From Cyanobium sp. ATX 6A2 (GTDB lineage Bacteria; Cyanobacteriota; Cyanobacteriia; PCC-6307; Cyanobiaceae): a DNA stretch of 64,000 nucleotides. A program made the position numbers and the translations under genes. Below the pieces are notes generated by a model. That model did no database searches and had not been told where the DNA came from. It was given only the letters and a program-made list of their open reading frames with translations. Positions 1-64,000 of the stretch are shown here, piece after piece. The DNA lies in contig NZ_JAGQCU010000007.1 of NCBI RefSeq assembly GCF_024346355.1, positions 62,001 to 126,000 of the forward strand, in the 5' to 3' direction. The stretch's first letter is position 1; each line of letters opens with the position of its first letter.

Positions 1-301
1 AGCCCGTGAACGGCGCCTCAGGGGACTGTCCGGCAGCGAGGAGCTGGCCGGGGCCTGGCGGCGGGAGTGGGATCAGCACCTGGCGGCGGTGCGCGGCTTC
101 ATGGCCACTCGCCCGCAGCAGCTGATTGACTTTCAGCTCGACCACAGCTCCATCGAGGATCTGGTGCTCCGCCTGAGCGCCTATGGCCTCAGGCCCGAAC
201 ACTTCAGCGACATCGGCCGCAGTCGTGATCGGCAGTTGCCGCCGCCTCTGGCGCTGGCCAAGCGCTGGTGGTCCCACCACCGCCCGCGCAGCCAGGGATG
301 A
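1..301 (+). CDS. Sulfotransferase-like protein, C-terminal part (5' truncated by window)
   Basis: The frame is open from base 2 and ends with TGA at 299-301, so about 99 C-terminal residues are visible. The end has the pattern of sulfotransferases: a Trp/His stretch (WDQHLAAVRGF), an RPQQLIDFQ segment, a leucine-rich helix (LVLRLSAYGL) and a closing HFSDIGRS. PAPS-dependent enzymes of this kind sulfate sugars or lipids, often at the cell surface. The PAPS-binding N-terminus lies outside the window, so the substrate cannot be judged. The stop overlaps the ATG of the next sulfotransferase-like gene (ATGA), which suggests one transcript and coupled translation. Confidence 0.6.
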   Translation, partial: ARERRLRGLSGSEELAGAWRREWDQHLAAVRGFMATRPQQLIDFQLDHSSIEDLVLRLSAYGLRPEHFSDIGRSRDRQLPPPLALAKRWWSHHRPRSQG

Positions 302-1065
302 TCCTCAGCCATCGCCACCGCTTGATCGTGCTGCACTGCCGCAAGGCCGCCGGCAGTTCCATCTGTGTGTCGCTCGCCCGGCTGCTGGGTCCTGCCGATC
401 TGCAGATCAGCTCCATCGTGGAAACCCTCAGCGAGGGCATTCCCCTGACCCGACGGGTGCGCCGAGAAGCCTGGCGCCACAACCCCGCCAGCCTGGTGCT
501 GGCCAGCGGCCTGGGCACCCGGATGCACGGCCGGGCCGTGGCCCGTGCCATCGATCACGCCTACCGGCCCCTGCTGGGCCGGAAACCTCCCCATGCCCCG
601 GCCCGGCGGCTGGCGGTGGCGTTCCCGCGCGAGTGGCGCGACTACCGGAAGCTGGCCGTGGTGCGCAATCCCTGGGACAAGACCGTGTCGGATTACTTCT
701 GGCGCGTTCAGCGGCTGCGCCGCCCCCCCAGCTTCGCCGCCTATGTGCGGGCGCTGGCGGCCGGACACGACCTGGGCGGGGTGGTGCCGCTGGCCTTCCA
801 CGACAACTGGCCGATGCTGGCGATCGACGGCCAGGTGGTGGCCGACCAGGTGGTGCGCTTCGAGACCCTCCAGAGCGACCTCACCGCCGCGCTGCAGCAG
901 CTCGGCGTGGACTGGGATGGTTGGCTGCCCCGCTCGAAGGCTGGGCATCGAGCGGCGGCCGGTGAGGTTGGCTCCAGCTATCGCAGCCACTACACCCCCG
1001 AGCTCGAACGTCTGGTGGGGCGGCTCTACCGGGCCGAGATCGAGCACTTCAACTACTGCTTCTGA
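298..1065 (+). CDS. Sulfotransferase family 2-like protein
   Basis: Protein of 255 residues. The start at ATG 298 is chosen because it overlaps the upstream stop as ATGA; an in-frame start 30 bases upstream would lie deeper inside the previous gene. Near the N-terminus LIVLHCRKAAGSS resembles the phosphosulfate-binding loop (usually HxPKTGGTS), and about residue 120 the stretch KLAVVRNPWDKTVSDYFW matches the 3'-phosphate-binding region (VRNPxDRxxSxY) of Sulfotransfer_2 enzymes. The C-terminal YTPELERLVGRLY with EIEHFNYCF is also typical. It probably transfers sulfate from PAPS to a glycan. With the preceding sulfotransferase and the facing glycosyltransferase it looks like a surface-polysaccharide decoration cluster. 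Confidence 0.75.
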   Translation: MILSHRHRLIVLHCRKAAGSSICVSLARLLGPADLQISSIVETLSEGIPLTRRVRREAWRHNPASLVLASGLGTRMHGRAVARAIDHAYRPLLGRKPPHAPARRLAVAFPREWRDYRKLAVVRNPWDKTVSDYFWRVQRLRRPPSFAAYVRALAAGHDLGGVVPLAFHDNWPMLAIDGQVVADQVVRFETLQSDLTAALQQLGVDWDGWLPRSKAGHRAAAGEVGSSYRSHYTPELERLVGRLYRAEIEHFNYCF

Positions 1066-1075
1066 GCAGCGCGGA

Positions 1076-1981
1076 TCACCACGAAGCGCTGGCTCCAATC
1101 CGCTCCAGGAAACGGATGGCGGCGTCGTCGGGCACCACCTGCTGCTCGATCTGGTGCACGGTGCGCATCACCTTGCGCCGGTAGGCAGCCGCCTTGGAGC
1201 GCAGATTGGGCCCGCGCCGGATCTTCTGCTCCAGTTCCTCGCCCGATCGCGTGTAGTAGTGGTTGAGCTGTATGTGTTCGGCGGAGTAGAAACTCGCCTG
1301 GGAGCGCCGGCGCAGCGGCCAGGCCTCGCCCTGATCATTCCAGGTGAGGCTGCCGTGGTCCACCTCCATCCGGTGCACCCGCACCGCTGTGAGGTGGCAG
1401 GGGTCAACGACACACTTGAAATTCACCCCAGCCATGGGATCGGCTGCCCGCAGGCGGTAGTTGGTTACCACGCCGCCGCTGGGCGGCTGCTGGTGGCCGC
1501 AGCGGCCGAACATGTGCCAGGGGAGGGAGAGATTGCGCACCTGAGGGTCGAGGTGGGCCAGGGCTGCATCGAGGCTGGCGGCCTGCTTCGGCACCAGGAA
1601 TTCATCGGCATCGATGAAGGCCATCCAGCGGAACGCGCCGCCGAAATTCGCCGCCGCGTGGGCATAGGCCAGCACCTGATTGTGAATCTCGCGGCGCAGC
1701 AGCTGATCGGCCAGCCGCTGGCCCCAGGGAATCACCCGCAGCTGATCGGCCGCCAGTTCTGCTGCCAACTGATCGAGGGTTGCATCACTGCTGCCGTCGT
1801 CGTAGACAATCACCTGCCGCACTCCGGCAAGCCGGTGGAAGCGGGCCCATTCGCCGATGTGGCGCTCCTCGTTGCGCACCACCAGCACCACAGCTGTGCC
1901 CCAGCGGTGGGGATGCGGTGCCGCTGGGCTCAACCCCAGCCGGGCCATCTTGGTGCGTTGCAGGATCGCGTTCAGCATCAA
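1076..1981 (-). CDS. Glycosyltransferase family 2/92-like protein
   Basis: Protein of 301 residues. It opens with AVVLVVRNEERHIGEWARFH and VIVYDDGSSD, a nucleotide-sugar-binding start seen in GT92 and related GT-A enzymes. The metal-binding motif FIDADEFLVP lies near residue 130. Later HIQLNHYYTRSGEELEQKI is a signature of GT92-like proteins (NHYxxKS). No membrane segment is evident, so it probably acts in the cytoplasm on a surface glycan. It faces the sulfotransferase pair with only 10 bases between the two stops. The sugar and acceptor cannot be told from sequence. Confidence 0.8.
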   Translation of the reverse strand: MMLNAILQRTKMARLGLSPAAPHPHRWGTAVVLVVRNEERHIGEWARFHRLAGVRQVIVYDDGSSDATLDQLAAELAADQLRVIPWGQRLADQLLRREIHNQVLAYAHAAANFGGAFRWMAFIDADEFLVPKQAASLDAALAHLDPQVRNLSLPWHMFGRCGHQQPPSGGVVTNYRLRAADPMAGVNFKCVVDPCHLTAVRVHRMEVDHGSLTWNDQGEAWPLRRRSQASFYSAEHIQLNHYYTRSGEELEQKIRRGPNLRSKAAAYRRKVMRTVHQIEQQVVPDDAAIRFLERIGASASW

Positions 1982-2049
1982 GGGCCAGGTTGATGACGGG
2001 GGCGGATCCCTGGGGTGATGACGACACGATCACCAGAAGTCAGCCCATG

Positions 2050-2076
2050 AAAAAACCGGGACCCTGAGGGCCCCGG
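2050..2076 (-). terminator. Rho-independent terminator of psaD
   Basis: On the minus strand, 24 bases after the psaD stop, nine-base GC-rich arms (one G-T pair) enclose a TCA loop at 2056-2076. Six T residues follow (A's at 2050-2055 on the plus strand). This is a canonical intrinsic terminator and marks psaD as the end of its transcript. Confidence 0.9.
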
Positions 2077-2099
2077 CCATAAGCAGATGCGGATTGCCC

Positions 2100-2531
2100 T
2101 CAGGAGTCGTAGGTGTTTTTGCCGCTGAACTTGATATTGGCTGGATTGGTGTTGGCACCGATCCGGCGCGGGTTGTGCCCCACCATCGGGCGACCCTCGT
2201 TGACCTTCTCGGGGAAAACGCCGTCTTTGGGGTGCAGGAATTCGGTATCCCCGCCAGGATAGATGCGGTAGATCTTGTAGTCTTCAATTCTGGGCTTGAA
2301 GCGCGTGCGCAGCTGGGTTCCGAGCGCCAAGCATTGCTCCTTGCGGGCGAAATACATGAGGTTTTCACCCTCATTCATCTCAGCGGCACCACCGGTGGGC
2401 AGCTCAAAGATCTGGCTCTTCGGGCTGCTCCAGGTGATCGCGTATTTCTCTTCGGTTTCAGCAGAATTCAGCAAGCCGCCCGTGCTGCCGATGTACTTGG
2501 GGAGTTGACCCTTCAGCGCCGTTGCTGTCAT
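2100..2531 (-). CDS. psaD: Photosystem I reaction centre subunit II (PsaD)
   Basis: Protein of 143 residues, the usual cyanobacterial length. PsaD sits on the stromal side of photosystem I, holds PsaC in place and forms the docking site for ferredoxin. Diagnostic stretches are [20 protein letters not shown] at the N-terminus, [20 protein letters not shown], the basic [19 protein letters not shown] and [15 protein letters not shown] near the end. It is a soluble peripheral protein with no membrane segment. A strong terminator follows immediately. Upstream is a histidine kinase gene on the same strand, but the 91-base gap suggests psaD also has its own promoter. Confidence 0.99.
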
Positions 2532-2622
2532 GGCTAAATCAGATGTCGGCAGACTGGTTCAGGCGGAAGCTAGCACCGTGGTTTTGGGCCACCGTGGCCC
2601 TGCCCAGCAGTCTTCACACCCG

Positions 2623-4044
2623 TCAACAAATCGGGAAGAACACCGTCAGGCCGCTGCCGCCCCGTTCGGTGAGCCGGCCACCGAGACGCTGAAACAGGCG
2701 CTGGGTGGCCTGGCGGCTGAGCTGCAGGCTGCCGGTGGTGGGATTCCAGCTCAGCACCGGTCCCACCGCCCGCACCGGTGCGCCATCGGGGTCACCGCCG
2801 CCCGCAGCCGCAGGACCGGCGGCGGTGCTGTCCAGCTGCAGCTTCAGCCGGGGTCCGGCCGCCTGCAGCCGCAGCCGCACACTGCTGCCGGAGGGCAGGG
2901 AGCGGCTGAAGCGATCGATCAGTCCCCCCAGCATCGTTTCCAGACGGGCCGGGTCACTGAGCACCGGTGGCAGGTCGGCGCTGATCGCCAGTTGCAGCTC
3001 CAGACCTCGGCGGCTCAGCTGCCGTTGCCACAGGGGCTCGAGCTGTCCCAGCAGTGCGCTGAGATCGGTGCGGGCCAGCTCCTGCTCCACGCCTGTCCCG
3101 TGACTGCCGTTGCCGGGGCGGTTCTGGAGTTCCGCCGCCAGAAAAATCAGCCCGAAGCGATCGATCTGCTCACTGCATTCCCCATCGATGTGCTCCAGCC
3201 GCTGCCGCACCACGGTGGAGAGATCGCGGCGGCGCAGCAGTGAGCGGATCAGGGTGCGGATCGTGGCCAACGGCGTGCGCACCTCATGGGTGAGTGCCTC
3301 CAAAAGGGCCAGCTCGCCGCTCACGTCGCCCTCAGGCGGGCCGTGGCTGCGCTGCGCCAGGGGTTGCAGGGTCACGCTCGGGGCCATCGCCGCCAGTCGG
3401 TCGGCCAGCTGCGGCCAGAACCGCAGGCCCAGCTGCGGGTCATTCTGTAACGATCCCAGCGTGCGCATGGCCTCCTCCAGCCGCTCGGCACTGGCCGCAT
3501 TCCCCGCTGCCAGGCGGGCGTGGATCAGGCCCAGGGCTTCGCTGAGCACGCTGGGCTCGAAGCGCACCAGCAGCCGCCGGCCAGCGCTGGGGCCATCGAG
3601 GCACAGCGCCACCTGCAGACTGGGTGTGATCACGATCAGAAGTGGATCGGTGCCGTCATCGGGCTCCAGCGGCAGTCGCTCAAACCCGCTGGCCAACGTC
3701 ATGGGCCTGCCGCCGGCTCCGGGAAGCAGGGGCGGCGCGGCGCTCAGCAGCGTCTCCAGTTGCGGCGGTGCCCACACCCATCCGCGCAGTCGGGCCAGCA
3801 GCTGGGGTTCGTAGAGGGCCGGCAGCGGCGCCGCCAGCCACACTCCCCCCTGATCGGGCCGCAGCAGCAGACAGTCGCTCTGCAGAGTGGCCAGCGCCGC
3901 CCACCACTGGCGGCGCACCGAATCCTCGTCGTTGCGGCCCGCCGGCACGCCGGCCCCGAGGCAGGCACGCACCCGATCCAGGGTCACCCGATCGGGAGGG
4001 CCAGGATTATCGGGCCCCATGGCCTGGGCTGCCTCTGGGGGCAT
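2623..4044 (-). CDS. Sensor histidine kinase with degenerate ATP-binding domain
   Basis: About 473 residues if translation starts at ATG 4044, 22 bases after the rodA stop; ATG 4020 is an alternative. The N-terminal 200 residues resemble no domain I can name and have no membrane segment. A HisKA phosphoacceptor box, EALTHEVRTPLATIRTLIR, puts the conserved His near residue 253. After it the ATPase part looks eroded: the N-box region reads MLGGLIDRF without the usual Asn, no DxGxG is visible where expected, and only a late GGSGLTVFFPI resembles the G2 region. It may be a weak or inactive kinase, or a phosphatase. The position before psaD suggests, but does not prove, a link to photosynthesis control. 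Confidence 0.8.
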   Translation of the reverse strand: MPPEAAQAMGPDNPGPPDRVTLDRVRACLGAGVPAGRNDEDSVRRQWWAALATLQSDCLLLRPDQGGVWLAAPLPALYEPQLLARLRGWVWAPPQLETLLSAAPPLLPGAGGRPMTLASGFERLPLEPDDGTDPLLIVITPSLQVALCLDGPSAGRRLLVRFEPSVLSEALGLIHARLAAGNAASAERLEEAMRTLGSLQNDPQLGLRFWPQLADRLAAMAPSVTLQPLAQRSHGPPEGDVSGELALLEALTHEVRTPLATIRTLIRSLLRRRDLSTVVRQRLEHIDGECSEQIDRFGLIFLAAELQNRPGNGSHGTGVEQELARTDLSALLGQLEPLWQRQLSRRGLELQLAISADLPPVLSDPARLETMLGGLIDRFSRSLPSGSSVRLRLQAAGPRLKLQLDSTAAGPAAAGGGDPDGAPVRAVGPVLSWNPTTGSLQLSRQATQRLFQRLGGRLTERGGSGLTVFFPIC

Positions 4045-4066
4045 GGTGCAGTCTCGCGTTGCTGGT

Positions 4067-5356
4067 TTACCAGCGGGTCTGGCCAGGGCGGGGCTGCCCG
4101 CCACCGCGGCGTGCCACGGAGGCGCACAGACCAAGGGCCATGAAGTTCATCAGCATGGCGGAGCGGCCGTAGCTCAGAAAGGGCAGGGGAATGCCGGTGA
4201 CCGGCCCGAGGCCGATGGTCATGTTGATGTTCACCACCACCTGGAACATCAGCATGGTGCCCACCCCCACCACCACCAGCGACTCCACATCGCTGTGGGC
4301 GCGGCCGGCGATATGCAGCAGCCGCCAGGCCAGGGCCACAAACCCGGCCACCACCAGCACCGATCCGATGAAGCCGGTTTCCTCCCCCAGGGCGCTGAAG
4401 ATGAAATCGGTGTGCTGCTCGGGGATGAAGCGCAGCTTGGTGAGCGATCCGCGCATCAGCCCCGTGCCCCAGAGCTGGCCGCTGCCGATCCCCACGGTGC
4501 TCTGAAGCAGGTGATAGCCCCCGCCCAGGGGGTCCTTGGCCGGGTCGAGGAAGAGTGCCAGCCGGTCGCGCTGGTAGTCCTGCAGCACATTGAGCCACAA
4601 CCAGGGGGTGATGGCGGCGAAGAAGCCCTGCACCCCCACCACGATCGCCAACCCCAGGCGCTTCCAGGGAAGGCTGGTCCAGGCCAGCCAGGCGGTGAAC
4701 GGAATCCACCCCAGCAGCCCCCAGGGCAGGGTGCCCGCCAGGATCGCCGTGGCCAGGGGCGAGAGCAGCAGCAGCAACCAGCCCCCCGGCATCCCCGACC
4801 AGAACAGCATCACCAGCAACACGGCCCCGAACACCAGCGATGTGCCCAGATCGGGCTGAATGAACACCAGCAGCCAGGGCAGGCTGATCAGGGCGGAGGG
4901 CCGCACCAGGTCAACGGGACGCTCCACCGGGTGGCGGGCCAGCACGCCAGCCAGCATTAGGATCGCCGTTAGCTTGGCGAATTCCGACGGCTGCACATTG
5001 AAGCCGGCGATGCTGATCCAGCGCTGGGCCCCCAGGGCCGTGGTGCCCACCACCCGCACCGCCACCAGGCTCACCATGGTGACGGCGAAGATCGGCCACT
5101 GCCAGCGGACCAGACGATCGACGGGGAGGCGCGCCAGCAGCAGGCCGATCCCCAGGCCAGCGGCCGCCGTGATCCAGTGCTGATACCAGTCGGCGTAGTC
5201 GGCCTGGCGCTGGGTGCTGGCGATCAGGATGCCAGCCAGGGCGATCATGGCCAGGGGGATGCCCCAGAGCAGCAGATCCACCCCGGCCAGGGGCCGCCGC
5301 CGGCTGCGTTCGCGGCGGGCAAACAGGGATCGGTTGCGCCCGTCCAGGCTGAGCAT
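4067..5356 (-). CDS. rodA: Peptidoglycan glycosyltransferase RodA (SEDS family)
   Basis: Polytopic membrane protein of 429 residues in the RodA/FtsW/SpoVE family, which polymerises lipid II into glycan strands during side-wall growth. About ten hydrophobic segments are visible. Family signatures include GAQRWISIAGFNVQPSEFAK in the middle, QPDLGTSLVFGAVLLVMLF, GIGSGQLWGTGLMRGS, FIPEQHTDFIFSALGEE and GIPLPFLSYGRSAMLMNFMA near the end. It lies 5 bases after mrp on the same strand, so the two are probably cotranscribed with the kinase downstream. The family assignment is firm; RodA is preferred over FtsW from the overall pattern. Confidence 0.93.
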   Translation of the reverse strand: MLSLDGRNRSLFARRERSRRRPLAGVDLLLWGIPLAMIALAGILIASTQRQADYADWYQHWITAAAGLGIGLLLARLPVDRLVRWQWPIFAVTMVSLVAVRVVGTTALGAQRWISIAGFNVQPSEFAKLTAILMLAGVLARHPVERPVDLVRPSALISLPWLLVFIQPDLGTSLVFGAVLLVMLFWSGMPGGWLLLLLSPLATAILAGTLPWGLLGWIPFTAWLAWTSLPWKRLGLAIVVGVQGFFAAITPWLWLNVLQDYQRDRLALFLDPAKDPLGGGYHLLQSTVGIGSGQLWGTGLMRGSLTKLRFIPEQHTDFIFSALGEETGFIGSVLVVAGFVALAWRLLHIAGRAHSDVESLVVVGVGTMLMFQVVVNINMTIGLGPVTGIPLPFLSYGRSAMLMNFMALGLCASVARRGGGQPRPGQTRW

Positions 5357-5361
5357 GGCCC

Positions 5362-6465
5362 TCAGGCCGGCACGGGAGTGAGCGCTGCGATCCTGCGGGC
5401 CAGGGCCGAGAACGCCTGGGCCGTGGCCGACTCCGGGGCTGACAGCACCACCGGCACGCCTTGGTCGCCGCCCTCGCGCACCGGCAGTTCCAAGGGCAGC
5501 TCCGCAAGCAGAGGCACACCTCCCTCGGCGGCCAGCCGGGCGCCGCCACCGCTGCCGAAGATCGCGTAGCGCTTGTCGGGGGCGTCGGGAGGAATGAAGG
5601 CGCTCATGTTCTCCACCACCCCAAGCACGGGGATCCCCATCTGCAGGAACATGGCCAGCCCTCGGCGGGCATCGGCCAGGGACACCTCCTGGGGTGTGGT
5701 GACGATCAGCACGCCTGCCATGGGCACGGCCTGGGCCAATGTGAGCTGGGCGTCTCCGGTGCCTGGCGGCAGATCCACCACCACCACATCGCGTTCGCCC
5801 CAGTCCACCTGATAGAGAAACTGGCGGATGATGCCGTTGAGCATGGGGCCACGCCAGATCACCGGCTGGTTCTGCGCCACCAGCAGGCCCATCGACACCA
5901 TGCCGATGCCGCAGCTCTGCATCGGCACGAGCATCTGGGTGCCCCCCTCGTCGCGGACCTCGGGGGTGCGATCGGCCACCCCCAGCATGGTGGGTGCGTT
6001 GGGGCCGTAGATGTCGGCGTCGAGGAGCCCCACCTTCAGGCCATCGCGGGCCAGGGCGCAGGCCAGGTTCACGGCCACGGTGCTCTTGCCCACCCCACCT
6101 TTGCCGCTGCTCACGGCGATCACCTGTTTCACGCCGGCAATGGGCTGGCGTTCAGGCAGTTGTCCCTGTCCGCCGGGGCCATGGCCGGCGGCGCCGATCG
6201 GGGCCCCCGACGGCGGCGGGGTGCTGGGCTGGGCCAGTTCGAACTGCACCTCGTCGATGCCTTCGAGGGCCAGCAGCGCCGCCTGGGCTTCACGCACGAT
6301 CCGGTCGCGCTGACTCTGGGCAAAGCCAGGCAGGGCCAGGCGGATCACGGCCCGCTGCCCCTGCAGTCGGGGGTTCTGGATCCAGCCCAGCTCAAGCAGA
6401 TCGCGGCCGCTGCCCGCATCCTTCACCGCACTGAGGGCATCGCGGGCCTGCTCCGGGGTGGCCAT
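5362..6465 (-). CDS. mrp: Mrp/NBP35-type iron-sulfur carrier ATPase
   Basis: Protein of about 367 residues if translation begins at ATG 6465 (MATPEQARD). Residues 1-78 form a DUF59/MIP18-type domain. The deviant Walker A loop [17 protein letters not shown] follows near residue 120, then [33 protein letters not shown] and [14 protein letters not shown], all typical of Mrp/ApbC. These proteins bind and hand over Fe-S clusters; in cyanobacteria they may serve photosystem I and other Fe-S enzymes. The CxxC seen in many relatives is replaced here by [11 protein letters not shown]. The start overlaps nothing on its own strand and diverges from hemF. Confidence 0.93.
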
Positions 6466-6613
6466 CCAAGCGCTGCTGCGACAAGCGCTGATCCTAGGGA
6501 TGTCGCTCCGGGGCAGGGCCGGCGGCGTGACAGAGGCTCTCACCCCTCTTGTGGAGGGGTTGGGCGGCCTGAAAAGGTATCTCCAATTCGTACGCCGATG
6601 CGGCGCGGAATCC

Positions 6614-7651
6614 ATGCTCCAGGCCCTCGAGGCTCCACCGGCCGATTCCCGCCAGCGGGCCCGCGCTCTTCTGCTCGGTCTGCAGGATTCCATCTGTGCC
6701 GGTCTGGAGCAGCTTGACGGGGAGGGGCGCTTCCTCGAGGAGAGCTGGGAGCGTGCGGAGGGCGGTGGCGGTCGCTCCCGCGTGATCAAGGCCGGCCGGG
6801 TGTTCGAGCAGGGAGGGGTGAACTTCTCCGAGGTGCAGGGCTCCGAACTGCCCCCCTCGATCCTCAGTCAGCGCCCGGAAGCCAAGGGACATCCCTGGTT
6901 TGCCACGGGCACCTCCATGGTGTTGCATCCCCGCAATCCCTACATCCCCACCGTTCACCTCAACTACCGCTATTTCGAGGCCGGCCCGGTGTGGTGGTTC
7001 GGGGGCGGAGCCGACCTCACTCCCTACTACCCCTATCTCGAGGACGCCCAGCACTTCCATCGCACCCTCAAGGCGGCCTGCGACAGCGTCAACCCCGCCT
7101 ACTACCAGGTGTTCAAGCCCTGGTGTGACGAGTACTTCTACCTCAAGCACCGCGGCGAGACCCGCGGCGTGGGCGGCATCTTCTACGACTACCAGGACCC
7201 CGCCGGCGTTCTCTACAAGGGGCAGGATGCGGCCGGACCCGCCGCCGCCGCCAGTGGCCGGATCGGGGCGATCAGCCAGAGCTGGCAGCAGCTCTTCCAG
7301 CTCGCCAGCGCCTGTGGCAACGCCTTCCTGCCCAGCTACGTGCCGATTGTGGAGCGGCGCCAGGCCAGCTCCTACGGCGAGCGGGAGCGCCAGTTCCAGC
7401 TCTACCGCCGCGGTCGCTACGTGGAGTTCAATCTCGTGTTTGATCGCGGCACCATCTTCGGTCTGCAGACCAACGGCCGCACCGAGTCGATCCTGATGTC
7501 GCTGCCTCCCCTGGTGCGCTGGGAGTACGGCTACACCGTGGAGCCCGGCAGCCGTGAGTCCCTGCTCACCGAGCTGTTCACCAAACCTCAGAACTGGCTG
7601 GAGGACCCAGCCCTCAGCGAACGCTGCGCGCCCCACCAGGCGCTGGGCTGA
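6614..7651 (+). CDS. hemF: Oxygen-dependent coproporphyrinogen III oxidase
   Basis: Protein of 345 residues with ATG 6614 as start; longer in-frame starts would run into the divergent mrp gene. HemF oxidatively decarboxylates coproporphyrinogen III to protoporphyrinogen IX, feeding both heme/bilin and chlorophyll synthesis. Signatures are [81 protein letters not shown] and [14 protein letters not shown]. It is soluble. Its 3' end overlaps the convergent gene by 38 bases. The substrate matters for the bilin genes further along the window. Confidence 0.98.
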
Positions 7652-8480
7652 GGTCGCTGAGGTCGGGGTCGGCACCGCCCCCGGCTGCCACAGCTGGCTC
7701 GAGGGGTGTGACGGGCAGGCGACCAAGGCCCCGTTCGATTCCATCCACCACCCGGCTGGCGATGGCGTTGAGCGTGGCCTGACGGCGGCTGGGATCGCGC
7801 AGGGCGACCTCCAGTGGGCCTTCCAGCTTGCCGATCTCCAGCATGGCGATGCCCCGGCGCGGGGCCCCAAGGCCGTCGCGGTAGTGCAGGGGGTAGGCAC
7901 CGAAGGCCTGGGCCAGGCTCTCATCAACACGGCTGGGACGGCGCTGCAGCGGCGGGATCAGGCCCGAGCCCACCCCATCGGGCCCGTAGGCGTCGTAGTG
8001 AATCTCCAGGGCGTAGCCGCCGCTGCGGGCATGGTTGCGACCAACGCTCCAGTTGGTGCGCGGATCATCTCCGTTGTGGATGGTGCGCAGCGGTGGGTCG
8101 TAGAAGCGCATCGCCAACCCTCGCTGGCGGCCAAGGGCTTCCACGGTCCGGGCGGTGAGCAGGTTCCAGTAGAGCTCGTCGCTCATGCCGGATTGCATCG
8201 GCGCCGCCCCCCGCAGGGCCACCGCCTCGCCCGGGGTGCCGGAACCCGCCATGTTCTGGGAATCGGCATGGCCGGCCAGCAGCAGGATGTCCACGGTCTC
8301 GGGCAGGGCCCTGGCACCGAGCCAGTCCTTGCGGTCGCTCAGCCGGCTGCGGGGCCCGGTGAGGGGGTCGCTCCCGGCCCAGCCCGGGGCCTGGGCGCCG
8401 GCCCCCACACCCACGGCCAGGGCCGCCACCAGAGCGCCCAGGGCCAGGAATCGAAACCAGCGGCGCCAGGATGGATTCAT
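7614..8480 (-). CDS. Secreted N-acetylmuramoyl-L-alanine amidase-like protein
   Basis: Protein of 288 residues. A basic start ([11 protein letters not shown]) and a hydrophobic stretch ending at VGAGAQA form a signal peptide, so it is probably exported. The body has the order of zinc residues seen in Amidase_3 enzymes: [11 protein letters not shown], then [11 protein letters not shown], then a later Glu in [13 protein letters not shown]. This suggests cleavage of peptide stems from peptidoglycan, but overall similarity is weak and the substrate is inferred. Its ATG overlaps the stop of the upstream membrane-protein gene by 4 bases (ATGA). Its 3' end runs into hemF on the other strand. Confidence 0.55.
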
Positions 8481-9028
8481 AGGGGGGATTTGAGCAGGTT
8501 GGCGTCGCTGTAGAGCCCCAGTGTGGAGCCCAGCTCCTGTTCCAGGGCGATCAGCTCATCGCGGTGGGCCCGCAGCTTGAGGGCGCTGCCGGTGGACTGG
8601 TCGTGACTGATCAGGCGCAGCTCCACGGTTTCGTCGCGGGAGGCACGGCGGCGGTAGAGCAGGCCTGCGAGCGGCCCGAGCAGGGCCAGCAGCAGCGGCC
8701 ACCAGCCCAGAGCGGGCAGCAGCTGGCGCCACACCAGCCCCAGACAGCCGGCTCCGAGCCCGCCGAGCAGGGAAAGCAGCACGGCCAGCAGCGGGCTGGA
8801 GCTCACCTGGCCGCGGAAGAGCAGGCTGCGGCGCTCGGGGTCGGACGTCTGCGCCTGCCAGCCCCGCTGCTCCAGCCAGGTGCTGAGGGCGGGAAGCACC
8901 TCAAGGGCGGGCCTGGAGCTGCGCACCTCCACGGTGGTGGTGCGGTCCTTGCTGGCGGCGCGCAGGAAAAACACCAGCCCGATGGCCAGCAACAGGGTGA
9001 GCAGCAGGGTGGAGCCTGAGGTGGCCAT
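8477..9028 (-). CDS. Membrane protein, possibly complex C (cytochrome b6f) cofactor assembly
   Basis: Protein of 183 residues. Residues 1-25 form an N-terminal membrane anchor (TLLLTLLLAIGLVFFLRAAS) followed by KDRTTTVEV. Two more hydrophobic segments lie around residues 80-125 (LLAVLLSLLGGLGAGCLGLV and WWPLLLALLGPLAGLLY). The pattern, an anchor followed by KDRT and a paired hydrophobic hairpin, resembles cyanobacterial proteins annotated as cofactor assembly of complex C subunit B, linked to heme ci attachment in cytochrome b6. That link is from memory of the family and is not certain. It is coupled to the amidase-like gene downstream by a 4-base overlap. Confidence 0.55.
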   Translation of the reverse strand: MATSGSTLLLTLLLAIGLVFFLRAASKDRTTTVEVRSSRPALEVLPALSTWLEQRGWQAQTSDPERRSLLFRGQVSSSPLLAVLLSLLGGLGAGCLGLVWRQLLPALGWWPLLLALLGPLAGLLYRRRASRDETVELRLISHDQSTGSALKLRAHRDELIALEQELGSTLGLYSDANLLKSPL

Positions 9029-9108
9029 GGCGGGATTCTGCTGGATCCGCCGCCGTCGTGCAGGTCCGCCCGGGTTGTCAGCATGGGCGATTCCGCCAGC
9101 CCCCGCCG

Positions 9109-9783
9109 ATGACCGCCGCCCCCAGCAGCAACCTGCCCGCCCCGGCCCGTTTCGCTGTCTTTGATGGCGACCTCGACGCCGGTTGGGCGGATCGCTTCGG
9201 GGCAGCCCGGGCCCTGGCGGTGGACACCGAGGCGATGGGGCTGATCCACGGCCGCGACCGCCTCTGCCTGGTGCAGATCTGTGATGACAGCGACAACGTG
9301 TGCTGCATCCGCCTGGCCCGCGGCCAGCGGCAGGCGCCGCGGCTGCAGGGACTGATGGAGAACCCCGCGATCGAGAAGGTGTTCCACTTCGCCCGCTTCG
9401 ATGTGGCCGCCCTGGCCGAGAACCTGGGCATCACGGTGCAGCCGCTGTTCTGCACCAAGGTGGCCAGCCGGCTGGCCCGTACCTACAGCCCCAGGCACGG
9501 TCTCAAGGAGGTGGTGCAGGAGCTGGTGGGCATCGAGCTCGACAAGCAGGCCCAGAGCTCCGACTGGGGCCGGGTGGAGGATCTCAGCGACACCCAGCTC
9601 GCCTACGCGGCGGGGGATGTGCGCTATCTGCTGCCGGCCCGCGACCGGCTGGAAACGATGCTCAGGCGCGAGGAGCGCTGGGATCTGGCCCAGCGCTGTT
9701 TCGGTTGTCTGCCCGTGATGGCGGAGCTCGACCGCAACCGCTTCCACCTGCTCTTCGAGCACTCCAGCGGCGGCAACCGCTGA
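9109..9783 (+). CDS. rnd: Ribonuclease D-like 3'-5' exonuclease
   Basis: Protein of 224 residues from ATG 9109. It contains the DEDD exonuclease core: LAVDTEAMGLIHGRDRLCLV (Exo I, D-x-E), then a middle motif VFHFARFDVAAL (Exo II) and late YAAGDVRYLLPARD (Exo III with Y and D). It probably trims 3' ends of structured RNAs such as tRNA. At 224 residues it lacks the HRDC domains of E. coli RNase D, as is normal for short cyanobacterial and proteobacterial versions. Its stop codon is embedded in a long inverted repeat shared with the facing gene. Confidence 0.92.
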   Translation: MTAAPSSNLPAPARFAVFDGDLDAGWADRFGAARALAVDTEAMGLIHGRDRLCLVQICDDSDNVCCIRLARGQRQAPRLQGLMENPAIEKVFHFARFDVAALAENLGITVQPLFCTKVASRLARTYSPRHGLKEVVQELVGIELDKQAQSSDWGRVEDLSDTQLAYAAGDVRYLLPARDRLETMLRREERWDLAQRCFGCLPVMAELDRNRFHLLFEHSSGGNR

Positions 9784-9819
9784 GCGTCCCGGCTCCCCGG
9801 GCGGGCTCCGGGACGCTCA
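9781..9819. repeat. Perfect 12-base inverted repeat containing both stop codons
   Basis: Arms TGAGCGTCCCGG (9781-9792) and CCGGGACGCTCA (9808-9819) are perfect complements around a 15-base spacer. The left arm begins with the TGA of the RNase D gene and the right arm ends with the reverse-strand TGA of the facing gene. It can fold on either transcript and may serve as a two-way terminator or 3'-end protector, although no T-run follows. Confidence 0.75.
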
Positions 9820-10074
9820 GTCGTCCAGCATGAAGTTCTCGTCATTGCCCACCGCCTCCAGCTGGGCGGTGAGCAGGTTGTGGTGGTCGCTGGCGCTCGA
9901 CTGCAGCTCGGCCAGCAACTCCTCCGCCAGGTCCCGCTTGGCCTCCGGTTCGCGGATGCCGGCCTGGGCGGCCCGGATGTCCACCCGGCGGCGCGCGGAG
10001 GCCAGGCTCACCCCCAGCGCAGAGGCCAGGCGCGCACAGATGGCGGTGTAGGCCCGATCGGAAATTCCGGCCAT
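9817..10074 (-). CDS. Conserved small cyanobacterial protein of unknown function
   Basis: Protein of 85 residues starting MAGISDRAYTAICARLASAL. It is soluble, helix-rich, and ends in the acidic AVGNDENFMLDD. The first part looks like a compact helical bundle, followed by an acidic, probably helical stretch (AKRDLAEELLAELQ). I know no function; the frame is supported by codon use and by its tight placement, 28 bases after the preceding gene on the same strand, with its stop in the inverted repeat that it shares with the RNase D gene. Confidence 0.7.
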   Translation of the reverse strand: MAGISDRAYTAICARLASALGVSLASARRRVDIRAAQAGIREPEAKRDLAEELLAELQSSASDHHNLLTAQLEAVGNDENFMLDD

Positions 10075-10102
10075 GGTGGCGCCACCAGTGGAACATCGAC
10101 CA

Positions 10103-11383
10103 TCATCCCAGCCCATCGGCGGCGGGCCCCGGGGGCGCCAGCAGGCGCTGCTCCAGCAGCGCGGCCAGCCTCGCGCTGCCGCCCGTCGGGCCCATGCGGC
10201 GCTGGCCGATCGCCCCCAGCCGCCGCCGCAGCGGCGGGTCGTCGAGCAGGTGGCGGAGCCGGGCCGCCAGCTCCGCCGGTGTGTGGCAGGGCACCACCGC
10301 TCCTCCCAGCAGGCGGCTCTGCCGCCTGGCGAATCCGGCCCGGAACTGGGGCCCGGGCCCCGGCAGTGACAGCGCCGGAATCCCAAGCCCCACCAGTTGT
10401 TCGGTGGCTGTGCCGGCCGTGGCCAGCCCCACCTCCGCCCAGCCGGCCCAGGCCTCGAACCGCCCGCCGCCGAGCAGCAGGCTGAGCGCGCCCCGTCGCC
10501 AGGCCGCGCTGGCGCCCGCCGCGGCAGCGGCGCCGCTCAGCCGTTCGGTCTGCCAGCCCCGGCCCTGCAACAACCCATCCCAGTGCGCCTGATCCGGCTG
10601 GCTGCCGCAGGCCAGCAGCACGGTGCAGGCCTGCGGCGCTGGCCAGAGCGCCAACGCCTCCAGCAGCCGCGTGCCATTGCCGAGGGCTTCCGGCATCCGG
10701 CTGCCCGGCAGCAGCAGCAGGCGCCGCCGCTGGCTGAGCCAGGCGGGCAGCGGCTCTCCGTCGAGCTCATCGAGCATGGGGTTGCCCGGTGCCAGCGCCG
10801 AAACCCCGCAGCGCCGCAGGCCCCTGGCCGTGATCCGGTCGCGCACGGCCACCAGCCGGCAGCGACGGCTGGCCATCAGGGCCCATTCCCAGGGATCCCA
10901 CTCGCTGCCCTTGCAGCGGTGATAGGCATCGGCCAGCGGGCTGTCGCCCCAGTCCGGCGGTGCCGGCGATCGCCAGGTGTAGTCGCTCTTGGGGGTACCG
11001 AGGAAGGCGAATGGCGCGCCGCTGCCCCAGGCCAGGGCGAGGGGCAGCAGGTCACCCACCGCCAGCAGCGGGGCACCGCTGGTCCCCCAGCGCCGCACCC
11101 AGCGCCACTGCCGCCAGGTCAGCGCCGCCAACCCCGCCGCCAGATCGCTGGCCATGCCCCGCAGGCTCTGATTGGAGAAGCCCCCGCTGGGCAGGGGTTG
11201 CCGGGGACCCACGCGCTGCAGCTCCCCGGCGCGCTCAGCGGCGGCGAAGACGCGGCCTTCCCCCACCAGCGGCAGCACCCACACCTGCTGCTGCGGTCGC
11301 CGCCGCCTGAGGGCCTGAATCACCCGCAGGGCGATGGCGTCCTCCCCGTGGCCGTTGCTCAGAACCAGCAGCGGAGAGCCCAT
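10103..11383 (-). CDS. Lipid-A-disaccharide synthase-related protein
   Basis: Protein of 426 residues. It begins LLVLSNGHGEDAIALRVIQA, the opening of the cyanobacterial family related to LpxB (the GT19 glycosyltransferase fold). Other marks are FLGTPKSDYTW, LVAVRDRITARGLRRCGV, a mid-protein APGNPMLDEL, the nucleotide-binding LLLLPGSRMPEA and the donor-site ATAGTATEQLVGLGIPALSLPG. It probably moves a sugar, but true LpxB activity is not implied; the family is distinct and its product unknown. It is followed 28 bases later by the 85-residue small protein gene. tRNA-Cys lies upstream on the other strand. Confidence 0.85.
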   Translation of the reverse strand: MGSPLLVLSNGHGEDAIALRVIQALRRRRPQQQVWVLPLVGEGRVFAAAERAGELQRVGPRQPLPSGGFSNQSLRGMASDLAAGLAALTWRQWRWVRRWGTSGAPLLAVGDLLPLALAWGSGAPFAFLGTPKSDYTWRSPAPPDWGDSPLADAYHRCKGSEWDPWEWALMASRRCRLVAVRDRITARGLRRCGVSALAPGNPMLDELDGEPLPAWLSQRRRLLLLPGSRMPEALGNGTRLLEALALWPAPQACTVLLACGSQPDQAHWDGLLQGRGWQTERLSGAAAAAGASAAWRRGALSLLLGGGRFEAWAGWAEVGLATAGTATEQLVGLGIPALSLPGPGPQFRAGFARRQSRLLGGAVVPCHTPAELAARLRHLLDDPPLRRRLGAIGQRRMGPTGGSARLAALLEQRLLAPPGPAADGLG

Positions 11384-11427
11384 GCCACGGCTGATACGAT
11401 CCGCCCGTGGGAGTTTGCTCCCCGGCT

Positions 11428-11498
11428 GGCGGCATGGCCAAGTGGTAAGGCAGAGGATTGCAAATCCTTTATCCCCAGTTCGAATCTGGGTGCCGCCT
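11428..11498 (+). tRNA. tRNA-Cys (GCA)
   Basis: A 71-base cloverleaf. The acceptor arm GGCGGCA (11428-11434) pairs with TGCCGCC (11491-11497). The anticodon loop TTGCAAA gives GCA, and the T-loop reads TTCGAAT. The short length fits bacterial tRNA-Cys. CCA is not encoded. Confidence 0.97.
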
Positions 11499-11513
11499 TT
11501 GCAGGGATCGGCG

Positions 11514-12023
11514 TCAATCCGCTGCCCTCATTGTTCCAGCAGGCCCATTGTGGGCGGGCTGGCCTGAGAGCTCGGCCTCGGCGATCCAGGTTTCACCACC
11601 CTGCCCCCGGGCCTGGCAGTGCACGCGGGTGCGCTCCAGCTGGCAGTGACCGCGGGCCAGATGGGTGCGGGGCAGCCCCATCACCAGGCCGCGTTGATTG
11701 AAGCTGGCATCGGCCACAGTGGCCACGGCCAGCCGCGCCGGCCACTGCGGCCGGCAGCGCCCATCGCTGTCGCAGCGCATCGCCCCATGGTCGGATTCCA
11801 GGGCACCGGCGAACACGAGCTGCTCGAGGGCAATCGGATCGCCCTGGCCATCAGCCAGGAAGCGCACGTTCAGAAACCCCTCAAGGTTCTGCTCCAGCCG
11901 CAGGCCCTGGCAGTCGTGGCGTGGGCTGGATGGGCCCCGCTGCCAGCTGCAGCGGCTGGTGCTGGTTTGCCAGCGCCCGAAATCCACCGCCCTCACCGGA
12001 GCTGCGGACAGCAGCTCCACCAC
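11514..12023 (-). CDS. Probable exported protein of unknown function
   Basis: The start is uncertain. A GTG at 12023 gives about 169 residues; the same frame stays open to an ATG at 12194 but that would overlap the next gene by 127 bases. The frame just upstream of the GTG (LTGSAAAALVLAGPGPVVEL, then an APVRA cleavage-like site) resembles a signal peptide, so a non-ATG start near 12071, which would overlap the small gene's stop as CTGA, is also possible. The mature part is Cys-containing and basic (GLRLEQNLEGFLNVRF, CDSDGRCRPQWPARLAVATV). I recognise no family. It follows the small CxxC protein on the same strand. Confidence 0.55.
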   Translation of the reverse strand: MVELLSAAPVRAVDFGRWQTSTSRCSWQRGPSSPRHDCQGLRLEQNLEGFLNVRFLADGQGDPIALEQLVFAGALESDHGAMRCDSDGRCRPQWPARLAVATVADASFNQRGLVMGLPRTHLARGHCQLERTRVHCQARGQGGETWIAEAELSGQPAHNGPAGTMRAAD

Positions 12024-12067
12024 GGGGCCGGGGCCGGCAAGAACCAGGGCAGCGGCGGCCGACCCGG

Positions 12068-12256
12068 TCAGTAGTCCGAGTCGGCCACGCAGAAGCCCTG
12101 GCAGCTGATGCCATTGCTGGCGGTGCGACCGCAGTGCTGGCAGAGCAGCGGCTCGTCTGCGGCCTTGGGTTGGGGGGTGATGGGGCTGGAGCAACGGTTG
12201 GCAGCGGTGGAGGGGCCGGCGGTGCGGGGGTGAGGTGGTGAGGCGAAGTCACCCAT
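12068..12256 (-). CDS. Small picocyanobacterial protein with zinc-ribbon-like tail
   Basis: Protein of 62 residues from ATG 12256. The N-terminal half is Pro/Ala-rich and probably disordered. The C-terminal part is conserved in Synechococcus and Prochlorococcus: LLCQHCGRTASNGISCQGFC then VADSDY. Four cysteines in the C-x2-C...C-x3-C spacing suggest a single metal-binding site. Function unknown. It diverges from the aldo/keto reductase gene. Confidence 0.75.
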   Translation of the reverse strand: MGDFASPPHPRTAGPSTAANRCSSPITPQPKAADEPLLCQHCGRTASNGISCQGFCVADSDY

Positions 12257-12290
12257 AGTGGCGATGGCGCTGCAGGTGGTTCTGCTCACC

Positions 12291-13274
12291 ATGGCCGATC
12301 TCCCCACCGCACTGCCTCTGCCCGCGATCGGGATCGGCACCTGGGCCTGGGGCAATCGCTTCCTGTGGGGCTATGACCCGGCCCAGGATGGCCTGCTGGA
12401 GGTCACCTTCCGCCGGGCACTGGAGCTGGGGCTGAGCTTTGTGGATACGGCCGATTCCTATGGCACCGGTCGCTGGAACGGTCGCAGTGAAGTTCTGCTG
12501 GGGCGGTTCTGCACCGGTCTGCCCCCCGATCTGCAGCGGCGGGTGCGGGTGGCCACGAAGCTGGCGCCGTTCCCCTGGCGGTTGGGCCGGGGGGGCTTGC
12601 GTCGCGCCTTCCAGGCCTCCCGCCGCCGGCTGGATGGCCATCTGCAGCGGGTGCAGCTGCACTGGAGCACGGCCCGCTATGCCCCCTGGCAGGAGGATCC
12701 CCTGCTTGATGGGCTGGCCGATCTGGTGTTGGCCGGCGAGGTGGCCGAGCTGGGCGTCTCCAACATGGGGCCGCGGCGCCTGCGGCAGGTGCAGCGCCGC
12801 CTCGCCGAGCGTGGGGTGCGTCTCACCAGCCTGCAGGTGCAGCTCTCGCTGCTGTCTCCCGACCCCATCCTTAGGGGGGGCCTGGCGGCGGTGTGCCGCG
12901 ACCTCAACATCGATCTGATCGCCTACAGCCCCCTGGCCCTGGGCCTGCTGGCACGCAGCGGGCAGGAAGCAGCACTGCGGCCCCGAGGCCCCCGAGGGGC
13001 GCTGTTCGCTCGCCTTGAACCCCAGCTGGAGCCTCTGCGCAGCTGCATGGCCGGCATCGGCGAGCCCCATGGGGCCTCGCTCGCGGCGGTGGCACTGAAC
13101 TGGTGCCGGGCCCACGGGGCCCTGCCGATCGTGGGTCTGCGCACGCCGGCTCAGGCGGAGCTGGCGGCTGACGCCCTGGCCTGGCAGCTCAGCGCCGAGG
13201 AGCGCCGACGACTGGATGCTCTGGCCCTGGGGCTGAACCGGCGGATGCCGGCCAACCCGTTTCAGAGTTCCTGA
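12291..13274 (+). CDS. Aldo/keto reductase
   Basis: Protein of 327 residues from ATG 12291. It has the AKR barrel signatures: ALELGLSFVDTADSYGTGR (the catalytic Asp-Tyr pair), RVRVATKLAPFPWR (the catalytic Lys), VQLHWSTARYAPW (His replaced by the HW motif typical of this group), ELGVSNMGPRRL, IAYSPLALGLLA and LPIVGLRTPAQAELAADAL, the last binding NADPH phosphate. It probably reduces small carbonyl compounds with NADPH. No operon partner is visible; it converges on a hypothetical gene. Confidence 0.92.
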   Translation: MADLPTALPLPAIGIGTWAWGNRFLWGYDPAQDGLLEVTFRRALELGLSFVDTADSYGTGRWNGRSEVLLGRFCTGLPPDLQRRVRVATKLAPFPWRLGRGGLRRAFQASRRRLDGHLQRVQLHWSTARYAPWQEDPLLDGLADLVLAGEVAELGVSNMGPRRLRQVQRRLAERGVRLTSLQVQLSLLSPDPILRGGLAAVCRDLNIDLIAYSPLALGLLARSGQEAALRPRGPRGALFARLEPQLEPLRSCMAGIGEPHGASLAAVALNWCRAHGALPIVGLRTPAQAELAADALAWQLSAEERRRLDALALGLNRRMPANPFQSS

Positions 13275-13290
13275 ACCGCCGCTCCAGGGC

Positions 13291-13911
13291 TCAGGAGGCG
13301 GTGGCCTCCACAGCCGGTGTGAGCACCACGGGCAGGGCCTGGCCCTGGCTGGGGGCTGAATCCTGTTCGCCGCAGCAGGCCGACAGCGCTTCCTGCAGGA
13401 GCGATTCGAACGTGGGGCCGGGCAGGCGGTGCCGGGCCAGTTCCAGAAAGGTGCGGGCCAGGGATTCATCCGCCGCGGCCCGCAGGGCGGGGTTGGAGCG
13501 GCGGCCCTCCTGCTCTTCGGCGATGGCGCGCAGGAAGCGTTCGGTCACATCCAGCTTGGTGGCGGCGCGGATGCGGGTGTCCTCATCCAGGGCAGGGGTC
13601 TGGAGGGCGCTGGTCTGGGGGGCGTCGGTCTGGTCGCCGAGGCCCGGTTCCGCCAGCCGGCGGCTGAGGCTGCCGTGCATCTCCTGGGCCTCCTGCAGCA
13701 GTCGCGCCAGCTGACCATCGGAGAGTCGGGGCAGATCGGCCACGTACACCCGCCCGTGGTCGCGCAGGCCCAGATAGGTGGGGCGCAGGCCCCGGTTCAG
13801 GGGGGTGCGGGGCCGCTGGGGGCGCATCGGGGGGAGCGGACCGGCCGAACTGCGGCGGCGGGTCAGGCGCTGCCCCGCCGGAAAACGGATTGGATCCTGG
13901 TTATTGAGCAT
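13291..13911 (-). CDS. Conserved hypothetical protein
   Basis: Protein of about 206 residues from ATG 13911 (MLNNQDPIRFPAGQR); an in-frame ATG at 13926 is possible. The first 60 residues are basic (QRLTRRRSSAG, RPQRPRTPLNRG). A well-formed segment LGLRDHGRVYVADLPRLSDG follows, then helix-rich regions AVDESLARTFLELAR-like and a Cys pair near the C-terminus (ALSACCGEQ). There are no membrane segments. I recognise no family. It converges on the aldo/keto reductase gene with 16 bases between the stops. Confidence 0.65.
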   Translation of the reverse strand: MLNNQDPIRFPAGQRLTRRRSSAGPLPPMRPQRPRTPLNRGLRPTYLGLRDHGRVYVADLPRLSDGQLARLLQEAQEMHGSLSRRLAEPGLGDQTDAPQTSALQTPALDEDTRIRAATKLDVTERFLRAIAEEQEGRRSNPALRAAADESLARTFLELARHRLPGPTFESLLQEALSACCGEQDSAPSQGQALPVVLTPAVEATAS

Positions 13912-13937
13912 GCAATACCTCTTCAACGCAGTACGAC

Positions 13938-13972
13938 GTCATCGAAAGAACCCGTGTCATCGAAAGAACCCG
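13938..13972. repeat. Two direct copies of a 17-base sequence
   Basis: GTCATCGAAAGAACCCG occurs at 13938-13954 and again at 13956-13972 with one base between. It lies upstream of the ATG 13911 of the hypothetical gene, so a tandem protein-binding site is possible. A slippage duplication is equally likely. Confidence 0.7.
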
Positions 13973-14036
13973 GGGCCAGCGGCCGTGGATCGTCAGGGCC
14001 GGCCTGGATCACGGATCCTGCCGGCACCCTAGGCAG

Positions 14037-14110
14037 GGGGGAGGTGCGCTCAGAACGGCAGTCCCGCCAGGGCGCCCCCTGACGGCACCCCTCCTGAGCG
14101 CACCTCCCCC
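14037..14110. repeat. 17-base inverted repeat across the purM 3' end
   Basis: The arms at 14037-14053 and 14094-14110 are perfect 17-base complements with 40 bases between. The left arm spans the purM stop codon (14050-14052). The right arm is inside the purM coding region. On the purM transcript this would make a long GC-rich stem, possibly a terminator or mRNA-stability element. No T-run follows. Confidence 0.75.
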
Positions 14111-15096
14111 ATCACCCAGGCGACGTGACCGGTTTCACGGCAGAGAGCCAGGGCGGGGTCGGTGGCTGCGGGGGGCAGCACCAGGCAGAAGCCCACGCCC
14201 AGATTGAAGGTGTTCCAGAGGTCGGTTTCCGGCACCTGTCCGGCCTCCTGCAACCAGCGGAACAGGGCTGGGCGCTGCCAGCTGTGGGGGTCGATGGCAC
14301 CGTGCACACCCTGGGGCAGGCAGCGAGGCAGGTTTTCCGGCAAGCCGCCGCCGGTGATGTGGGCCATGCCACGCACGGGAATCTCCGCTGTCAGAAGGGT
14401 CTTCACCAGGGCGGCGTAGAGCCGGGTGGGGGTGAGCAGGGCCTCGATGATCGGTCGCTCCTCGCCGGGAAGCGGGGCGGCGGTGGCGGGGTTGGCCGGT
14501 TGCTGCTCTTCAAGGATGCGGCGCACGAGGCTGAAGCCGTTGCTGTGCACGCCGCTGCTGGCCACGGCGAGGATCCGATCACCGGCCTCGATCCGGCGAC
14601 CGTCGATCAGCCCATCGGCTTCCACCACGGCCACACAGAAGCCGGCCAGGTCGTAGCGACCCGGCCCATAGAAACCGGGCATCTCCGCGGTTTCCCCGCC
14701 CAGCAGCGCGCAGCCGCATTGCCGACAGCCATCGGCAATGCCCTCCACCACGGCAGCCAGGGCGTCGGGGCTGAGCTTGCCGGTGGCGATGTAGTCGAGG
14801 AAGAACAGCGGCTCGGCGCCGCTGGTGATCACGTCGTTCACGCACATGGCCACCAGATCGATCCCCACGGCGTGATGGCGGCCGTGGGCCTGGGCCAGCT
14901 CGAGCTTGGTGCCCACCCCATCGCTGCCCGCCACCAGCAGCGGCTGGCGCAGTCCGGCCGGCAGCCGGCAGAGGCCGCCGAAACCGCCCAGCCCACCAAG
15001 CACTTCGGGTCGCCGGGTCGACTCCACGCTGGCGCGAATGCGCTCCACGAAGGCGCGGCCGGCCATCACATCAACGCCGGCTGTGCGGTAGTCCAT
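14050..15096 (-). CDS. purM: Phosphoribosylformylglycinamidine cyclo-ligase (AIR synthetase)
   Basis: Protein of 348 residues from ATG 15096. PurM closes the imidazole ring of FGAM using ATP to give AIR in purine synthesis. It begins [20 protein letters not shown] and has [77 protein letters not shown] and the later [16 protein letters not shown], all standard. A longer in-frame start (15213) is rejected because the family begins at this ATG. A 17-base hairpin overlaps its 3' end. Confidence 0.98.
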
Positions 15097-15495
15097 GGCT
15101 GCTCCCCTGGTGCGGCGGTGAGTGGGTGGGGTGATCCTCCGACGCCACGCCCCTGCCGGCACCGTCCAGCGACCACGGATGGTGGACGGTTGCCAGATCG
15201 GCATACAACTCAATCAGCGGCGCTTATGGCGCCTATTCGCTTTGCTGATGCCTTGGCGCCTTGCTCCTCGCTGCAGAGCCCTGTAGTGGCCAGCGATGAC
15301 ATGACAGATCATGAAATCTGATCGCGGTTGGCCCTCGCGTCGGTGCTGGAAACGTCCCGGCGGAGCCATTACGTTGGCGCCGTTCTCTGTTTGGTGAGGA
15401 ACTCCCACACGGTTCCCGTAACTTTCGAGCTACAGGATTTCGTCATCGCCACATCACCGATTCCATCTCCGCAGGATTCACCTCCTCAGGAATCG
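15097..15495. promoter_or_regulatory. Divergent intergenic region, purM and RlpA-like gene
   Basis: About 400 bases without a convincing gene. It must hold the start signals of purM (minus) and of the RlpA-like gene (plus). Short dyads such as ATGGCGCC are seen at 15220-15250, but I can name no -10/-35 pair with confidence. Confidence 0.4.
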
Positions 15496-16023
15496 ATGTT
15501 GCGATCAGGAGTTTCGTTCGTTATGCGACGTAACTTTTCCCGAAGCGCCGCTGCCCTTCTCCTTGCTGGCGCTGCCGCAGTCGCGGCCACCGCAACACCC
15601 GCTCTGGCCGGTACCAGCCATGGCTCAGCACGCCCCCTGGCTGTGCGTGATCTGGAACCCATGCCGACGTTTCAGCTCGATTCCCTGCCCATCGCTCCCT
15701 CCACTCTGCTGGCCTCAGCCTCTGAAGTGGTGCAGGTGAGCCAGGGCACTGCCAGTTGGTACGGCCCCGGCTTCTTCGGCAACCGCACCGCCAATGGCGA
15801 GGTGTTCCGGCCTGGCACCCTCACGGCAGCCCACCGCACCCTGCCCTTCGGCACCCGCGTACGCGTCACCAACCTCAACAACGGTCGCAGCACCGTGGTG
15901 CGCATCAATGACCGCGGTCCGTTCACGGGTAACCGCGTGATCGATCTGGGTCACGGAGCCGCCCATGAGATCGGCCTGGTGTCCAGCGGCCTGGCCCCCG
16001 TGCGCCTGGAAGTGCTGCGCTGA
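15496..16023 (+). CDS. RlpA-like septal ring lytic transglycosylase family protein
   Basis: Protein of 175 residues if it starts at ATG 15496; ATG 15523 (MRRNFSRS) is an alternative. A signal peptide ends around AVAATATPALA, so it is exported. The C-terminal 90 residues form a double-psi beta-barrel domain: GTASWYGPGFFGNRTANGEV, AAHRTLPFGTRVRVTNL, VVRINDRGPFTGNRVIDLGH and a final PVRLEVL. RlpA enzymes cleave naked glycan strands at the septum in some bacteria; catalytic activity in cyanobacterial versions is not shown. There is no SPOR domain. An intrinsic terminator follows. Confidence 0.88.
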   Translation: MLRSGVSFVMRRNFSRSAAALLLAGAAAVAATATPALAGTSHGSARPLAVRDLEPMPTFQLDSLPIAPSTLLASASEVVQVSQGTASWYGPGFFGNRTANGEVFRPGTLTAAHRTLPFGTRVRVTNLNNGRSTVVRINDRGPFTGNRVIDLGHGAAHEIGLVSSGLAPVRLEVLR

Positions 16024-16090
16024 CAGTCGCTCAGCTGAGCTGAGGCGAGTTTGCCAACCCTGATCAGGGTGCTCGCTTCCCAGCTTGACG

Positions 16091-16122
16091 ACCCACCTGC
16101 CGCTTGAGCAGGTGGGTTTTTT
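16091..16122 (+). terminator. Rho-independent terminator after the RlpA-like gene
   Basis: Ten-base arms ACCCACCTGC (16091-16100) and GCAGGTGGGT (16108-16117) enclose a seven-base loop and are followed by TTTTT. This closes the RlpA-like transcript before panC-cmk. Confidence 0.9.
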
Positions 16123-16159
16123 GCTGGGCTGAGCCGGCCTCCCCATCCCTGTGCTCCCG

Positions 16160-17728
16160 ATGCAGCTGCTACGCACCCGCCGTGATCTGCTGGCCTGGCG
16201 CCGTGATCAGGCGCGTCCCGTCCATTTCGTGCCCACCATGGGCGCGCTGCATGCCGGCCACCAGGCCTTGATCCGCCGTGCCGCCCAGCCCCGCGGCGCC
16301 GGCGTCCCGGCCGTGTTGGTGAGCGCCTACGTGAATCCGCTCCAGTTCGGGCCCCGGGAGGATTTCCAGCGCTACCCCCGCAACCTGGCCGCGGATCTGG
16401 AGCTGGCCGCGGCTGTCGGTGCCCAGGCCCTGTTTGCGCCTGACGTGCACGAGATCCAGCCGGCAGGCGCGGAGGGCCTCACCCGGATCCGCCCGCCCGC
16501 CTCCCTGCTGAGCAGCCTCTGCGCCCCCAGGCGGCCGGGGCACTTTGAGGGTGTGGCCACGGTGGTGGTGCGCCTGCTGACCCTGGTGCGGCCCCGGCGG
16601 TTGCTGCTCGGCGAGAAGGACTGGCAGCAGCTGGTGATCCTGCGCCGGGTGCTCGCCGATCTGGGTCTGGCGGTGGCGGTGGAGGGCTGTGCCACGGTGC
16701 GGGAGAGCGACGGACTGGCCTGCAGCTCCCGCAACCGTTACCTGAATCCAGGCGAGCGGCGCCAGGCCGCCGTGCTGCCAGCCTCGCTCCAGGCTGTTCG
16801 GGAGTCTCTGAGCCGGCCGCTGGAGGGCCCCAGCGGGGCTGCGGTGGATCCGGCCACCCGGTTGCGCCAGGCGCTGGAGCAGGCCGGCGCCGTGGTGGAG
16901 TATGCAGAGCTGGTGGCAGCCCATAGCCTGGCTCCCCTGTCACGCCCTCGGGGGCTGTGTGTGCTGGCGGCGGCCATCCGCTGCGGTTCCAGCCGCCTGA
17001 CCGATCACACCGTTTTGATGAGTCGCCCTCCGATCGTTGCCATCGATGGGCCGGCGGGAGCCGGCAAGAGCACCGTCACCCGTGCCCTGGCCGAGCGTCT
17101 GGGCCTGCTCTACCTCGATACCGGCGCCATGTACCGGGCGGTGACCTGGTGGGTGCAGCGCCAGGGGGTGGATCCTGCCGATGCCGCGGCCGTGGACAAC
17201 TGCCTGCAGGGGCTGGAGTTGCGGTTGGGCATCGGCGCTGCCGGCGACACCACCGTGCAGATCAATGGCCATGAGGTGAGCGCGGCGATCCGTAGTCCCC
17301 AGGTCACCGTCCAGGTGTCGCTGGTGGCGGCCCACGGCTGCGTGCGCAAAGCCCTCACGGCCCAGCAGCAGGCCATGGGCGCTCGGGGCGGGCTGGTGGC
17401 GGAGGGCCGCGACATCGGCACGGCCGTGTTTCCTGACGCCGAGCTCAAGGTGTTCCTCACCGCCACCGTGGCGGAGAGGGCCCGGCGCCGCGCCCACGAT
17501 CTCGAGCAGCGCGGCTTTGTGGTGCCGCCTCTGGCGGAACTCGAAGCCCAGATCGCCGAGCGGGATCGGCTCGACTCCACCCGGGCGGTGGCGCCGTTGC
17601 TGCAGGCCGACGATGCCGAGGAGCTGGTGACCGACGGCATGACCATCGCGGCGGTGGTCCAGGCCCTGGTGGATCTGTTCCGGCAGCGGGTGCCCGAGGA
17701 GGCCTGGCCCGATCCCAGCCCCGACTAG
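16160..17728 (+). CDS. panC-cmk: Bifunctional pantoate-beta-alanine ligase / cytidylate kinase
   Basis: A fused protein of 522 residues from ATG 16160 (a GTG at 16151 is possible). The N-terminal part (about 1-280) is pantothenate synthetase: FVPTMGALHAGHQALIRRA, VSAYVNPLQFGPREDFQRYP, LLLGEKDWQQLVILRR and LACSSRNRYL. It joins pantoate and beta-alanine to pantothenate using ATP. The C-terminal part (from about 290) is CMP kinase: PPIVAIDGPAGAGKSTVTRA (P-loop), LYLDTGAMYRAVTWW, VAEGRDIGTAVFPDAE and RDRLDSTRAVAPL. This fusion is known in cyanobacteria. Both catalytic cores look intact, so both activities are probably present. Confidence 0.95.
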   Translation: MQLLRTRRDLLAWRRDQARPVHFVPTMGALHAGHQALIRRAAQPRGAGVPAVLVSAYVNPLQFGPREDFQRYPRNLAADLELAAAVGAQALFAPDVHEIQPAGAEGLTRIRPPASLLSSLCAPRRPGHFEGVATVVVRLLTLVRPRRLLLGEKDWQQLVILRRVLADLGLAVAVEGCATVRESDGLACSSRNRYLNPGERRQAAVLPASLQAVRESLSRPLEGPSGAAVDPATRLRQALEQAGAVVEYAELVAAHSLAPLSRPRGLCVLAAAIRCGSSRLTDHTVLMSRPPIVAIDGPAGAGKSTVTRALAERLGLLYLDTGAMYRAVTWWVQRQGVDPADAAAVDNCLQGLELRLGIGAAGDTTVQINGHEVSAAIRSPQVTVQVSLVAAHGCVRKALTAQQQAMGARGGLVAEGRDIGTAVFPDAELKVFLTATVAERARRRAHDLEQRGFVVPPLAELEAQIAERDRLDSTRAVAPLLQADDAEELVTDGMTIAAVVQALVDLFRQRVPEEAWPDPSPD

Positions 17729-17734
17729 AAAGGC

Positions 17735-18210
<476 letters not shown>

Positions 18211-18220
<10 letters not shown>

Positions 18221-18909
18221 GACTGCTGGATCCGTTCAAGGGCCAGCCTGGCGCGCAGCTGCACCACCGGAGGGTTGCCGTCTCGATCACCGTCCAGGCT
18301 GCGCAGCCCCGCCAGCAGGGCCTGGAGAGGCTGGCCACGGCTCTGCAATCGGCTGGCCAGGGCTTCGAGGGCCACGGCCACCGCGTAGCGCACCACCCAT
18401 TCACCGTCAGCGCTGGCGGCCAGCAGGGCCTGCAGGCAGCGCTGCAGGATCCGCTCCTGCTCCGGCGCCGGCAGCTGGGCCAGTTGCAGGTTGCCCAGCC
18501 CCTTGGCGGCAGCCCGGCGCACGCTGGCGGCCACATCGCTCCCCAGGGCATCCACCAGCAGCTCCAGGCCGCGCACGTCGCCGATCCCGGCCAGGGCCCT
18601 CACCGCCCAGGCCCTGGCGCCGTAGTTCTCAGCATCGAGCTGCAGCAGGGCCTCCACCGCCGCCCCCTGCAGCCGGATCAGCCCATCCACGGCGGCCACG
18701 GCGGCACCGGGGTTGTTGAAGCCCAGCACCTCCACCAGCACCGGTGCGGCCTCGGGGTCGCCGCTGGCGGCCAGGTCCTCTGTGGACGAGAGCAGTGCCT
18801 CGCTGCTGTCGGCCCCGCGCACGGCAGCTACCAGCCGCTCAAGCCCCCTGCCATCGTTCTGTTCTGGGCGGTGGATCCCCGCTGCCGTGCACTCATCCAT
18901 GGGGGTCAC
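18211..18909 (-). CDS. cpcF: Phycocyanin alpha-subunit phycocyanobilin lyase, CpcF subunit
   Basis: Protein of 232 residues built of HEAT-like repeats (for example APVLVEVLGFNNPGAAVAAV, RAWAVRALAGIGDVRGLELL, RRAAAKGLGNLQLA and VVRYAVAVALEAL). With CpcE it forms the heterodimer that attaches phycocyanobilin to Cys84 of CpcA, and can also remove or transfer it. It overlaps the cpcE stop by 4 bases (ATGA). The gene lies next to a decayed cpcB-cpcA copy, the classical cpcBA-cpcEF order. CpcF is assigned from its size and its position after cpcE. Confidence 0.87.
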
Positions 18910-19754
18910 AGCAGTTCGTCCATGCAGGCCAGCAAGGCCGGTTGGCTGGGCTCGCCGCTGCCCTGCTCCACCAGCCCGCGCAGGGCCATCAGCTTGAGGC
19001 TGTTTTCCGCCAGGGTGCGGCGGATCGGCTCGAGGGCGGGTCGCCAGCCGGCCGCTCCCAGATCCATCAGGGCGGCGCGTCGCACCTGCAACTGGGGATG
19101 CTCCAGCAGGTTCACCAGCACCGCACCCCAGCGCGCTTCGCCGCTGAGCTGCAGCAGGGCGCGGGCGGCGGCGCTGCGGATCAGGGGCCGTTCGTGATCC
19201 ACGAAGGGTTCCACCACGGCCAACACCGGCTCTGTGGCCAGGCCGATGCTTCCCAGGGCCTCCAGCAGGGCCTCGCAGGGCTCCATCAGCCGCGGGGTGC
19301 CGGGACGCGGGGCGCCGGCCTGCTGCGGCCCGCTGGCCAGCCGCCGGCAGATCGGTGCCACCGCCTTCTGGGCGCGCAGGTCGCCCAGGGCCCGCGCCGC
19401 AGCTTCCCGTAGACCGTCGTCCGGGTCCTCCAGCACCTCGAGCAGGTCGCTCACCACCGCCAACGCCAGCGGCGCCAGCTTGCCCAGGGCCCTGGCGGCG
19501 TTGCGGGCCACGGCGTTCTCCTCAACACCGGCCCCGAGGTCGCGGGGACGGCGCTGGCGCAGGGCGAGCCTCAGCAAAGGCACGGCTTCGGGATGCTGGC
19601 TGCGCATGCGTCCCAGCCACCAGGCTCCGTAGTACTGCTGGGAGGGATCCTGGCTCTGCCGCAGGCGTTCGATGGCTTCGGCTTCGCTGATCGGTGCGCC
19701 GACCTGCTCGTCTGAGGGGCTCGCCTCAGGGCTGTTATTTGGTGGACCCGCCAT
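18906..19754 (-). CDS. cpcE: Phycocyanin alpha-subunit phycocyanobilin lyase, CpcE subunit
   Basis: Protein of 282 residues with an N-terminal SEAEAIERLRQSQDPSQQYY and WWLGRMRSQHPEAVPLLRLA, typical of CpcE, then HEAT-like helices (ALGKLAPLALAVVSDLLEV, AAARALGDLRAQKAV, IRSAAARALLQLSGEARWG). It pairs with CpcF to attach phycocyanobilin to CpcA Cys84. Having CpcE/F, rather than a PecE/F or RpcG type enzyme, argues that CpcA carries phycocyanobilin, thus C-phycocyanin. It is the first gene of cpcE-cpcF-phosphatase. Upstream is a pseudogene of cpcBA in the same orientation. Confidence 0.92.
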   Translation of the reverse strand: MAGPPNNSPEASPSDEQVGAPISEAEAIERLRQSQDPSQQYYGAWWLGRMRSQHPEAVPLLRLALRQRRPRDLGAGVEENAVARNAARALGKLAPLALAVVSDLLEVLEDPDDGLREAAARALGDLRAQKAVAPICRRLASGPQQAGAPRPGTPRLMEPCEALLEALGSIGLATEPVLAVVEPFVDHERPLIRSAAARALLQLSGEARWGAVLVNLLEHPQLQVRRAALMDLGAAGWRPALEPIRRTLAENSLKLMALRGLVEQGSGEPSQPALLACMDELL

Positions 19755-19940
19755 GGCTTCCGGTGGATCGTGTGCAGATTACGAAAGCACCCCTGCACCG
19801 CATGGACACCGCAGCCCCCCAAGCAGACGTCAGGGTGTTCTCGGAGCCTTTTGTGCGCTCCGCGTGTTCATGACCACTCCCCAAGACAAACGTCTCCCGT
19901 AAGGAAGACCCTGGGGAATGGTCTGAAACCACAGAAAGGC

Positions 19941-20157
19941 TCATACGAGAGCGGAGACTGCATCGACGAAGCTGGAGTTGTTGGCAATCACCCCAGGGTC
20001 GCCGGAGTTGCCGTGGTTAGCCTGGATTTGGTTCAGGGCGACATACCGGGAGGGGAGAGTTCGAAGTCGTCCTTTAACGCATCGAGACCGGCGATCAGGT
20101 GCTCATCCATGGGGATGGTGCCACCACCACGATGCAGTCGGTGACCCTGCGCAGGGA
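19941..20157 (-). pseudogene. cpcA remnant (phycocyanin alpha), frameshifted and truncated
   Basis: The 3' part of a cpcA is recognisable on the minus strand. A piece reading LRRVTDC is followed after a frame change by PMDEHLIAGLDAL and FELSPPG. After a stop, in another frame, NQIQANHGNSGDPGVIANN leads to a C-terminus SSFVDAVSALV ending at TGA 19941. The intact CpcA here reads [37 protein letters not shown] and INALV at the same places. The 5' half is missing. It cannot give a working subunit. Confidence 0.9.
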
Positions 20158-20466
20158 CTAATGGAGCAGTCGCCCATAGTGATGCCGTAAGGATTGTTGT
20201 CGACAGCGTGGTCCTCACGCAGGCCGTTGGGAGAGCTGTCTTCCATCACGGAAGCGTCGCCAGCGAACACAGCGGAGGCCGAGTCTCGAAGAGATTGCCA
20301 ACGGCGACGGTGCTGATCTGGGAGGCGTTGGAGGTGGTGCGGTTGACGGCATCAACCCCTTGTCGCTGTCTCGGACCCTCGTCGCGGGGATGTCGATCTG
20401 ATCACCATTGATAAATTTGCCGCGGGCGTCAGCCTGGTCAACGTCCTTGGGGAAAACGTCAAACAC
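20158..20466 (-). pseudogene. cpcB remnant (phycocyanin beta), frameshifted with deletion
   Basis: From 20466 the frame reads MFDVFPKDVDQADARGKFIN then GDQIDI, matching the intact CpcB start [20 protein letters not shown]. The start codon is GTG instead of ATG. A frame change follows, then SAVFAGDASVMED, SPNGLRE and, after an internal deletion, DNNPYGITMGDCS. The bases upstream keep the CGAGAA-AGGAGCTCC leader seen before the intact cpcB. At about 20158 the sequence jumps straight into cpcA, so the cpcB end and cpcA start were deleted. No functional product is expected. Confidence 0.9.
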
Positions 20467-20807
20467 TGTGGAGCTCCTGTTCTCGTCATGGGAGTCGGAC
20501 TATCAAAGGGTGCAGTGGTCGGAGGCAGGCCTACCTGTCCGGCAGTCTTTGCTTGGCAACGGTCACTCTCTGCACAACCCTTGGCGACTCGGGAGGGCTT
20601 CAGAAGGCATCGCCGCAGCTGCAGCCGCAGGCCCATGGCGCCCTGGCTGGCCCCCAGTGCTGCTTTGATCGCTGCGCACCGGATTCCCGCGGGCTGGTCG
20701 CGTTGTGAAGACACGCAACCCTTCGCAAAGAGGGGCGCCCGTGCATGTCGCTCCCCTTAGGTTGACGCTGTGCCCTGCCGGCACAACTGACCTCATGATT
20801 TCCACCC
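20467..20807. other. Intergenic region between phycocyanin relict and ho1
   Basis: About 340 bases. The first 20 are the leader of the cpcB relict with its ribosome-binding site. The rest holds no supported gene; it is where the old cpcB promoter and the ho1 promoter should lie. I can name no clear box. Confidence 0.5.
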
Positions 20808-21527
20808 ATGGCCGTTGCCCTTGCCTCCCAGCTGCGTGAAGGGACCAAGAAAGCCCACACGATGGCCGAGAACACCGGCTTCGTGAGCTGCTTCCTCAAG
20901 GGCGTGGTGGACAAGGCCAGCTACCGCACCCTGGTGGCCGACCTCTACTTCGTGTATTCGGCGATGGAAGAGGAGATCGGCAAGCTGCGCGAGCAGGGCC
21001 ACCCGGTGGTGGCACCGGTGGGCTCCCCTGAGCTCAACCGCCGGGAGGCCCTCGAGCAGGACCTCGCCTATTACTTCGGCGCCGACTGGCGCAAGGCCAT
21101 CGAGGCCACCCCCGCCGCCCGGGAGTACGTGGCCCGCATCCACCAGCTGGGGACCGAGAGCCCGGAGCTGCTGGTGGGCCACCACTACACCCGCTACATC
21201 GGCGATCTCTCCGGCGGCCAGATCCTCAAGGCCATCGCCCAGAAGGCCATGAACCTGGGTGAGCACGACGGCCTGCGCTTCTACGAGTTCGACGCCATCG
21301 CCGACGAGAAGGCGTTCAAGACCGCCTACCGCGCCACCCTCGACAGCCTGCCGATCGACCAGGCCACCGCCGACCGGATCGTGGCGGAGGCCAACCACGC
21401 CTTCCACCTGAACATGAAGATGTTCCAGGAGCTGGAGGGCAACCTGGTGGCCGCGATCGGCAAGGTGCTGTTCGGCTTCCTCACCCGCCGCCAGCGCGCC
21501 GGCAGCACCGAGGCGGTGGTGGCCTGA
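20808..21527 (+). CDS. ho1: Heme oxygenase (HO1)
   Basis: Protein of 239 residues. HO1 opens heme to biliverdin IX-alpha, CO and iron with electrons from ferredoxin, the entry step of bilin synthesis. It begins LASQLREGTKKAHTMAENTG, where His in KKAH is the proximal heme ligand. YFVYSAMEEEIGKL and the distal helix RYIGDLSGGQILKAIAQ are diagnostic, as is EANHAFHLNMKMFQELEGNL. It is soluble. The location in the phycobilisome region, near pebA-pebB, fits a role in pigment supply. Confidence 0.98.
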   Translation: MAVALASQLREGTKKAHTMAENTGFVSCFLKGVVDKASYRTLVADLYFVYSAMEEEIGKLREQGHPVVAPVGSPELNRREALEQDLAYYFGADWRKAIEATPAAREYVARIHQLGTESPELLVGHHYTRYIGDLSGGQILKAIAQKAMNLGEHDGLRFYEFDAIADEKAFKTAYRATLDSLPIDQATADRIVAEANHAFHLNMKMFQELEGNLVAAIGKVLFGFLTRRQRAGSTEAVVA

Positions 21528-21684
21528 GGCCGCACGCCGGGCCTGGGCCCCGTCCGCGGTTGGTCCACCGTCGCCCGAACCCGGCTGTAGCCGACCAGTG
21601 CATTCGCACCGGCAAACCAGACCAACAGCCGCACCCCAGGCCCTCGGCAAGCCCTGTAGCTGTTGAAAGCATCAGTTCAGAACT

Positions 21685-21933
21685 TCAGTCGTCGATGCGA
21701 TCGACGCTCGCCAGCCTGGTGACAGGCCCAGCGTCAGGTGGTTCGATGGCGCCGGCCTTGAAGGTCGCCTGAAAGAACCATTGGCGCCCGTCCTGGCTAC
21801 GCCGATCGACCTTGAAACTGCACAGACCCAGCTCCCTCAGGGCCAGGCTGAGGGCATCTCCACTGCAGCCGGGGCAGCTGATGTGCACATCCGCCAGGCC
21901 TGCGACAGCAACGCGATAGGTAGGCATGGCCAT
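21685..21933 (-). CDS. Small hypothetical protein
   Basis: About 82 residues from ATG 21933; ATG 21927 is an alternative. It starts MAMPTYRVAVAGLADVHISC and has a CPGCSGDALSLALRELGLC motif, followed by a WFFQATFKAGAIEPPD segment. The C-x2-C pair after a beta-strand recalls metal-binding or thioredoxin-like folds but I cannot assign it. It diverges from the epimerase-like gene. Codon use is like that of its neighbours. Confidence 0.55.
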   Translation of the reverse strand: MAMPTYRVAVAGLADVHISCPGCSGDALSLALRELGLCSFKVDRRSQDGRQWFFQATFKAGAIEPPDAGPVTRLASVDRIDD

Positions 21934-22067
21934 GCCGCGTGTTCGGCCCACCTTCCCATGGCGAAGCGGTGAACGGAGCCCGACGCCGCGAGCAGGTAGC
22001 AAGAATCACAACAGCCCTGATGCCGGCCACTAAGATTTACAAATATTTACGGGCTGCGTGGCTCCAG

Positions 22068-22985
22068 ATGACCTCCTCCCCTGATCTGGCCTCCCTCTAC
22101 CAGCTGCTGGCCAGGCAGCAGAGGCCCATCCTGCCCTCGGGTGAGCGGCGCGCCATCCTCGGCTGCGGGTACGTGGGCGAGGCGGTTGCCAGGGCCTGGA
22201 AGCAGGAGGGGCATGCACTGTGGGCAACCACAACCCGGCGCGAGCGCTTGGGCGAACTCTCCGAGTTGGTGGACACCCCACTGATCTTTGATTCGACCGA
22301 CTCCAGCACCAACCTCGATTTCGCCGCAGATCTCGATGGGATTTTGGTGTCCTTCGCGCCCTCGAAGAGTTCTGAGGTTGATCTCACCCAATACCGGCGG
22401 ACGTTTCTTGGTGGCTTGCAGCGTCTCACTGAGACGCTGGATCGGCGCCCCCACGGCACACCGCTGCAGCTGGTCCATCTGAGCAGCTGTGGCGTTTACG
22501 GCAACCGGCAGGGTGCTGTCACCAGCGAAACCGCCCCCACAGACTTTGATCACCCCGTCAACCAGGTTCTGGTCAAGGCCGAAGAGATGATTGCGTCCAT
22601 CCGCTCCGACAGGATCAAGGTCTGCGTGCTGCGACTGGGCGGTATCTATGGACCCGGTCGCGATATTCCAGCGATGCTGTTGTCGGCGGCTGGCGGCTTG
22701 GTTCAACGCAATGGTCTGAACGTGCCGTGCTGGATCCACCGCGACGACATCGTTCGAGGTGTCTGCTTCGCTTTCGAGCAGGGGCTGAACGACACATACA
22801 ATCTTGTCAATGACACCCAGCTCAGCGGACAGGAGCTCACGGATCGCCTCTGTGAGAAGGCTGGCCTGCCCCTAGCCATGTGGATGACGATCAACACGAG
22901 CGATCGGGTGCTGAACGCGCGCGTCAGCAATGACAAGATCAAGCAGCTTGGCTTCGCCTTCACTCACCCATGCATGGTGGGGTGA
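22068..22985 (+). CDS. NAD-dependent epimerase/dehydratase family protein
   Basis: Protein of 305 residues from ATG 22068. It carries an extended SDR Rossmann fold: RRAILGCGYVGEAVARAWK (dinucleotide-binding glycines), a middle LVHLSSCGVYG with Ser and Tyr of the catalytic triad, then VNQVLVKAEEMI and VLRLGGIYGPGRDIP. The C-terminus has WIHRDDIVRGVCFAFEQGLN and a YNLVND motif. It probably acts on a nucleotide sugar or similar compound. It is in the phycobilisome region but nothing links it to pigment chemistry. Its stop overlaps the facing gene by 22 bases. Confidence 0.85.
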   Translation: MTSSPDLASLYQLLARQQRPILPSGERRAILGCGYVGEAVARAWKQEGHALWATTTRRERLGELSELVDTPLIFDSTDSSTNLDFAADLDGILVSFAPSKSSEVDLTQYRRTFLGGLQRLTETLDRRPHGTPLQLVHLSSCGVYGNRQGAVTSETAPTDFDHPVNQVLVKAEEMIASIRSDRIKVCVLRLGGIYGPGRDIPAMLLSAAGGLVQRNGLNVPCWIHRDDIVRGVCFAFEQGLNDTYNLVNDTQLSGQELTDRLCEKAGLPLAMWMTINTSDRVLNARVSNDKIKQLGFAFTHPCMVG

Positions 22986-23800
22986 TACCTGCGCTCCACC
23001 CAGCGCATGAGGTGGTGATTTTCATCGTAGTCGATGATCAGATGCACAAAACTGCTGGCATCCAACAGACATCCGAAGTGGAGCGCAAATGACCCCTCCG
23101 GTAAACAACCTGGCAGGCTGCAGATCAGATTGTCCAGAAGGAAGCCATTCACATCATGTCGGCAAAAGCTTTCTGCATTGAATGGCATCAGTGGCTTGAT
23201 TTGTGTTGCGAGTTCGCTCGATAGACCGGGTCTCAGCTCTTGCTCCACTCCAAGCCAGCCTGCTACGGTTATGATCAGAGCATCCACAGACTCTGGCTGA
23301 TCCCGCACGGGATCTTGGTGTGCTCGTTGGCAGCGAAACGGGATGGCTGCGATTGAATCCAGAATCATTCGGCCATCAGCCTGCCGCTGATAGAGCGCAA
23401 CCAGCATCGATCGTGAGCGGCCGGTGAAGAAATTCACTTCATGTCCCGCGCGCGCAGCGCTCCCGCCCATCTCCAGGCTTGACTGACCTGCGGTCTCCGG
23501 AAAATGCCAGCAGTTGTTGCCCAGGTTGTAGTGGTGTCGATTCAGGGGGAATCGGCGTTCTCTACCCGGGGCGAATCGCAGACCGGTTCCATGCCACTCA
23601 CCTGTATCAGCATCAGAAAATCGAATGGCATACAGCGATCCGGTCGGATTGCATGTGCCGTGGTTCAGATCCATGCCGTGGGCGTCTCGGCCGTACCAGG
23701 TCGTCATCCCTAACCAGTCGCCATCGAAGCTGGCTCGCATCAGATCCCACTGCCGATCAGCACCTGCGTTGGTCCGGTTGGTTGTGTCTTCCATGGTCAT
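22964..23800 (-). CDS. DUF3598-like protein, calycin-type fold suspected
   Basis: Protein of about 278 residues from ATG 23800 (ATG 23794 is possible). It has WDLMRASFDGDWLGMTTWYG near the start, then an aromatic, repetitive strand pattern (LYAIRFSDADTGEWHGTGLR, HYNLGNNCWHFPETAGQ) and a late ALHFGCLLDASSFVHLIIDY. The alternation of strands with conserved W, G and N residues is like cyanobacterial DUF3598 proteins, which may bind small hydrophobic ligands. Its base composition is lower in GC than the flanks. It overlaps the facing epimerase gene at its 3' end by 22 bases. The function is unknown; a bilin or lipid carrier role would be speculation. Confidence 0.5.
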   Translation of the reverse strand: MTMEDTTNRTNAGADRQWDLMRASFDGDWLGMTTWYGRDAHGMDLNHGTCNPTGSLYAIRFSDADTGEWHGTGLRFAPGRERRFPLNRHHYNLGNNCWHFPETAGQSSLEMGGSAARAGHEVNFFTGRSRSMLVALYQRQADGRMILDSIAAIPFRCQRAHQDPVRDQPESVDALIITVAGWLGVEQELRPGLSSELATQIKPLMPFNAESFCRHDVNGFLLDNLICSLPGCLPEGSFALHFGCLLDASSFVHLIIDYDENHHLMRWVERRYHPTMHG

Positions 23801-24096
23801 CAGCTCAGCACCGAGATGCCATTGTCTGATCCTGTCATGCTGATCAGAGGCCCGGATGAGGGGCAGCCCTGGGACCAAGCCGCAGCTGGCCGAGCGATGG
23901 TTTGATCTTGTGTGATTGTCTGCCGTTCAATTCCGGCAGCTGAAAGCTTGCAGCGTTTCGACCGTGAGGTGTCTTCTTCGACTCCTCTGCGCCATCCCAA
24001 ACGTCTCCTCCTGCGCACCTGCCACCTGAGGCTCCAGGGGTGCCTGTTGACCCCAGACCCGGATTTACCATTGGCCAACAGCGGGATCGGCAGGCT

Positions 24097-25284
24097 ATGG
24101 CCAAGGTGGGCGGCAAAGTGGGCGTGCTGCTGCTGAACCTCGGGGGTCCGGAGCGGATCCAGGACGTCGGCCCCTTTCTGTACAACCTCTTTTCGGATCC
24201 GGAAATCATCCGGCTGCCGAACCCGGCGCTGCAGAAACCACTGGCCTGGCTGATCAGCAGCCTGCGAGCGGGTAAATCCCAGGAGGCCTACCGCTCCATC
24301 GGTGGCGGCTCCCCCCTGCGGCGCATCACGGAGCAGCAGGCGCGGGAGTTGCAGAGCGTGCTGCGCCAGCGGGGCATCGAAGCCACCAGCTACGTGGCGA
24401 TGCGCTACTGGCATCCGTTCACCGAATCGGCGGTAGCCGACATCAAGGCCGACGCCGTCGATGAAGTGGTGGTGCTGCCCCTCTACCCGCACTTCTCGAT
24501 CAGCACCAGCGGCTCCAGCTTCCGGGAATTGCAGCGCCTGCGCCAGGCCGATCCCGCCTTCGCCGCCCTGCCGATCCGCTGCATCCGCAGCTACCACGAC
24601 GATCCCGGCTACATCGGCGCCATGGCCGAGCTGATCGCCCGCGAAATCCAGGCCTGCCCCAACCCAGCCACGGCCCACGTGTTCTTCAGCGCCCACGGGG
24701 TGCCCAAGAGCTACGTGGAGGAAGCAGGCGATCCCTACCAGCGGGAAATCGAGGACTGCAGCCGGCTGATCATCGAGCGCCTGGAGCGCGACCTCGGCCA
24801 CGCCAATCCCCACACCCTGGCCTACCAGAGCCGGGTGGGTCCGGTGGAGTGGCTGCGGCCCTACACCGATGAAGCCCTGCAGGAACTCGGGCAGCAAGGG
24901 GTGAAGGACCTGGTGGTGGTGCCGATCAGCTTCGTGAGCGAACACATCGAAACCCTCGAGGAGATCGACATCGAGTACCGCGAGATCGCCACCGAGGCAG
25001 GGATCACCAACTTCCGCCGGGTGCCTGCCCTCGACACCACCCCCTCCTTCATCGAAGGCCTGGCCCAGCTGGTGCAGCAGGCATTGGAGGGCCCGGAGGT
25101 GAACCTCGATCAGGCCGCCTCTCTGGCCACCAAGGTGAAGCTCTACCCCCAGGACCGCTGGGCCTGGGGCTGGAACAACAGCTCCGAAGTGTGGAACGGT
25201 CGCTTGGCGATGGTGGGATTTTCTGCTTTTCTGCTCGAGTTGATCAGTGGTCGGGGGCCCCTCCATGCCATCGGCCTGCTTTGA
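24097..25284 (+). CDS. hemH: Ferrochelatase with C-terminal chlorophyll-binding-like helix
   Basis: Protein of 395 residues from ATG 24097. It inserts Fe2+ into protoporphyrin IX. Signatures are [74 protein letters not shown] (catalytic His), [19 protein letters not shown] and [17 protein letters not shown] (catalytic Glu). The last 40 residues, [20 protein letters not shown] followed by an ELISG end, form a single LHC/Hlip-like helix, normal for cyanobacteria. Heme from here feeds ho1 and, with PebA/PebB, phycoerythrobilin. Confidence 0.97.
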
Positions 25285-25292
25285 TCCTTGTT

Positions 25293-26797
<1,505 letters not shown>

Positions 26798-26816
26798 CTA
26801 CAGAGCAGTGGGGGGG

Positions 26817-27404
26817 TTAACTGAGACCGGCGGCCAGGGCATCGGCGCTTTCCCGAAGCGACTCAAGAGCCTCGAAAGAGGGGCAGCGAAGCTCCGTGCA
26901 GAAGGTGGTCATCGACACACCATCCAGGCACTGCACCGAACTCACCCGCATGCGCACCTGATCCGTCACGAACCAGCAGCGCTCCGTACCCACATTGCTG
27001 TCGTAGCGAGTGGTTACAGCCATGACGCCATCTGGGGAAAATGTGTATTCACTAAGCACGGGCTGTTTCTCCACGTAGCCCTTGTCACGGACAAGAAATC
27101 CCTGGGAGGGATCTCCCACCAAAGGTATGTCAATGAGTAGAGCCGCTTGGTCTTCTGTTCTGGCCAGGGGTTTGAGATTGCTCTCCCACCAGAAGCGGGC
27201 CCCGCCGGCGGCCAATCCAGGATCGATGCCAAGGGCAAGACAGATCTGCTCGACGGCGGGATCCAGAGCGCAGAAGGGCTCGATCACCAGGTTGGAATCG
27301 CCGAACTCATCGTCCTGGTGATCGAAGTGGTGCACGGCCCGCCTTGTCAGCCAGACACCTCGACTGGCCGCCAGGAACTGGGCCATCGATCGGGCTGGGT
27401 CCAT
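26817..27404 (-). CDS. CpeS/CpcS family phycobiliprotein lyase
   Basis: About 195 residues from ATG 27404; ATG 27386 (MAQFLAASRGVW) is an alternative. The family pattern is MAQFLAASRGVWLTRRAVHH, ending in the typical ERCWFVTDQVRMRVSSVQCL and MTTFCTELRCPSF. This fold, a ten-strand calycin barrel, attaches bilins to the Cys82-type position. It is the second CpeS/CpcS protein in the window. The one at 34.0 kb lies beside cpeT and is the better CpeS; this one may be CpcS or CpeU, acting on allophycocyanin, phycocyanin or phycoerythrin beta. Sequence alone does not decide. Confidence 0.85.
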   Translation of the reverse strand: MDPARSMAQFLAASRGVWLTRRAVHHFDHQDDEFGDSNLVIEPFCALDPAVEQICLALGIDPGLAAGGARFWWESNLKPLARTEDQAALLIDIPLVGDPSQGFLVRDKGYVEKQPVLSEYTFSPDGVMAVTTRYDSNVGTERCWFVTDQVRMRVSSVQCLDGVSMTTFCTELRCPSFEALESLRESADALAAGLS

Positions 27405-27438
27405 TGGGTGTCTCGAGCAGGAGGAAAGGGGCGTGGGA

Positions 27439-27693
27439 TTAGGCCTGTTCGGCCTTCTGAGACTCAAGCTGGGCCAGGATGGCTTCGATCCTCGCCAGCT
27501 CCGGGTGCTGCGTCAGGGTGAAATCCACCTGCTTCTGCGGCAGCTTCAGCCTCTGGCCCATTCCGATCACATCCTTGATCAGCCGATCGCGATAGGCCGT
27601 GAGCTGCTCAATCGACTCCTCCAGCTCCTCCTGGCTGGGTACGGCGGCGTTGATCGCAGACGTGTCGGCGCGAGCAGGGGTGCCGTCGGGCAT
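27439..27693 (-). CDS. Conserved small protein of the phycobilisome region
   Basis: Protein of 84 residues, mostly helical. It contains SQEELEESIEQLTAYRDRLI then KDVIGMGQRLKLPQKQ and ends in a repetitive AILAQLESQKAEQA. It has a coiled-coil look with no membrane segment. It precedes the CpeS/CpcS-type lyase gene by 34 bases on the same strand, so it is probably cotranscribed with that gene. No function is known to me. Confidence 0.7.
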   Translation of the reverse strand: MPDGTPARADTSAINAAVPSQEELEESIEQLTAYRDRLIKDVIGMGQRLKLPQKQVDFTLTQHPELARIEAILAQLESQKAEQA

Positions 27694-28636
<943 letters not shown>

Positions 28637-28683
28637 TTCATCCGAAGAGATTGCTCTCTTTTCACCAACTACCACACCCTTAA

Positions 28684-29193
<510 letters not shown>

Positions 29194-29225
29194 TCAGTCT
29201 CTGATCATTTGTTGAGGAGAAACCA

Positions 29226-29250
29226 GGAGGCCTCAGGGCCTCCTTTTTTT
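29226..29250 (+). terminator. Rho-independent terminator after cpeBA
   Basis: A perfect GGAGGCC...GGCCTCC stem with a short loop (29226-29243) is followed by TTTTTTT. It lies between cpeA and cpeZ. It probably ends most cpeBA transcripts, or lets a small share through to cpeZ, giving far less lyase than antenna protein. Confidence 0.92.
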
Positions 29251-29287
29251 GTGAGAAAATAAACCTTCACTGACCCCTTTCCCCTGG

Positions 29288-29908
29288 ATGGACATGGAAC
29301 CGTTGGATCTGTTGTTTGAGGATCTGGCTCACCCCAATCCCTACATCCAGAACCAGGCCTTCACGGCCATGGTCCGCGACTGGCCCCAGCAGGCTCTTCC
29401 CCGTCTGCTCGGTCTCTTGGCCCAACCGGACATCAGCTTGCGCCGGGCTTCCGTGCGCGGCATCGGCGCCTTTGGCGCTGCCGCCTTGCTGCCCCTGGCT
29501 GATCTGCTGCAGGCCAGCACGGACAGCACCATCCGAGCCAGCTGCGTGAAGGCCTATGCCCAGGTGGCCTCCAACAAGCCGGGGATTCAGTTTCCCGAGG
29601 CGGCTATGCAGGCCATCGAGGAGGCCCTCAGCGATCCCTCACCGGTTGTTGCTGTGGCTGCAGTGATGGCCCTTGGGCAGGTGGGACAGCAGGCGTTGCC
29701 ACTGCTGCTGAACGTGGTGAACGGTGACAACCCAGCCCAGGCCGTGGCTGCTGTGAATGCACTCGCCCAGATTGATGATCCGGCCGTTGTGCAGAGTCTG
29801 CGTGATCTGCAGCAGCAGCCACAGGTCGACCGTTATGTGCTCGAGTCGTTGGAGTCGGCCCTGTCTCGCATGAGCGATCTGCGTGCTCGTCAACCGCAGT
29901 CGCGCTGA
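29288..29908 (+). CDS. cpeZ: Phycoerythrobilin lyase subunit CpeZ (HEAT repeat)
   Basis: Protein of 206 residues (an ATG 29294 start is possible). It has HEAT repeats from the first residues: PLDLLFEDLAHPNPYIQNQA, ALPRLLGLLAQPDISLRRAS, ALLPLADLLQASTDS and VVAVAAVMALGQVGQQALPL. CpeZ aids CpeY in attaching phycoerythrobilin to CpeA Cys82 and may act as a chaperone in CpeB chromophorylation. It sits between the cpeBA terminator and the HEAT-repeat gene at 29.9 kb on the other strand. The identity rests on size, repeats and location. Confidence 0.85.
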   Translation: MDMEPLDLLFEDLAHPNPYIQNQAFTAMVRDWPQQALPRLLGLLAQPDISLRRASVRGIGAFGAAALLPLADLLQASTDSTIRASCVKAYAQVASNKPGIQFPEAAMQAIEEALSDPSPVVAVAAVMALGQVGQQALPLLLNVVNGDNPAQAVAAVNALAQIDDPAVVQSLRDLQQQPQVDRYVLESLESALSRMSDLRARQPQSR

Positions 29909-29927
29909 TGCGGGGCGAACAACCTCG

Positions 29928-30818
29928 TCATCTGTTCAACTGATTGATGGCCAGTTCCAGAACAACCCGGACATCAGGGTGTTCTTCCCGGTCCACACTG
30001 GCCTGCAAAGCAGGCAGTGCGTGCTTGGCTCCCAGCTTCATCAGCGAAAGGGCTGCATTCTTGCGGACCTGTTCTTCCGCGTCGGTGAGCAGAGGGAGCA
30101 GACGCGGGCAGGCCCATTCGGGCTCGTGCAGCTTCCCCAGCAAGGTTGCCGCTTCTGCGCGCACCTCGGTGTCCGGGTCATCCAGCGCGTACAGCAGCAG
30201 TTGTCTCGCCCGAACATCTCCCAGGGCCTGGATCTGATCGCCGAGGGCTGCAACCGCCGCTGCCCTGATCCCGGCATCCGGCGAGCTGGCTGCCTGGCGA
30301 AGTGCCTCGGGGGCCTTGGCGCCGATGAAGGCGATCCCCCAGCTGGCCAGACCCTGTTGCATGGCTGAAGCTTCTGGATGCACCAGCACCGAGAAGAGCT
30401 GATCGAGGGCAAGCTCACCGACTGCAGCCATCGCTCCGACAGCCGATCCCTGCACAACGGGATCCGAATCTGCCAGCAAGGCCTCGAGCAATGTGGGCAA
30501 GGCAGCGGGATTGGCGATCAGGGTCAGCGTTTTGGCCGCGGCGCGGCGAACGGTGACATTTTCATGGCAGCGCAATGCACGGCAGAGTGCGGGCACAGCC
30601 GCCCCACCCACCACGCCAAGGCTTTCGGCAAATGTGAGCCGCATCAAGCCCCTGGCATCACCCAGGCCGGCCACCATGCGTTCAATTGCTTCGCTGTCGG
30701 AGGCAGGCACCAGCCCCTCGCGTAGTTGGGAGCGGAGCTCTGCCGCCAAGGTGTTGGCCTCCTCCACGCTCAGTTTCTGGTTCCCAGAGCCGGGGGCCAT
30801 GGACAGCTCGTCAGACAA
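29928..30818 (-). CDS. cpeF: Bilin lyase of the CpeF/MpeV type (HEAT repeat)
   Basis: Protein of 296 residues built of HEAT repeats: IERMVAGLGDARGLMRLTFA, ESLGVVGGAAVPALCRALRC, RRAAAKTLTLIANPAALPTL, VVQGSAVGAMAAVGELALDQ and later DPDTEVRAEAATLLGKLHEP. CpeF attaches phycoerythrobilin doubly to CpeB Cys50/Cys61 in other cyanobacteria. This protein has the right size and neighbours for CpeF/MpeV. A confusion with NblB-type HEAT proteins, which are about this size, cannot be excluded from sequence alone. It faces cpeZ with 19 bases between stops. Confidence 0.75.
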   Translation of the reverse strand: MSDELSMAPGSGNQKLSVEEANTLAAELRSQLREGLVPASDSEAIERMVAGLGDARGLMRLTFAESLGVVGGAAVPALCRALRCHENVTVRRAAAKTLTLIANPAALPTLLEALLADSDPVVQGSAVGAMAAVGELALDQLFSVLVHPEASAMQQGLASWGIAFIGAKAPEALRQAASSPDAGIRAAAVAALGDQIQALGDVRARQLLLYALDDPDTEVRAEAATLLGKLHEPEWACPRLLPLLTDAEEQVRKNAALSLMKLGAKHALPALQASVDREEHPDVRVVLELAINQLNR

Positions 30819-30893
30819 GGGCCTCGCTCATCTCAATCTGAATTATCGGGGGCAGCCGTGGTGTTTCTATGGTGTGCTTAACAAGATCAGGCC

Positions 30894-31322
30894 ATGACCC
30901 GCTTTCTGCTGTCCCACAATCTCCAGGTCGATTCCGACCGCCTGCCTGCTCTGAGTGCCGTGGATCTGGCGACTGGCCTTGCGGCACACGTGCCCACCGG
31001 TATCCAGGCCCAGGCCCTCAGTCACCCCCACTGGTTGGTTCAGGTGGAAGCCGATCTGCTGCCCGCCGATCTGGCCGAAGCCGTGCTCCTGGCCTGGAGA
31101 CGGTTGCGCTCCAGTGCGGGCGCTTCCGTTGACACTTGCCAGTTGCTGGCCTTGGGCGGTCGCAAGGATGATCCCGCCGGCCCTGGGGCTGTGCTGCAAC
31201 AAGGTGACTGGGGAGTTGATGTGGTGGAAACGCTGGATGTTGTCGCGTTCTTGCAGTCGATTAACTGGGAACAGCTCAAACAGGGGCGTGCTGCCGATGG
31301 TGTGTTTGAGCTTCGGGGGTGA
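30894..31322 (+). CDS. DUF2656 family protein of the phycobilisome region
   Basis: Protein of 142 residues. It begins MTRFLLSHNLQVDSDRLPAL, contains LSHPHWLVQVEADLLPADLA and LLALGGRKDDPAGPGAVL, and ends QGDWGVDVVETLDVVAFLQS followed by ELRG. The order of the SHN start, HPHW, a LxLGGRKD turn and the WGVDVVET core fits the cyanobacterial DUF2656 family. The function is unknown; its place among cpe genes suggests a role in phycoerythrin assembly. It abuts the facing gene: the two stops form TGATCA at 31320-31325. Confidence 0.8.
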   Translation: MTRFLLSHNLQVDSDRLPALSAVDLATGLAAHVPTGIQAQALSHPHWLVQVEADLLPADLAEAVLLAWRRLRSSAGASVDTCQLLALGGRKDDPAGPGAVLQQGDWGVDVVETLDVVAFLQSINWEQLKQGRAADGVFELRG

Positions 31323-31643
31323 TCAGCGCTGTTTGCGCCGGCGGCGTGGCGGTTTCGGTTCGGACACAGGTGGTTGACCAGGCTCCATGGCCAGTCCGGT
31401 CGCCGCTATATCCCCCTCCAAGCCGCGCACGGTCGCAACCGTGATTCCGTTCTGGTGGAGCTGCTGCAGGCTGTGGCTCAGCATCTCTCGTGGAACCCGA
31501 AGCTGTTGGCACGGCCTCTGGGTCGTTTCAGAGCGCACACCGGTCACAACCAGAAGTGCATCAGCGAGATGGGGGCCCATGGCGTCTCCGATTTGGTTGG
31601 CTTCAGGTTGGTCGTCTTCTGGGTGAACCGTATCAAGCCTCAC
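31323..31643 (-). CDS. Small protein with CpcD-like fold and basic tail
   Basis: Protein of 106 residues. The middle, LLVVTGVRSE, then LRVPREMLSHSLQQLHQNGI followed by TVATVRG, has the spacing of a CpcD (capping linker) domain: a V-x-G strand, a VPxxxLxxxLQxIHxxGG helix and a closing strand. It ends in KPPRRRRKQR, strongly basic. There is no linker domain of the ordinary kind. It may cap or bind phycobilisome rods, but this fold is inferred from pattern only. The stop abuts that of the DUF2656 gene. Confidence 0.6.
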   Translation of the reverse strand: MRLDTVHPEDDQPEANQIGDAMGPHLADALLVVTGVRSETTQRPCQQLRVPREMLSHSLQQLHQNGITVATVRGLEGDIAATGLAMEPGQPPVSEPKPPRRRRKQR

Positions 31644-31748
31644 AGTTCTTAAAACTGCGTCGCTGTCGCCCCGCTGCCGAGCAGAGTTGGAATCAGCTCC
31701 CCCTCGAGCTGCACGGCTTCAACCGCTGCGAAACCTGAGAACAGCATT

Positions 31749-33104
31749 GTGCCCAGTTCAAGCAACAGCTACGACAATATTCATCCGGGGCTCAGTCATC
31801 GCGATGCGCTGGCCATTCTCGAGCAGTCCCTGAGTGAGCTTGATTCCGCCAGCGACTACTACATGGCGGCTGCTCATCTCGTGAACTTCCCGGGCAAGGT
31901 CACGGAAGACGCGCTGCTACGGCTCATCGAGAATCCTTCAGCTGAACAGGCTGTCAACCACGCGCGCCGAAAAGCCGTGGAAGTTCTGGGGCGACTGGGG
32001 ACTCAGCGGGCCATCCCCTGCATCGGCCGCTGTCTGCGGAGCGATGATCGCTATCTTGTTGAAAATGCCGCCTGGGCTCTTCTGCAACTTCAGTGTCAGG
32101 ACGCCGAACTGCACCAGGCGATGTGTCAGCGTCTCAGCGATCCAAGCCAGAGCCGCAGGGTGTTGATTCAGGCTCTGGCGGGGCTGGGAGTTCGTGCTGC
32201 GCTGCCCGTGCTTCAGTTGCTGCAGGACGATGAGAATCCAGGGGTGCGCGGGGCGGCTCTGGCGGGTGTGGCCCAGCTCACTGGCGATGGCAGTCGCCTG
32301 CAGGACCTGGAGGATCATCTCACCCTGCCGAACCAGATGGACCGGCAGTCGGCGATTCAGGATCTGATCGACAGCCGGGCTTCTTGGTTGCTGCCTTCAA
32401 TCCTCAAAGCGCCTGTTTCACCTGTGTTCAGGCTACGCGCCCTGCGGGCACTCTGGCCGGTGCAGGACACACAACACGCTGGCCTCGATCTACTGGCCTG
32501 TCTGGATGCCTTGATGCGCGACCATCCCGAAGATCTCGTGTTGGTGCACTGTTACGACACGGAGCCGACCACGTCCTTCCTGTTTGAGGAATTCTTTGGC
32601 ACCGATTTCAGTCGTTGCTATCTAGCTCTGGCCACATTGAAGCAGAGGTCCCCAGCTGAGCTCTGGCCTGTTTTCTGGAAGCGATGGCTGGAGGATGCCC
32701 ATAACGACTATGGCGCCCACTACTTCTTCATTAAACTCCTCGGCAGTGTGGTCGACTGGCCTTCCGATGCCTTACCAACCATTCAGGCCCTGCTGCTTGA
32801 GGCCATCAACAGCAAGCGACCACAATTTATGAAGTCAAAACCGGCTGCCTGTCTGGCGCTGAATAAGCACTATCACGCTATCTGGAGCAATGACCTCCAG
32901 CATTGGCTCTCCCCTGATCGCTCACCGAACTGGGAGCTCCGCTATACAGCCTGGATGGGTGTTGAATCCATCGGTGGTGGGAAAGTTCTTGATCGCCTCC
33001 TTGCGAACTTGCCGGAAGTGTTGACCTGTCAAGACCCTGATCCTTTCGTTGACCGAAAACGTCAGCTACTGATCTCTGAAAATCGGGTCTGGAAGGAACC
33101 ATGA
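31749..33104 (+). CDS. cpeY: Phycoerythrobilin lyase subunit CpeY (HEAT repeat)
   Basis: Protein of 451 residues from a GTG start at 31749. It has a HEAT-like N-terminal part (PGLSHRDALAILEQSLSEL, RKAVEVLGRLGTQRAIPCI, NAAWALLQLQ), a middle with PNQMDRQSAIQDLIDSRASW, and a longer C-terminus with YDTEPTTSFLFEEFFGTDF and YGAHYFFIKLLGSVVDWPSD, as in CpeY. It attaches phycoerythrobilin to CpeA Cys82, helped by CpeZ. Its 3' end overlaps the facing cpeR by 43 bases. Sampled base composition is lower in GC than the flanks. Confidence 0.93.
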   Translation: MPSSSNSYDNIHPGLSHRDALAILEQSLSELDSASDYYMAAAHLVNFPGKVTEDALLRLIENPSAEQAVNHARRKAVEVLGRLGTQRAIPCIGRCLRSDDRYLVENAAWALLQLQCQDAELHQAMCQRLSDPSQSRRVLIQALAGLGVRAALPVLQLLQDDENPGVRGAALAGVAQLTGDGSRLQDLEDHLTLPNQMDRQSAIQDLIDSRASWLLPSILKAPVSPVFRLRALRALWPVQDTQHAGLDLLACLDALMRDHPEDLVLVHCYDTEPTTSFLFEEFFGTDFSRCYLALATLKQRSPAELWPVFWKRWLEDAHNDYGAHYFFIKLLGSVVDWPSDALPTIQALLLEAINSKRPQFMKSKPAACLALNKHYHAIWSNDLQHWLSPDRSPNWELRYTAWMGVESIGGGKVLDRLLANLPEVLTCQDPDPFVDRKRQLLISENRVWKEP

Positions 33105-33373
33105 TTTGCCCAATAGCGCTGAATCTCCAGCCCTCTCGGGCGTGGTACACCTGCTTCTGCCCTCAAGATCTTGAATGTGCGCCGCGGTCCCATGGGCCAG
33201 TTGCCGACGGCGCGTACCACACGTACGTCCCCGCCTAGAACTCTAAGGCAGTCTTGAAATCGCTCCAACTGCGTTTGATCGACTGTTTCAAACACAAAGT
33301 CTTGTCCTAGGCAGATCAGGTGTTGCGAGCGGATCCAGCTACGGAATTGCTGGTTAGCCCTATCAATATCCAT
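33062..33373 (-). CDS. cpeR: Phycoerythrin operon activator CpeR
   Basis: Protein of 103 residues. It contains FRSWIRSQHLICLGQDFVFE followed by TVDQTQLERFQDCLRVLGGD, then WPMGPRRTFKILRAEAGVP, matching cyanobacterial CpeR. CpeR is required for cpeBA transcription in phycoerythrin-containing strains (known from F. diplosiphon). It is 10 bases downstream of cpeT on the same strand, so it is probably expressed with cpeS-cpeT. Its 3' end overlaps cpeY. The frame has lower GC than the flanks. Confidence 0.88.
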   Translation of the reverse strand: MDIDRANQQFRSWIRSQHLICLGQDFVFETVDQTQLERFQDCLRVLGGDVRVVRAVGNWPMGPRRTFKILRAEAGVPRPRGLEIQRYWANHGSFQTRFSEISS

Positions 33374-33383
33374 AATCCCTGTG

Positions 33384-34022
33384 CTAAATAATGATATTTG
33401 AGTCTGTTTCTTTCTCTGCCATTCGGCTCACCCACTCGGCGGTGATGTCGCTCTCAAAGCTGGCAACACGTTCAAACTGCAGCGGCCCATGTTCGGAGCC
33501 CCACTGCAGCTCATCGGTGGCTGGATCAAAACCCTGATCTCGACTGATCCAACGCTCGCGGTCGACCAACACCTCGCTCACCAGATAGGTGCGCCGTCCA
33601 TTGCGTGGCACTAAGCAGATCTGACCAGGTTCCAATCCACCGCTGAAACAGCCTGGAGCCGTCTCACGGAAATGCATAGCACAACCACAGCGCTGCTTGA
33701 GCCGATCAGCACGAATGATCTTGAGCAGTTCAGGTGTGAAGCCTCCCCCAGCCAGCCGTATCGGTGTGTCGAATCCATAGTTCTCAACGACCTGAGTTTG
33801 TTCCGATGGAATCAGTCGATGAACGCCCTGTCGATAGGGTCGCCAAGGATCGTGATCGTAGCTTTGTTCAGAGTAAAAACCAGGGCCGTTAAACACTTCC
33901 CATGGAAGAGGTCGGAAATAGATATTGATGTGCGCATACTTTATGGGGTCACATTGTGACTGGGCGGCATTGCTATAGTGGCCCGCCAGTGTCTTCGCGA
34001 ATCTCAAGGCAAGTTCAGTCAC
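33384..34022 (-). CDS. cpeT: Chromophore lyase CpeT
   Basis: Protein of 212 residues. It starts MTELALRFAKTLAGHYSNAA and has YAHINIYFRPLPWEVFNGPG, then FYSEQSYDHDPWRPYRQGVH, a CAMHFRETAPGCFSGGLEPG region and YLVSEVLVDRERWISRDQGF. CpeT attaches phycoerythrobilin to CpeB Cys159-type sites in related strains. It is 12 bases downstream of cpeS. The second CpeT/CpcT-family protein in the window (44.1 kb) is placed next to phycocyanin genes, so the two probably serve PE and PC respectively. Confidence 0.93.
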   Translation of the reverse strand: MTELALRFAKTLAGHYSNAAQSQCDPIKYAHINIYFRPLPWEVFNGPGFYSEQSYDHDPWRPYRQGVHRLIPSEQTQVVENYGFDTPIRLAGGGFTPELLKIIRADRLKQRCGCAMHFRETAPGCFSGGLEPGQICLVPRNGRRTYLVSEVLVDRERWISRDQGFDPATDELQWGSEHGPLQFERVASFESDITAEWVSRMAEKETDSNIII

Positions 34023-34034
34023 GTTGGTTCTTGT

Positions 34035-34577
34035 TTAATCTAATGACTCCAAGCGCCGGATTTCGGATGCGAAGGATGTCTGCAGTACCCCTGAACCGGC
34101 CGAGGTGCGCAGCACTGAAGAGCGGCAGCGAACATTCTCAGATACGAACCAAATCCGCTCCTCTGCAATGGATTGACCATATTGTGTGTGCAGTATGAAA
34201 GTATCATCTTCGAGAAATGTGTAGTTTGATATTGCTTGTTCAGATTCTGCGTATCCGGCGCTTCGCAGCATGATCCCCTTGCAATGATCTGATGGCACTG
34301 GGACGAGAACACATGATCCAGCCGATATCTCGCTGGGGTCATCGGGTTCCCAGTCGCTTTCAGCATGCCATTCCATTCTAAAAGGAAGCAATGGTTCGGT
34401 GGTGCTGACTGAGGATTCGTGCAGTAGCTGAAGAACCAGTGGATCTTGGGGATCCATTGCTTCGATCAAGACCGAACTGCGGACGTCCTCAAATTGCTGA
34501 AAAGCAAGAGAATGACCGCTTCTCATGGAACGCCAGCGGCCCAGACTGCGTGCAATGAAGGTTTCAAGCTGCATCAA
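34035..34577 (-). CDS. cpeS: Phycoerythrobilin lyase CpeS
   Basis: Protein of 180 residues (ATG 34577 or 34574). The N-terminal LETFIARSLGRWRSMRSGHS then LAFQQFEDVRSSVLIEAM is the CpeS/CpcS signature; SAGSCVLVPVPSDHCKGIML and the C-terminal EERIWFVSENVRCRSSVLRT follow. CpeS attaches phycoerythrobilin to CpeB Cys82. Order cpeS-cpeT-cpeR on one strand supports this. It is the more CpeS-like of the two family members here. The composition is AT-rich relative to neighbours. Confidence 0.9.
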   Translation of the reverse strand: MMQLETFIARSLGRWRSMRSGHSLAFQQFEDVRSSVLIEAMDPQDPLVLQLLHESSVSTTEPLLPFRMEWHAESDWEPDDPSEISAGSCVLVPVPSDHCKGIMLRSAGYAESEQAISNYTFLEDDTFILHTQYGQSIAEERIWFVSENVRCRSSVLRTSAGSGVLQTSFASEIRRLESLD

Positions 34578-34871
34578 CGCTGATCAGGCCTTGTCTTGGT
34601 GAGCTGTCCTCCCGGATGGGAGACGACCTCCTTGGACCATATGCACCCAGGTTTCGATCATCATGTTGATGGCGGGTGGTTGTGCGTCAGTGCTTTGATT
34701 CGCCTGTGGCACATATAGCCATCGATTGTTGCTGTTTCTGGAGTTCATAGTTGTCATTTACGAAATCGGTGAGAATGGGGATTGGGGCGATAAGGCCCTG
34801 CCGAATCATGGTTAGAATCTTTTTGGCATGGGGCTCGTTTCACCCCCCTTCCCGCCTCTTTGTAATCCTTT
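34578..34871. other. Gap between cpeS and the cpeE linker
   Basis: About 290 bases, low in GC, with no supported gene on either strand. It should contain the promoter of cpeS-cpeT-cpeR and a 3' region of the linker operon. I could not pick out a clear terminator or -10/-35. Confidence 0.45.
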
Positions 34872-35612
34872 TCAGGATTCGGTGACTGATGCGATTCGAC
34901 CTCCACGCCGATGAACCGACTGGATGGCGGATGAGAGCGAGCTGAAGGGAACGGTGGTGATTTGTTTGACTCGGCGATTGACGCCAACAGGATTGGCAGT
35001 TGTCCAGCGAATCACAAAGCGCTGGCTGTCACGGCCACCTGGGCCTGGAGTTTTTTGGCTGTCTCTCGGGGTTGAGCCGGTGGCCAGGCTGATCAGCAAT
35101 TGTGATTGCTGATCACCATCAAAACCAGCAAAACCTGAAGCTAATGCACGCGTTCTGTTGTACGTCACGTTTGATTCGCCACACTGGCTTATGGCGCCTC
35201 GGTCAAAAGGCACTGTGTCAAATCCGAAGACTTCCAAGTACTCAGCGCTGTACATATAGCTGTTAATTTCTGCTTCATAGCCATTATCAGCCAGGATCTG
35301 TACATGTTCACTGAGTTCAGCTTGATTTCGTGGGGCCCGGCCCAACAAATGCTTGAAGTTGAGTTCAACAAAGCGATAGGGGCCATTGGCATCAAAAAAC
35401 AGGCGGCGATAGGTGTCAGACAGGGCCAAGGCATTGATCAGGCCTTGCACAGTGAGATCGCCATTGCAAAACAGGCTTTCGGCTGTGAGGGAACGATCTT
35501 CCTCAAAGAGGTGGGCATTGCCGAAGACCTGGCGGTAGGCGGCATTCAGCTGGGCCTGGGCCTCTGACTGGCGCAAATCAGAATTGGGGCCGGCGAGAGT
35601 TGAGTTGAGCAT
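34872..35612 (-). CDS. cpeE: Phycobilisome rod linker, CpeE-like
   Basis: Protein of 246 residues from ATG 35612. A single PBS linker domain spans about residues 20-150: AQLNAAYRQVFGNAHLFEED, FVELNFKHLLGRAPRNQAEL and a NGYEAEINSYMYSAEYLEVF end. A CpcD domain ends it (TVPFSSLSSAIQSVHRRGGR). These linkers hold phycoerythrin hexamers in the rod. Size and order, after the double-domain linker, fit CpeE of marine Synechococcus. The gene is in a minus-strand run with the next two linkers. Confidence 0.85.
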   Translation of the reverse strand: MLNSTLAGPNSDLRQSEAQAQLNAAYRQVFGNAHLFEEDRSLTAESLFCNGDLTVQGLINALALSDTYRRLFFDANGPYRFVELNFKHLLGRAPRNQAELSEHVQILADNGYEAEINSYMYSAEYLEVFGFDTVPFDRGAISQCGESNVTYNRTRALASGFAGFDGDQQSQLLISLATGSTPRDSQKTPGPGGRDSQRFVIRWTTANPVGVNRRVKQITTVPFSSLSSAIQSVHRRGGRIASVTES

Positions 35613-35685
35613 GGCTTTTATGGGGGCTTGGGGAGAGGATGGGAGAAAGCGAGCTGGCGTGGCGGGAAGGTGGGTACGCTTGGGT

Positions 35686-37305
35686 TCAGGCGATCTCGGT
35701 GATCGAGAGGATCCTTCCACCACGCCGATGGATGTATCCCAACTGGGTGGTGATGTCGCTGCCGCTGACCACGTAACTGGCGTTGGGGGTGCGCTGGCGA
35801 CCGCCTGCAGGCTGGGCATTGACGACAATCCGGAACCGCTTTGTTGTGGGATCCGCAGATCCAGAGGTTGCGGCAAGTCTGTTGACTCTCACCGTGGTGG
35901 TGGACCAGTTTGAGGGTGACGAGCCTGTGGCCACAGAATTCAGCAGACTCGAGCCAGATTGCACGGTGTCACTTGCTGCATAGCCCTGAACGAGCGCGAT
36001 CTGCCGATTGAAGGAAACCTGTTTGCGGCCACTCTCAGTTGCTACGCGTAGATAGGGAACAGTATTTTCGCCGAACGTATTCTGATATTCCTCGCTATCG
36101 ACGTAACTGTTGATTTCAGTTTCGTAGCCCTGCATTGCAAGCCTTTGCACATGCTCGCTCACCTCGGCCTGATTAGCAGGTGCACGTCCAAGAAGATGTC
36201 TGAAGTTGAGCTCTACAAATCGGTAGGGAGCATTGGCTTCAAAGAAGCGGCGGCGATAGTCTGCCGAGTTTGCCACAGCTCTCACGAATTCGCGGGTGCT
36301 GAGCCTTCCCTCTGCAAACTGGCTTTCGGCAGTGAGGCTGCGTTCGCTCTCCATCACGTGGGCATTTCCCAGAACTTGCCGGTACACCGAGCGGACTAGC
36401 GCGGCAATCTGATCAGCTGAATCGCCGCTGCAGCGCTCAAACACTTCCTGCTGACGTTGGCCAAGCCCAAAACCTACGTAGAGATCACCCCGCATGGGTG
36501 CCGAGTCGCCGCCGTCGGCACTGTTCCGCTTCACAGGTTCAAACATGCCACGCGCCGAACCAGTCCCTGATCTACCCATCAGCTGAGACGAATCAGATCG
36601 GTATACCTGTGCGGGAATCTTGATTGAGAGCCTATAGCCGCTCACCAGATTACCCAGCAGCTGACTCTTCGATCCTATGGCTGTGTCGCTACCTGCGAAG
36701 TTCTGCTCAAGTGCTGCCATCCGGTTGAAGACACACTGTGGCTGACCTACTGGAGAGTTCCAGCTGGTGGGGTATGGAACAGTGTCCTCACCAAACGTCT
36801 GAATATATTCATCAGAGTCAAGATAGCTATTGATCTCGCCTGCGAAACCACTGGAGGCGATCAGTGCCACATGGTTGGATATTTCGGCTTCATTGTGCGG
36901 GGGGCGACCCAGCAGATGCTTGAAGTTCAACTCAACCGCCCGATGCGGAGACACGGCATCAAAAAAGCGTGATTGATAAAATCCCGACTGTGCCAATCGA
37001 CGCACGAATTCTCGTACGTTGATATCGCCATTGCGGAGCTTAGACTCAGAGCTGAGCAGCCGTTCGCTTTCCATCGGCTGAACATTGCCGAACACTTGGC
37101 GATAGGCGGCTGTCACCGCAATCTGATAGGCAGTGTTGTCGTTTGCTGTGAATGGTGAAGGCGCATTGAGTTCTTGCTGATTCCGGAACCGATCAGCGCT
37201 GGTGGCAGTTTCTGCGGCTCCGTTTCGATTCCGCGAGAAGGTGGCTGGAGCGTCAAGCAACTGTGTGGCGCCAAAGCCAAGGGCTTTGGATTGGTTGACA
37301 GTCAT
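35686..37305 (-). CDS. cpeC: Double-domain phycobilisome rod linker, CpeC-like
   Basis: Protein of 539 residues from ATG 37305. It has two PBS linker domains (first around 60-190: AYRQVFGNVQPMESERLLSS, VELNFKHLLGRPPHNEAEIS; second around 310-430: VRSVYRQVLGNAHVMESERS, RFVELNFRHLLGRAPANQAE) and a C-terminal CpcD-like end (TQLGYIHRRGGRILSITE). Two linker domains let it bridge two phycoerythrin discs. In marine Synechococcus such a doubled linker is called CpeC, from general knowledge. The linker-domain halves are similar to each other, so it is probably an internal duplication. Confidence 0.87.
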   Translation of the reverse strand: MTVNQSKALGFGATQLLDAPATFSRNRNGAAETATSADRFRNQQELNAPSPFTANDNTAYQIAVTAAYRQVFGNVQPMESERLLSSESKLRNGDINVREFVRRLAQSGFYQSRFFDAVSPHRAVELNFKHLLGRPPHNEAEISNHVALIASSGFAGEINSYLDSDEYIQTFGEDTVPYPTSWNSPVGQPQCVFNRMAALEQNFAGSDTAIGSKSQLLGNLVSGYRLSIKIPAQVYRSDSSQLMGRSGTGSARGMFEPVKRNSADGGDSAPMRGDLYVGFGLGQRQQEVFERCSGDSADQIAALVRSVYRQVLGNAHVMESERSLTAESQFAEGRLSTREFVRAVANSADYRRRFFEANAPYRFVELNFRHLLGRAPANQAEVSEHVQRLAMQGYETEINSYVDSEEYQNTFGENTVPYLRVATESGRKQVSFNRQIALVQGYAASDTVQSGSSLLNSVATGSSPSNWSTTTVRVNRLAATSGSADPTTKRFRIVVNAQPAGGRQRTPNASYVVSGSDITTQLGYIHRRGGRILSITEIA

Positions 37306-37436
37306 GGCAGGAAGGGAGTGGTGTTCTGCTGGTGCTGGATGTGTACCTGCAAGCAGCATGATGATTGTGATTGCGTTCTAGGTTGCAGACTTGAGCTTTT
37401 CTGGTGGCTCAGGAGAGCTCAAGCCAGCCTGGCTAA

Positions 37437-38321
37437 TCAGCTTACTGGCGTGATACTGGCAATCTTGCCACCTTCACGGTGAATGCGCTGATACTGCTCT
37501 GAAAGCTTGTTGAAGGGTATGAAGTATACCCGGTTAGCTTTTCTGTAACGAGAGACACGCCGTATATCATTAGCGCGATAGGCCGTGCATTCAACGCGAT
37601 AAATCTTGCCTTCTTCCCCAGCAATCACGCCAATGCGCGTGACTGGATCCGTGAGGTTGGCTGCTGGACGGAAGCTCCAGCCTTGGGAATCTTGTGACGA
37701 TGGAGGCACCACCGGAAGCGCCCGGTTTTGGTAAGCAGCGCCACCCAAGCGGCTCTTGTTTCCTGCGAGATTGCCCTTCAGGCTGCTGCTGCTGTTACCC
37801 CGCAGCAACTGGAATGACCAGGTGAATTCCTGTAGTGTTGTGCAGGATTCAGTCTTCCAGCCCCGCTGAAATGGAACCGTCCACTCACCAAAGCTGTTCT
37901 GGTACTCGTCGCAGTCCAGGAAGCTGTCGATATCTGCCTCGTAGCCGCTGGCGTCTAGCCGTTCAGCATGGGTGCGCATGTCTTCGAAGTCGACTGGTGC
38001 GCGACCAAGGAGATGCCGAAAAGCAAGCTCGATATACCGATAGCGCGTGCAGCTGTCGAAAAACCGTGTGCGGTAGAGGTCGCTCTTTGCGATGCTACGT
38101 ACAAACTCCCGTACGCTCACCTCGCCAAGTTTGAATTGCGATTCGGCGACGACCTGACGCTCACTCTCCATGACGTAAGCATTGCCAAGGACCTGTTTAT
38201 AAACTGCCCGGACAATAGCTTCCTTCTTCTCGTTATCGTCTCCGGGGATGAGTTCTAGTGGCGCCTCACACTCCTGTGAGAACCGTTCAACACCCAGTAT
38301 GGAGGCGGGGCCAAAGGGCAT
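37437..38321 (-). CDS. Phycobilisome rod linker, single linker plus CpcD domain
   Basis: Protein of 294 residues. It starts MPFGPASILGVERFSQECEA, has one PBS linker domain (VRAVYKQVLGNAYVMESERQ, YIELAFRHLLGRAPVDFEDM, YEADIDSFLDCDEYQNSFGE) and a C-terminal CpcD domain (YFIPFNKLSEQYQRIHREGG then KIASITPVS). The domain layout is the same as CpcC. It may be the phycoerythrin linker placed at the phycocyanin side (MpeD/CpeD-like); I cannot tell which. It is the first gene of the three-linker run. A minus-strand gap of 160 bases separates it from the pentapeptide gene. Confidence 0.85.
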   Translation of the reverse strand: MPFGPASILGVERFSQECEAPLELIPGDDNEKKEAIVRAVYKQVLGNAYVMESERQVVAESQFKLGEVSVREFVRSIAKSDLYRTRFFDSCTRYRYIELAFRHLLGRAPVDFEDMRTHAERLDASGYEADIDSFLDCDEYQNSFGEWTVPFQRGWKTESCTTLQEFTWSFQLLRGNSSSSLKGNLAGNKSRLGGAAYQNRALPVVPPSSQDSQGWSFRPAANLTDPVTRIGVIAGEEGKIYRVECTAYRANDIRRVSRYRKANRVYFIPFNKLSEQYQRIHREGGKIASITPVS

Positions 38322-38482
38322 GTCATTGCTGGCGAAACATGGTCATCATCGCTTTCATCCAGTGCCTCCACGGTCGAACTTTATAAACCTCAATCTTTTA
38401 CATCATTGTGTTGCCTGACTCCTGTCCTCGCTGCCCGCGGCTCCTGGCAGGGCCCCGTCAACCGTCACTTTTTGGGCCGGTT

Positions 38483-39238
38483 TCAGGGCTGCTTTGCTGA
38501 CTGCAACAGCGATTCCAGTGAGCTGCGGGTGGTCTCGCGGGTGAGCGGGTTCCAGCAATCCAGTTCGGTGTGCGCACGAGATAGGAGGTTCTCCAGCTGC
38601 TCCATGGCGATACCCGTAGTCAGGCTGAAATCAGCACCCTGAATGCTCTCCGCCCTGTCCAGGGCTGCGTCCGTGAACTCGGCCGCCCGGAGGTCGGCTT
38701 GATTGAGCTGGCTGCCGCCAAAGCGTGCCCCCACGCAGTGGCAGCCTTGTAGTTTTGCAAATCTCAGGTCGGCACCTACAAAACGCGCACCGTTCAGCAC
38801 GGCGCCACTCAGGTCGCAGCCGCTCAGGTAGGCGCCCATAAAATTCGCGGCACGCAGGTCCATCCCCCTGAGATCGGCGCCATTGAGAAAGGCGCCGTTG
38901 AGAATTGCCCCGGGGCCCACGGCTCCTGACTTGCCCAGATTGAATCCTTCCGGTACCTGGGTCTTGCTGTCATAGCGGGCCAGTGTGAGTCTGCAGCCTT
39001 CCAGCAGGCAGGCCGAAAGGTCTGTGCCCCTCAGGTCTGTACGGCACAGGTTCGCCCCTCTCAAATCCAGTGGTGGCAGAACACGGTGATCCCAGCGGGC
39101 CCCTCGTGCGTCAACCGGCGGCGGCTGCGAACCATCAGGTTCGCGCTTCTCCGGAGCCAGCCACTGCCCGGGGTCTTTCGGCAGCAGACCTGTATTGCCT
39201 TTGGTTTGTTCCATGCGCTTGGACAGTGTGTGAGCCAT
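38483..39238 (-). CDS. Pentapeptide repeat protein
   Basis: Protein of 251 residues (an ATG about 24 bases downstream is possible). Residues 60-200 are A(D/N)LxX pentapeptides, for example LDLRGANLCRTDLRGTDLSA, AILNGAFLNGADLRGMDLRA, AYLSGCDLSGAVLNGARFVG and SQLNQADLRAAEFTDAALDR, forming a right-handed beta-helix. The first 55 residues are Pro/Gly-rich. Its C-terminus is helical and Cys-containing (AHTELDCWNPLTRETT). The function is unknown. It stands between phycoerythrin linkers and the aplA-like gene, so a phycobilisome role is plausible. Confidence 0.85.
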   Translation of the reverse strand: MAHTLSKRMEQTKGNTGLLPKDPGQWLAPEKREPDGSQPPPVDARGARWDHRVLPPLDLRGANLCRTDLRGTDLSACLLEGCRLTLARYDSKTQVPEGFNLGKSGAVGPGAILNGAFLNGADLRGMDLRAANFMGAYLSGCDLSGAVLNGARFVGADLRFAKLQGCHCVGARFGGSQLNQADLRAAEFTDAALDRAESIQGADFSLTTGIAMEQLENLLSRAHTELDCWNPLTRETTRSSLESLLQSAKQP

Positions 39239-39311
39239 TTGCGATTGTGCCCCACTCTCGGGTCAGTTCCGATGCATTGCAGTGGATGGCTGGGGCGCCA
39301 TCACCCTTGCG

Positions 39312-39908
39312 TCACCAGATCTGTGCAGGGAGCAGAGCCTTCATCAGATCATCAATTGCCATGTTCAGGCAGCGGATCTCACGGGCATGCCCTGTTCCTT
39401 CTAGCAGGTGTGTCGTCAGGGCTCGCATCTGGGTCAGGGCGTATAGCAGAGCCGGCACTGGGACATCAACAAGTTTGTACAGCGCTAGCAAGGGGTTCAT
39501 CCCGTCCTTGTCAGTGATCTCTGCACAATCACACGCCACTCCGTAGGTGATCACCCGCAGAAACTGCTGGCAATCCCGCCAGCAAGCCTCGGCTCGCTGC
39601 TCTGGGTAAAGCTGTCCCCCAGGAAGAACAAGATGGGGATGTTGGTTCAGCAAGCGCCGCCTTGCCTCATCGACCAGCTGGATTGACTGCGCCATCAGCT
39701 CCCGAACGGCATGCTCAGAGGTTCCGCAATATTTGCATACTATCTTCAGCTCGTCTGGGCTCAGGGGGCGTTTGGCCGCATCGGCTCTGGCGACAAGTAT
39801 TCTCGCTTCTGAGGGAACAGTGGTTCGTTGGCTCAGACCGCACACCTGAGCCGCCTGGGCGAGTTGGCCGATCTGGAACTCTCGCTGTGGGTCTGCAGTC
39901 AGGTCCAC
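39312..39908 (-). CDS. aplA: Phycobiliprotein-like orphan (AplA-like), keeps a bilin-type Cys
   Basis: Protein of 198 residues with a globin-like phycobilisome domain: EHAVRELMAQSIQLVDEARR, then PHLVLPGGQLYPEQRAEACW and RDCQQFLRVITYGVACDCAE, later LYKLVDVPVPALLYALTQMR. The segment EACWRDC aligns with AACLRDM of CpcB, so the chromophore Cys (109) and the Asp (112) that contacts the bilin are both present. A second Cys follows (113), and a CKYC pair lies at 58-61. Its long N-terminal extension sets it apart from CpcA/B. I believe an allophycocyanin-like gene (aplA) is known in marine Synechococcus loci. Whether it carries a bilin is not shown. Confidence 0.7.
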   Translation of the reverse strand: MDLTADPQREFQIGQLAQAAQVCGLSQRTTVPSEARILVARADAAKRPLSPDELKIVCKYCGTSEHAVRELMAQSIQLVDEARRRLLNQHPHLVLPGGQLYPEQRAEACWRDCQQFLRVITYGVACDCAEITDKDGMNPLLALYKLVDVPVPALLYALTQMRALTTHLLEGTGHAREIRCLNMAIDDLMKALLPAQIW

Positions 39909-40321
39909 GATTGCACAGGGGTAGCGGTGAGCCAGCCATGCCGTTCGAGATGGAATGCCCAGATGATCGATTCACCCAGCCCAGGACAGTGTAGAGATGC
40001 CAATTCCACGAGTTGCGCCGATACCCCGAGCGTCCTGAGCAGATCCATGGCCTGGGCTGACCCTCCAACCCAGGCTGGCCGGATGGCCGCCCCTACGACC
40101 CATGTCAGACGGGTATCGAGAAGTTCTCCGCTGCCGCTTTCGCAGGCCAGTAGAAGATTGGCGTTGTCAGGATGGGATGCACGATGGGCCTGCCAGAGTT
40201 CGATGTCATCAACTCTGAGGTCGATGCGTAGACGATCTTGGTTGGTTCCATACTGAAGTTCCTGCCCTTTCCCGGCTTCTTCGATCAAGCGTTCGATGCC
40301 TGGGATTCCTTCAGGTGACAT
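39899..40321 (-). CDS. Unknown protein coupled to the phycobiliprotein-like orphan
   Basis: Protein of 140 residues from the only in-frame ATG, 40321. It contains RLRIDLRVDDIELWQAHRAS, an LLLACESGSGELLDTRLTWV strand-rich middle, LVELASLHCPGLGESIIWAF and a tail HGWLTATPVQSWT. I recognise no family. Its stop overlaps the start of the next gene by 10 bases, so both are probably translated together. The frame reads like protein for another 40 codons upstream (see the upstream entry), so the true start could be elsewhere or the N-terminus may be damaged. Confidence 0.6.
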   Translation of the reverse strand: MSPEGIPGIERLIEEAGKGQELQYGTNQDRLRIDLRVDDIELWQAHRASHPDNANLLLACESGSGELLDTRLTWVVGAAIRPAWVGGSAQAMDLLRTLGVSAQLVELASLHCPGLGESIIWAFHLERHGWLTATPVQSWT

Positions 40322-40734
40322 TGCGGATGTGGAGCTGGAGAGGACTCTGGCGGCCTCAGCGGCCCACTTGTGTTCATCGTAACCGACCTCGTGGCCGTCT
40401 GAATCGAGGATTCGCCGACGGCGGTGGTTTGCAAAGGGTTCTGGATCAAGCTCTCAAGGGGGTCAGAAGCTCACTTCGCGCCTGGGCATGGTGTGGGATT
40501 GAGCAGATGGGAGTGTTTTCGGTCTGATCAGGAACTGAGACTGTGCTCTTGTCAATGGACGATCAATCTGTGGAGTGTCACGACAGTCAGGACTTTCTGT
40601 CATATTCACAGCCGTGACATCGTTGTACTTCGGGCAGGCATCTCCTCCCCTTGCTTATGATTGCCCTTAACTCCCCCCATTGTTGTGGGACAGGCTGGGC
40701 AAGCTACAGTTTTGATCGCTTTGGAAAACCATAG
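40322..40734. other. Region upstream of the unknown gene, no clear gene
   Basis: About 410 bases. In the frame of the gene below, the minus-strand bases 40453 back to 40322 read like protein (ending in DSDGHEVGYDEHKWAAEAA) but with no ATG, GTG or TTG, and a TGA at 40454-40456 closes them. The rest holds no coding signal. It should carry the promoter of the orphan pair. Confidence 0.5.
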
Positions 40735-40759
40735 AAAAGGCCTCCCGGTGGGGAGGCCT
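40735..40759 (-). terminator. Rho-independent terminator of cpcBA
   Basis: On the minus strand a 9-base stem AGGCCTCCC (40751-40759 read in reverse) with a CACC loop and GGGAGGCCT is followed by TTTT (40735-40738). It lies about 27 bases after the cpcA stop and ends the cpcBA operon. Confidence 0.92.
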
Positions 40760-40786
40760 GGCGAGAGATCTGAACCAAGGGTTGGA

Positions 40787-41275
40787 TCAGACGAGCGCGT
40801 TGATGGCGTAATCCAGGTAGTTGTTGGCTTCGGTGGCAGCTTCACCGGCAAGACCATGGTTGGCCTTGATGTAGTTGAGGGCTTCGACGTACCAAGAGGG
40901 GGAGAGTTCGAAGGCGCGGTTGATCTCGTCGAGACCGGCGATCAGGTACTCATCCATAGGGCCTGTACCACCAGCCACGAGGCAGTAGGTGACCATGCGC
41001 AGGTAGTAGCCGATGTCCCGGGCGCACTTGGCCTTGCCGCGGGCGTCGGAGGCATAGTTGGGCCCCTGCATCTGGGTGGTGTAGGGGAATTTGCTGTAGA
41101 CGGCCTGTGCTGCGCCGTTCACAAGCTGATCAGACTTGGCAGTGAGTCCCTTGGCGGCCTCGAGGGCGTTCTTGGCGCGCTCGAAACGACCGAAGGCAGC
41201 ATTGAGCTCGGTGTTGGAGAGGAAGCGGCCCTGGGAATCGGCAGAGGCGACGGCTTCGGTGAGGGGGGTCTTCAT
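40787..41275 (-). CDS. cpcA: Phycocyanin alpha subunit
   Basis: Protein of 162 residues. It begins [20 protein letters not shown], carries its bilin at [20 protein letters not shown] (the Cys84 position), and ends [13 protein letters not shown]. Phycocyanobilin is attached by CpcE/CpcF (18-20 kb), so this is a C-phycocyanin alpha. It is the last gene of cpcBA, with a strong terminator. It is intact, in contrast to the decayed copy at 19.9 kb. Its GC content is high, like the chromosome flanks. Confidence 0.98.
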
Positions 41276-41329
41276 TGGGTTGAGAGAAGGAGTTGGATCC
41301 GATGATCAGGAGGTGAAGTCCTGAGGGAT

Positions 41330-41848
41330 TCAGCCGACAGCGGCGGCAGCGCGATCGAAGTAGGTGCCGATCTCGCTCATCAGAGCGGAGCAGTCACCAG
41401 CGGTGATACCACTGCGATTGTTGGCGATGGAGATGGCGGCATCCTTCATCTTGCGCACGCCTTCAGCCACGGAAGCGCCGGGGACGCCGAGGGCGAGGTA
41501 GGTCTCACGCAGGCCGTTGAGGCAGCGGTCTTCCAGCACGGAAGCGTCGCCGGAAAACACGGCGTAAGTAACGTAGCGGAGGATGATCTCCATGTCGCGC
41601 AGGCAGGCAGCCATGCGGCGCTGGGTGTACGCGTTGCCACCGGGGGCGATCAGAGAGGGCTGGGCCTCGAAGAGGTCGCGGGCCGCGTTGGTGATGATGG
41701 CGGAAGCGTTGGAGGTGATGCGGTTGACGGCATCCATCCGCTTGTTGCTGTCGGCGGCCATCGCCGCGAGGGCGTCGATCTGACCAGCGTTGATGAATTC
41801 GCCGCGGGCATCAGCCTGGGCAACGACCTTGGTGAAGGCGTCGAACAT
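41330..41848 (-). CDS. cpcB: Phycocyanin beta subunit
   Basis: Protein of 172 residues from ATG 41848. It begins [20 protein letters not shown] and carries bilins at [20 protein letters not shown] (the Cys82/84 site) and [19 protein letters not shown] (the Cys153/155 site). Asn72 in ITSNASA is the methylated position. The ribosome-binding site AAAGGAG lies 8-14 bases upstream. It is the first gene of cpcBA. The CpcS/CpeS-type and CpcT lyases in the window are candidates for its two sites. Confidence 0.98.
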
Positions 41849-42152
41849 TGAGGAGCTCCTTTTCTCGACGGGCTGTCGGGGAGGGTGGATACGGGGGCAG
41901 GTTGACTTGAACCAGTCACAGCCGGCGGGCAAACCCGCTGCGCCAGGTACTCGTCAACTTGACCTGATCATGCTGACGCCAAGGGGCTGATGACTGGGAT
42001 CTGGTTCACAAACGGTCATTGCCCTTGGCTTGCATGGGTCGGGGTGGCACGGGTTCGTTGGCCAGGCCTGTGCATTCCGGTGCGCCTCAGACAAAGGAGC
42101 CCCATCGGGCCCCCAATGGATGGCTGGGGATGCCCGCGCCGCTCAGCGCGCC
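41849..42152 (-). promoter_or_regulatory. Leader region of cpcB-cpcA
   Basis: About 300 bases between cpcB and the CpcD-type gene with no supported gene. The 20 bases before cpcB (CGAGAAAAGGAGCTCCTCA) hold a strong ribosome-binding site and are also found, nearly unchanged, before the cpcB relict at 20.5 kb. A cpcBA promoter is expected here, but no -10/-35 can be named. Confidence 0.55.
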
Positions 42153-42419
42153 TCAGTTGTTCTCGGCCTTCGAGCGGGTTTTCTTCCGGGCCGGGGCCAC
42201 CTTGGTGGCAGCCAGATCGCCGCCGTTTACAGCCACCCCGGTGATTCTGCCGCCCATGCGCTGCACCATGCGCATGGTTTCGTTCATGCGGGTGTAGGGC
42301 ACATTCATCACCATGTCCGCTGTGCGCGAATAGTCGTTGTTGGCCAGGCCGGTCACCGTGAACGTGACCTGGCGACCGCTGCTGAAGCTGGTGCCGCGGC
42401 TACCTGCAGAAACCTTCAT
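42153..42419 (-). CDS. cpcD: Small rod-capping linker, CpcD type
   Basis: Protein of 88 residues. It is a single CpcD domain: VTFTVTGLANNDYSRTADMV, then MNVPYTRMNETMRMVQRMGG and RITGVAVNGGDL, followed by a basic ARKKTRSKAENN. It caps the end of a phycocyanin rod and limits its length. It is followed by cpcC upstream and cpcBA downstream on the same strand, giving cpcC-cpcD-cpcB-cpcA. Clear family match. Confidence 0.92.
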   Translation of the reverse strand: MKVSAGSRGTSFSSGRQVTFTVTGLANNDYSRTADMVMNVPYTRMNETMRMVQRMGGRITGVAVNGGDLAATKVAPARKKTRSKAENN

Positions 42420-42474
42420 GGCTGACGAAGCAAAGTGGATGGCAAGAAAGGGAGGGAGAACTGGCCGCTGGTGG

Positions 42475-43320
42475 TCAGTTCACCGGGGTGATGCTGGCGA
42501 TGCGGCCACCTTCACGCAGAATCTGCTGCTGGGTCTGCAGCAGTTTGTTGAAGGGGATGAAGCGGACGGGGTTGCTGCGCTTGTGCAGCCTGTAGTTGTT
42601 GTAACCGGTGATCTCCACCCGGAAGGTGCGACCTTCCTCTCCTGAGCCCACGCCCTGACGGGTCACGCCATCGCTGGTGACCTTGCGGAACACGGCGCCC
42701 TTGGCGTTGGGGCTGACCACGGCCATCGGCTGCTCAGCGTGAACCGCCGGGTTCAGGCCTGACTGGGTCTTGAGCAGATCGCCCCGAACCGAAGCGCCCA
42801 CCCCGCGGGTGAGCTGCAGCATGTAGGAGAACTGCAGCCCCTGCTGGCCGGCGTTGTCGTTAAAACGATGCAGGAAGGGCACCACCTCTTCACCGAAGCG
42901 GCCCTGGTATTCGGCGCTATCGATGTAGGAGTCGATTTCAGCGTCGTAGCCCTGCTCCTGCAGGATGGTGAAATGCTCGAGCATCTCGGCCTTGTTCTGG
43001 GGGGCACGGCCCAGCAGATGCTTGAAGTTGAGCTCGATGATCCTGTAGGGGTTGCAGTTCTCGAAGAACTTCTGCTTGTAGAGCCCACTCTTGGCCACCT
43101 GGCGAACAAACTCACGCACACTCAGGTAGCCGCGCCTGAACAGTGATTCGGGCCCTTCGAGCCGCTCACTCTTCATCCCATACTGGTTGCCGAGCACCTG
43201 GCGGTAGACAGCACGCATCAGCCCCTCCTTGTCATTTTCAGAGGCGTTGGTCCAGTTTTCCTTGGTGCGGTCGTTGGAAAAACGCTCAATGCCCAGGTAG
43301 GACGCGTTGGCGAGGGTCAT
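42475..43320 (-). CDS. cpcC: Phycocyanin rod linker, CpcC type
   Basis: Protein of 281 residues from ATG 43320. It starts MTLANASYLGIERFSNDRTK, carries a PBS linker domain (LMRAVYRQVLGNQYGMKSER, IIELNFKHLLGRAPQNKAEM, YDAEIDSYIDSAEYQGRFGE) and a C-terminal CpcD domain (FIPFNKLLQTQQQILREGGR ending SITPVN). CpcC holds phycocyanin discs in the rod, next to the phycoerythrin part. An in-frame extension upstream to an earlier ATG is rejected as it is GC-rich and repetitive. It is the first gene of cpcC-cpcD-cpcBA. Confidence 0.92.
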   Translation of the reverse strand: MTLANASYLGIERFSNDRTKENWTNASENDKEGLMRAVYRQVLGNQYGMKSERLEGPESLFRRGYLSVREFVRQVAKSGLYKQKFFENCNPYRIIELNFKHLLGRAPQNKAEMLEHFTILQEQGYDAEIDSYIDSAEYQGRFGEEVVPFLHRFNDNAGQQGLQFSYMLQLTRGVGASVRGDLLKTQSGLNPAVHAEQPMAVVSPNAKGAVFRKVTSDGVTRQGVGSGEEGRTFRVEITGYNNYRLHKRSNPVRFIPFNKLLQTQQQILREGGRIASITPVN

Positions 43321-43687
43321 GAACTTGCGGGGACGGGCGTATGGAGTGCGACGTATGGAGTTCGTTCGCGGCCTTCGTGTACCCATCGCTAGGCAGCTCT
43401 CAGCGTGACAGGCAGCGCGTGACAGGAATTGCTGACCGATCCTATGGGTGTGCCTGAGCCTCTTCACAGGCTTTCCCGAATCGTTACAAACCCGGCCATG
43501 GGCCTCGCCCTGGCGTCGCGGGCAAACATCGATACCATCGGCGCACATTCCGTTCCTGTGCATCCAGCGCCACCACCAGCTTCGCTGCTCTGGAAACCCT
43601 GCTCTGGACACCCCTGCTCTGGAAACCCTGCTCCGGAACCCTGGGGCTTCAGCTTTAGCTTTGATCCACCGCCGGTTGTGACCAGCG
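43321..43687. other. Divergent gap with a short tandem repeat
   Basis: The region between cpcC and the coiled-coil gene holds no supported gene. At 43587-43644 four near-copies of GCTCTGGAAACCCT (14-15 bases) lie in tandem. The promoter of cpcC should be here, upstream of 43320 on the minus strand. Confidence 0.6.
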
Positions 43688-44143
43688 ATGCCCCTCCAGT
43701 CGCCCAGCCCTTCGCCCCTCCGGCTGCCCACGCCTCCCACTCCTGAAGCCAGCCAGCGGCTGGCCCAGCAGTTGCACACCCTCTCCCAGGTGGTGGAGAC
43801 GCTCACCTACCGCCTGCTGGAGCTGGAGGAACGGCTCTCGGTTCAGGATCGACGCCTTCAGGACTTGGCCGAGACCCCACAGCCGGACCTGGGCATGGGC
43901 GCCGCCGCCCAGGGGCGTCTGGAGGAGACCGAGGAGCGCCTCAAGCGGGTCGAAGCCTTGCTCACCGGGATCGAGCCAGCCACTGACAGCCCTGCCGGGC
44001 CAGCTGCCCGTGCCGCCGGTGTTCACGACATCGATGGACCGTTTCCGGAGGAACCTGAACAGCCCTTCCTCGATGAACTGGAGGCCGGCCCCGAGCCCCC
44101 AACAGGCCCTGCACACGACTACCGCGGGTTCCTCACGGCCTGA
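43688..44143 (+). CDS. Hypothetical protein with coiled coil
   Basis: Protein of 151 residues. The first 20 are Pro/Ser-rich. Then RLAQQLHTLSQVVETLTYRL and LELEERLSVQDRRLQDLAE form a coiled coil, with another helix RLEETEERLKRVEALLTGI. The last 55 residues are Pro/Asp/Glu-rich and probably disordered. No function can be assigned. It faces cpcT with an 11-base overlap of the 3' ends. Its position between cpcC and cpcT is the only hint of a phycobilisome link. Confidence 0.65.
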   Translation: MPLQSPSPSPLRLPTPPTPEASQRLAQQLHTLSQVVETLTYRLLELEERLSVQDRRLQDLAETPQPDLGMGAAAQGRLEETEERLKRVEALLTGIEPATDSPAGPAARAAGVHDIDGPFPEEPEQPFLDELEAGPEPPTGPAHDYRGFLTA

Positions 44144-44735
44144 AGGCGGCCTGCCAGGCGGCGGGAATCTCCCCGCTGTAATCGTCGGTGCGGCTGAATT
44201 CGAAGGGCCCGGCCAGCGATCCCCACACCTGTTCGTGGGTGGTGGGGTCATGGCCCGTGTCGATGGTGCGCATGCCATGGGCATCCAGCTCCAGCCGGCT
44301 CACCAGGTAGGTGGTGGCACCCTTGCGCTCCACCAGGCAGCGGCAGCCGGGCTCCACTTCACCGATGAACCCCTCACGCTCTTCCCGCACCCGGTAGGTG
44401 CAACCGTCCAGGGGGCGCAGATCCTGGGCCTGGATCCGGCTGCGGCGTTCGGCATCATCCACCGCACCCCAGAAGCGCTGCTCATCGATCACCGCCTGGT
44501 TGTGGATCACCAGGCCGTCGCCCTGGCGTGCCGGACGCAACACCCGGATCCGGTAGGGCGCAGCCGGGTTGATGGCGTAACTCTGCTCCAGCAGTAGCGA
44601 GCCCGGCGCCAGCTGGGGCAGGGGCCTCATCTTCACCAGGATGTGGGCGTAGAGCGGGGGGTTCTCGAAGGCCTGCTGCTGGTTGCTGAATCCGCCGCTC
44701 AGCAGCTGGACCAGCCGGCTCAGGGAGCTGTCCAT
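44133..44735 (-). CDS. cpcT: Chromophore lyase of the CpcT/CpeT family
   Basis: Protein of 200 residues from ATG 44735. It has LSRLVQLLSGGFSNQQQAFE, then YAHILVKMRPLPQLAPGSLL, YAINPAAPYRIRVLRP and a later YLVSRLELDAHGMRTIDTG, matching the CpcT/CpeT family. CpcT attaches phycocyanobilin to CpcB Cys153/155. It lies near cpcC-cpcD-cpcBA and downstream of no other lyase, so CpcT is preferred over CpeT. Its 3' end overlaps the facing coiled-coil gene by 11 bases. Confidence 0.9.
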   Translation of the reverse strand: MDSSLSRLVQLLSGGFSNQQQAFENPPLYAHILVKMRPLPQLAPGSLLLEQSYAINPAAPYRIRVLRPARQGDGLVIHNQAVIDEQRFWGAVDDAERRSRIQAQDLRPLDGCTYRVREEREGFIGEVEPGCRCLVERKGATTYLVSRLELDAHGMRTIDTGHDPTTHEQVWGSLAGPFEFSRTDDYSGEIPAAWQAAFRP

Positions 44736-44779
44736 CGGGCCAGGGGGGGGCGAGGAGGGGCGCAGTGGTGAGCCTGGCA

Positions 44780-45013
44780 CTACAGCCCCAGCAGCCGCAG
44801 GCGGAAGGACGCCACCTGGGCGGCGAGTTCGGGCTGGCTGCGCTGGAAGGGATGCTCGGCCAGGGCCTGGAGCACCAGTGCCCGTTTGTGTTCGCGCTCC
44901 AGGCCGTGGTCGGGGTCGTTCTGCTCGTGCAGCTGCCAGGCTGCATCGAACGCCTGGGCGAAGCTGTCGGCGTTGTCGAACTGCTGATCGTGCTTGCTGG
45001 GCAGTTCGTTCAT
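44780..45013 (-). CDS. Small conserved protein upstream of cpcT
   Basis: Protein of 77 residues from ATG 45013 (MNELPSKHDQQFDNADSFAQ). It is helical (AFDAAWQLHEQNDPDHGLER, ALVLQALAEHPFQRSQPELA) and has no membrane segment. It is 44 bases upstream of cpcT on the same strand. A similar short protein stands before cpcT in other picocyanobacterial phycobilisome regions, as far as I recall. No function is known. Confidence 0.65.
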   Translation of the reverse strand: MNELPSKHDQQFDNADSFAQAFDAAWQLHEQNDPDHGLEREHKRALVLQALAEHPFQRSQPELAAQVASFRLRLLGL

Positions 45014-45150
45014 GCTGGCAGTGGGGAGCCGGGCGGTTGAGGGTAACCGGCTGCGCGGAACAAATCCTGCCACCGAATGGGGCACGGGCGGCTACTCATG
45101 GAGGTTCAGCCCTGAATCGTGGCTGAACGACGTAGCGGAACAACGCGGAA

Positions 45151-45223
45151 TGCCAGGACCCAGATTTGAACTGGGGACACGGCGATTTTCAGTCGCCTGC
45201 TCTACCAACTGAGCTATCCCGGC
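45151..45223 (-). tRNA. tRNA-Phe (GAA)
   Basis: A 73-base tRNA. The acceptor GCCGGGA (45217-45223) pairs with TCCTGGC (45152-45158), with A as discriminator. The anticodon loop CTGAAAA gives GAA, and the T-loop is TTCAAAT. CCA is not encoded. The comF frame reads into its 5' half. Confidence 0.96.
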
Positions 45224-45986
45224 CCGTCGATCGAGGCCCGCCGAGGCGCCAACCTGATTGACCATTCGATCTTAGATCACGGCTCCTCCGCTTCCGGGCA
45301 GCCGCCGGTGTGCGCGCCACGCAGGCCATTCCCAGCACGCGCCAGCCGCCGTCCTGCAGCGCCGCGGCGGCGGCGCAGGCGGTGGCTCCAGTGGTGAGGA
45401 TGTCGTCGAGCAACAGCACCGCTCGGCGCCGGCCAGCGGCCCCCTGCTCGCAGCGGAAGGCTCCCTCCTGGTTCTGCCAGCGCAGCTCTCGTCCAAGCCG
45501 ATGCTGCCCCAACACCGGTCGGCTGCGCACCAGCGGCTGCCCCTGCGGCCAGCCCAGCTGCCGGCTCAGGATCTCCGCCAGCAACGGCGGCAACGGATTG
45601 CTCCGTTGCTTCCAACTGGGTACCGCCACCAGCAGCGGAGGGGGAGGGGGTGGTCCCGGTTTGCTCCCATCCCGGAGCTGCCTCAGGCGGGCCATCAGCC
45701 CGGGCAGCAGCGGCGCCAGCCGCTGGCTGCAGGGATCCCGGCGCAGGGCCAGAAGCTGCCGGCGCAGATCCCCCTCATAGGCACCCGCCGCCCACCAGGG
45801 CAGCGGCTCCAGGCCGGCCAGGCCATCTGGGGGCAGCCCCAGCTGTTCGTGCAGAGGAGGCTGCAGCAGCCACTCCAGGGGCAGCCACTGCAGCAGCCCA
45901 TGCCAGGGCCGGCAGGGCTGACTGGAGGCGGTAGGCGGGCAGAGCGGGCGTTGCACCGAGGGTGGGGAGCTGGCTGCGCTCAGCAT
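45189..45986 (-). CDS. comF: ComF family phosphoribosyltransferase-like protein
   Basis: Protein of 265 residues from ATG 45986. It has the PRTase motif RRAVLLLDDILTTGATACAA (PRPP-binding) plus the ComF-type PSWKQRSNPLPPLLAEILSR. ComF helps take up DNA in competent bacteria; its biochemical role is unclear. The usual N-terminal zinc finger is not obvious. The last residues (GRDSSVGRAGD) are coded by the 5' half of tRNA-Phe, so the CDS overlaps a tRNA by 35 bases. A true earlier stop or frameshift is possible. dprA, the other competence gene here, is at 55.5 kb. Confidence 0.8.
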   Translation of the reverse strand: MLSAASSPPSVQRPLCPPTASSQPCRPWHGLLQWLPLEWLLQPPLHEQLGLPPDGLAGLEPLPWWAAGAYEGDLRRQLLALRRDPCSQRLAPLLPGLMARLRQLRDGSKPGPPPPPPLLVAVPSWKQRSNPLPPLLAEILSRQLGWPQGQPLVRSRPVLGQHRLGRELRWQNQEGAFRCEQGAAGRRRAVLLLDDILTTGATACAAAAALQDGGWRVLGMACVARTPAAARKRRSRDLRSNGQSGWRLGGPRSTGRDSSVGRAGD

Positions 45987-46032
45987 TGCCACCGCGGCGT
46001 CGCAGCCCTCCGCCTCTGTGTCGCAATGTGGC

Positions 46033-46302
46033 TCAGGGTTGCGGCAGGGCCCGCAGCATCGCCACCAGGGTGCGGTGGGCGTCCTCGCTGTCGCTGAGGC
46101 TGTGGTCGAAGGGCACCTGCAGCAGCTGGCCATCCACATCCAGCCGCATCGCCTCTGCCTCAATGGCCAGCATCCGGGCCGAGCTGGCGGTGGTAACGCC
46201 GCCGTAGTGGCGCGCGTAGGCCAGCACCGCCTCGCCGTGGTCGTCGTTCATGTGCTTACAGATTCGATCGCTCACGGCGGGGGTGAGGGGGTCGGCGGCC
46301 AT
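46033..46302 (-). CDS. DUF2470 family protein (heme/flavin-binding-like)
   Basis: Protein of 89 residues from ATG 46302 (ATG 46329 is possible). The motif DRICKHMNDDHGEAVLAYAR then YGGVTTASSARMLAIEAEAM and QVPFDHSLSDSEDAHRTLVA matches DUF2470, a small domain known from HugZ-like heme-binding proteins and in cyanobacteria as a stand-alone protein. The His-rich NDDH helix is its mark. Whether it binds heme or flavin is unknown. It follows the kinase/small-protein genes on the same strand. Confidence 0.85.
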   Translation of the reverse strand: MAADPLTPAVSDRICKHMNDDHGEAVLAYARHYGGVTTASSARMLAIEAEAMRLDVDGQLLQVPFDHSLSDSEDAHRTLVAMLRALPQP

Positions 46303-46343
46303 GGCCTGGGAACGCAGGGATGGACCCATTCTGGGGTTGGCCC

Positions 46344-46463
46344 TCAGACGCCGGCGTAGCGCTGCCAGAGCAGCACCGCCAGGCGGATGGCACTGAAGCT
46401 CACGTAGCCAGCCAGCACCACGAACAGCGCCATCGAGATCCACGTGCTCAGCTGGTTCTTCAT
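46344..46463 (-). CDS. 39-residue single-span membrane protein
   Basis: A short protein, MKNQLSTWISMALFVVLAGY then VSFSAIRLAVLLWQRYAGV, with one membrane helix. Its ATG overlaps the stop of the kinase gene as ATGA, a strong sign of real coupled translation. No family I know matches; it is too short for a reliable assignment. Photosystem or NDH-1 small subunits of similar size exist, but the sequence does not match psbX, psb30, ndhQ or petN as I recall them. Confidence 0.6.
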   Translation of the reverse strand: MKNQLSTWISMALFVVLAGYVSFSAIRLAVLLWQRYAGV

Positions 46464-47743
46464 CGCTTGGGTAGGGAGGTTGCGGCCAGTCTGGCCATGC
46501 CCAGGGCCGCGCTCAGCCGGGGCCGGTTCAGCACCGCACAGCCCAGACGTCGTTGGCGGATGGCCCGCCACTGGGGATTGCGGGCCCCGCCGCCCAGGCT
46601 GATCACCCGCTGCACCGCCGGGGCCCCGAGTTGCCGCAGTCGTGCCCAGCCGGCCCGTTCGATCTCCGCCAGGCCCTCCAGCAAGCCCTGCAGAAATAGC
46701 CCATCGCTCACGGGTCGGGGCTCCAGCACCGGCTCCAGATCTGGATCGTCCACCGGAAAGCGCTCGCCACGGCCGTTGAGAGGCCTCAGCAGCAGACCGC
46801 TGTCGGCGGCAGGATCGATCTGGCTGCTGAGCTCCGCCAGTTGCCGGTCGCTGAAGAAGCGGCGCAGCACGCCCCCGCCGGCATTGGAGGCCCCGCCCAC
46901 CAGCCAACGCCCGGCAACGCGGTGACAGCTCACCCCAGGACCCCCGATCGGCTCGGCACACCACTGCTTCAGCACCAGGGTGGTGCCCAGCACGGTCACG
47001 CCGTCGTGGTCGCCCGGTTCGGCCGCCAGCACTGCCGCGTTGGCATCGGTGCTGCCCGCCACCACCCGGCAGCCGGGGGGGAGATCCAGGGCGGCGGCGG
47101 CTGTGGCCGTGAGCTGGCCGAGCACCTCGCCGCTGGCGCGGATCGCCGGCAGGGCCGAACTCCAGGGCTGCGCCGCGATCTCTCCGGCCCAGCTGCGCCC
47201 CTGCAGATCCCAGCCCAGCCGCAGGTTGTTGCCCTCCTCGCCCCAGCGCCAGTCGCCCAGCAGCCAGCCCATCAGCCAGTCGGCCTGGTGGCGCAGCAGC
47301 CAGGGCTCTGCGGGGGCGAGCTCCTGCGCGGCCTCCAGCAGTCGCAGCGCCCGGGCCAGGCTGCCGCTGGCGCTGCTGGCCGCGCCGCCCGCCGCGATCG
47401 CCGCCGCCGCCCTGGCCTGCTCGGGGCAGGCCAGGTGATACGGCAGGGCCTCGGCGAGGTTGACCCCCCTCTGGATCCCTGCAGGCAGGCTGCCGTCGCC
47501 GCGGCAGAGCAGCAGGGTGCCCGATGTGCCCGCCAGGGCGAGAGCCCCCACCCGGCCGCGCAGATCGGCCGGCAGTTCGTGGCAAAGGGTCGCCAGCCCG
47601 TTGCGCCAGCCCTGAGGCTGGACAAGGGGTGCGGGGTAGTCACTGCCAACTTCCGCCACCACGCTGCCCTCGCGGTTGACGAGGGCCAGGCGCAGGCCGC
47701 TGCTGCCCAGATCGACGCCCAGCGCCAGGGTGCCCTGGGCCAC
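46460..47743 (-). CDS. FGGY-family carbohydrate kinase, D-ribulose kinase-like
   Basis: Protein of about 427 residues from a GTG at 47743. The start LALGVDLGSSGLRLALVNRE holds the phosphate-binding loop, VVAGSTDANAAVLAAEPGD has an ADP-site motif, and VISLGGGARNPQWRAIRQRR is the FGGY adenosine motif. Cyanobacteria and plants carry a related D-ribulose kinase, described in Synechococcus elongatus. Sugar specificity here is inferred. Translation starts 7 bases downstream of the metK stop on the same strand, so it is cotranscribed with metK and coupled to the 39-residue gene. Confidence 0.85.
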   Translation of the reverse strand: MAQGTLALGVDLGSSGLRLALVNREGSVVAEVGSDYPAPLVQPQGWRNGLATLCHELPADLRGRVGALALAGTSGTLLLCRGDGSLPAGIQRGVNLAEALPYHLACPEQARAAAAIAAGGAASSASGSLARALRLLEAAQELAPAEPWLLRHQADWLMGWLLGDWRWGEEGNNLRLGWDLQGRSWAGEIAAQPWSSALPAIRASGEVLGQLTATAAAALDLPPGCRVVAGSTDANAAVLAAEPGDHDGVTVLGTTLVLKQWCAEPIGGPGVSCHRVAGRWLVGGASNAGGGVLRRFFSDRQLAELSSQIDPAADSGLLLRPLNGRGERFPVDDPDLEPVLEPRPVSDGLFLQGLLEGLAEIERAGWARLRQLGAPAVQRVISLGGGARNPQWRAIRQRRLGCAVLNRPRLSAALGMARLAATSLPKR

Positions 47744-47750
47744 CGGAGGA

Positions 47751-48998
47751 TCAGGCAGCGACTCGGCTGGCGGTGGCCTGCTGCAGGGTGGCGGCGATGG
47801 ACTCCACATCCTCCCAGGGGAGGTTGAGATCGCTGCGCCCGAAGTGGCCGTAGGCCGCCACGTCCTGGTAGAAGCGCCCGCCGCGTTGGCGAGGCAGGTC
47901 ACACAGCCCGAAGCGCTCGATGATCGCCCCTGGCCGCAGATCGAAGTGTTCCTGCACCAGGGCGGTGAGGTCGGAATCGCTGATCGAGCCGCTGCCGAAG
48001 CTCTGCACCAGGATGCTCACCGGCCTGGCCACACCGATGGCATAGCTGAGCTGCACTTCGGCGCGCCGGACCAGGCCGGAGGCCACCAGCGCCTTCGCCA
48101 CGTGGCGAGCCGCGTAGGCCGCCGAGCGGTCCACCTTGGTGGGATCCTTTCCGGAGAAGGCCCCGCCGCCATGGCGGGCATAGCCCCCGTAGGTGTCCAC
48201 GATGATCTTCCGCCCGGTGAGGCCGGCATCCCCCTGGGGCCCTCCCACCACGAACTTGCCGGTGGGATTCACCAGAAAGCGGGTGCCCTCACGGCTGGGG
48301 CGAAGGTTGAGGTCGGCGCTCACGGGTTCCACCACATGGCTCCAGAGGTCGCCGGCGATTCGCTCCCGCAGCAGGGTTGCATCGCTCACCCCATCGATGC
48401 TGGAGGTGTGCTGGGTGGAGATCAGGATCGTGTCGATCGCCACCGGACGGTCGTCCTCGTAGACCACACTCACCTGGGTCTTGCCATCGGGCAGCAGGTA
48501 GCTCAGGGTGCCGTCGTGGCGCACCTGGGAGAGCTGACGTGCCAGGCGATGGGCCAGGCTGATCGGCAGCGGCATCAGCTCCGGTGTTTCATCGCAGGCG
48601 TAGCCGAACATGATGCCCTGATCACCGGCTCCCACCCGATCCAGCGGGTCGCCGTCGTGGTCATCGGCCTCGTCCACCCCCTGGGCGATGTCGGGGGATT
48701 GCTGGTCGAGGGCCACCAGCACCGCGCAGCTGTGGGCATCGAAGCCACCGGCGCGGGCGCTGCTGTAGCCGATCTCCTCGATCACGCCACGCACCAGGGT
48801 GTTGAAGTCGATGCGGGCGGTGGTGGTGACCTCGCCGGTGAGCAGGCAGAGCCCGGTGTTCACCACCGTTTCACAGGCCACGCGGCTGGCGGGATCCTGG
48901 CTCAGCAGGGCATCCAGCACCGCGTCACTCACCTGATCGCAGATCTTGTCCGGATGCCCCTCGGTCACCGACTCGGAGGTGAAAACGTAGCGGCTCAT
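47751..48998 (-). CDS. metK: S-adenosylmethionine synthetase
   Basis: Protein of 415 residues. It starts [20 protein letters not shown] (methionine-binding His and Lys), has [20 protein letters not shown] with the ATP site, [20 protein letters not shown], and [20 protein letters not shown] with catalytic lysines. It makes SAM from methionine and ATP for all methylation, including PurM-independent uses and PrmC. All catalytic segments are present. It heads metK, ribulokinase-like kinase and the small membrane gene. Confidence 0.98.
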
Positions 48999-49024
48999 CG
49001 GCCCCGGCAGAACAGCGACTCAGC

Positions 49025-49813
49025 CTATGCGCTGCGCACCTCCAGCTCACGCCAGTGCGCCAGCTGCGGGAAGCGGGAGGCGAGGGGAGGGCGCTGTTGC
49101 CATCCGGCGCTGTAGCCCAGCACCACCGCCACGCCGGCCCTCTCGGCCATCAGCAGATCACTGTTGGCATCGCCGATCAGGGCGCACTGGCCGGGTTTTG
49201 TGCCCAGGTCGCTGCAGAGGGCGGCAACAGCGGCGGGATCGGGCTTGCGGGGGTGGTGGTCGGCGCTGCGCAGGGCCGCAAAGCAGTGGCCGAGGTTGTG
49301 GCTGGCCAGAAACGCAGCGATGCCCCGCTGATCGTCGTTGCTGATCACGGCACAGGCCACACCCGCGCCATTGAGCTGCTGGAGGAGCTGGTGCAGGCCG
49401 TCGGTGGCTCTGGGGCAGGGGTCGCCACCATCACCACTGGGGAGATCGCACTGCTGGAACACAGCGTCGGCGAGCTCGAGGGCTTCAGGCCAGCCCAGCC
49501 CCAGCTGGGCCAGGGCCGTGGCGGTGGAGATCAGGTTGTGGTCGCGGCTCGCCACCGCCGTGGTGCCGGCGGGGTGGATGGTGTTGCCCTGCAACCCGTA
49601 GGTGGCCTCCAGCAGTGGAGCGAGTTCGGCAACCATGGTTGCCGCCTCCTGTGGATGGCGCTCCAGCAGCAACCGTTGGCACTGCTCAACCCTGGCCCGG
49701 GCCAGGGCGAGAAGCCGGGGCTCGCTGTGGCAGAGGGTGCCGTCCTTGTCGAACAGCACGGCCTCGATCTCGCCGGCGATGAGCGGTGCGCCGCGCAGCA
49801 GCAGCTGGGCCAA
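49025..49813 (-). CDS. HAD-family phosphatase, phosphoglycolate phosphatase-like
   Basis: Protein of 262 residues. The HAD motif I is VLFDKDGTLCHSEPRLLALA (the DxDGT nucleophile as DKDGT), motif II is VACAVISNDDQRG, and the ending RKPDPAAVAALCSDLGTKPG then ALIGDANSDLLMAERAGVAV is the motif III/IV set. The Lys at DKDGT is unusual, as most have DxDGT with another residue, and may affect metal binding; the motif still looks active. Substrate unknown; phosphoglycolate or a sugar phosphate is likely. It is between metK and rpsA. Confidence 0.85.
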   Translation of the reverse strand: MAQLLLRGAPLIAGEIEAVLFDKDGTLCHSEPRLLALARARVEQCQRLLLERHPQEAATMVAELAPLLEATYGLQGNTIHPAGTTAVASRDHNLISTATALAQLGLGWPEALELADAVFQQCDLPSGDGGDPCPRATDGLHQLLQQLNGAGVACAVISNDDQRGIAAFLASHNLGHCFAALRSADHHPRKPDPAAVAALCSDLGTKPGQCALIGDANSDLLMAERAGVAVVLGYSAGWQQRPPLASRFPQLAHWRELEVRSA

Positions 49814-49823
49814 GAGGACTGGC

Positions 49824-50879
49824 TCAGTCCAGGGTCACGCCCATGGGTTCGTGGTCTTCCGCCTGCTCCATCAGCATCTGCTTGTAGCGGGCTGCCATTT
49901 CCTCCGCCCGATCGAACACCTTCTGGGGATCGGTGAGCATGTCGCCGGGCTCGGGCTCGAGAGCCTTGGTGGAGAGCGAGATCCGGCCCCGTTCAGCGTC
50001 GAGGTCGATGATCATCACCTTCATCTGGTCGTTCACATTGAGCACAGTGTGTGGGGTTTCGATGTGCTCGTGGCTGATCTCAGAGATGTGCAGGAGGCCG
50101 CTCACGCCACCGATGTCGATGAAGGCGCCGTAGGGCTTGATGCCGCGCACCGTGCCCAGCACCACTTCGCCCACCTCCAGGCGATTCATCTTGCGCTCCA
50201 CCAGGGCGCGGCGATGGCTGAGCACCAGGCGGTTGCGCTCCTCGTCCACCTCCAGGAACTTCAGCGGCAGGAAGTCGGCCACCAGTTCTTCCTTGGGCTT
50301 GCGGGTGCTGATGTGGCTGCCGGGGATGAAGCCCCGCAGTCCTTCCACCCGCACCAGGGCGCCCCCGCGGTTGGTGGCGAACACCTCGCTGTAAATCGTG
50401 GCGTCCTCCTTCTGGAGCTGGCGCACCCGTTCCCAGGCCCGCTGGTATTCAATGCGGCGGATGGAGAGCGAGAGCTGACCGTCCTCGTTCTCCTCGCTCA
50501 TGATGAAGAACTCCCGGATTTCGCCGGGCTGCATCACGTCGGCGAGCCCCTCCACCCGGTTGATCGACACCTCCTGCATGGGCATGAAGGCAGCCGTCTT
50601 GGCGCCGATGTCGATCATGGCGCCCTTCGATTCAAGGGCGAACACGGTGCCGTTGACCACGTCACCGGGCTTGAAGTTGTAGTCGTATTTGCTCAGCAGA
50701 GCGGCGAACTCATCGAGCGAGAAGCCCACCCCGTCGAGATCGCGGTTGGTGGGGCGACTGTCAGAGTCGTCTGCGGCGGGAACCTCTTCCGCAATGGCGT
50801 TGTCGAGGTCGGTTGCCGCGTCAGCGGCAAGTTCGAGATCGGCCTCGGTGGTGCTGATGTCGGAAGGGGTCACGGTCAT
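49824..50879 (-). CDS. rpsA: 30S ribosomal protein S1
   Basis: Protein of 351 residues, the shorter cyanobacterial form. It has three S1-type RNA-binding domains: KPGDVVNGTVFALESKGAMI followed by DIGAKTAAFMP, a middle GEVFATNRGGALVRVEGLRG and KMNRLEVGEVVLGTVRGIKP followed by YGAFIDIGGVSGLLH. It binds mRNA and helps loading on the ribosome. The N-terminal 45 residues are acidic and Thr/Ala-rich. It is upstream of the HAD gene by 10 bases on the same strand. Confidence 0.97.
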   Translation of the reverse strand: MTVTPSDISTTEADLELAADAATDLDNAIAEEVPAADDSDSRPTNRDLDGVGFSLDEFAALLSKYDYNFKPGDVVNGTVFALESKGAMIDIGAKTAAFMPMQEVSINRVEGLADVMQPGEIREFFIMSEENEDGQLSLSIRRIEYQRAWERVRQLQKEDATIYSEVFATNRGGALVRVEGLRGFIPGSHISTRKPKEELVADFLPLKFLEVDEERNRLVLSHRRALVERKMNRLEVGEVVLGTVRGIKPYGAFIDIGGVSGLLHISEISHEHIETPHTVLNVNDQMKVMIIDLDAERGRISLSTKALEPEPGDMLTDPQKVFDRAEEMAARYKQMLMEQAEDHEPMGVTLD

Positions 50880-51005
50880 GGCGCTGGGCGGACTGCCTGA
50901 GGCAGGACGATGGGGTCGGACGTTCTGCCCGCCTGCAGAGGCGTCCGAACCACCGAATCTACCAACCCGCCCGGGTGGAACGGCCTGAATGGCGCCGTGG
51001 GAGCC

Positions 51006-51500
51006 TCAGCCCAGGGCCGCCAAAGAGGCTTTGCCGTGACTGCGGCCGCTGCGTCGGTTGAGGCCGTCGAGGGTGGCGACAAAGTCGCTCACGCCCTGGA
51101 ACTGCCGATACACCGAAGCAAAGCGCACATAGGCCACCTCGCTCATGGCTCGGAGCTGCTCGAGCACCAGCTCTCCGATCTCGGCACTGCTCACCTCACG
51201 GCCGGGCCGTTGCTGCAGCTGCAGCTCCAGTTCATCGACCACCGATTCCAGGCGAGCAGGCTCCAGGCCTGTTTTCTCGCAGGCCCGCAGCAGTCCGTGC
51301 AGGAGCTTGGCCCGGTTGAAGGTTTCCCTGGTGCCGTTGCGCTTCAGCACGGTGACGGGCACCGTTTCCACCCGCTCGTAGGTGGTGAAGCGAAACGTGC
51401 AGTCCAGACACTCACGCCGCCGCCGCACGCTGCGGCCGCTGTCAGCTGATCGTGATTCCAGAACCCGGCTGTCGGTGTGCTGGCAGGAGGGGCATTGCAT
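51006..51500 (-). CDS. nrdR: Transcriptional repressor NrdR
   Basis: Protein of 164 residues. It starts [20 protein letters not shown] with a zinc ribbon (two C-x2-C pairs: CPSC and CLDC) and has an ATP-cone domain with [20 protein letters not shown] and [13 protein letters not shown]-like features. NrdR represses ribonucleotide reductase genes in response to ATP/dATP. It is set apart from rpsA by 126 bases. No NrdR box could be seen in the window. Confidence 0.97.
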
Positions 51501-51591
51501 CCCCGTACATCCGGGCGGCCTGCGCGGAGTTTAAGCAGCTGTTGTACTCCTGAAAAGGGCTGAGGCTGCACATCGCATGGGTTCAGTCATG

Positions 51592-51616
51592 AAAAAGCCC
51601 CCGGAAAACCGGGGGC
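51592..51616 (-). terminator. Rho-independent terminator of psbB-psbT
   Basis: On the minus strand a perfect GCCCCCGG/CCGGGGGC stem (51597-51616) with a four-T loop is followed by five T residues. It lies 26 bases after the psbT stop and ends the psbB-psbT operon. Confidence 0.93.
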
Positions 51617-51642
51617 CTAGAGGGCGTGGGGCCCTTTGCAAC

Positions 51643-51738
51643 TCATTTGCCGATCTTCGGGGGATCGCGGAAGGCGATGGCGAAGAACAGGGTGGCGATG
51701 GCCAGGGCGAGGATGAGGATGTAAGCGAAGCTCTCCAT
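51643..51738 (-). CDS. psbT: Photosystem II reaction centre protein T
   Basis: A 31-residue protein, [20 protein letters not shown] then [11 protein letters not shown], a single membrane helix with a basic stromal tail. It matches PsbT of cyanobacteria nearly throughout. PsbT sits near the dimer interface of photosystem II and helps repair after photodamage. It lies 15 bases downstream of psbB, the usual order, and is too short for routine gene calls. A strong terminator follows. Confidence 0.97.
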
Positions 51739-51753
51739 GGGGTGACCTCCTGG

Positions 51754-53313
51754 TCAGCTGAGGGGGGTGCCAGCGGGGGGGACGAAGTCCTCCGGCAGGC
51801 GGCGGGTGGTTTGGTCGCCCAGCTTCTGGAACAGGCCGAATTCCACCTGTTCGCCGAGATCCGGGTCGATACCCGCGAACACATCACGGTAGAGGGTGCG
51901 GGCACCGTGCCAGATGTGGCCGAAGAAGAACAGCAGGGCAAAGGTGGCGTGACCAAAGGTGAACCAGCCTCGAGGCGAGCTGCGGAACGTGCCGTCAGAG
52001 TTGTAGGTGTCGCGATCGAAATCGAAGGGTTCACCCAGCTGGGCCTTGCGTGCCAGCCGCTTCACGTCCGCAGGGTCGCTGAAGGTCTGCCCGTTGAGGG
52101 CACCGCCGTAGACGGTGGCGGTCACACCGGTCTGCTCGAAGGAATACCTGGCTTCTGCGCGGCGGAAGGGGATGTCGGCGCGCACGATTCCGTCCTGGTC
52201 TTCGAGCACCACAGGGAAGTTCTCGAAGAAGTTGGGGAGGCGGCGCACTTCCAGATCCCGGCCATCCTTGTCGGTGAAGGAGATGTGGCCAAGCCAGCCG
52301 GTGGGAAGACCATCACCGTTCACCATCGGGCCGACGCGGAACAGACCCCCCTTGGCGGGGCTGTTGCCCACGTAGTCGAAGAACGCCAGTTTCTCGGGAA
52401 TGGAGCCGTAGGCCTCGGCCTTGCTGGCGCCGTTGTCGAGGGCTGTCTGCACCCGTCGGTTGATTTCAGTCTTGAAATAACTCTGGTCCCACTGGTAGCG
52501 GGTGGGTCCGAAGAGTTCCACCGGCGTAGCCGCAGCGCCGTACCACATGGTGCCTGCCACCACGAAGGCGGCGAAGAACACGGCGGCGATGGCGGAGGCC
52601 AGCACCGTTTCGATGTTGCCCATGCGCAGCGCCTTGTAGAGGCGCTCAGGTGGGCGGGTGGTGATGTGGAAGATGCCGGCGATGATGCCCACGATGCCCG
52701 CGGCGATGTGGTGGGCAACGATTCCGCCGGGGTTGAACGGGTTGAATCCCTCAGGACCCCAGGAGGGCTGAACGGGTTCGATGTGCCCGTTGAGGCCGTA
52801 GGCGTCTGAAACCCACATGCCAGGGCCGAACACCCCGGTGAGGTGGAAGGCGCCGAAACCGAAGCAGGCCAGGCCGGCCAGCAGCAGGTGAATGCCGAAG
52901 ATCTTGGGCAGATCGAGCGCCGGTTCGCCGGTGCGGGGGTCCTGCCAGATCTCCAGATCCCAGAAGGTCCAGTGCCAGATGGCCGCCAGGAACAGCAGAC
53001 CGCTGAAAACGATGTGGGCAGCAGCTACGCCTTCGAAGCTCCAGAAACCAGGGTCCACGCCTGTTTCACCCGTGATGCTCCAGCCCCCCCAACTGCCGGT
53101 GACGCCGAGGCGGGCCATGAAGGGCATCACGAACATCCCCTGGCGCCACATCGGATTGAGCACCGGGTCGGATGGATCAAAGATCGCGAGCTCGTAGAGA
53201 GCCATGGAGCCGGCCCAGCCGGCAACCAAGGCGGTGTGCATGAGGTGCACGGCCAGAAGGCGGCCCGGGTCATTGATGACCACGGTGTGCACCCGATACC
53301 AGGGCAATCCCAT
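51754..53313 (-). CDS. psbB: Photosystem II CP47 core antenna protein
   Basis: Protein of 519 residues with six membrane helices and a large lumenal loop between helices 5 and 6. It starts [20 protein letters not shown] and has [60 protein letters not shown] and [20 protein letters not shown]; several His residues are chlorophyll ligands. It binds about 16 chlorophylls and passes energy to the reaction centre. It heads psbB-psbT. The gene is high in GC like the flanks. Confidence 0.99.
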
Positions 53314-53429
53314 GGGGAGCTGAATTCTGGAGGGGTGGGGCGATCGTAAGGTCGGGCCGGCCCGCGCGGCGGCTCAGGTTACGGAGCGCAACGGCCCCCT
53401 TCACAATGGGATTCAGCCGCATTCGAACC

Positions 53430-53894
53430 ATGCCCGTGATCCGCTTCCTGCGGGAGAGCCGCGATGTGGAGTGCTATCCGGGGGAGAACCTCCGGGAGGT
53501 GGCTCTGCGCGAGGGGATCGGCCTCTATGGCGTGAAGGGAATCCTCGGGAACTGCGGGGGTTGCGGCCAGTGCATCACCTGCTTTGTGGAGATTCCCGAC
53601 GTCGGCACAGCGCAGGCTCTCAGTCCACGCACCGGCGTGGAGGACCAGAAGTTGCGGCGGCGTCCTGACAACTGGCGACTGGCCTGTCAGGCCCTGGTGG
53701 AGGAGTCGCTGGTGGTGATCACCCGACCCCAGCTGGGCCTGGCCAACAAGGACACCCAGTTGACCGCAGCCATGGCCTCCCCCCTGCCGGCGGGGCCCAC
53801 CAGCTGGCCCGAGCCGGTGGCCTCTCCAGGCGATGCCCAGGAGTTTGAGCCGTTGGGCGAAGAGGGTGGCGCTACGGGGGATGAAGCCCCTTGA
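53430..53894 (+). CDS. 2Fe-2S ferredoxin-like protein with acidic tail
   Basis: Protein of 154 residues from ATG 53430 (ATG 53406 is possible). It starts MPVIRFLRESRDVECYPGEN, with LREVALREGIGLYGVKGIL, and the cysteine cluster GNCGGCGQCITCFVEIPD plus a later RLACQALVEESLVV, four cluster ligands plus one spare Cys. After about residue 105 it has a Pro/Glu-rich extension that ordinary ferredoxins lack. It diverges from psbB and precedes psbM. It could serve a photosystem II-side electron or assembly function; the partner is unknown. Confidence 0.82.
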   Translation: MPVIRFLRESRDVECYPGENLREVALREGIGLYGVKGILGNCGGCGQCITCFVEIPDVGTAQALSPRTGVEDQKLRRRPDNWRLACQALVEESLVVITRPQLGLANKDTQLTAAMASPLPAGPTSWPEPVASPGDAQEFEPLGEEGGATGDEAP

Positions 53895-53957
53895 GGGCTG
53901 CCGGTTTGCCGGTGATACCCTCCATTGATCAGCCCCTCCAGTTCACCCCACGCCCCC

Positions 53958-54065
53958 ATGGAAACCAACGATCTCGGCTTCGTTGCCAGCCTGATGTTTG
54001 TCCTGGTTCCCACGGTGTTCCTGCTGGTGCTCTACATCCAGACCAGCAGCCGCCAGGGAGGCTGA
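53958..54065 (+). CDS. psbM: Photosystem II reaction centre protein M
   Basis: A 35-residue protein, [20 protein letters not shown] then [15 protein letters not shown], one membrane helix. It matches PsbM. This subunit lies at the photosystem II dimer interface and helps hold the two halves together. It comes after the ferredoxin-like gene by 63 bases and ends next to the facing universal stress gene. Its stop lies in a partial palindrome shared with that gene. Confidence 0.96.
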
Positions 54066-54079
54066 ACCCGGCCCGGGCC

Positions 54080-54931
54080 TCAGCGGCGCCCCTCCGGTTC
54101 GCGCACCAGCAGCACCGGTGCCGGTGCATGTACCCGGATGTAGTCACTCACGGAGCTGCCCAGCAGCCGATCGAGATCCACCAGGGCCCTGGCCACCACA
54201 GGCCGCCTGTCCTGGGAGGCAATCACCAGCAGGTCGGCGTTCATCTCCTCTGCAGCCGCACACACCGTGCGCCCGATGTCGGCCCCGGTGCGGTGCAACG
54301 GCTTGAGCGTGACCCCGTAGCCGCGGGCCTGCTGCACCGCCTTGTCCAGCACCGCGTCGGCCGGTGAGCGTCCACCGCGTGAGGGGGTGATGTCCTGGCG
54401 GGTCACATGCACGCCGGTGAGGCTGCCGCCAGGGATCTCGCGCACCAGATCGGTCGCCAGCCGCAGGGCGTCATCACCCACCCCTGTGCCATCCACCGTC
54501 ACCATCACCCGGTTGATGTGGCGCACGTAGAGGTCGTCACGCACCAGCAGCATCGGGCGGGTGGAGAGCTGGAAGACGTACTGGCTGGCGCTGTTGCCGA
54601 GGATGGACTGCAGCCGGTTGAGGCCCCGGGAGCCCATCACGATCAGATCGGCGTTGAGCTCCTCGGCCACCTGCAGCACCGTCTGCTTGGTATCGCCCTG
54701 GCGAATGATCGTGTTCACCTCGCTGGGGTTGAGCTGCAGGCGGCTCACGGCCTCGGCCACCAGTCCTGCCGCCTGCTGCCAGTGCTGCTGGAAATCCTCG
54801 CCTGCCTGCTCAGGCACCACATGCAGGAGGTTGAGGCGGGCCTGCCGCACCACGGGGATGTCGCGCAGCATGCGCACCATCTCCTCCACATGGCCTTTGC
54901 CGGAATCGGCGATCAGAACGTTGCGGAACAC
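54080..54931 (-). CDS. Tandem universal stress protein
   Basis: Protein of 283 residues made of two USP domains. The first has MFRNVLIADSGKGHVEEMVR with LNLLHVVPEQAGEDFQQHWQ and ADLIVMGSRGLNRLQSILGN then SASQYVFQLSTRPMLLVRD, the ATP-binding GxxG loop and a closing strand. The second has VMVTVDGTGVGDDALRLATD and ADLLVIASQDRRPVVARALV. The role is stress tolerance, with ATP binding suspected. Each domain likely pairs with the other. Its 3' end abuts psbM. Confidence 0.92.
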   Translation of the reverse strand: MFRNVLIADSGKGHVEEMVRMLRDIPVVRQARLNLLHVVPEQAGEDFQQHWQQAAGLVAEAVSRLQLNPSEVNTIIRQGDTKQTVLQVAEELNADLIVMGSRGLNRLQSILGNSASQYVFQLSTRPMLLVRDDLYVRHINRVMVTVDGTGVGDDALRLATDLVREIPGGSLTGVHVTRQDITPSRGGRSPADAVLDKAVQQARGYGVTLKPLHRTGADIGRTVCAAAEEMNADLLVIASQDRRPVVARALVDLDRLLGSSVSDYIRVHAPAPVLLVREPEGRR

Positions 54932-54992
54932 AGGGATAAGACCGGGCTCTGCGGCAGCCTATGGCGCTTGAGTGAATGTGCTCGGCGCCACC

Positions 54993-55460
54993 ATGCAGAC
55001 CGTGACGGAGTGTGGCGAATGGCTGCTGCAACGGCGGGTGTTGCCCCAGCACACCGATCACGCCGGAGTGATGTGGCACGGGTCCTATCTCGCCTGGCTG
55101 GAGGAAGCGCGTGTGGAAGCTCTGGCAGCGGCTGGGCTGGCCTACAGCGAGCTGTCGGCTCAGGGTCTGGAACTGCCGGTGGTGAGCCTGACCATCCAGT
55201 ACCGCCAAGCCCTGGTGCATGGCGATGCCGTGGAGCTGCGCAGCGCCGTGCTGCCCCGCCAGGGGGTGAAGCTTCCCTGGCTGAGCCGGTTTTATGGCCC
55301 ATCAGGGCAGCTGGCCGCCAGCGCTCGCGTGGAGTTGGTGCTGGTGGACCGGCGGGGCCAGCAGGCCGGCGCTGGTGGCCCGGGCTCAGGGCGTGTGCTG
55401 CGCCGATGGCCGCAGGATCTGGCCCGGGCCGTGGAGAGCCTGCAGCGCGGACCGGGATAG
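54993..55460 (+). CDS. Acyl-CoA thioesterase, 4HBT hot-dog family
   Basis: Protein of 155 residues from ATG 54993. It has RRVLPQHTDHAGVMWHGSYL with an Asp in the hot-dog active site (DHAGVMWHGSYL), then WLEEARVEALAAAGLAYSEL and VVSLTIQYRQALVHGDAVEL. It probably hydrolyses an acyl-CoA, perhaps 1,4-dihydroxynaphthoyl-CoA in the phylloquinone pathway, as cyanobacterial homologues do. This is inference. Upstream and downstream genes are not related. Confidence 0.82.
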   Translation: MQTVTECGEWLLQRRVLPQHTDHAGVMWHGSYLAWLEEARVEALAAAGLAYSELSAQGLELPVVSLTIQYRQALVHGDAVELRSAVLPRQGVKLPWLSRFYGPSGQLAASARVELVLVDRRGQQAGAGGPGSGRVLRRWPQDLARAVESLQRGPG

Positions 55461-55464
55461 GATC

Positions 55465-55478
55465 AGTACAGATGTACT
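55465..55478. promoter_or_regulatory. LexA-box-like palindrome before dprA
   Basis: AGTACAGATGTACT fits the cyanobacterial LexA consensus RGTACNNNDGTWCB at every position and has a near-perfect dyad. It lies 25-38 bases upstream of the dprA ATG and overlaps a possible -10 (TAGGAT, 55458-55463). A role in SOS control is inferred. Confidence 0.6.
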
Positions 55479-55502
55479 GGTGTGATGGGGGAGTTGATTC
55501 CG

Positions 55503-56663
55503 ATGCCCTCCCGGCCTTCCTGTTCTGAGCGTGTGCCGCGCAGTTGGTCACGCGATCAGCGGCTGTGGTGGTTGTTGTGGTCGGCCTGCCCCGGGCTGGG
55601 CTGGGTCAGCCTGCGCACCCTCGAGGCCCATGCCGGTTCCCTGGAGGCTGCCTGGCATGCCCCATTGGCGGAGTTGCCGCCCCTGCCCGGCCGCGGCCAG
55701 CAGGGGCTGGAGCAGCTCGATCGCTTTCGCCGCCGCTGGGGCGAGGCGCCCCTGGAGCGCTGGGCGCAGCAGGTGCAGGGTGGCCGCCAGGTGCTGCTGC
55801 CTGGCGACGGCGCCTCCCCGCAGCAGCTGGGCCAGCTGGAGCGGCCGCCGCTGGCCCTGCACTGGCAGGGCCGAGGCAGCCTCTGGCCCTGCCTGGCCTA
55901 TCGCCAGGCCGTGGCGGTGGTGGGCACGCGCCGCCCATCGCGCCATGGCCTGGCCATGGCTGAGGCTCTGGGCCGAGCCCTGGCGGCAGCCGGCTGGCCG
56001 GTGGTGAGCGGTTTGGCGGAGGGCATCGACGCCGCCTCTCACCAGGGCTGTCTGGCTGCGGGAGGTCGGCCCGTGGCGGTGCTGGGCACTCCCCTGGAGC
56101 GGGTCTATCCCCGTCATCACGCCGCCCTGCAGCGCCAGGTGGCCGAGCAGGGCCTGCTGATCAGTGAGCACCCTCGGGGTGCCTCCGTGCGGGCCGGCCA
56201 CTTCGCCTCCCGCAATCGGCTTCAGGTGGCCCTGGCGCGGGCCGTGGTGGTGGTGGAGTGTCCTGAGCGCAGCGGTGCCCTGCACTCCGCTCGCCTCGCC
56301 TGGCGGCAGCAGCTGCCGCTCTGGGTGGTGCCTGCCGATGCCGCCCGCGTCTCCGGCCGGGGCAGCAACCGGCTGCTGGGCGAGAGTGCCTCGGTGTTGC
56401 TCGAGCCTGCCGATCTGGTAACCCAGCTCGGCCCAGGGCCGCTCGCCCGCACGGCGGCCCGCCCGCGGCGGCCCGCCAGCCCAGCCCCAATGCCGGCGGC
56501 CGCGGATGGCGATCTGCTGCGGGCTCTCGGTGAGCGGGCCTCCCTGGAGGAGCTCTGCGGGGAGCTGCAGCAATCCGCCGGCAACCTGGCTCCCCGGCTG
56601 CTGGCCCTGGAGCTGGCGGGGCTGGTTCGGGCTGAGCCGGGTCTGCACTGGAGGCGGATCTAG
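55503..56663 (+). CDS. dprA: DNA processing protein DprA
   Basis: Protein of 386 residues from ATG 55503, preceded by GGGGGAG at a good spacing; an earlier ATG (55485) lacks such a site. The Rossmann-like DprA core is AVAVVGTRRPSRHGLAMAEA, VVSGLAEGIDAASHQGCLAA, GRPVAVLGTPLERVYPRHHA, then LLISEHPRGASVRAGHFASR and NRLQVALARAVVVVECPERS. An N-terminal SAM-like part and a C-terminal winged-helix-like DprA end (LLRALGERASLEELCGELQQ) are present. DprA loads RecA on incoming DNA. The LexA-like box suggests SOS control. Confidence 0.95.
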   Translation: MPSRPSCSERVPRSWSRDQRLWWLLWSACPGLGWVSLRTLEAHAGSLEAAWHAPLAELPPLPGRGQQGLEQLDRFRRRWGEAPLERWAQQVQGGRQVLLPGDGASPQQLGQLERPPLALHWQGRGSLWPCLAYRQAVAVVGTRRPSRHGLAMAEALGRALAAAGWPVVSGLAEGIDAASHQGCLAAGGRPVAVLGTPLERVYPRHHAALQRQVAEQGLLISEHPRGASVRAGHFASRNRLQVALARAVVVVECPERSGALHSARLAWRQQLPLWVVPADAARVSGRGSNRLLGESASVLLEPADLVTQLGPGPLARTAARPRRPASPAPMPAAADGDLLRALGERASLEELCGELQQSAGNLAPRLLALELAGLVRAEPGLHWRRI

Positions 56664-56686
56664 CCTGCTTCCCTGCCCACGCAGCC

Positions 56687-57661
56687 ATGCCAGCCGCCGC
56701 CATGACCTCTCAATGGCCCCCGCCGGCCGCTGGCCGCCCGGGCCCTGAGCCGCGCGGGCGGGCCGGTTCTCGATTTCAGGAGGTGCTGTCGGGCGCGACC
56801 CTCCTGGTCTGGCGGCGCCGGCAGCTGGCCCTGGGCGGGCGCACCGAGGACCTCGACTGGCTCCTGGATCTGATGGGCGGGCTGCGCTGGGCCGACCTCC
56901 AGCGACTGCGGCTGGCGCCGGAGCGCAACATTCAGCTGCAGAGCCCCCTGGCCAGCCTGGAAGCGCTGTGGCGGCGGCACCTTGACTTCCAGGAGCCCCT
57001 GCAGTACCTGGCGGGCCGCTGCCCCTGGCGGGATCTCATGCTGGCGGTGGCACCGGGGGTGCTGATCCCGCGTCAGGACACCGAACTGCTGGTAGAGCTG
57101 GCCGCGCGGCTGATTGAGCGGCCGCCAGCTGTCTGGGCGGATCTGGGCACCGGTTCCGGTTGCCTGGCCATCGCCCTGGCCCGCCTCTGGCCGCAGAGCC
57201 GCGGCGTCGCGGTGGATCTGAGCCCCGTGGCGCTGCGCCAGGCCGGCGCCAACGTGGAGTCCGCCGGCCTGGCGCAGCGGGTGGCGCTTGAGGCGGGCAG
57301 CTGGTGGCAGCCGCTTCAGCCCCTGTGGGGCCGGCTGGAGTTGGTGGTGGCCAATCCCCCCTACATCCCCACGGCGGTGTGGACCGATCTGGATCCTGTG
57401 GTGCGGGATCACGAACCCGCCCTCGCCCTCGACGGCGGGCCTGACGGCCTGCGGGAGCTCAGGGCCATCGTTACCGGCGCTGGCGCGGCACTGGCCCCCG
57501 GTGGTTGGCTGGTGCTGGAGCACCATCACGATCAGGGCGAAGCCGTGGCTGCCCTGCTTGCTGCCGCCGGCCTGGAGGAGGTGCAGAGCCATCCGGATCT
57601 GCAGGGTGTGCAGCGCTTCGCCTCCGCCCGCATTCCGCCCAGCCGCCATGATTCCGCCTGA
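56687..57661 (+). CDS. prmC: Release factor glutamine methyltransferase PrmC
   Basis: Protein of 324 residues (ATG 56687, or 56702). It has the HemK/PrmC N-terminus (LQRLRLAPERNIQLQSPLAS, PLQYLAGRCPWRDLMLAVAP then VLIPRQDTELLVELAA), the SAM loop ADLGTGSGCLAIALARLWPQ and the catalytic VANPPYIPTAVWTDL. PrmC methylates Gln in the GGQ of release factors. Its 3' end overlaps the tsaC start by 14 bases, so both are probably translated together. The position of NPPY (for the substrate Gln) is typical. Confidence 0.96.
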   Translation: MPAAAMTSQWPPPAAGRPGPEPRGRAGSRFQEVLSGATLLVWRRRQLALGGRTEDLDWLLDLMGGLRWADLQRLRLAPERNIQLQSPLASLEALWRRHLDFQEPLQYLAGRCPWRDLMLAVAPGVLIPRQDTELLVELAARLIERPPAVWADLGTGSGCLAIALARLWPQSRGVAVDLSPVALRQAGANVESAGLAQRVALEAGSWWQPLQPLWGRLELVVANPPYIPTAVWTDLDPVVRDHEPALALDGGPDGLRELRAIVTGAGAALAPGGWLVLEHHHDQGEAVAALLAAAGLEEVQSHPDLQGVQRFASARIPPSRHDSA

Positions 57662-58313
57662 TCAATCCAGTCCATGGGGTTGCGGCCCCACTGGGGCCGG
57701 CCCCATGGGCCCGGTGCTGGCGGCTCCGGAGCTGGCCCTGCGGCTCCAGGGCGGGGCCGTGGCCCTCATGCCCACCGACACCCTGCCGGCCCTGGCGGCC
57801 CGCCCGGAGCATGCCGCGCAGATCTGGGCCCTCAAGGACCGCCCCGCCCACAAGCCCTTGATTCTGATGGCCGCCGATCTGGAGCAGTTTCAGACCGTGC
57901 TCGGTTCCCCCTGGCGGCGGCAGTGGCTGGAGCTGGCGGACCGCGGCTGGCCGGGAGCCCTCACGCTGGTGTTGCCAGCCCAGGGGGCCTGGGTGCACTG
58001 GCTCCATCCCGGAGGCCAGGATCTGGGACTGCGCATCCCCGCCTGTCACCAGGCCAGGCAACTGCTGCGCCTGAGCGGGCCGCTGGCCACCACCAGTGCC
58101 AATCCCTCGGGTCAGCCTGCCGCCACCACCGCGGGGCAGGCCCGGCAGCTGTTTCCTGACCTGCCGGTGCTGGCGCCGCTGTCCTGGCCGGCGGCCGCTG
58201 GCCAGGCCAGCACCGTGCTGGCCTGGCGGGACTGTGAGCGCGGTGGCAGTGGCCGCTGGAGCCTGTTGCGCGCCGGTGCTTTCCTACCGGCAGACCTGCA
58301 ACTCGAGAGCTGA
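57648..58313 (+). CDS. tsaC: Threonylcarbamoyl-AMP synthase (TsaC/Sua5 family)
   Basis: Protein of 221 residues from ATG 57648 (ATG 57705 is an alternative). The YrdC core is ALRLQGGAVALMPTDTLPAL, AQIWALKDRPAHKPLILMAA, DLGLRIPACHQARQLLRLS and PLATTSANPSGQPAATT, with SANxSG as the diagnostic motif. It makes threonylcarbamoyl-AMP for the t6A modification of ANN-reading tRNAs. It overlaps prmC by 14 bases and its stop overlaps the small membrane gene (TGATG). Probably translated as part of prmC-tsaC. Confidence 0.95.
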   Translation: MIPPDQSSPWGCGPTGAGPMGPVLAAPELALRLQGGAVALMPTDTLPALAARPEHAAQIWALKDRPAHKPLILMAADLEQFQTVLGSPWRRQWLELADRGWPGALTLVLPAQGAWVHWLHPGGQDLGLRIPACHQARQLLRLSGPLATTSANPSGQPAATTAGQARQLFPDLPVLAPLSWPAAAGQASTVLAWRDCERGGSGRWSLLRAGAFLPADLQLES

Positions 58314-58468
58314 TGGCGGCGCTGGTGTTCGTGCTGCTAATCACGATGGCTACCTATGCCTGGCTGGCCACCCCTTTCATCGAGGTGGGTACCGGCGTGC
58401 TCCAGGGGGCCTGGCTGCTCTGGCTGCCGCTGCTGGCCCTGCTCTGGCTGCTGGCCGGTCGCGACTGA
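58313..58468 (+). CDS. 51-residue membrane protein coupled to tsaC
   Basis: A short protein starting MAALVFVLLITMATYAWLAT, then PFIEVGTGVLQGAWLLWLPL and a LLALLWLLAGRD end, giving two hydrophobic spans. Its ATG overlaps the tsaC TGA (TGATG), which supports translation. I recognise no named family, but a gene of this size often follows tsaC in picocyanobacteria, to my memory. Confidence 0.6.
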   Translation: MAALVFVLLITMATYAWLATPFIEVGTGVLQGAWLLWLPLLALLWLLAGRD

Positions 58469-58575
58469 AGGGCCCCAAGACCTGAGACGGCCGTGACAGT
58501 GCCCGTGCTGGGTCCGGCGGGGCCTCAGGTGTGCTGCAACACCCCTATGGTTCCCAACACTCTGCCGCTCGGTTC

Positions 58576-59898
58576 ATGGTCCGACGCCGCCGGCTGATTG
58601 CGGCGAGCCTGGTGCTCCTGGGGTGGTGCTTCAGCCTGCTGCTCCACCTGGGGCTACCGGCTCTGGCGCAGTCTCCGCCCCAGTCCGCCCCGCAATCCAC
58701 CCCCCAGGCACCGCCGCGGCCGGAACTGCGCGGGGTGTGGCTCACCGCCAATGACATGCCGGTGCTGCGCGATCGGGAGCGCATGCGCGAGAGCGTGACC
58801 CGCCTGGCTGGGCTGGGCTTCAACACGCTCTATCCGGTGGTCTGGAACGGGGGGATCGCCTATTACCCCAGCGCCGTGGTTAAGAAACGTGAGCTGCAGG
58901 ACTTCACTTACCTCGGGTTGCAGGGGCAGGACGTGCTGGGCGAGCTGATCGCCGAGGGCCGGCGGCAGCGGTTGCTGGTGATCCCCTGGTTTGAATTCGG
59001 CTTCATGGCCGCCCCTGGCTCCGAACTGGCCCGTCGCCACCGCACCTGGCTCACCAGCAAGCAGGACGGCGGGCTCACCTCCATCAGCGCCGCTGGAGAG
59101 GTGAACTGGCTCAATCCCTTCCGGCCGGAGGTGCAGCAGCTGATCACCGATCTGGTGCTGGAAGTGGTGGGCACCTACGGCGCCGATGGCATCCAGTTCG
59201 ACGACCACATGACGCTGCCGCGGGAGTTCGGCTACGACTCCTTCACCACCGCCCTCTACCGCCGCGAAACCGGCAGGAACCCACCGGCCAATCCGGCGGA
59301 TGCCGCCTGGGTGAAGTGGCGCGCCGACAAGATCACGGCGTTCATGGACCAGCTCAGCAAGGCCGTGCGGGCACGGCGGCCCGGGGCGATTGTGTCGATC
59401 TCCCCCAATTACTACGACTTTGCCTACAAGCTCCAGCTCCAGGACTGGCTGACCTGGGTGCGGCGGGGCATCGCCGATGAGCTCCTGGTGCAGATCTACC
59501 GGCCCGATCTGCCCAGCTATTCCCCCCATCTTCTGCGTCCTGAGGTGCAGGAGTCACGTCGGCGGATTCCCACCGCCATTGCCATCCTCAGCGGTCAGCG
59601 CAGTCGCCCCACCCCCATGGGCCTGATCCAGGAGAAGGTGGTCGCCAATCGGCAGGCTGGCCTGGGGGTGGCCTTCTTCTACCTCGAGAGCCTGTGGGAG
59701 CTGGGACCGGAGTCACCGGAGCAGCGCCAGGCTGCCCTGGCCAGGCTGTTCGCCGCCCCCGCGCCCCGTGTTGCGGGCCCGCCACCAGCGTCGCCGCGCG
59801 CACCGCTTGCTCCACCGCCCCCACCACCGCCGCTGGGGTCCCTGCCGCCTGCCCGTACCCCAGTTCCCCATCTGCCTCAGACCCTGCAAGGGGTCTGA
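58576..59898 (+). CDS. Family 10-like glycosylhydrolase (GHL10/DUF187), exported
   Basis: Protein of 440 residues from ATG 58576. A signal peptide (MVRRRRLIAASLVLLGWCF followed by LPALAQS) shows export. It has the (beta/alpha)8-type PELRGVWLTANDMPVLRDRE, YPVVWNGGIAYYPSAVVKKR, LVIPWFEFGFMAAPGSELA, INWLNPFRPEVQQLI-like and YGADGIQFDDHMTLPREFGY core of GHL10. These enzymes are thought to act on polysaccharides in the periplasm or outside. The C-terminal 50 residues are Pro-rich (ASPRAPLAPPPPPPPL). Its stop is in an 11-base inverted repeat. Confidence 0.88.
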   Translation: MVRRRRLIAASLVLLGWCFSLLLHLGLPALAQSPPQSAPQSTPQAPPRPELRGVWLTANDMPVLRDRERMRESVTRLAGLGFNTLYPVVWNGGIAYYPSAVVKKRELQDFTYLGLQGQDVLGELIAEGRRQRLLVIPWFEFGFMAAPGSELARRHRTWLTSKQDGGLTSISAAGEVNWLNPFRPEVQQLITDLVLEVVGTYGADGIQFDDHMTLPREFGYDSFTTALYRRETGRNPPANPADAAWVKWRADKITAFMDQLSKAVRARRPGAIVSISPNYYDFAYKLQLQDWLTWVRRGIADELLVQIYRPDLPSYSPHLLRPEVQESRRRIPTAIAILSGQRSRPTPMGLIQEKVVANRQAGLGVAFFYLESLWELGPESPEQRQAALARLFAAPAPRVAGPPPASPRAPLAPPPPPPPLGSLPPARTPVPHLPQTLQGV

Positions 59899-59901
59899 GG
59901 C
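59874..59901. repeat. 11-base inverted repeat at the end of the GHL10 gene
   Basis: GCCTCAGACCC (59874-59884) and GGGTCTGAGGC (59891-59901) are perfect complements around a 6-base loop. The GHL10 TGA (59896-59898) is in the right arm. It is a likely 3' hairpin but has no T-run. Confidence 0.7.
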
Positions 59902-59939
59902 GAGGGTCCGTTGAGGGTGTTGGCCTGGCGGCCCGAGGA

Positions 59940-60011
59940 AGCCGGCTAACGGATTTGAACCGATGGCCTTCGCTTTACAAAAGCGCTGCTCTACCGCTGA
60001 GCTAAGCCGGC
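59940..60011 (-). tRNA. tRNA-Thr (TGT)
   Basis: A 72-base tRNA on the minus strand. The acceptor GCCGGCT (60005-60011) pairs with AGCCGGC (59941-59947). The anticodon loop TTTGTAA gives TGT, and TTCAAAT is the T-loop. There is a mismatch at the top of the anticodon stem and one in the T-stem. CCA is not encoded. Confidence 0.93.
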
Positions 60012-60033
60012 GTGATCGTTCTCACAGGCTGAA

Positions 60034-60279
60034 TTATCCACCGCCGGCTCGCGCTGAGAGGGTCCACAGCAGCAGCTGGGTGCGGTTCTGGCAACCGGTC
60101 TTGGCCAGCAGGTTGGAGATGTGGCTTTCCACCGTGCGGGGACTCACCACCAGCGCGGCGGCGATGCCCTTGTTGCTGAGCCCCCGGCCGAGTTCCGCCA
60201 GCACCCGTTGCTCCGCTGGCGTGATGGTCGCGCTCCCGTCAACCCAGGTTGACGCTGGGGCGGTGGACAGGCTGGTCAT
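60034..60279 (-). CDS. Short LuxR-type HTH protein
   Basis: Protein of 81 residues with a GerE/LuxR DNA-binding domain: ITPAEQRVLAELGRGLSNKG then IAAALVVSPRTVESHISNLL and AKTGCQNRTQLLLW. There is no receiver or other sensing domain, so it may be a stand-alone regulator or an abridged response regulator. It is 20 bases downstream of minE on the same strand, so possibly cotranscribed with minC-minD-minE. Its targets are unknown. Confidence 0.9.
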   Translation of the reverse strand: MTSLSTAPASTWVDGSATITPAEQRVLAELGRGLSNKGIAAALVVSPRTVESHISNLLAKTGCQNRTQLLLWTLSARAGGG

Positions 60280-60299
60280 GGGGGTGGGAGGCGTCTCGC

Positions 60300-60632
60300 T
60301 CAGCCCAGGGTTGCCACGCCCTCGGAACCCTCCTCGGGTGCAGTCGCCGCAACACTCTGCCCAGGCTGCGGCATGCGGGCCCGGCGGATCGGCAGGTTGG
60401 CCACCAGTGCCGTGACCCGATCCTCGGTGGCCAGGCTCACGTCTCCCTCCTCCAGGTCGATCTCCACGTAGCGATTCACCACTTCCAGGATTTCCCGGCG
60501 CATCTGCTCCAGCAATTCCGGGTTGAGGTCGCTGCGGTCGTGGGCCAGCACGAGGCGCAGGCGCTGTTTGGCCGTGTCGGCGCTGGCCGGTTGGCGGCCC
60601 AGCAGTTTGTCGATCAGGTCGCGCAGGGTCAT
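60300..60632 (-). CDS. minE: Cell division topological specificity factor MinE
   Basis: Protein of 110 residues. It has [20 protein letters not shown] then [20 protein letters not shown], the MinD-binding and dimerisation parts, and a short C-terminal extension (PRARMPQP region, TAPEEGSEG). MinE makes MinD oscillate, so that MinC blocks the Z ring at the poles only. It is 4 bases after minD on the same strand. Confidence 0.96.
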
Positions 60633-60636
60633 CGCC

Positions 60637-61455
60637 TCAGAAGATCTTGGTTTGCATCAGGCGGCCGATCCGGGCCCTGAGCCCCTGGCGCTCCTTGCTC
60701 GGGTCGATCAGGGGCACGTCTTCACCGCAGAGGCGACGGGCCACGTTGGTGTAGGCCCGGGCAGCCGGCGATCCGCCATCGCCGAGGGTGAGTGGCTCGC
60801 CCCGGTTGGTGCTCACGATCACCTGTTCGTCTTCCACCACCAGCCCAAGCAGAGGCAGGGCAAGGATGTCGGTGACGTCATCCACGGCCAGCATCTCCTG
60901 GCTGGCCATCATCTTGGGCCGCACCCGGTTCAGCACGAGCTGAATGGGCTTCACGCCCTCGCTGTTGAGCAGGCCGATCACCCGGTCGGCGTCACGCACC
61001 GCCGACACTTCCGGAGTGGTGACGACGATCGCCTCGGTGGCGGCAGCCATGGCGTTGCGAAAGCCGCCCTCGATTCCCGCCGGGGCGTCGATCAGCACGT
61101 AATCGAACTGTTCACCCACCATGGCGGCGATCTGGCGCATGTCCTCGGGCTTGAGCCACTCGAGCATGCGCGGGTTGCCCGCAGGCAGCAGGGCCAGATT
61201 CGGCTCCTGTTTGTGCTTCACCAGGGCCTGCTCCAGCCGGCAGCTGCCCGCCAGCACCTCCTGGGCGGTGTACACGATCCGGTTCTCCAGGCCCAGCAGC
61301 AGATCGAGATTGCGCAGTCCGAAGTCGGCGTCAAGCACGGCGGTTCTGGCGCCAAGACGCGCCAGGGCGATGCCGAGGTTGGCGGTGAGGGTGGTTTTGC
61401 CCACCCCTCCCTTGCCGGAACAGATCAGGATGTAGCGGCTGGACTGGGCGGTCAC
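60637..61455 (-). CDS. minD: Septum site-determining ATPase MinD
   Basis: Protein of 272 residues. The deviant Walker A is [20 protein letters not shown], followed by [40 protein letters not shown] and a C-terminal amphipathic part ([14 protein letters not shown]) that binds the membrane. MinD-ATP recruits MinC and MinE. Its ATG overlaps the minC stop by 4 bases (ATGA). The order is minC-minD-minE. Confidence 0.98.
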
Positions 61456-62261
61456 GGCTGGGCCTGGGGTCGAGGCAGGTTAGGGCCAAAACGGCGCCCA
61501 CCCGATCTGGCCCCATCCCGATCGGGGGAATCAGGGCTCATGTTCAGGGGCCAGACCGGCGGGGCCGGGTCCAGACGGATGGCACCGTCCACCAGGGAGG
61601 CCTGCTCCGCCATCCCGGCCGCTGGGCTGTCCTCCGGGCCCCGGGCCACCGCGCCGGCGATGCGCAGCTGCAGGGGCCGCAGCTGCAGGGCCACGATCCG
61701 GGCCAGGGCATCACCCTTGCAGCCGGCATGGGCGATGCCCCGCAGCCGCCCCCACACCAGCACGTGACCGCCGGCACTCACCCGGGCCCCGGGGTTCACA
61801 TCGCCCAGCACCAGCACCGATCCCTCCGCTTCCAGGTGATCCCCCGAGCGCAGCGTGCCGCATTGCAGGCTGAGCGCCTGATGGCTGGGGTTGGGTGCGC
61901 TCTGCTCAGGGCCAGCGGCCAGGCCCTCGGGGCCGGGGGAGCAGGTCTGCAGCCCCACCGCCGCCGCCGCCACGCGGCTGCGGGGATCGGCGCTGCAGAC
62001 GGCAGTCAGCCTGACTCCACGGGCACCCAGCCGTTCCGCCAGGGCACGCAGCTCGCGCACCCCGAGCGGCCACTCCCCGGCCACCAGCGCGAGGTGTGCC
62101 GGCAGGGGTGCTCCGCCCAGCAGGCCGGCTGCGTCCAGAGCGCGCTCCACCAGCTCGCCCGCTGTGGCATCGCCACTCCGCAGCGGCAGCAGCAGCCATC
62201 CCGGTGCCCCCGGCCATTGAGGTCCGAGCACCACCGCTCCCATGGCCTCTGCCGGCATCAA
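61452..62261 (-). CDS. minC: Septum site-determining protein MinC
   Basis: Protein of 269 residues (ATG 62261, or 62243). The N-terminal part is variable. The C-terminal MinC domain is LQCGTLRSGDHLEAEGSVLV then LGDVNPGARVSAGGHVLVWG, RLRGIAHAGCKGDALARIVA and LRPLQLRIAGAVARGPED, a beta-helix that binds MinD and FtsZ. It inhibits Z-ring assembly. It overlaps the HD gene stop and minD start with 4-base overlaps on each side. A Pro/Arg-rich C-terminal tail (about 40 residues) is long for the family. Confidence 0.9.
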   Translation of the reverse strand: MMPAEAMGAVVLGPQWPGAPGWLLLPLRSGDATAGELVERALDAAGLLGGAPLPAHLALVAGEWPLGVRELRALAERLGARGVRLTAVCSADPRSRVAAAAVGLQTCSPGPEGLAAGPEQSAPNPSHQALSLQCGTLRSGDHLEAEGSVLVLGDVNPGARVSAGGHVLVWGRLRGIAHAGCKGDALARIVALQLRPLQLRIAGAVARGPEDSPAAGMAEQASLVDGAIRLDPAPPVWPLNMSPDSPDRDGARSGGRRFGPNLPRPQAQP

Positions 62262-63499
62262 ACCTTCACCATCCGCCGCAACTTAAGGGCCACCTCGGCC
62301 GGGTGGATCAGCCAGGCCATCTCCACGGGCTGGGCCAGGCTCTGCACCAGCGGGGAGCGCTGCTCGAGGGCCTCGAGATGTCGGCCATCCCAGAGCCGCA
62401 GGCCTCCCTTGTAGGCGTGATAGCCGCGGCTCTGGCGCTGCTGGAGGCCGCAGCAGGTCTCCGCCACCAGACCCAGCTCCTCCGCCAACCGCCGGGCGCG
62501 GGCCAGCAGCTCCAGCCGAGGTCCCGCCTCCAGGTGGCTCACATCGGTGGCCTTCAGCAGCCGCCGCTCCAGCAGCCGCCGGCAGGGTTCCGCCAGCTCC
62601 GCGGGCCCCTCCTCCATCCAGCGCATCAGGTGGTAGCCGGTGCGGATGTCGTCGTTGGCCAGGTAGGTGTCCAGGCTCAGATCCTGCTGCTGCCACAGCC
62701 AGCAGGCCATCACCGGATCGGCCCACACCCGTTCGGGGCCGAGGGTGCGCGCCTGGCTGATCACCTGCCGCAACAGCCAGTTGCACACCACGTTGAGACG
62801 GTGGTTGTAAACGCTGCGGTACATGAGGTTGCGCACCACCAGGTAGTGCTCCACCGCCATCAAGCCCTTGGGATGGAGAGCCAGGCTGCCGTCGGGGGCG
62901 AGGGTGAGGGCGGCCAGGATGCGCTCCAGATCCAGGTGGCCGTAGTTCGTGCCCGTGCTGTGGCTGTCCCGCATCAGGTAGTCGAGTCGGTCGCAGTCGA
63001 GCTGGCTGCTCACCAGAGCCTTGATGGCACTGCAGGGGTGGCGGCCGTGTTCCAGCAGGTCGGCCACCGTTGCGGCGCTCCCCGGGGCGAACTGCTCCAG
63101 GGGCTCCCGCAGCGCCGGATGTTCCCGGATCAGTCGGCCTGACCAGTCTTCGTGGCGCAGCCCGTACATCTCCTCTCCGGCGTGGCTGAGGGGGCCATGG
63201 CCCACGTCGTGGAGGAGGGCCGCGGCATAGAGCACCCCCCGGTGCATCGCCAGCTCCGGGTGCAACCGCTCCAGCTGGGCCAGGGCTTGCCGCGCCAGCT
63301 GCAGCACTCCGAGGGAGTGGGTGAATCGACTCGACTCGGCGCCGTGAAATGTGAGGAAGGCGGGCCCCAGCTGGCGCACCCGCCGCAGCCGCTGGAACGG
63401 CGCGGTGTCGATCAGTCGGATGACCAGAGCCTCGGCCGGCTCGTCGTGGCGCAGCGTGATCGCCCCATGCAGAGGGTCGTGATAGGTGCGTTCTGCCAT
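62258..63499 (-). CDS. HD-domain phosphohydrolase (dGTPase/SAMHD1-like)
   Basis: About 413 residues from ATG 63499 (ATG 63520 possible). It has YHDPLHGAITLRHDEPAEAL, ESSRFTHSLGVLQLARQALA, LYAAALLHDVGHGPLSHAGE with the HD metal pair, then LVSSQLDCDRLDYLMRDSHS and a C-terminal all-helical part. Related proteins hydrolyse dNTPs or act on nucleotides. The exact substrate is unknown. It precedes minC with a 4-base overlap (ATGA) on the same strand. Confidence 0.92.
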   Translation of the reverse strand: MAERTYHDPLHGAITLRHDEPAEALVIRLIDTAPFQRLRRVRQLGPAFLTFHGAESSRFTHSLGVLQLARQALAQLERLHPELAMHRGVLYAAALLHDVGHGPLSHAGEEMYGLRHEDWSGRLIREHPALREPLEQFAPGSAATVADLLEHGRHPCSAIKALVSSQLDCDRLDYLMRDSHSTGTNYGHLDLERILAALTLAPDGSLALHPKGLMAVEHYLVVRNLMYRSVYNHRLNVVCNWLLRQVISQARTLGPERVWADPVMACWLWQQQDLSLDTYLANDDIRTGYHLMRWMEEGPAELAEPCRRLLERRLLKATDVSHLEAGPRLELLARARRLAEELGLVAETCCGLQQRQSRGYHAYKGGLRLWDGRHLEALEQRSPLVQSLAQPVEMAWLIHPAEVALKLRRMVKV

Positions 63500-63528
63500 C
63501 CCCGGGCTCCGCTCTGACAACGCTGGCC

Positions 63529-64000
63529 TCAGCTGTCGGGATCGGTCGGGCCGGGCAGCTCGCTGGCCAGCAGCTTGCCAGCCTGCTCCAGCCAGGTGTC
63601 GCCGTCAGCGCCGGGATTGAGCGGCTCCGGGGCGCTCAGGGTCAGGTCAGGTTCGATGCCCTCGTTCTGGATGTCTCGCCCGCTGGGGGTGAGGTAGCGG
63701 GCCACGGTCACCGCCAGGCCACTGCTGTCGCTCAGGGAGATCAGGGTCTGGATCAGCCCCTTGCCATAGGTGCGGCTGCCGGCGAGCCTGCTGCGGCCGT
63801 TGTCCTGGAGGGCACCGGCAAGGATCTCGCTGGCACTGGCGGTGCCGGGGTTCACCAGGGTGATCATCGGGCCGTCAAACAGCTGCCCTGGCCCGGACTG
63901 CTGGGGTGAGACCAGCCCACCGCGGTCTTCAGTCACCACGATCGGCCGGTTGTCCAGCAGAGCATCGGCCACGGCCAGTCCGGCGCTCACCAGCCCGCCG
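63529..64000 (-). CDS. C-terminal processing protease (CtpA-like), partial
   Basis: Only about 157 C-terminal residues are in the window; the 5' part is beyond 64000. The visible S41 core is TLVNPGTASASEILAGALQD then NGRSRLAGSRTYGKGLIQTL, where Ser and Lys form the catalytic pair (SASE, GKG). The end is a Pro/Asp-rich stretch. Ctp proteins trim precursor proteins, such as D1 of photosystem II. Which of several Ctp paralogues it is cannot be judged here. The HD gene follows it by 9 bases or so on the same strand. Confidence 0.9.
   Translation of the reverse strand, partial: GGLVSAGLAVADALLDNRPIVVTEDRGGLVSPQQSGPGQLFDGPMITLVNPGTASASEILAGALQDNGRSRLAGSRTYGKGLIQTLISLSDSSGLAVTVARYLTPSGRDIQNEGIEPDLTLSAPEPLNPGADGDTWLEQAGKLLASELPGPTDPDS

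Follow-up and report, generated by a model that had tools for sequence, protein, structure and literature searches.

Two arrangements of phycocyanin (PC) rod genes come closest to the locus described here. The type I green operon runs cpcC-cpcD-cpcBA-cpcEF, and the available portion of its description includes a green operon with two identical cpcBA copies plus an extra solo cpcB, as well as the replacement of PC genes by phycoerythrin (PE) genes in WH7805 (Six et al. 2007, PMC2246261). Type IIB clusters, together with their lower GC content and their lateral transfer, have also been published (Larsson et al. 2014, PMC4139726). As far as the accessible text of two papers describes them, these clusters carry cpcCD and cpcBA at one end beside an aplA-like gene, PE I genes, hemH next to pebAB, and a heme oxygenase gene inside, at a GC content below that of the surroundings (PMC4139726, PMC6363710). 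The route by which freshwater picocyanobacteria switch between green and red is disputed, with lateral transfer (Larsson et al. 2014) set against inheritance with losses (Sanchez-Baracaldo et al. 2019, PMC6363710).

Organization of the rod locus

We analyzed a stretch of 64,000 nucleotides from the genome of Cyanobium sp. ATX 6A2, here called the window. It contains a type IIB rod locus, in which a PE region of ~18 kb divides an operon that green relatives carry without interruption. A cpeT/cpcT-like gene, cpcC, cpcD, and cpcBA span 44.8 to 40.8 kb on one side of this island; on the other side, after the hemH end, HO1, a fossil cpcBA copy, cpcE, cpcF, and a phosphotyrosine phosphatase gene follow in this order. 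The island edges and cpcBA copies next to cpcD and next to cpcEF are referred to as left and right, respectively. The features are as follows:

17735..18220, minus strand: low molecular weight phosphotyrosine phosphatase, the usual end of the rod locus
18211..18909, minus strand: cpcF
18906..19754, minus strand: cpcE, HEAT-repeat lyase subunit
19872..19923, minus strand: strong hairpin in the fossil-cpcE interval, at the operon-terminator place
19941..20160, minus strand: fossil cpcA, of which the 3' part alone is left, with the green-type tail GVIANN and a TGA stop
20163..20466, minus strand: fossil cpcB, with a GTG start, frameshifts, and internal deletions
20467..20807: HO1-fossil spacer, with a ribosome-site leader at the fossil end; it resembles the right-junction spacers of G006, G010, G216, G250, and G309b
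20808..21527, plus strand: heme oxygenase HO1, divergent from the fossil, with a host-clade sequence
21939..40321: PE region (island), with hemH, pebAB, cpeS, cpeBA, lyases, linkers, and an aplA-like gene; GC3 below that of the flanks
28076..29193, plus strand: cpeB and cpeA (phycoerythrin I)
40787..41275, minus strand: working cpcA, a hybrid, host-type to ~40860 and with a red-type tail from ~40860 to the stop
41330..41848, minus strand: working cpcB, host-type, 95% identical to green G012
42153..42419, minus strand: cpcD-like linker, 99% identical to green G012
42475..43290, minus strand: cpcC-like rod linker, start uncertain, 96% identical to green G012

The assignment to type IIB follows from gene order: pebB and pebA lie on the minus strand and the ferrochelatase gene (hemH) on the plus strand, and cpcC, cpcD, cpcB, and cpcA are followed by a PF00502 protein at 39312 to 39908. 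The locus shares the type IIB features listed above; unlike the clusters in the accessible text of PMC4139726 and PMC6363710, the window and some relatives carry a second cpcBA, complete or decayed, between HO1 and cpcEF. With the type I green operon, as far as the available portion of PMC2246261 describes it, the locus has in common the same flanking genes in the same order and the phosphotyrosine phosphatase end, and it differs in that its operon is interrupted by the PE region, with PC genes remaining to either side. One cpeBA pair was named by NCBIfam; the genome has 11 PF00502 matches, the others not all being family-named. The PF00502 protein at the aplA place (39312 to 39908, minus strand) is diverged, scores under all NCBIfam subunit cutoffs, and has 45 to 62% identity among red genomes.

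No tRNA gene lies at an island edge, the tRNA genes of the window being located solely at 11428, 45151, and 59940. For this reason, and because the left-flank genes at 42.1 to 49 kb are common to green G012, tRNA-targeted integration was ruled out. Homologous recombination at shared flanking genes is a general mechanism that gives rise to islands. The window resembles such islands in its hybrid edge genes, foreign content, and host-like flanks; unlike them, its arms are the light-harvesting genes themselves, one of which is now a pseudogene.

A decayed cpcBA copy beside cpcEF

A preliminary description, made by reading the letters of the window, had proposed a decayed cpcB-cpcA copy directly upstream of cpcEF, with a GTG in place of ATG and the ribosome-binding leader of cpcB retained. 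Each of these points was borne out. A cpcB-cpcA pseudogene occupies positions 19941 to 20466 on the minus strand, between HO1 and cpcEF. All six of the quoted peptide pieces were found, in three minus-strand frames, with the first M encoded by GTG, and the leader is kept upstream of the fossil (CGAGAACAGGAGCTCCACAG versus CGAGAAAAGGAGCTCCTCAA). When region 19700 to 20900 was compared with the window by blastn, the sole match beyond itself was the intact cpcBA. The alignment of the two copies, which the preliminary description had proposed, consists of three pieces of 210 bp at 79% identity (E = 8e-45), 150 bp at 79% (1e-29), and 61 bp at 85% (7e-14), and homology spans both genes. A whole-genome search with 19860 to 20490 returned these three pieces and no other match with an E value of <0.2.

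Aligned with green G012, the fossil has lost 539 bp in 10 deletions and gained 3 bp in a single insertion. The length is not a multiple of three in 6 of the 11 indels, including one of 14 bp that falls in the cpcB-cpcA spacer. Relative to the consensus of nine green copies, the fossil differs at 39, 29, and 41 sites by codon position, i.e., 62% at positions 1 and 2; the corresponding share in 15 other counted rows was 4 to 37% in 14 and 41% in the left copy of the window genome. Judged by its sequence, with changes even over codon positions and its frames destroyed, the fossil is a pseudogene.

Between the fossil and cpcE, the hairpin at 19872 to 19923 scored a z of −4.95, with 0 of 200 shuffles as good, and exceeds in length the terminator that follows the working cpcA (z of −3.71). 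A mobile repeat was considered for this hairpin and rejected, as the genome search with 19860 to 20490 gave no other good match.

The two cpcBA copies look like reciprocal hybrids

In CpcA, the C-terminal tail separates green from red copies. GVIANN stands in the tail of all 10 readable green rows, each with GVIANNYIDYAI, and is found in four of five right-copy CpcA tails, the exception being GTIANN in G010; the fossil likewise has GVIANN. The motif is absent from all 14 left copies in red genomes (G230_L was aligned but is missing from this tally): 11, including that of the window, share one 16-letter red tail or STEANN..., and three of a second red layout read variants.

The intact cpcBA at 40.8 to 41.8 kb, which the preliminary description had taken as the working one, is indeed present, but it is itself a hybrid, red-type in about the last 25 cpcA codons. 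This left copy resembles G012 as far as cpcA codon ~137 and red copies from there on. With the G221 left copy as the red parent, informative sites split 132:18 before the breakpoint and 5:15 after it (0 of 2,000 shuffles). Eleven comparisons of this kind were made, in a test that treats neighboring sites as exchangeable; the count was 0 of 2,000 shuffles in nine of them and 2 of 2,000 in the other two. The breakpoint fell at positions 962 to 992 from the cpcB start in 10 of the 11, and at 848 to 869 with G173. Consistent with this switch, a tree of the first 984 bp placed the left copy with G012 at 100/99, and a tree of the tail placed it with red left copies at 90/81, the latter based on 75 bp with the bootstrap not settled. 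Other red left copies are also mosaic (G006, G216, and G246, with switches at 683 to 688 and 0 to 100 of 2,000 shuffles in six comparisons); thus, the window is not alone in switching type along cpcBA.

Within the fossil, comparison with four right copies revealed no significant breakpoint (145, 838, 239, and 1,238 of 2,000 shuffles), so that the right crossover was not located. When the fossil tail was tested against the left copy of the window, it favored G012 by 21 sites to 1 (1 of 2,000 shuffles). A hybrid gene is present, by its site pattern, at the left edge of the island, and the left and right copies look like reciprocal hybrids, the fossil having a host-type cpcA tail behind an island-type spacer.

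The right junction in red genomes

The HO1-fossil spacer of the window matches the right-junction spacers of G250 (z of 20), G216 (20), G010 (18), G006 (17), and G309b (14), with z scores computed from 200 letter shuffles each. The match is weaker in G309a (z of 5.5), though a right cpcBA is present there. Upstream regions of 11 chromosomal or single-copy HO1 genes gave z values of ≤3.8, and islands without a right cpcBA gave 2.8 (G221) and 2.5 (G173).

G006 is 98 to 100% identical to G010 and to G216, a member of another genus, through HO1 and the spacer (HO1 gene identity, 99.9% for G006/G010 and 98.0% for G006/G216), and identity drops at the first codons of the right cpcB. Inside the right cpcBA, 60-bp windows of G006 show 80 to 100% identity to G010 and 65 to 97% to G216, and 150-bp windows in the cpcE-cpcF stretch show 64 to 84% and 54 to 81%, respectively. 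In a tree of right-copy bodies, one group joined G216, G309, and G273 to green G021, which belongs to their genus (99/100), and another joined G006 to G010 (100/99). The host-wise grouping of the right bodies and the drop in identity at cpcB are consistent with the right copy being the cpcBA native to the recipient. The left side is less clear-cut: the near-identity of G006 and G010 begins within cpcC and not at cpcBA, and comparison of G006 with G216 or G250 gave no clean left edge. The near-identity of G006 and G216 is seen solely from the start of the G216 contig through HO1 and the spacer and is absent in the left part.

The HO1-cpcE interval across genomes

CpcE was found in 108 of 300 genomes. 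The survey of the slot upstream of cpcE comprised 106 loci, from 103 of those genomes (G309 twice) plus G016 and G036; G097, G225, G179, G146, and G168 were left out, as was G250, whose contig ends inside the right cpcB. HO1 lies just upstream of cpcE, with or without cpcBA between them, at 16 of the 106 loci. Five of these 16 have full-length cpcBA sequence (G006, G010, G216, G309a, and G273), two have remnants (the window and G309b), and nine have no cpcBA at the protein level, HO1 being ~170 to 470 bp from cpcE. The remaining 90 loci have cpcA upstream without HO1 in reach (61), pebB first (10), a CpeT-like gene first (2), nothing recognized despite ≥700 bp (4), or a contig end first (13).

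Even the full-length right copies are altered. In G006 and G010, both frames are open and the normal cpcB start is lost; the cpcA frame of G216 has no open stretch of 100 codons; the first codons of the G309a cpcB are not in frame; and both cpcB and cpcA starts are changed in G273. The preliminary description had suggested looking for an intact gene at the same place in related genomes. What these five loci hold, with both frames open at only two, supports the history proposed below rather than refuting it. By eye, cpcB and cpcA of G309b are fused at a short string that both share, G309 being a draft with two cpcE loci that may mix strains, and G246, one of the nine loci, seems to retain the last cpcA codons and the terminator. 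Across red genomes, right copies thus range from complete to erased, a gradation that can also be followed in other type IIB genomes.

Several loci showed individual arrangements. In G273 (L182, G273:C312:3500-10000), an open reading frame of 371 amino acids, transposase-like of the IS type by eye, lies between HO1 and cpcB. At L143 (G205:C11), HO1 is downstream of cpcF, between two phosphatase-like matches, in an arrangement unlike the others. A second red layout (L192, L193, L195, L197, L199, and L200) has HO1 beside cpeB and cpeS-pebAB on the cpcE strand; no cpcBA was recognized before cpcE at these loci.

Host relationships and a mosaic island

Contiguous cpcC-cpcD-(cpcBA)n-cpcEF was read in G012, L023, G002, G009, G005, G003, L028, and L029, with no cpe or peb genes within these eight operon stretches. 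Green relatives thus carry cpcBA directly before cpcEF, which agrees with the earlier view that the fossil belongs with cpcEF; tandem cpcBA in 2 to 4 copies is frequent among them. CpeB-like matches occurred in only three of 13 genomes of the genus, namely the window genome, G006, and G010. By purM, the window genome is closest to G012 and G011 (90% identity), followed by G001 and G004 (84%) and the other eight (77 to 80%, with G006 at 80%); the green status of these sisters comes partly from drafts, G001 being 87% complete.

The flanks are nearest to green G012, G011, and G004. Based on best-segment identities, with missing values uncounted, G012 was closest for all seven left-flank genes at 42.1 to 49 kb, and closest or tied for four of six right-flank genes, with G011 so for the other two. 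By the same measure, all 16 island open reading frames at 27.4 to 40.3 kb with both values, one of them an antisense frame, are closer to G173, of another genus, than to the red congener G006, by 1 to 20 points. On these identities, the island genes are discordant with the host over 27.4 to 40.3 kb. Four genes at 24.0 to 27.5 kb have no such preference for G173 over G006 (hemH, 90/87; pebB, 82/82; pebA, 86/86; cpeS, 85/84). GC3 of open reading frames at 21.9 to 40.3 kb is 0.50 to 0.74, except for hemH (0.85) and one small frame (0.82); neighboring genes on both sides, including HO1 and cpcBA, have 0.70 to 0.95.

The island HO1 belongs to the host clade, with 96% DNA identity to G012. At least two HO1 genes are among the matches listed for this genome (20808 to 21527 and L233, G000:C45:90500-93000), and they are 93% identical by DNA. 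A host-clade HO1 within the island suggests gene conversion or a separate exchange. Given this HO1 and the four genes without a G173 preference, the island is a mosaic and not a block of one origin.

Origin of the fossil copy

We propose, with a probability of roughly 0.75, that the fossil is the host's own cpcBA, which became isolated next to cpcEF through the recombination that brought in the PE region and which then decayed. A green ancestor would have recombined with DNA carrying a type IIB PE region, the common phycocyanin genes providing the homology, by a single crossover if that DNA was circular or by two if it was linear. The left junction would lie near the cpcA end and the right junction between the HO1 spacer and the cpcA tail. 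Such an event would leave a working hybrid cpcBA (host 5' part, red tail) on the left and a host-type cpcBA on the right behind the island's spacer. The stranded right copy, presumably redundant, would then have decayed by deletions and neutral change, and cpcEF was probably retained because the lyase was still needed. The preliminary description had read the site as a fossil of how the rod locus was rebuilt, in a cell that once made phycocyanin from this place, with cpcBA moved elsewhere and cpcEF left behind. As a record of rebuilding this reading stands, and PC was probably expressed here ancestrally; a simple relocation of the working genes does not fit, since the operon is split by the PE region, with cpcBA on each side and the right copy decayed.

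Alternatively, the PE region could be ancestral, the green sisters having lost it via recombination between directly repeated cpcBA, and the window having kept it as its right copy decayed. Excision would give the same hybrid pattern in reverse (a green cpcBA made of the left 5' part and the right tail), both copies are in the same orientation, and Sanchez-Baracaldo et al. 2019 (PMC6363710), in the accessible part of that paper, prefer inheritance with losses. However, the window genome groups by purM with G012 and G011 and then with G001 and G004, all without a CpeB-like match, so that several losses would be required; moreover, island frames are nearer to another genus than to red congeners, and island GC3 lies under flank GC3. 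Host relations, island identities, and GC3 favor a gain in this lineage, making island loss in the green sisters the weaker rival and, in our estimate, an unlikely one. As a further alternative, a redundant tandem copy might simply have decayed with no involvement of the PE region. This would be unremarkable where tandem copies are frequent and spare-copy decay is common, but we consider it highly improbable: the spacer of the fossil is common to red right junctions and not to green cpcB leaders, the left copy carries a red-type tail, and the slot is affected repeatedly in red genomes. The spacer and the hybrid left copy led us to drop tandem decay as the full story.

The remnant might instead be retained as a regulatory leader or attenuator for cpcEF, which would need a promoter after loss of the operon, and the very strong hairpin before cpcE favors such a role. 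We give it little chance, because nine red loci have HO1 close to cpcE with no cpcBA recognized at the protein level, and changes in the fossil are even over codon positions. That the remnant is a sequencing or assembly error is next to inconceivable, even though the genome is a draft in 46 contigs: the gene pair has lost about half of its length, the changes are scattered throughout, and relatives have other decay states at the same place. The absence of half of the pair and the differing states in relatives led us to drop the artifact reading.

Consequences of a stranded copy

If the fossil is the host's stranded cpcBA, the right-hand cpcBA preserves the junction in the DNA itself, which bears on the dispute over green/red change: this copy points to recombination inside common pigment genes and would show which copy is native in each genome. 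Its presence may also be the reason that many draft contigs break off immediately upstream of cpcE. Among open-access articles, represented mostly by titles and the beginnings of abstracts, none that we found describes a second cpcBA in the HO1-cpcE interval or a recombination junction at cpcBA.

The two copies of the window share exact runs of at most 19 bp, and those of G006, G010, and G216 share runs of up to 63, 41, and 36 bp, respectively; between tandem green copies, the longest run reaches 980 bp in G002 and 492 bp in G009. To judge from these runs, a decayed right copy should lower the likelihood that recombination removes the PE region from the window genome. Two cpcBA copies could conceivably act as a natural color switch, allowing deletion from red to green and serving as landing sites for PE regions, with right-copy decay locking the red state and being repeatedly favored; we regard this idea as doubtful, and selection for such locking as speculation. 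Red-to-green revertants are predicted to be findable in cultures with two intact copies.

A solo cpcB without an adjoining cpcA was also encountered in this genome and considered as a second discovery, an idea that was dropped since an extra cpcB without cpcA is already in print (Six et al. 2007, PMC2246261). In a comparison of solo-cpcB neighbors across 20 genomes with G221 as the reference, 13 had them in common, 2 weakly, and 4 not at all. In the window genome (L094, G000:C46:84000-96000, positions 6066 to 6236), the gene has shrunk to an open frame of 56 amino acids, which keeps the start and end of CpcB and has lost the middle.
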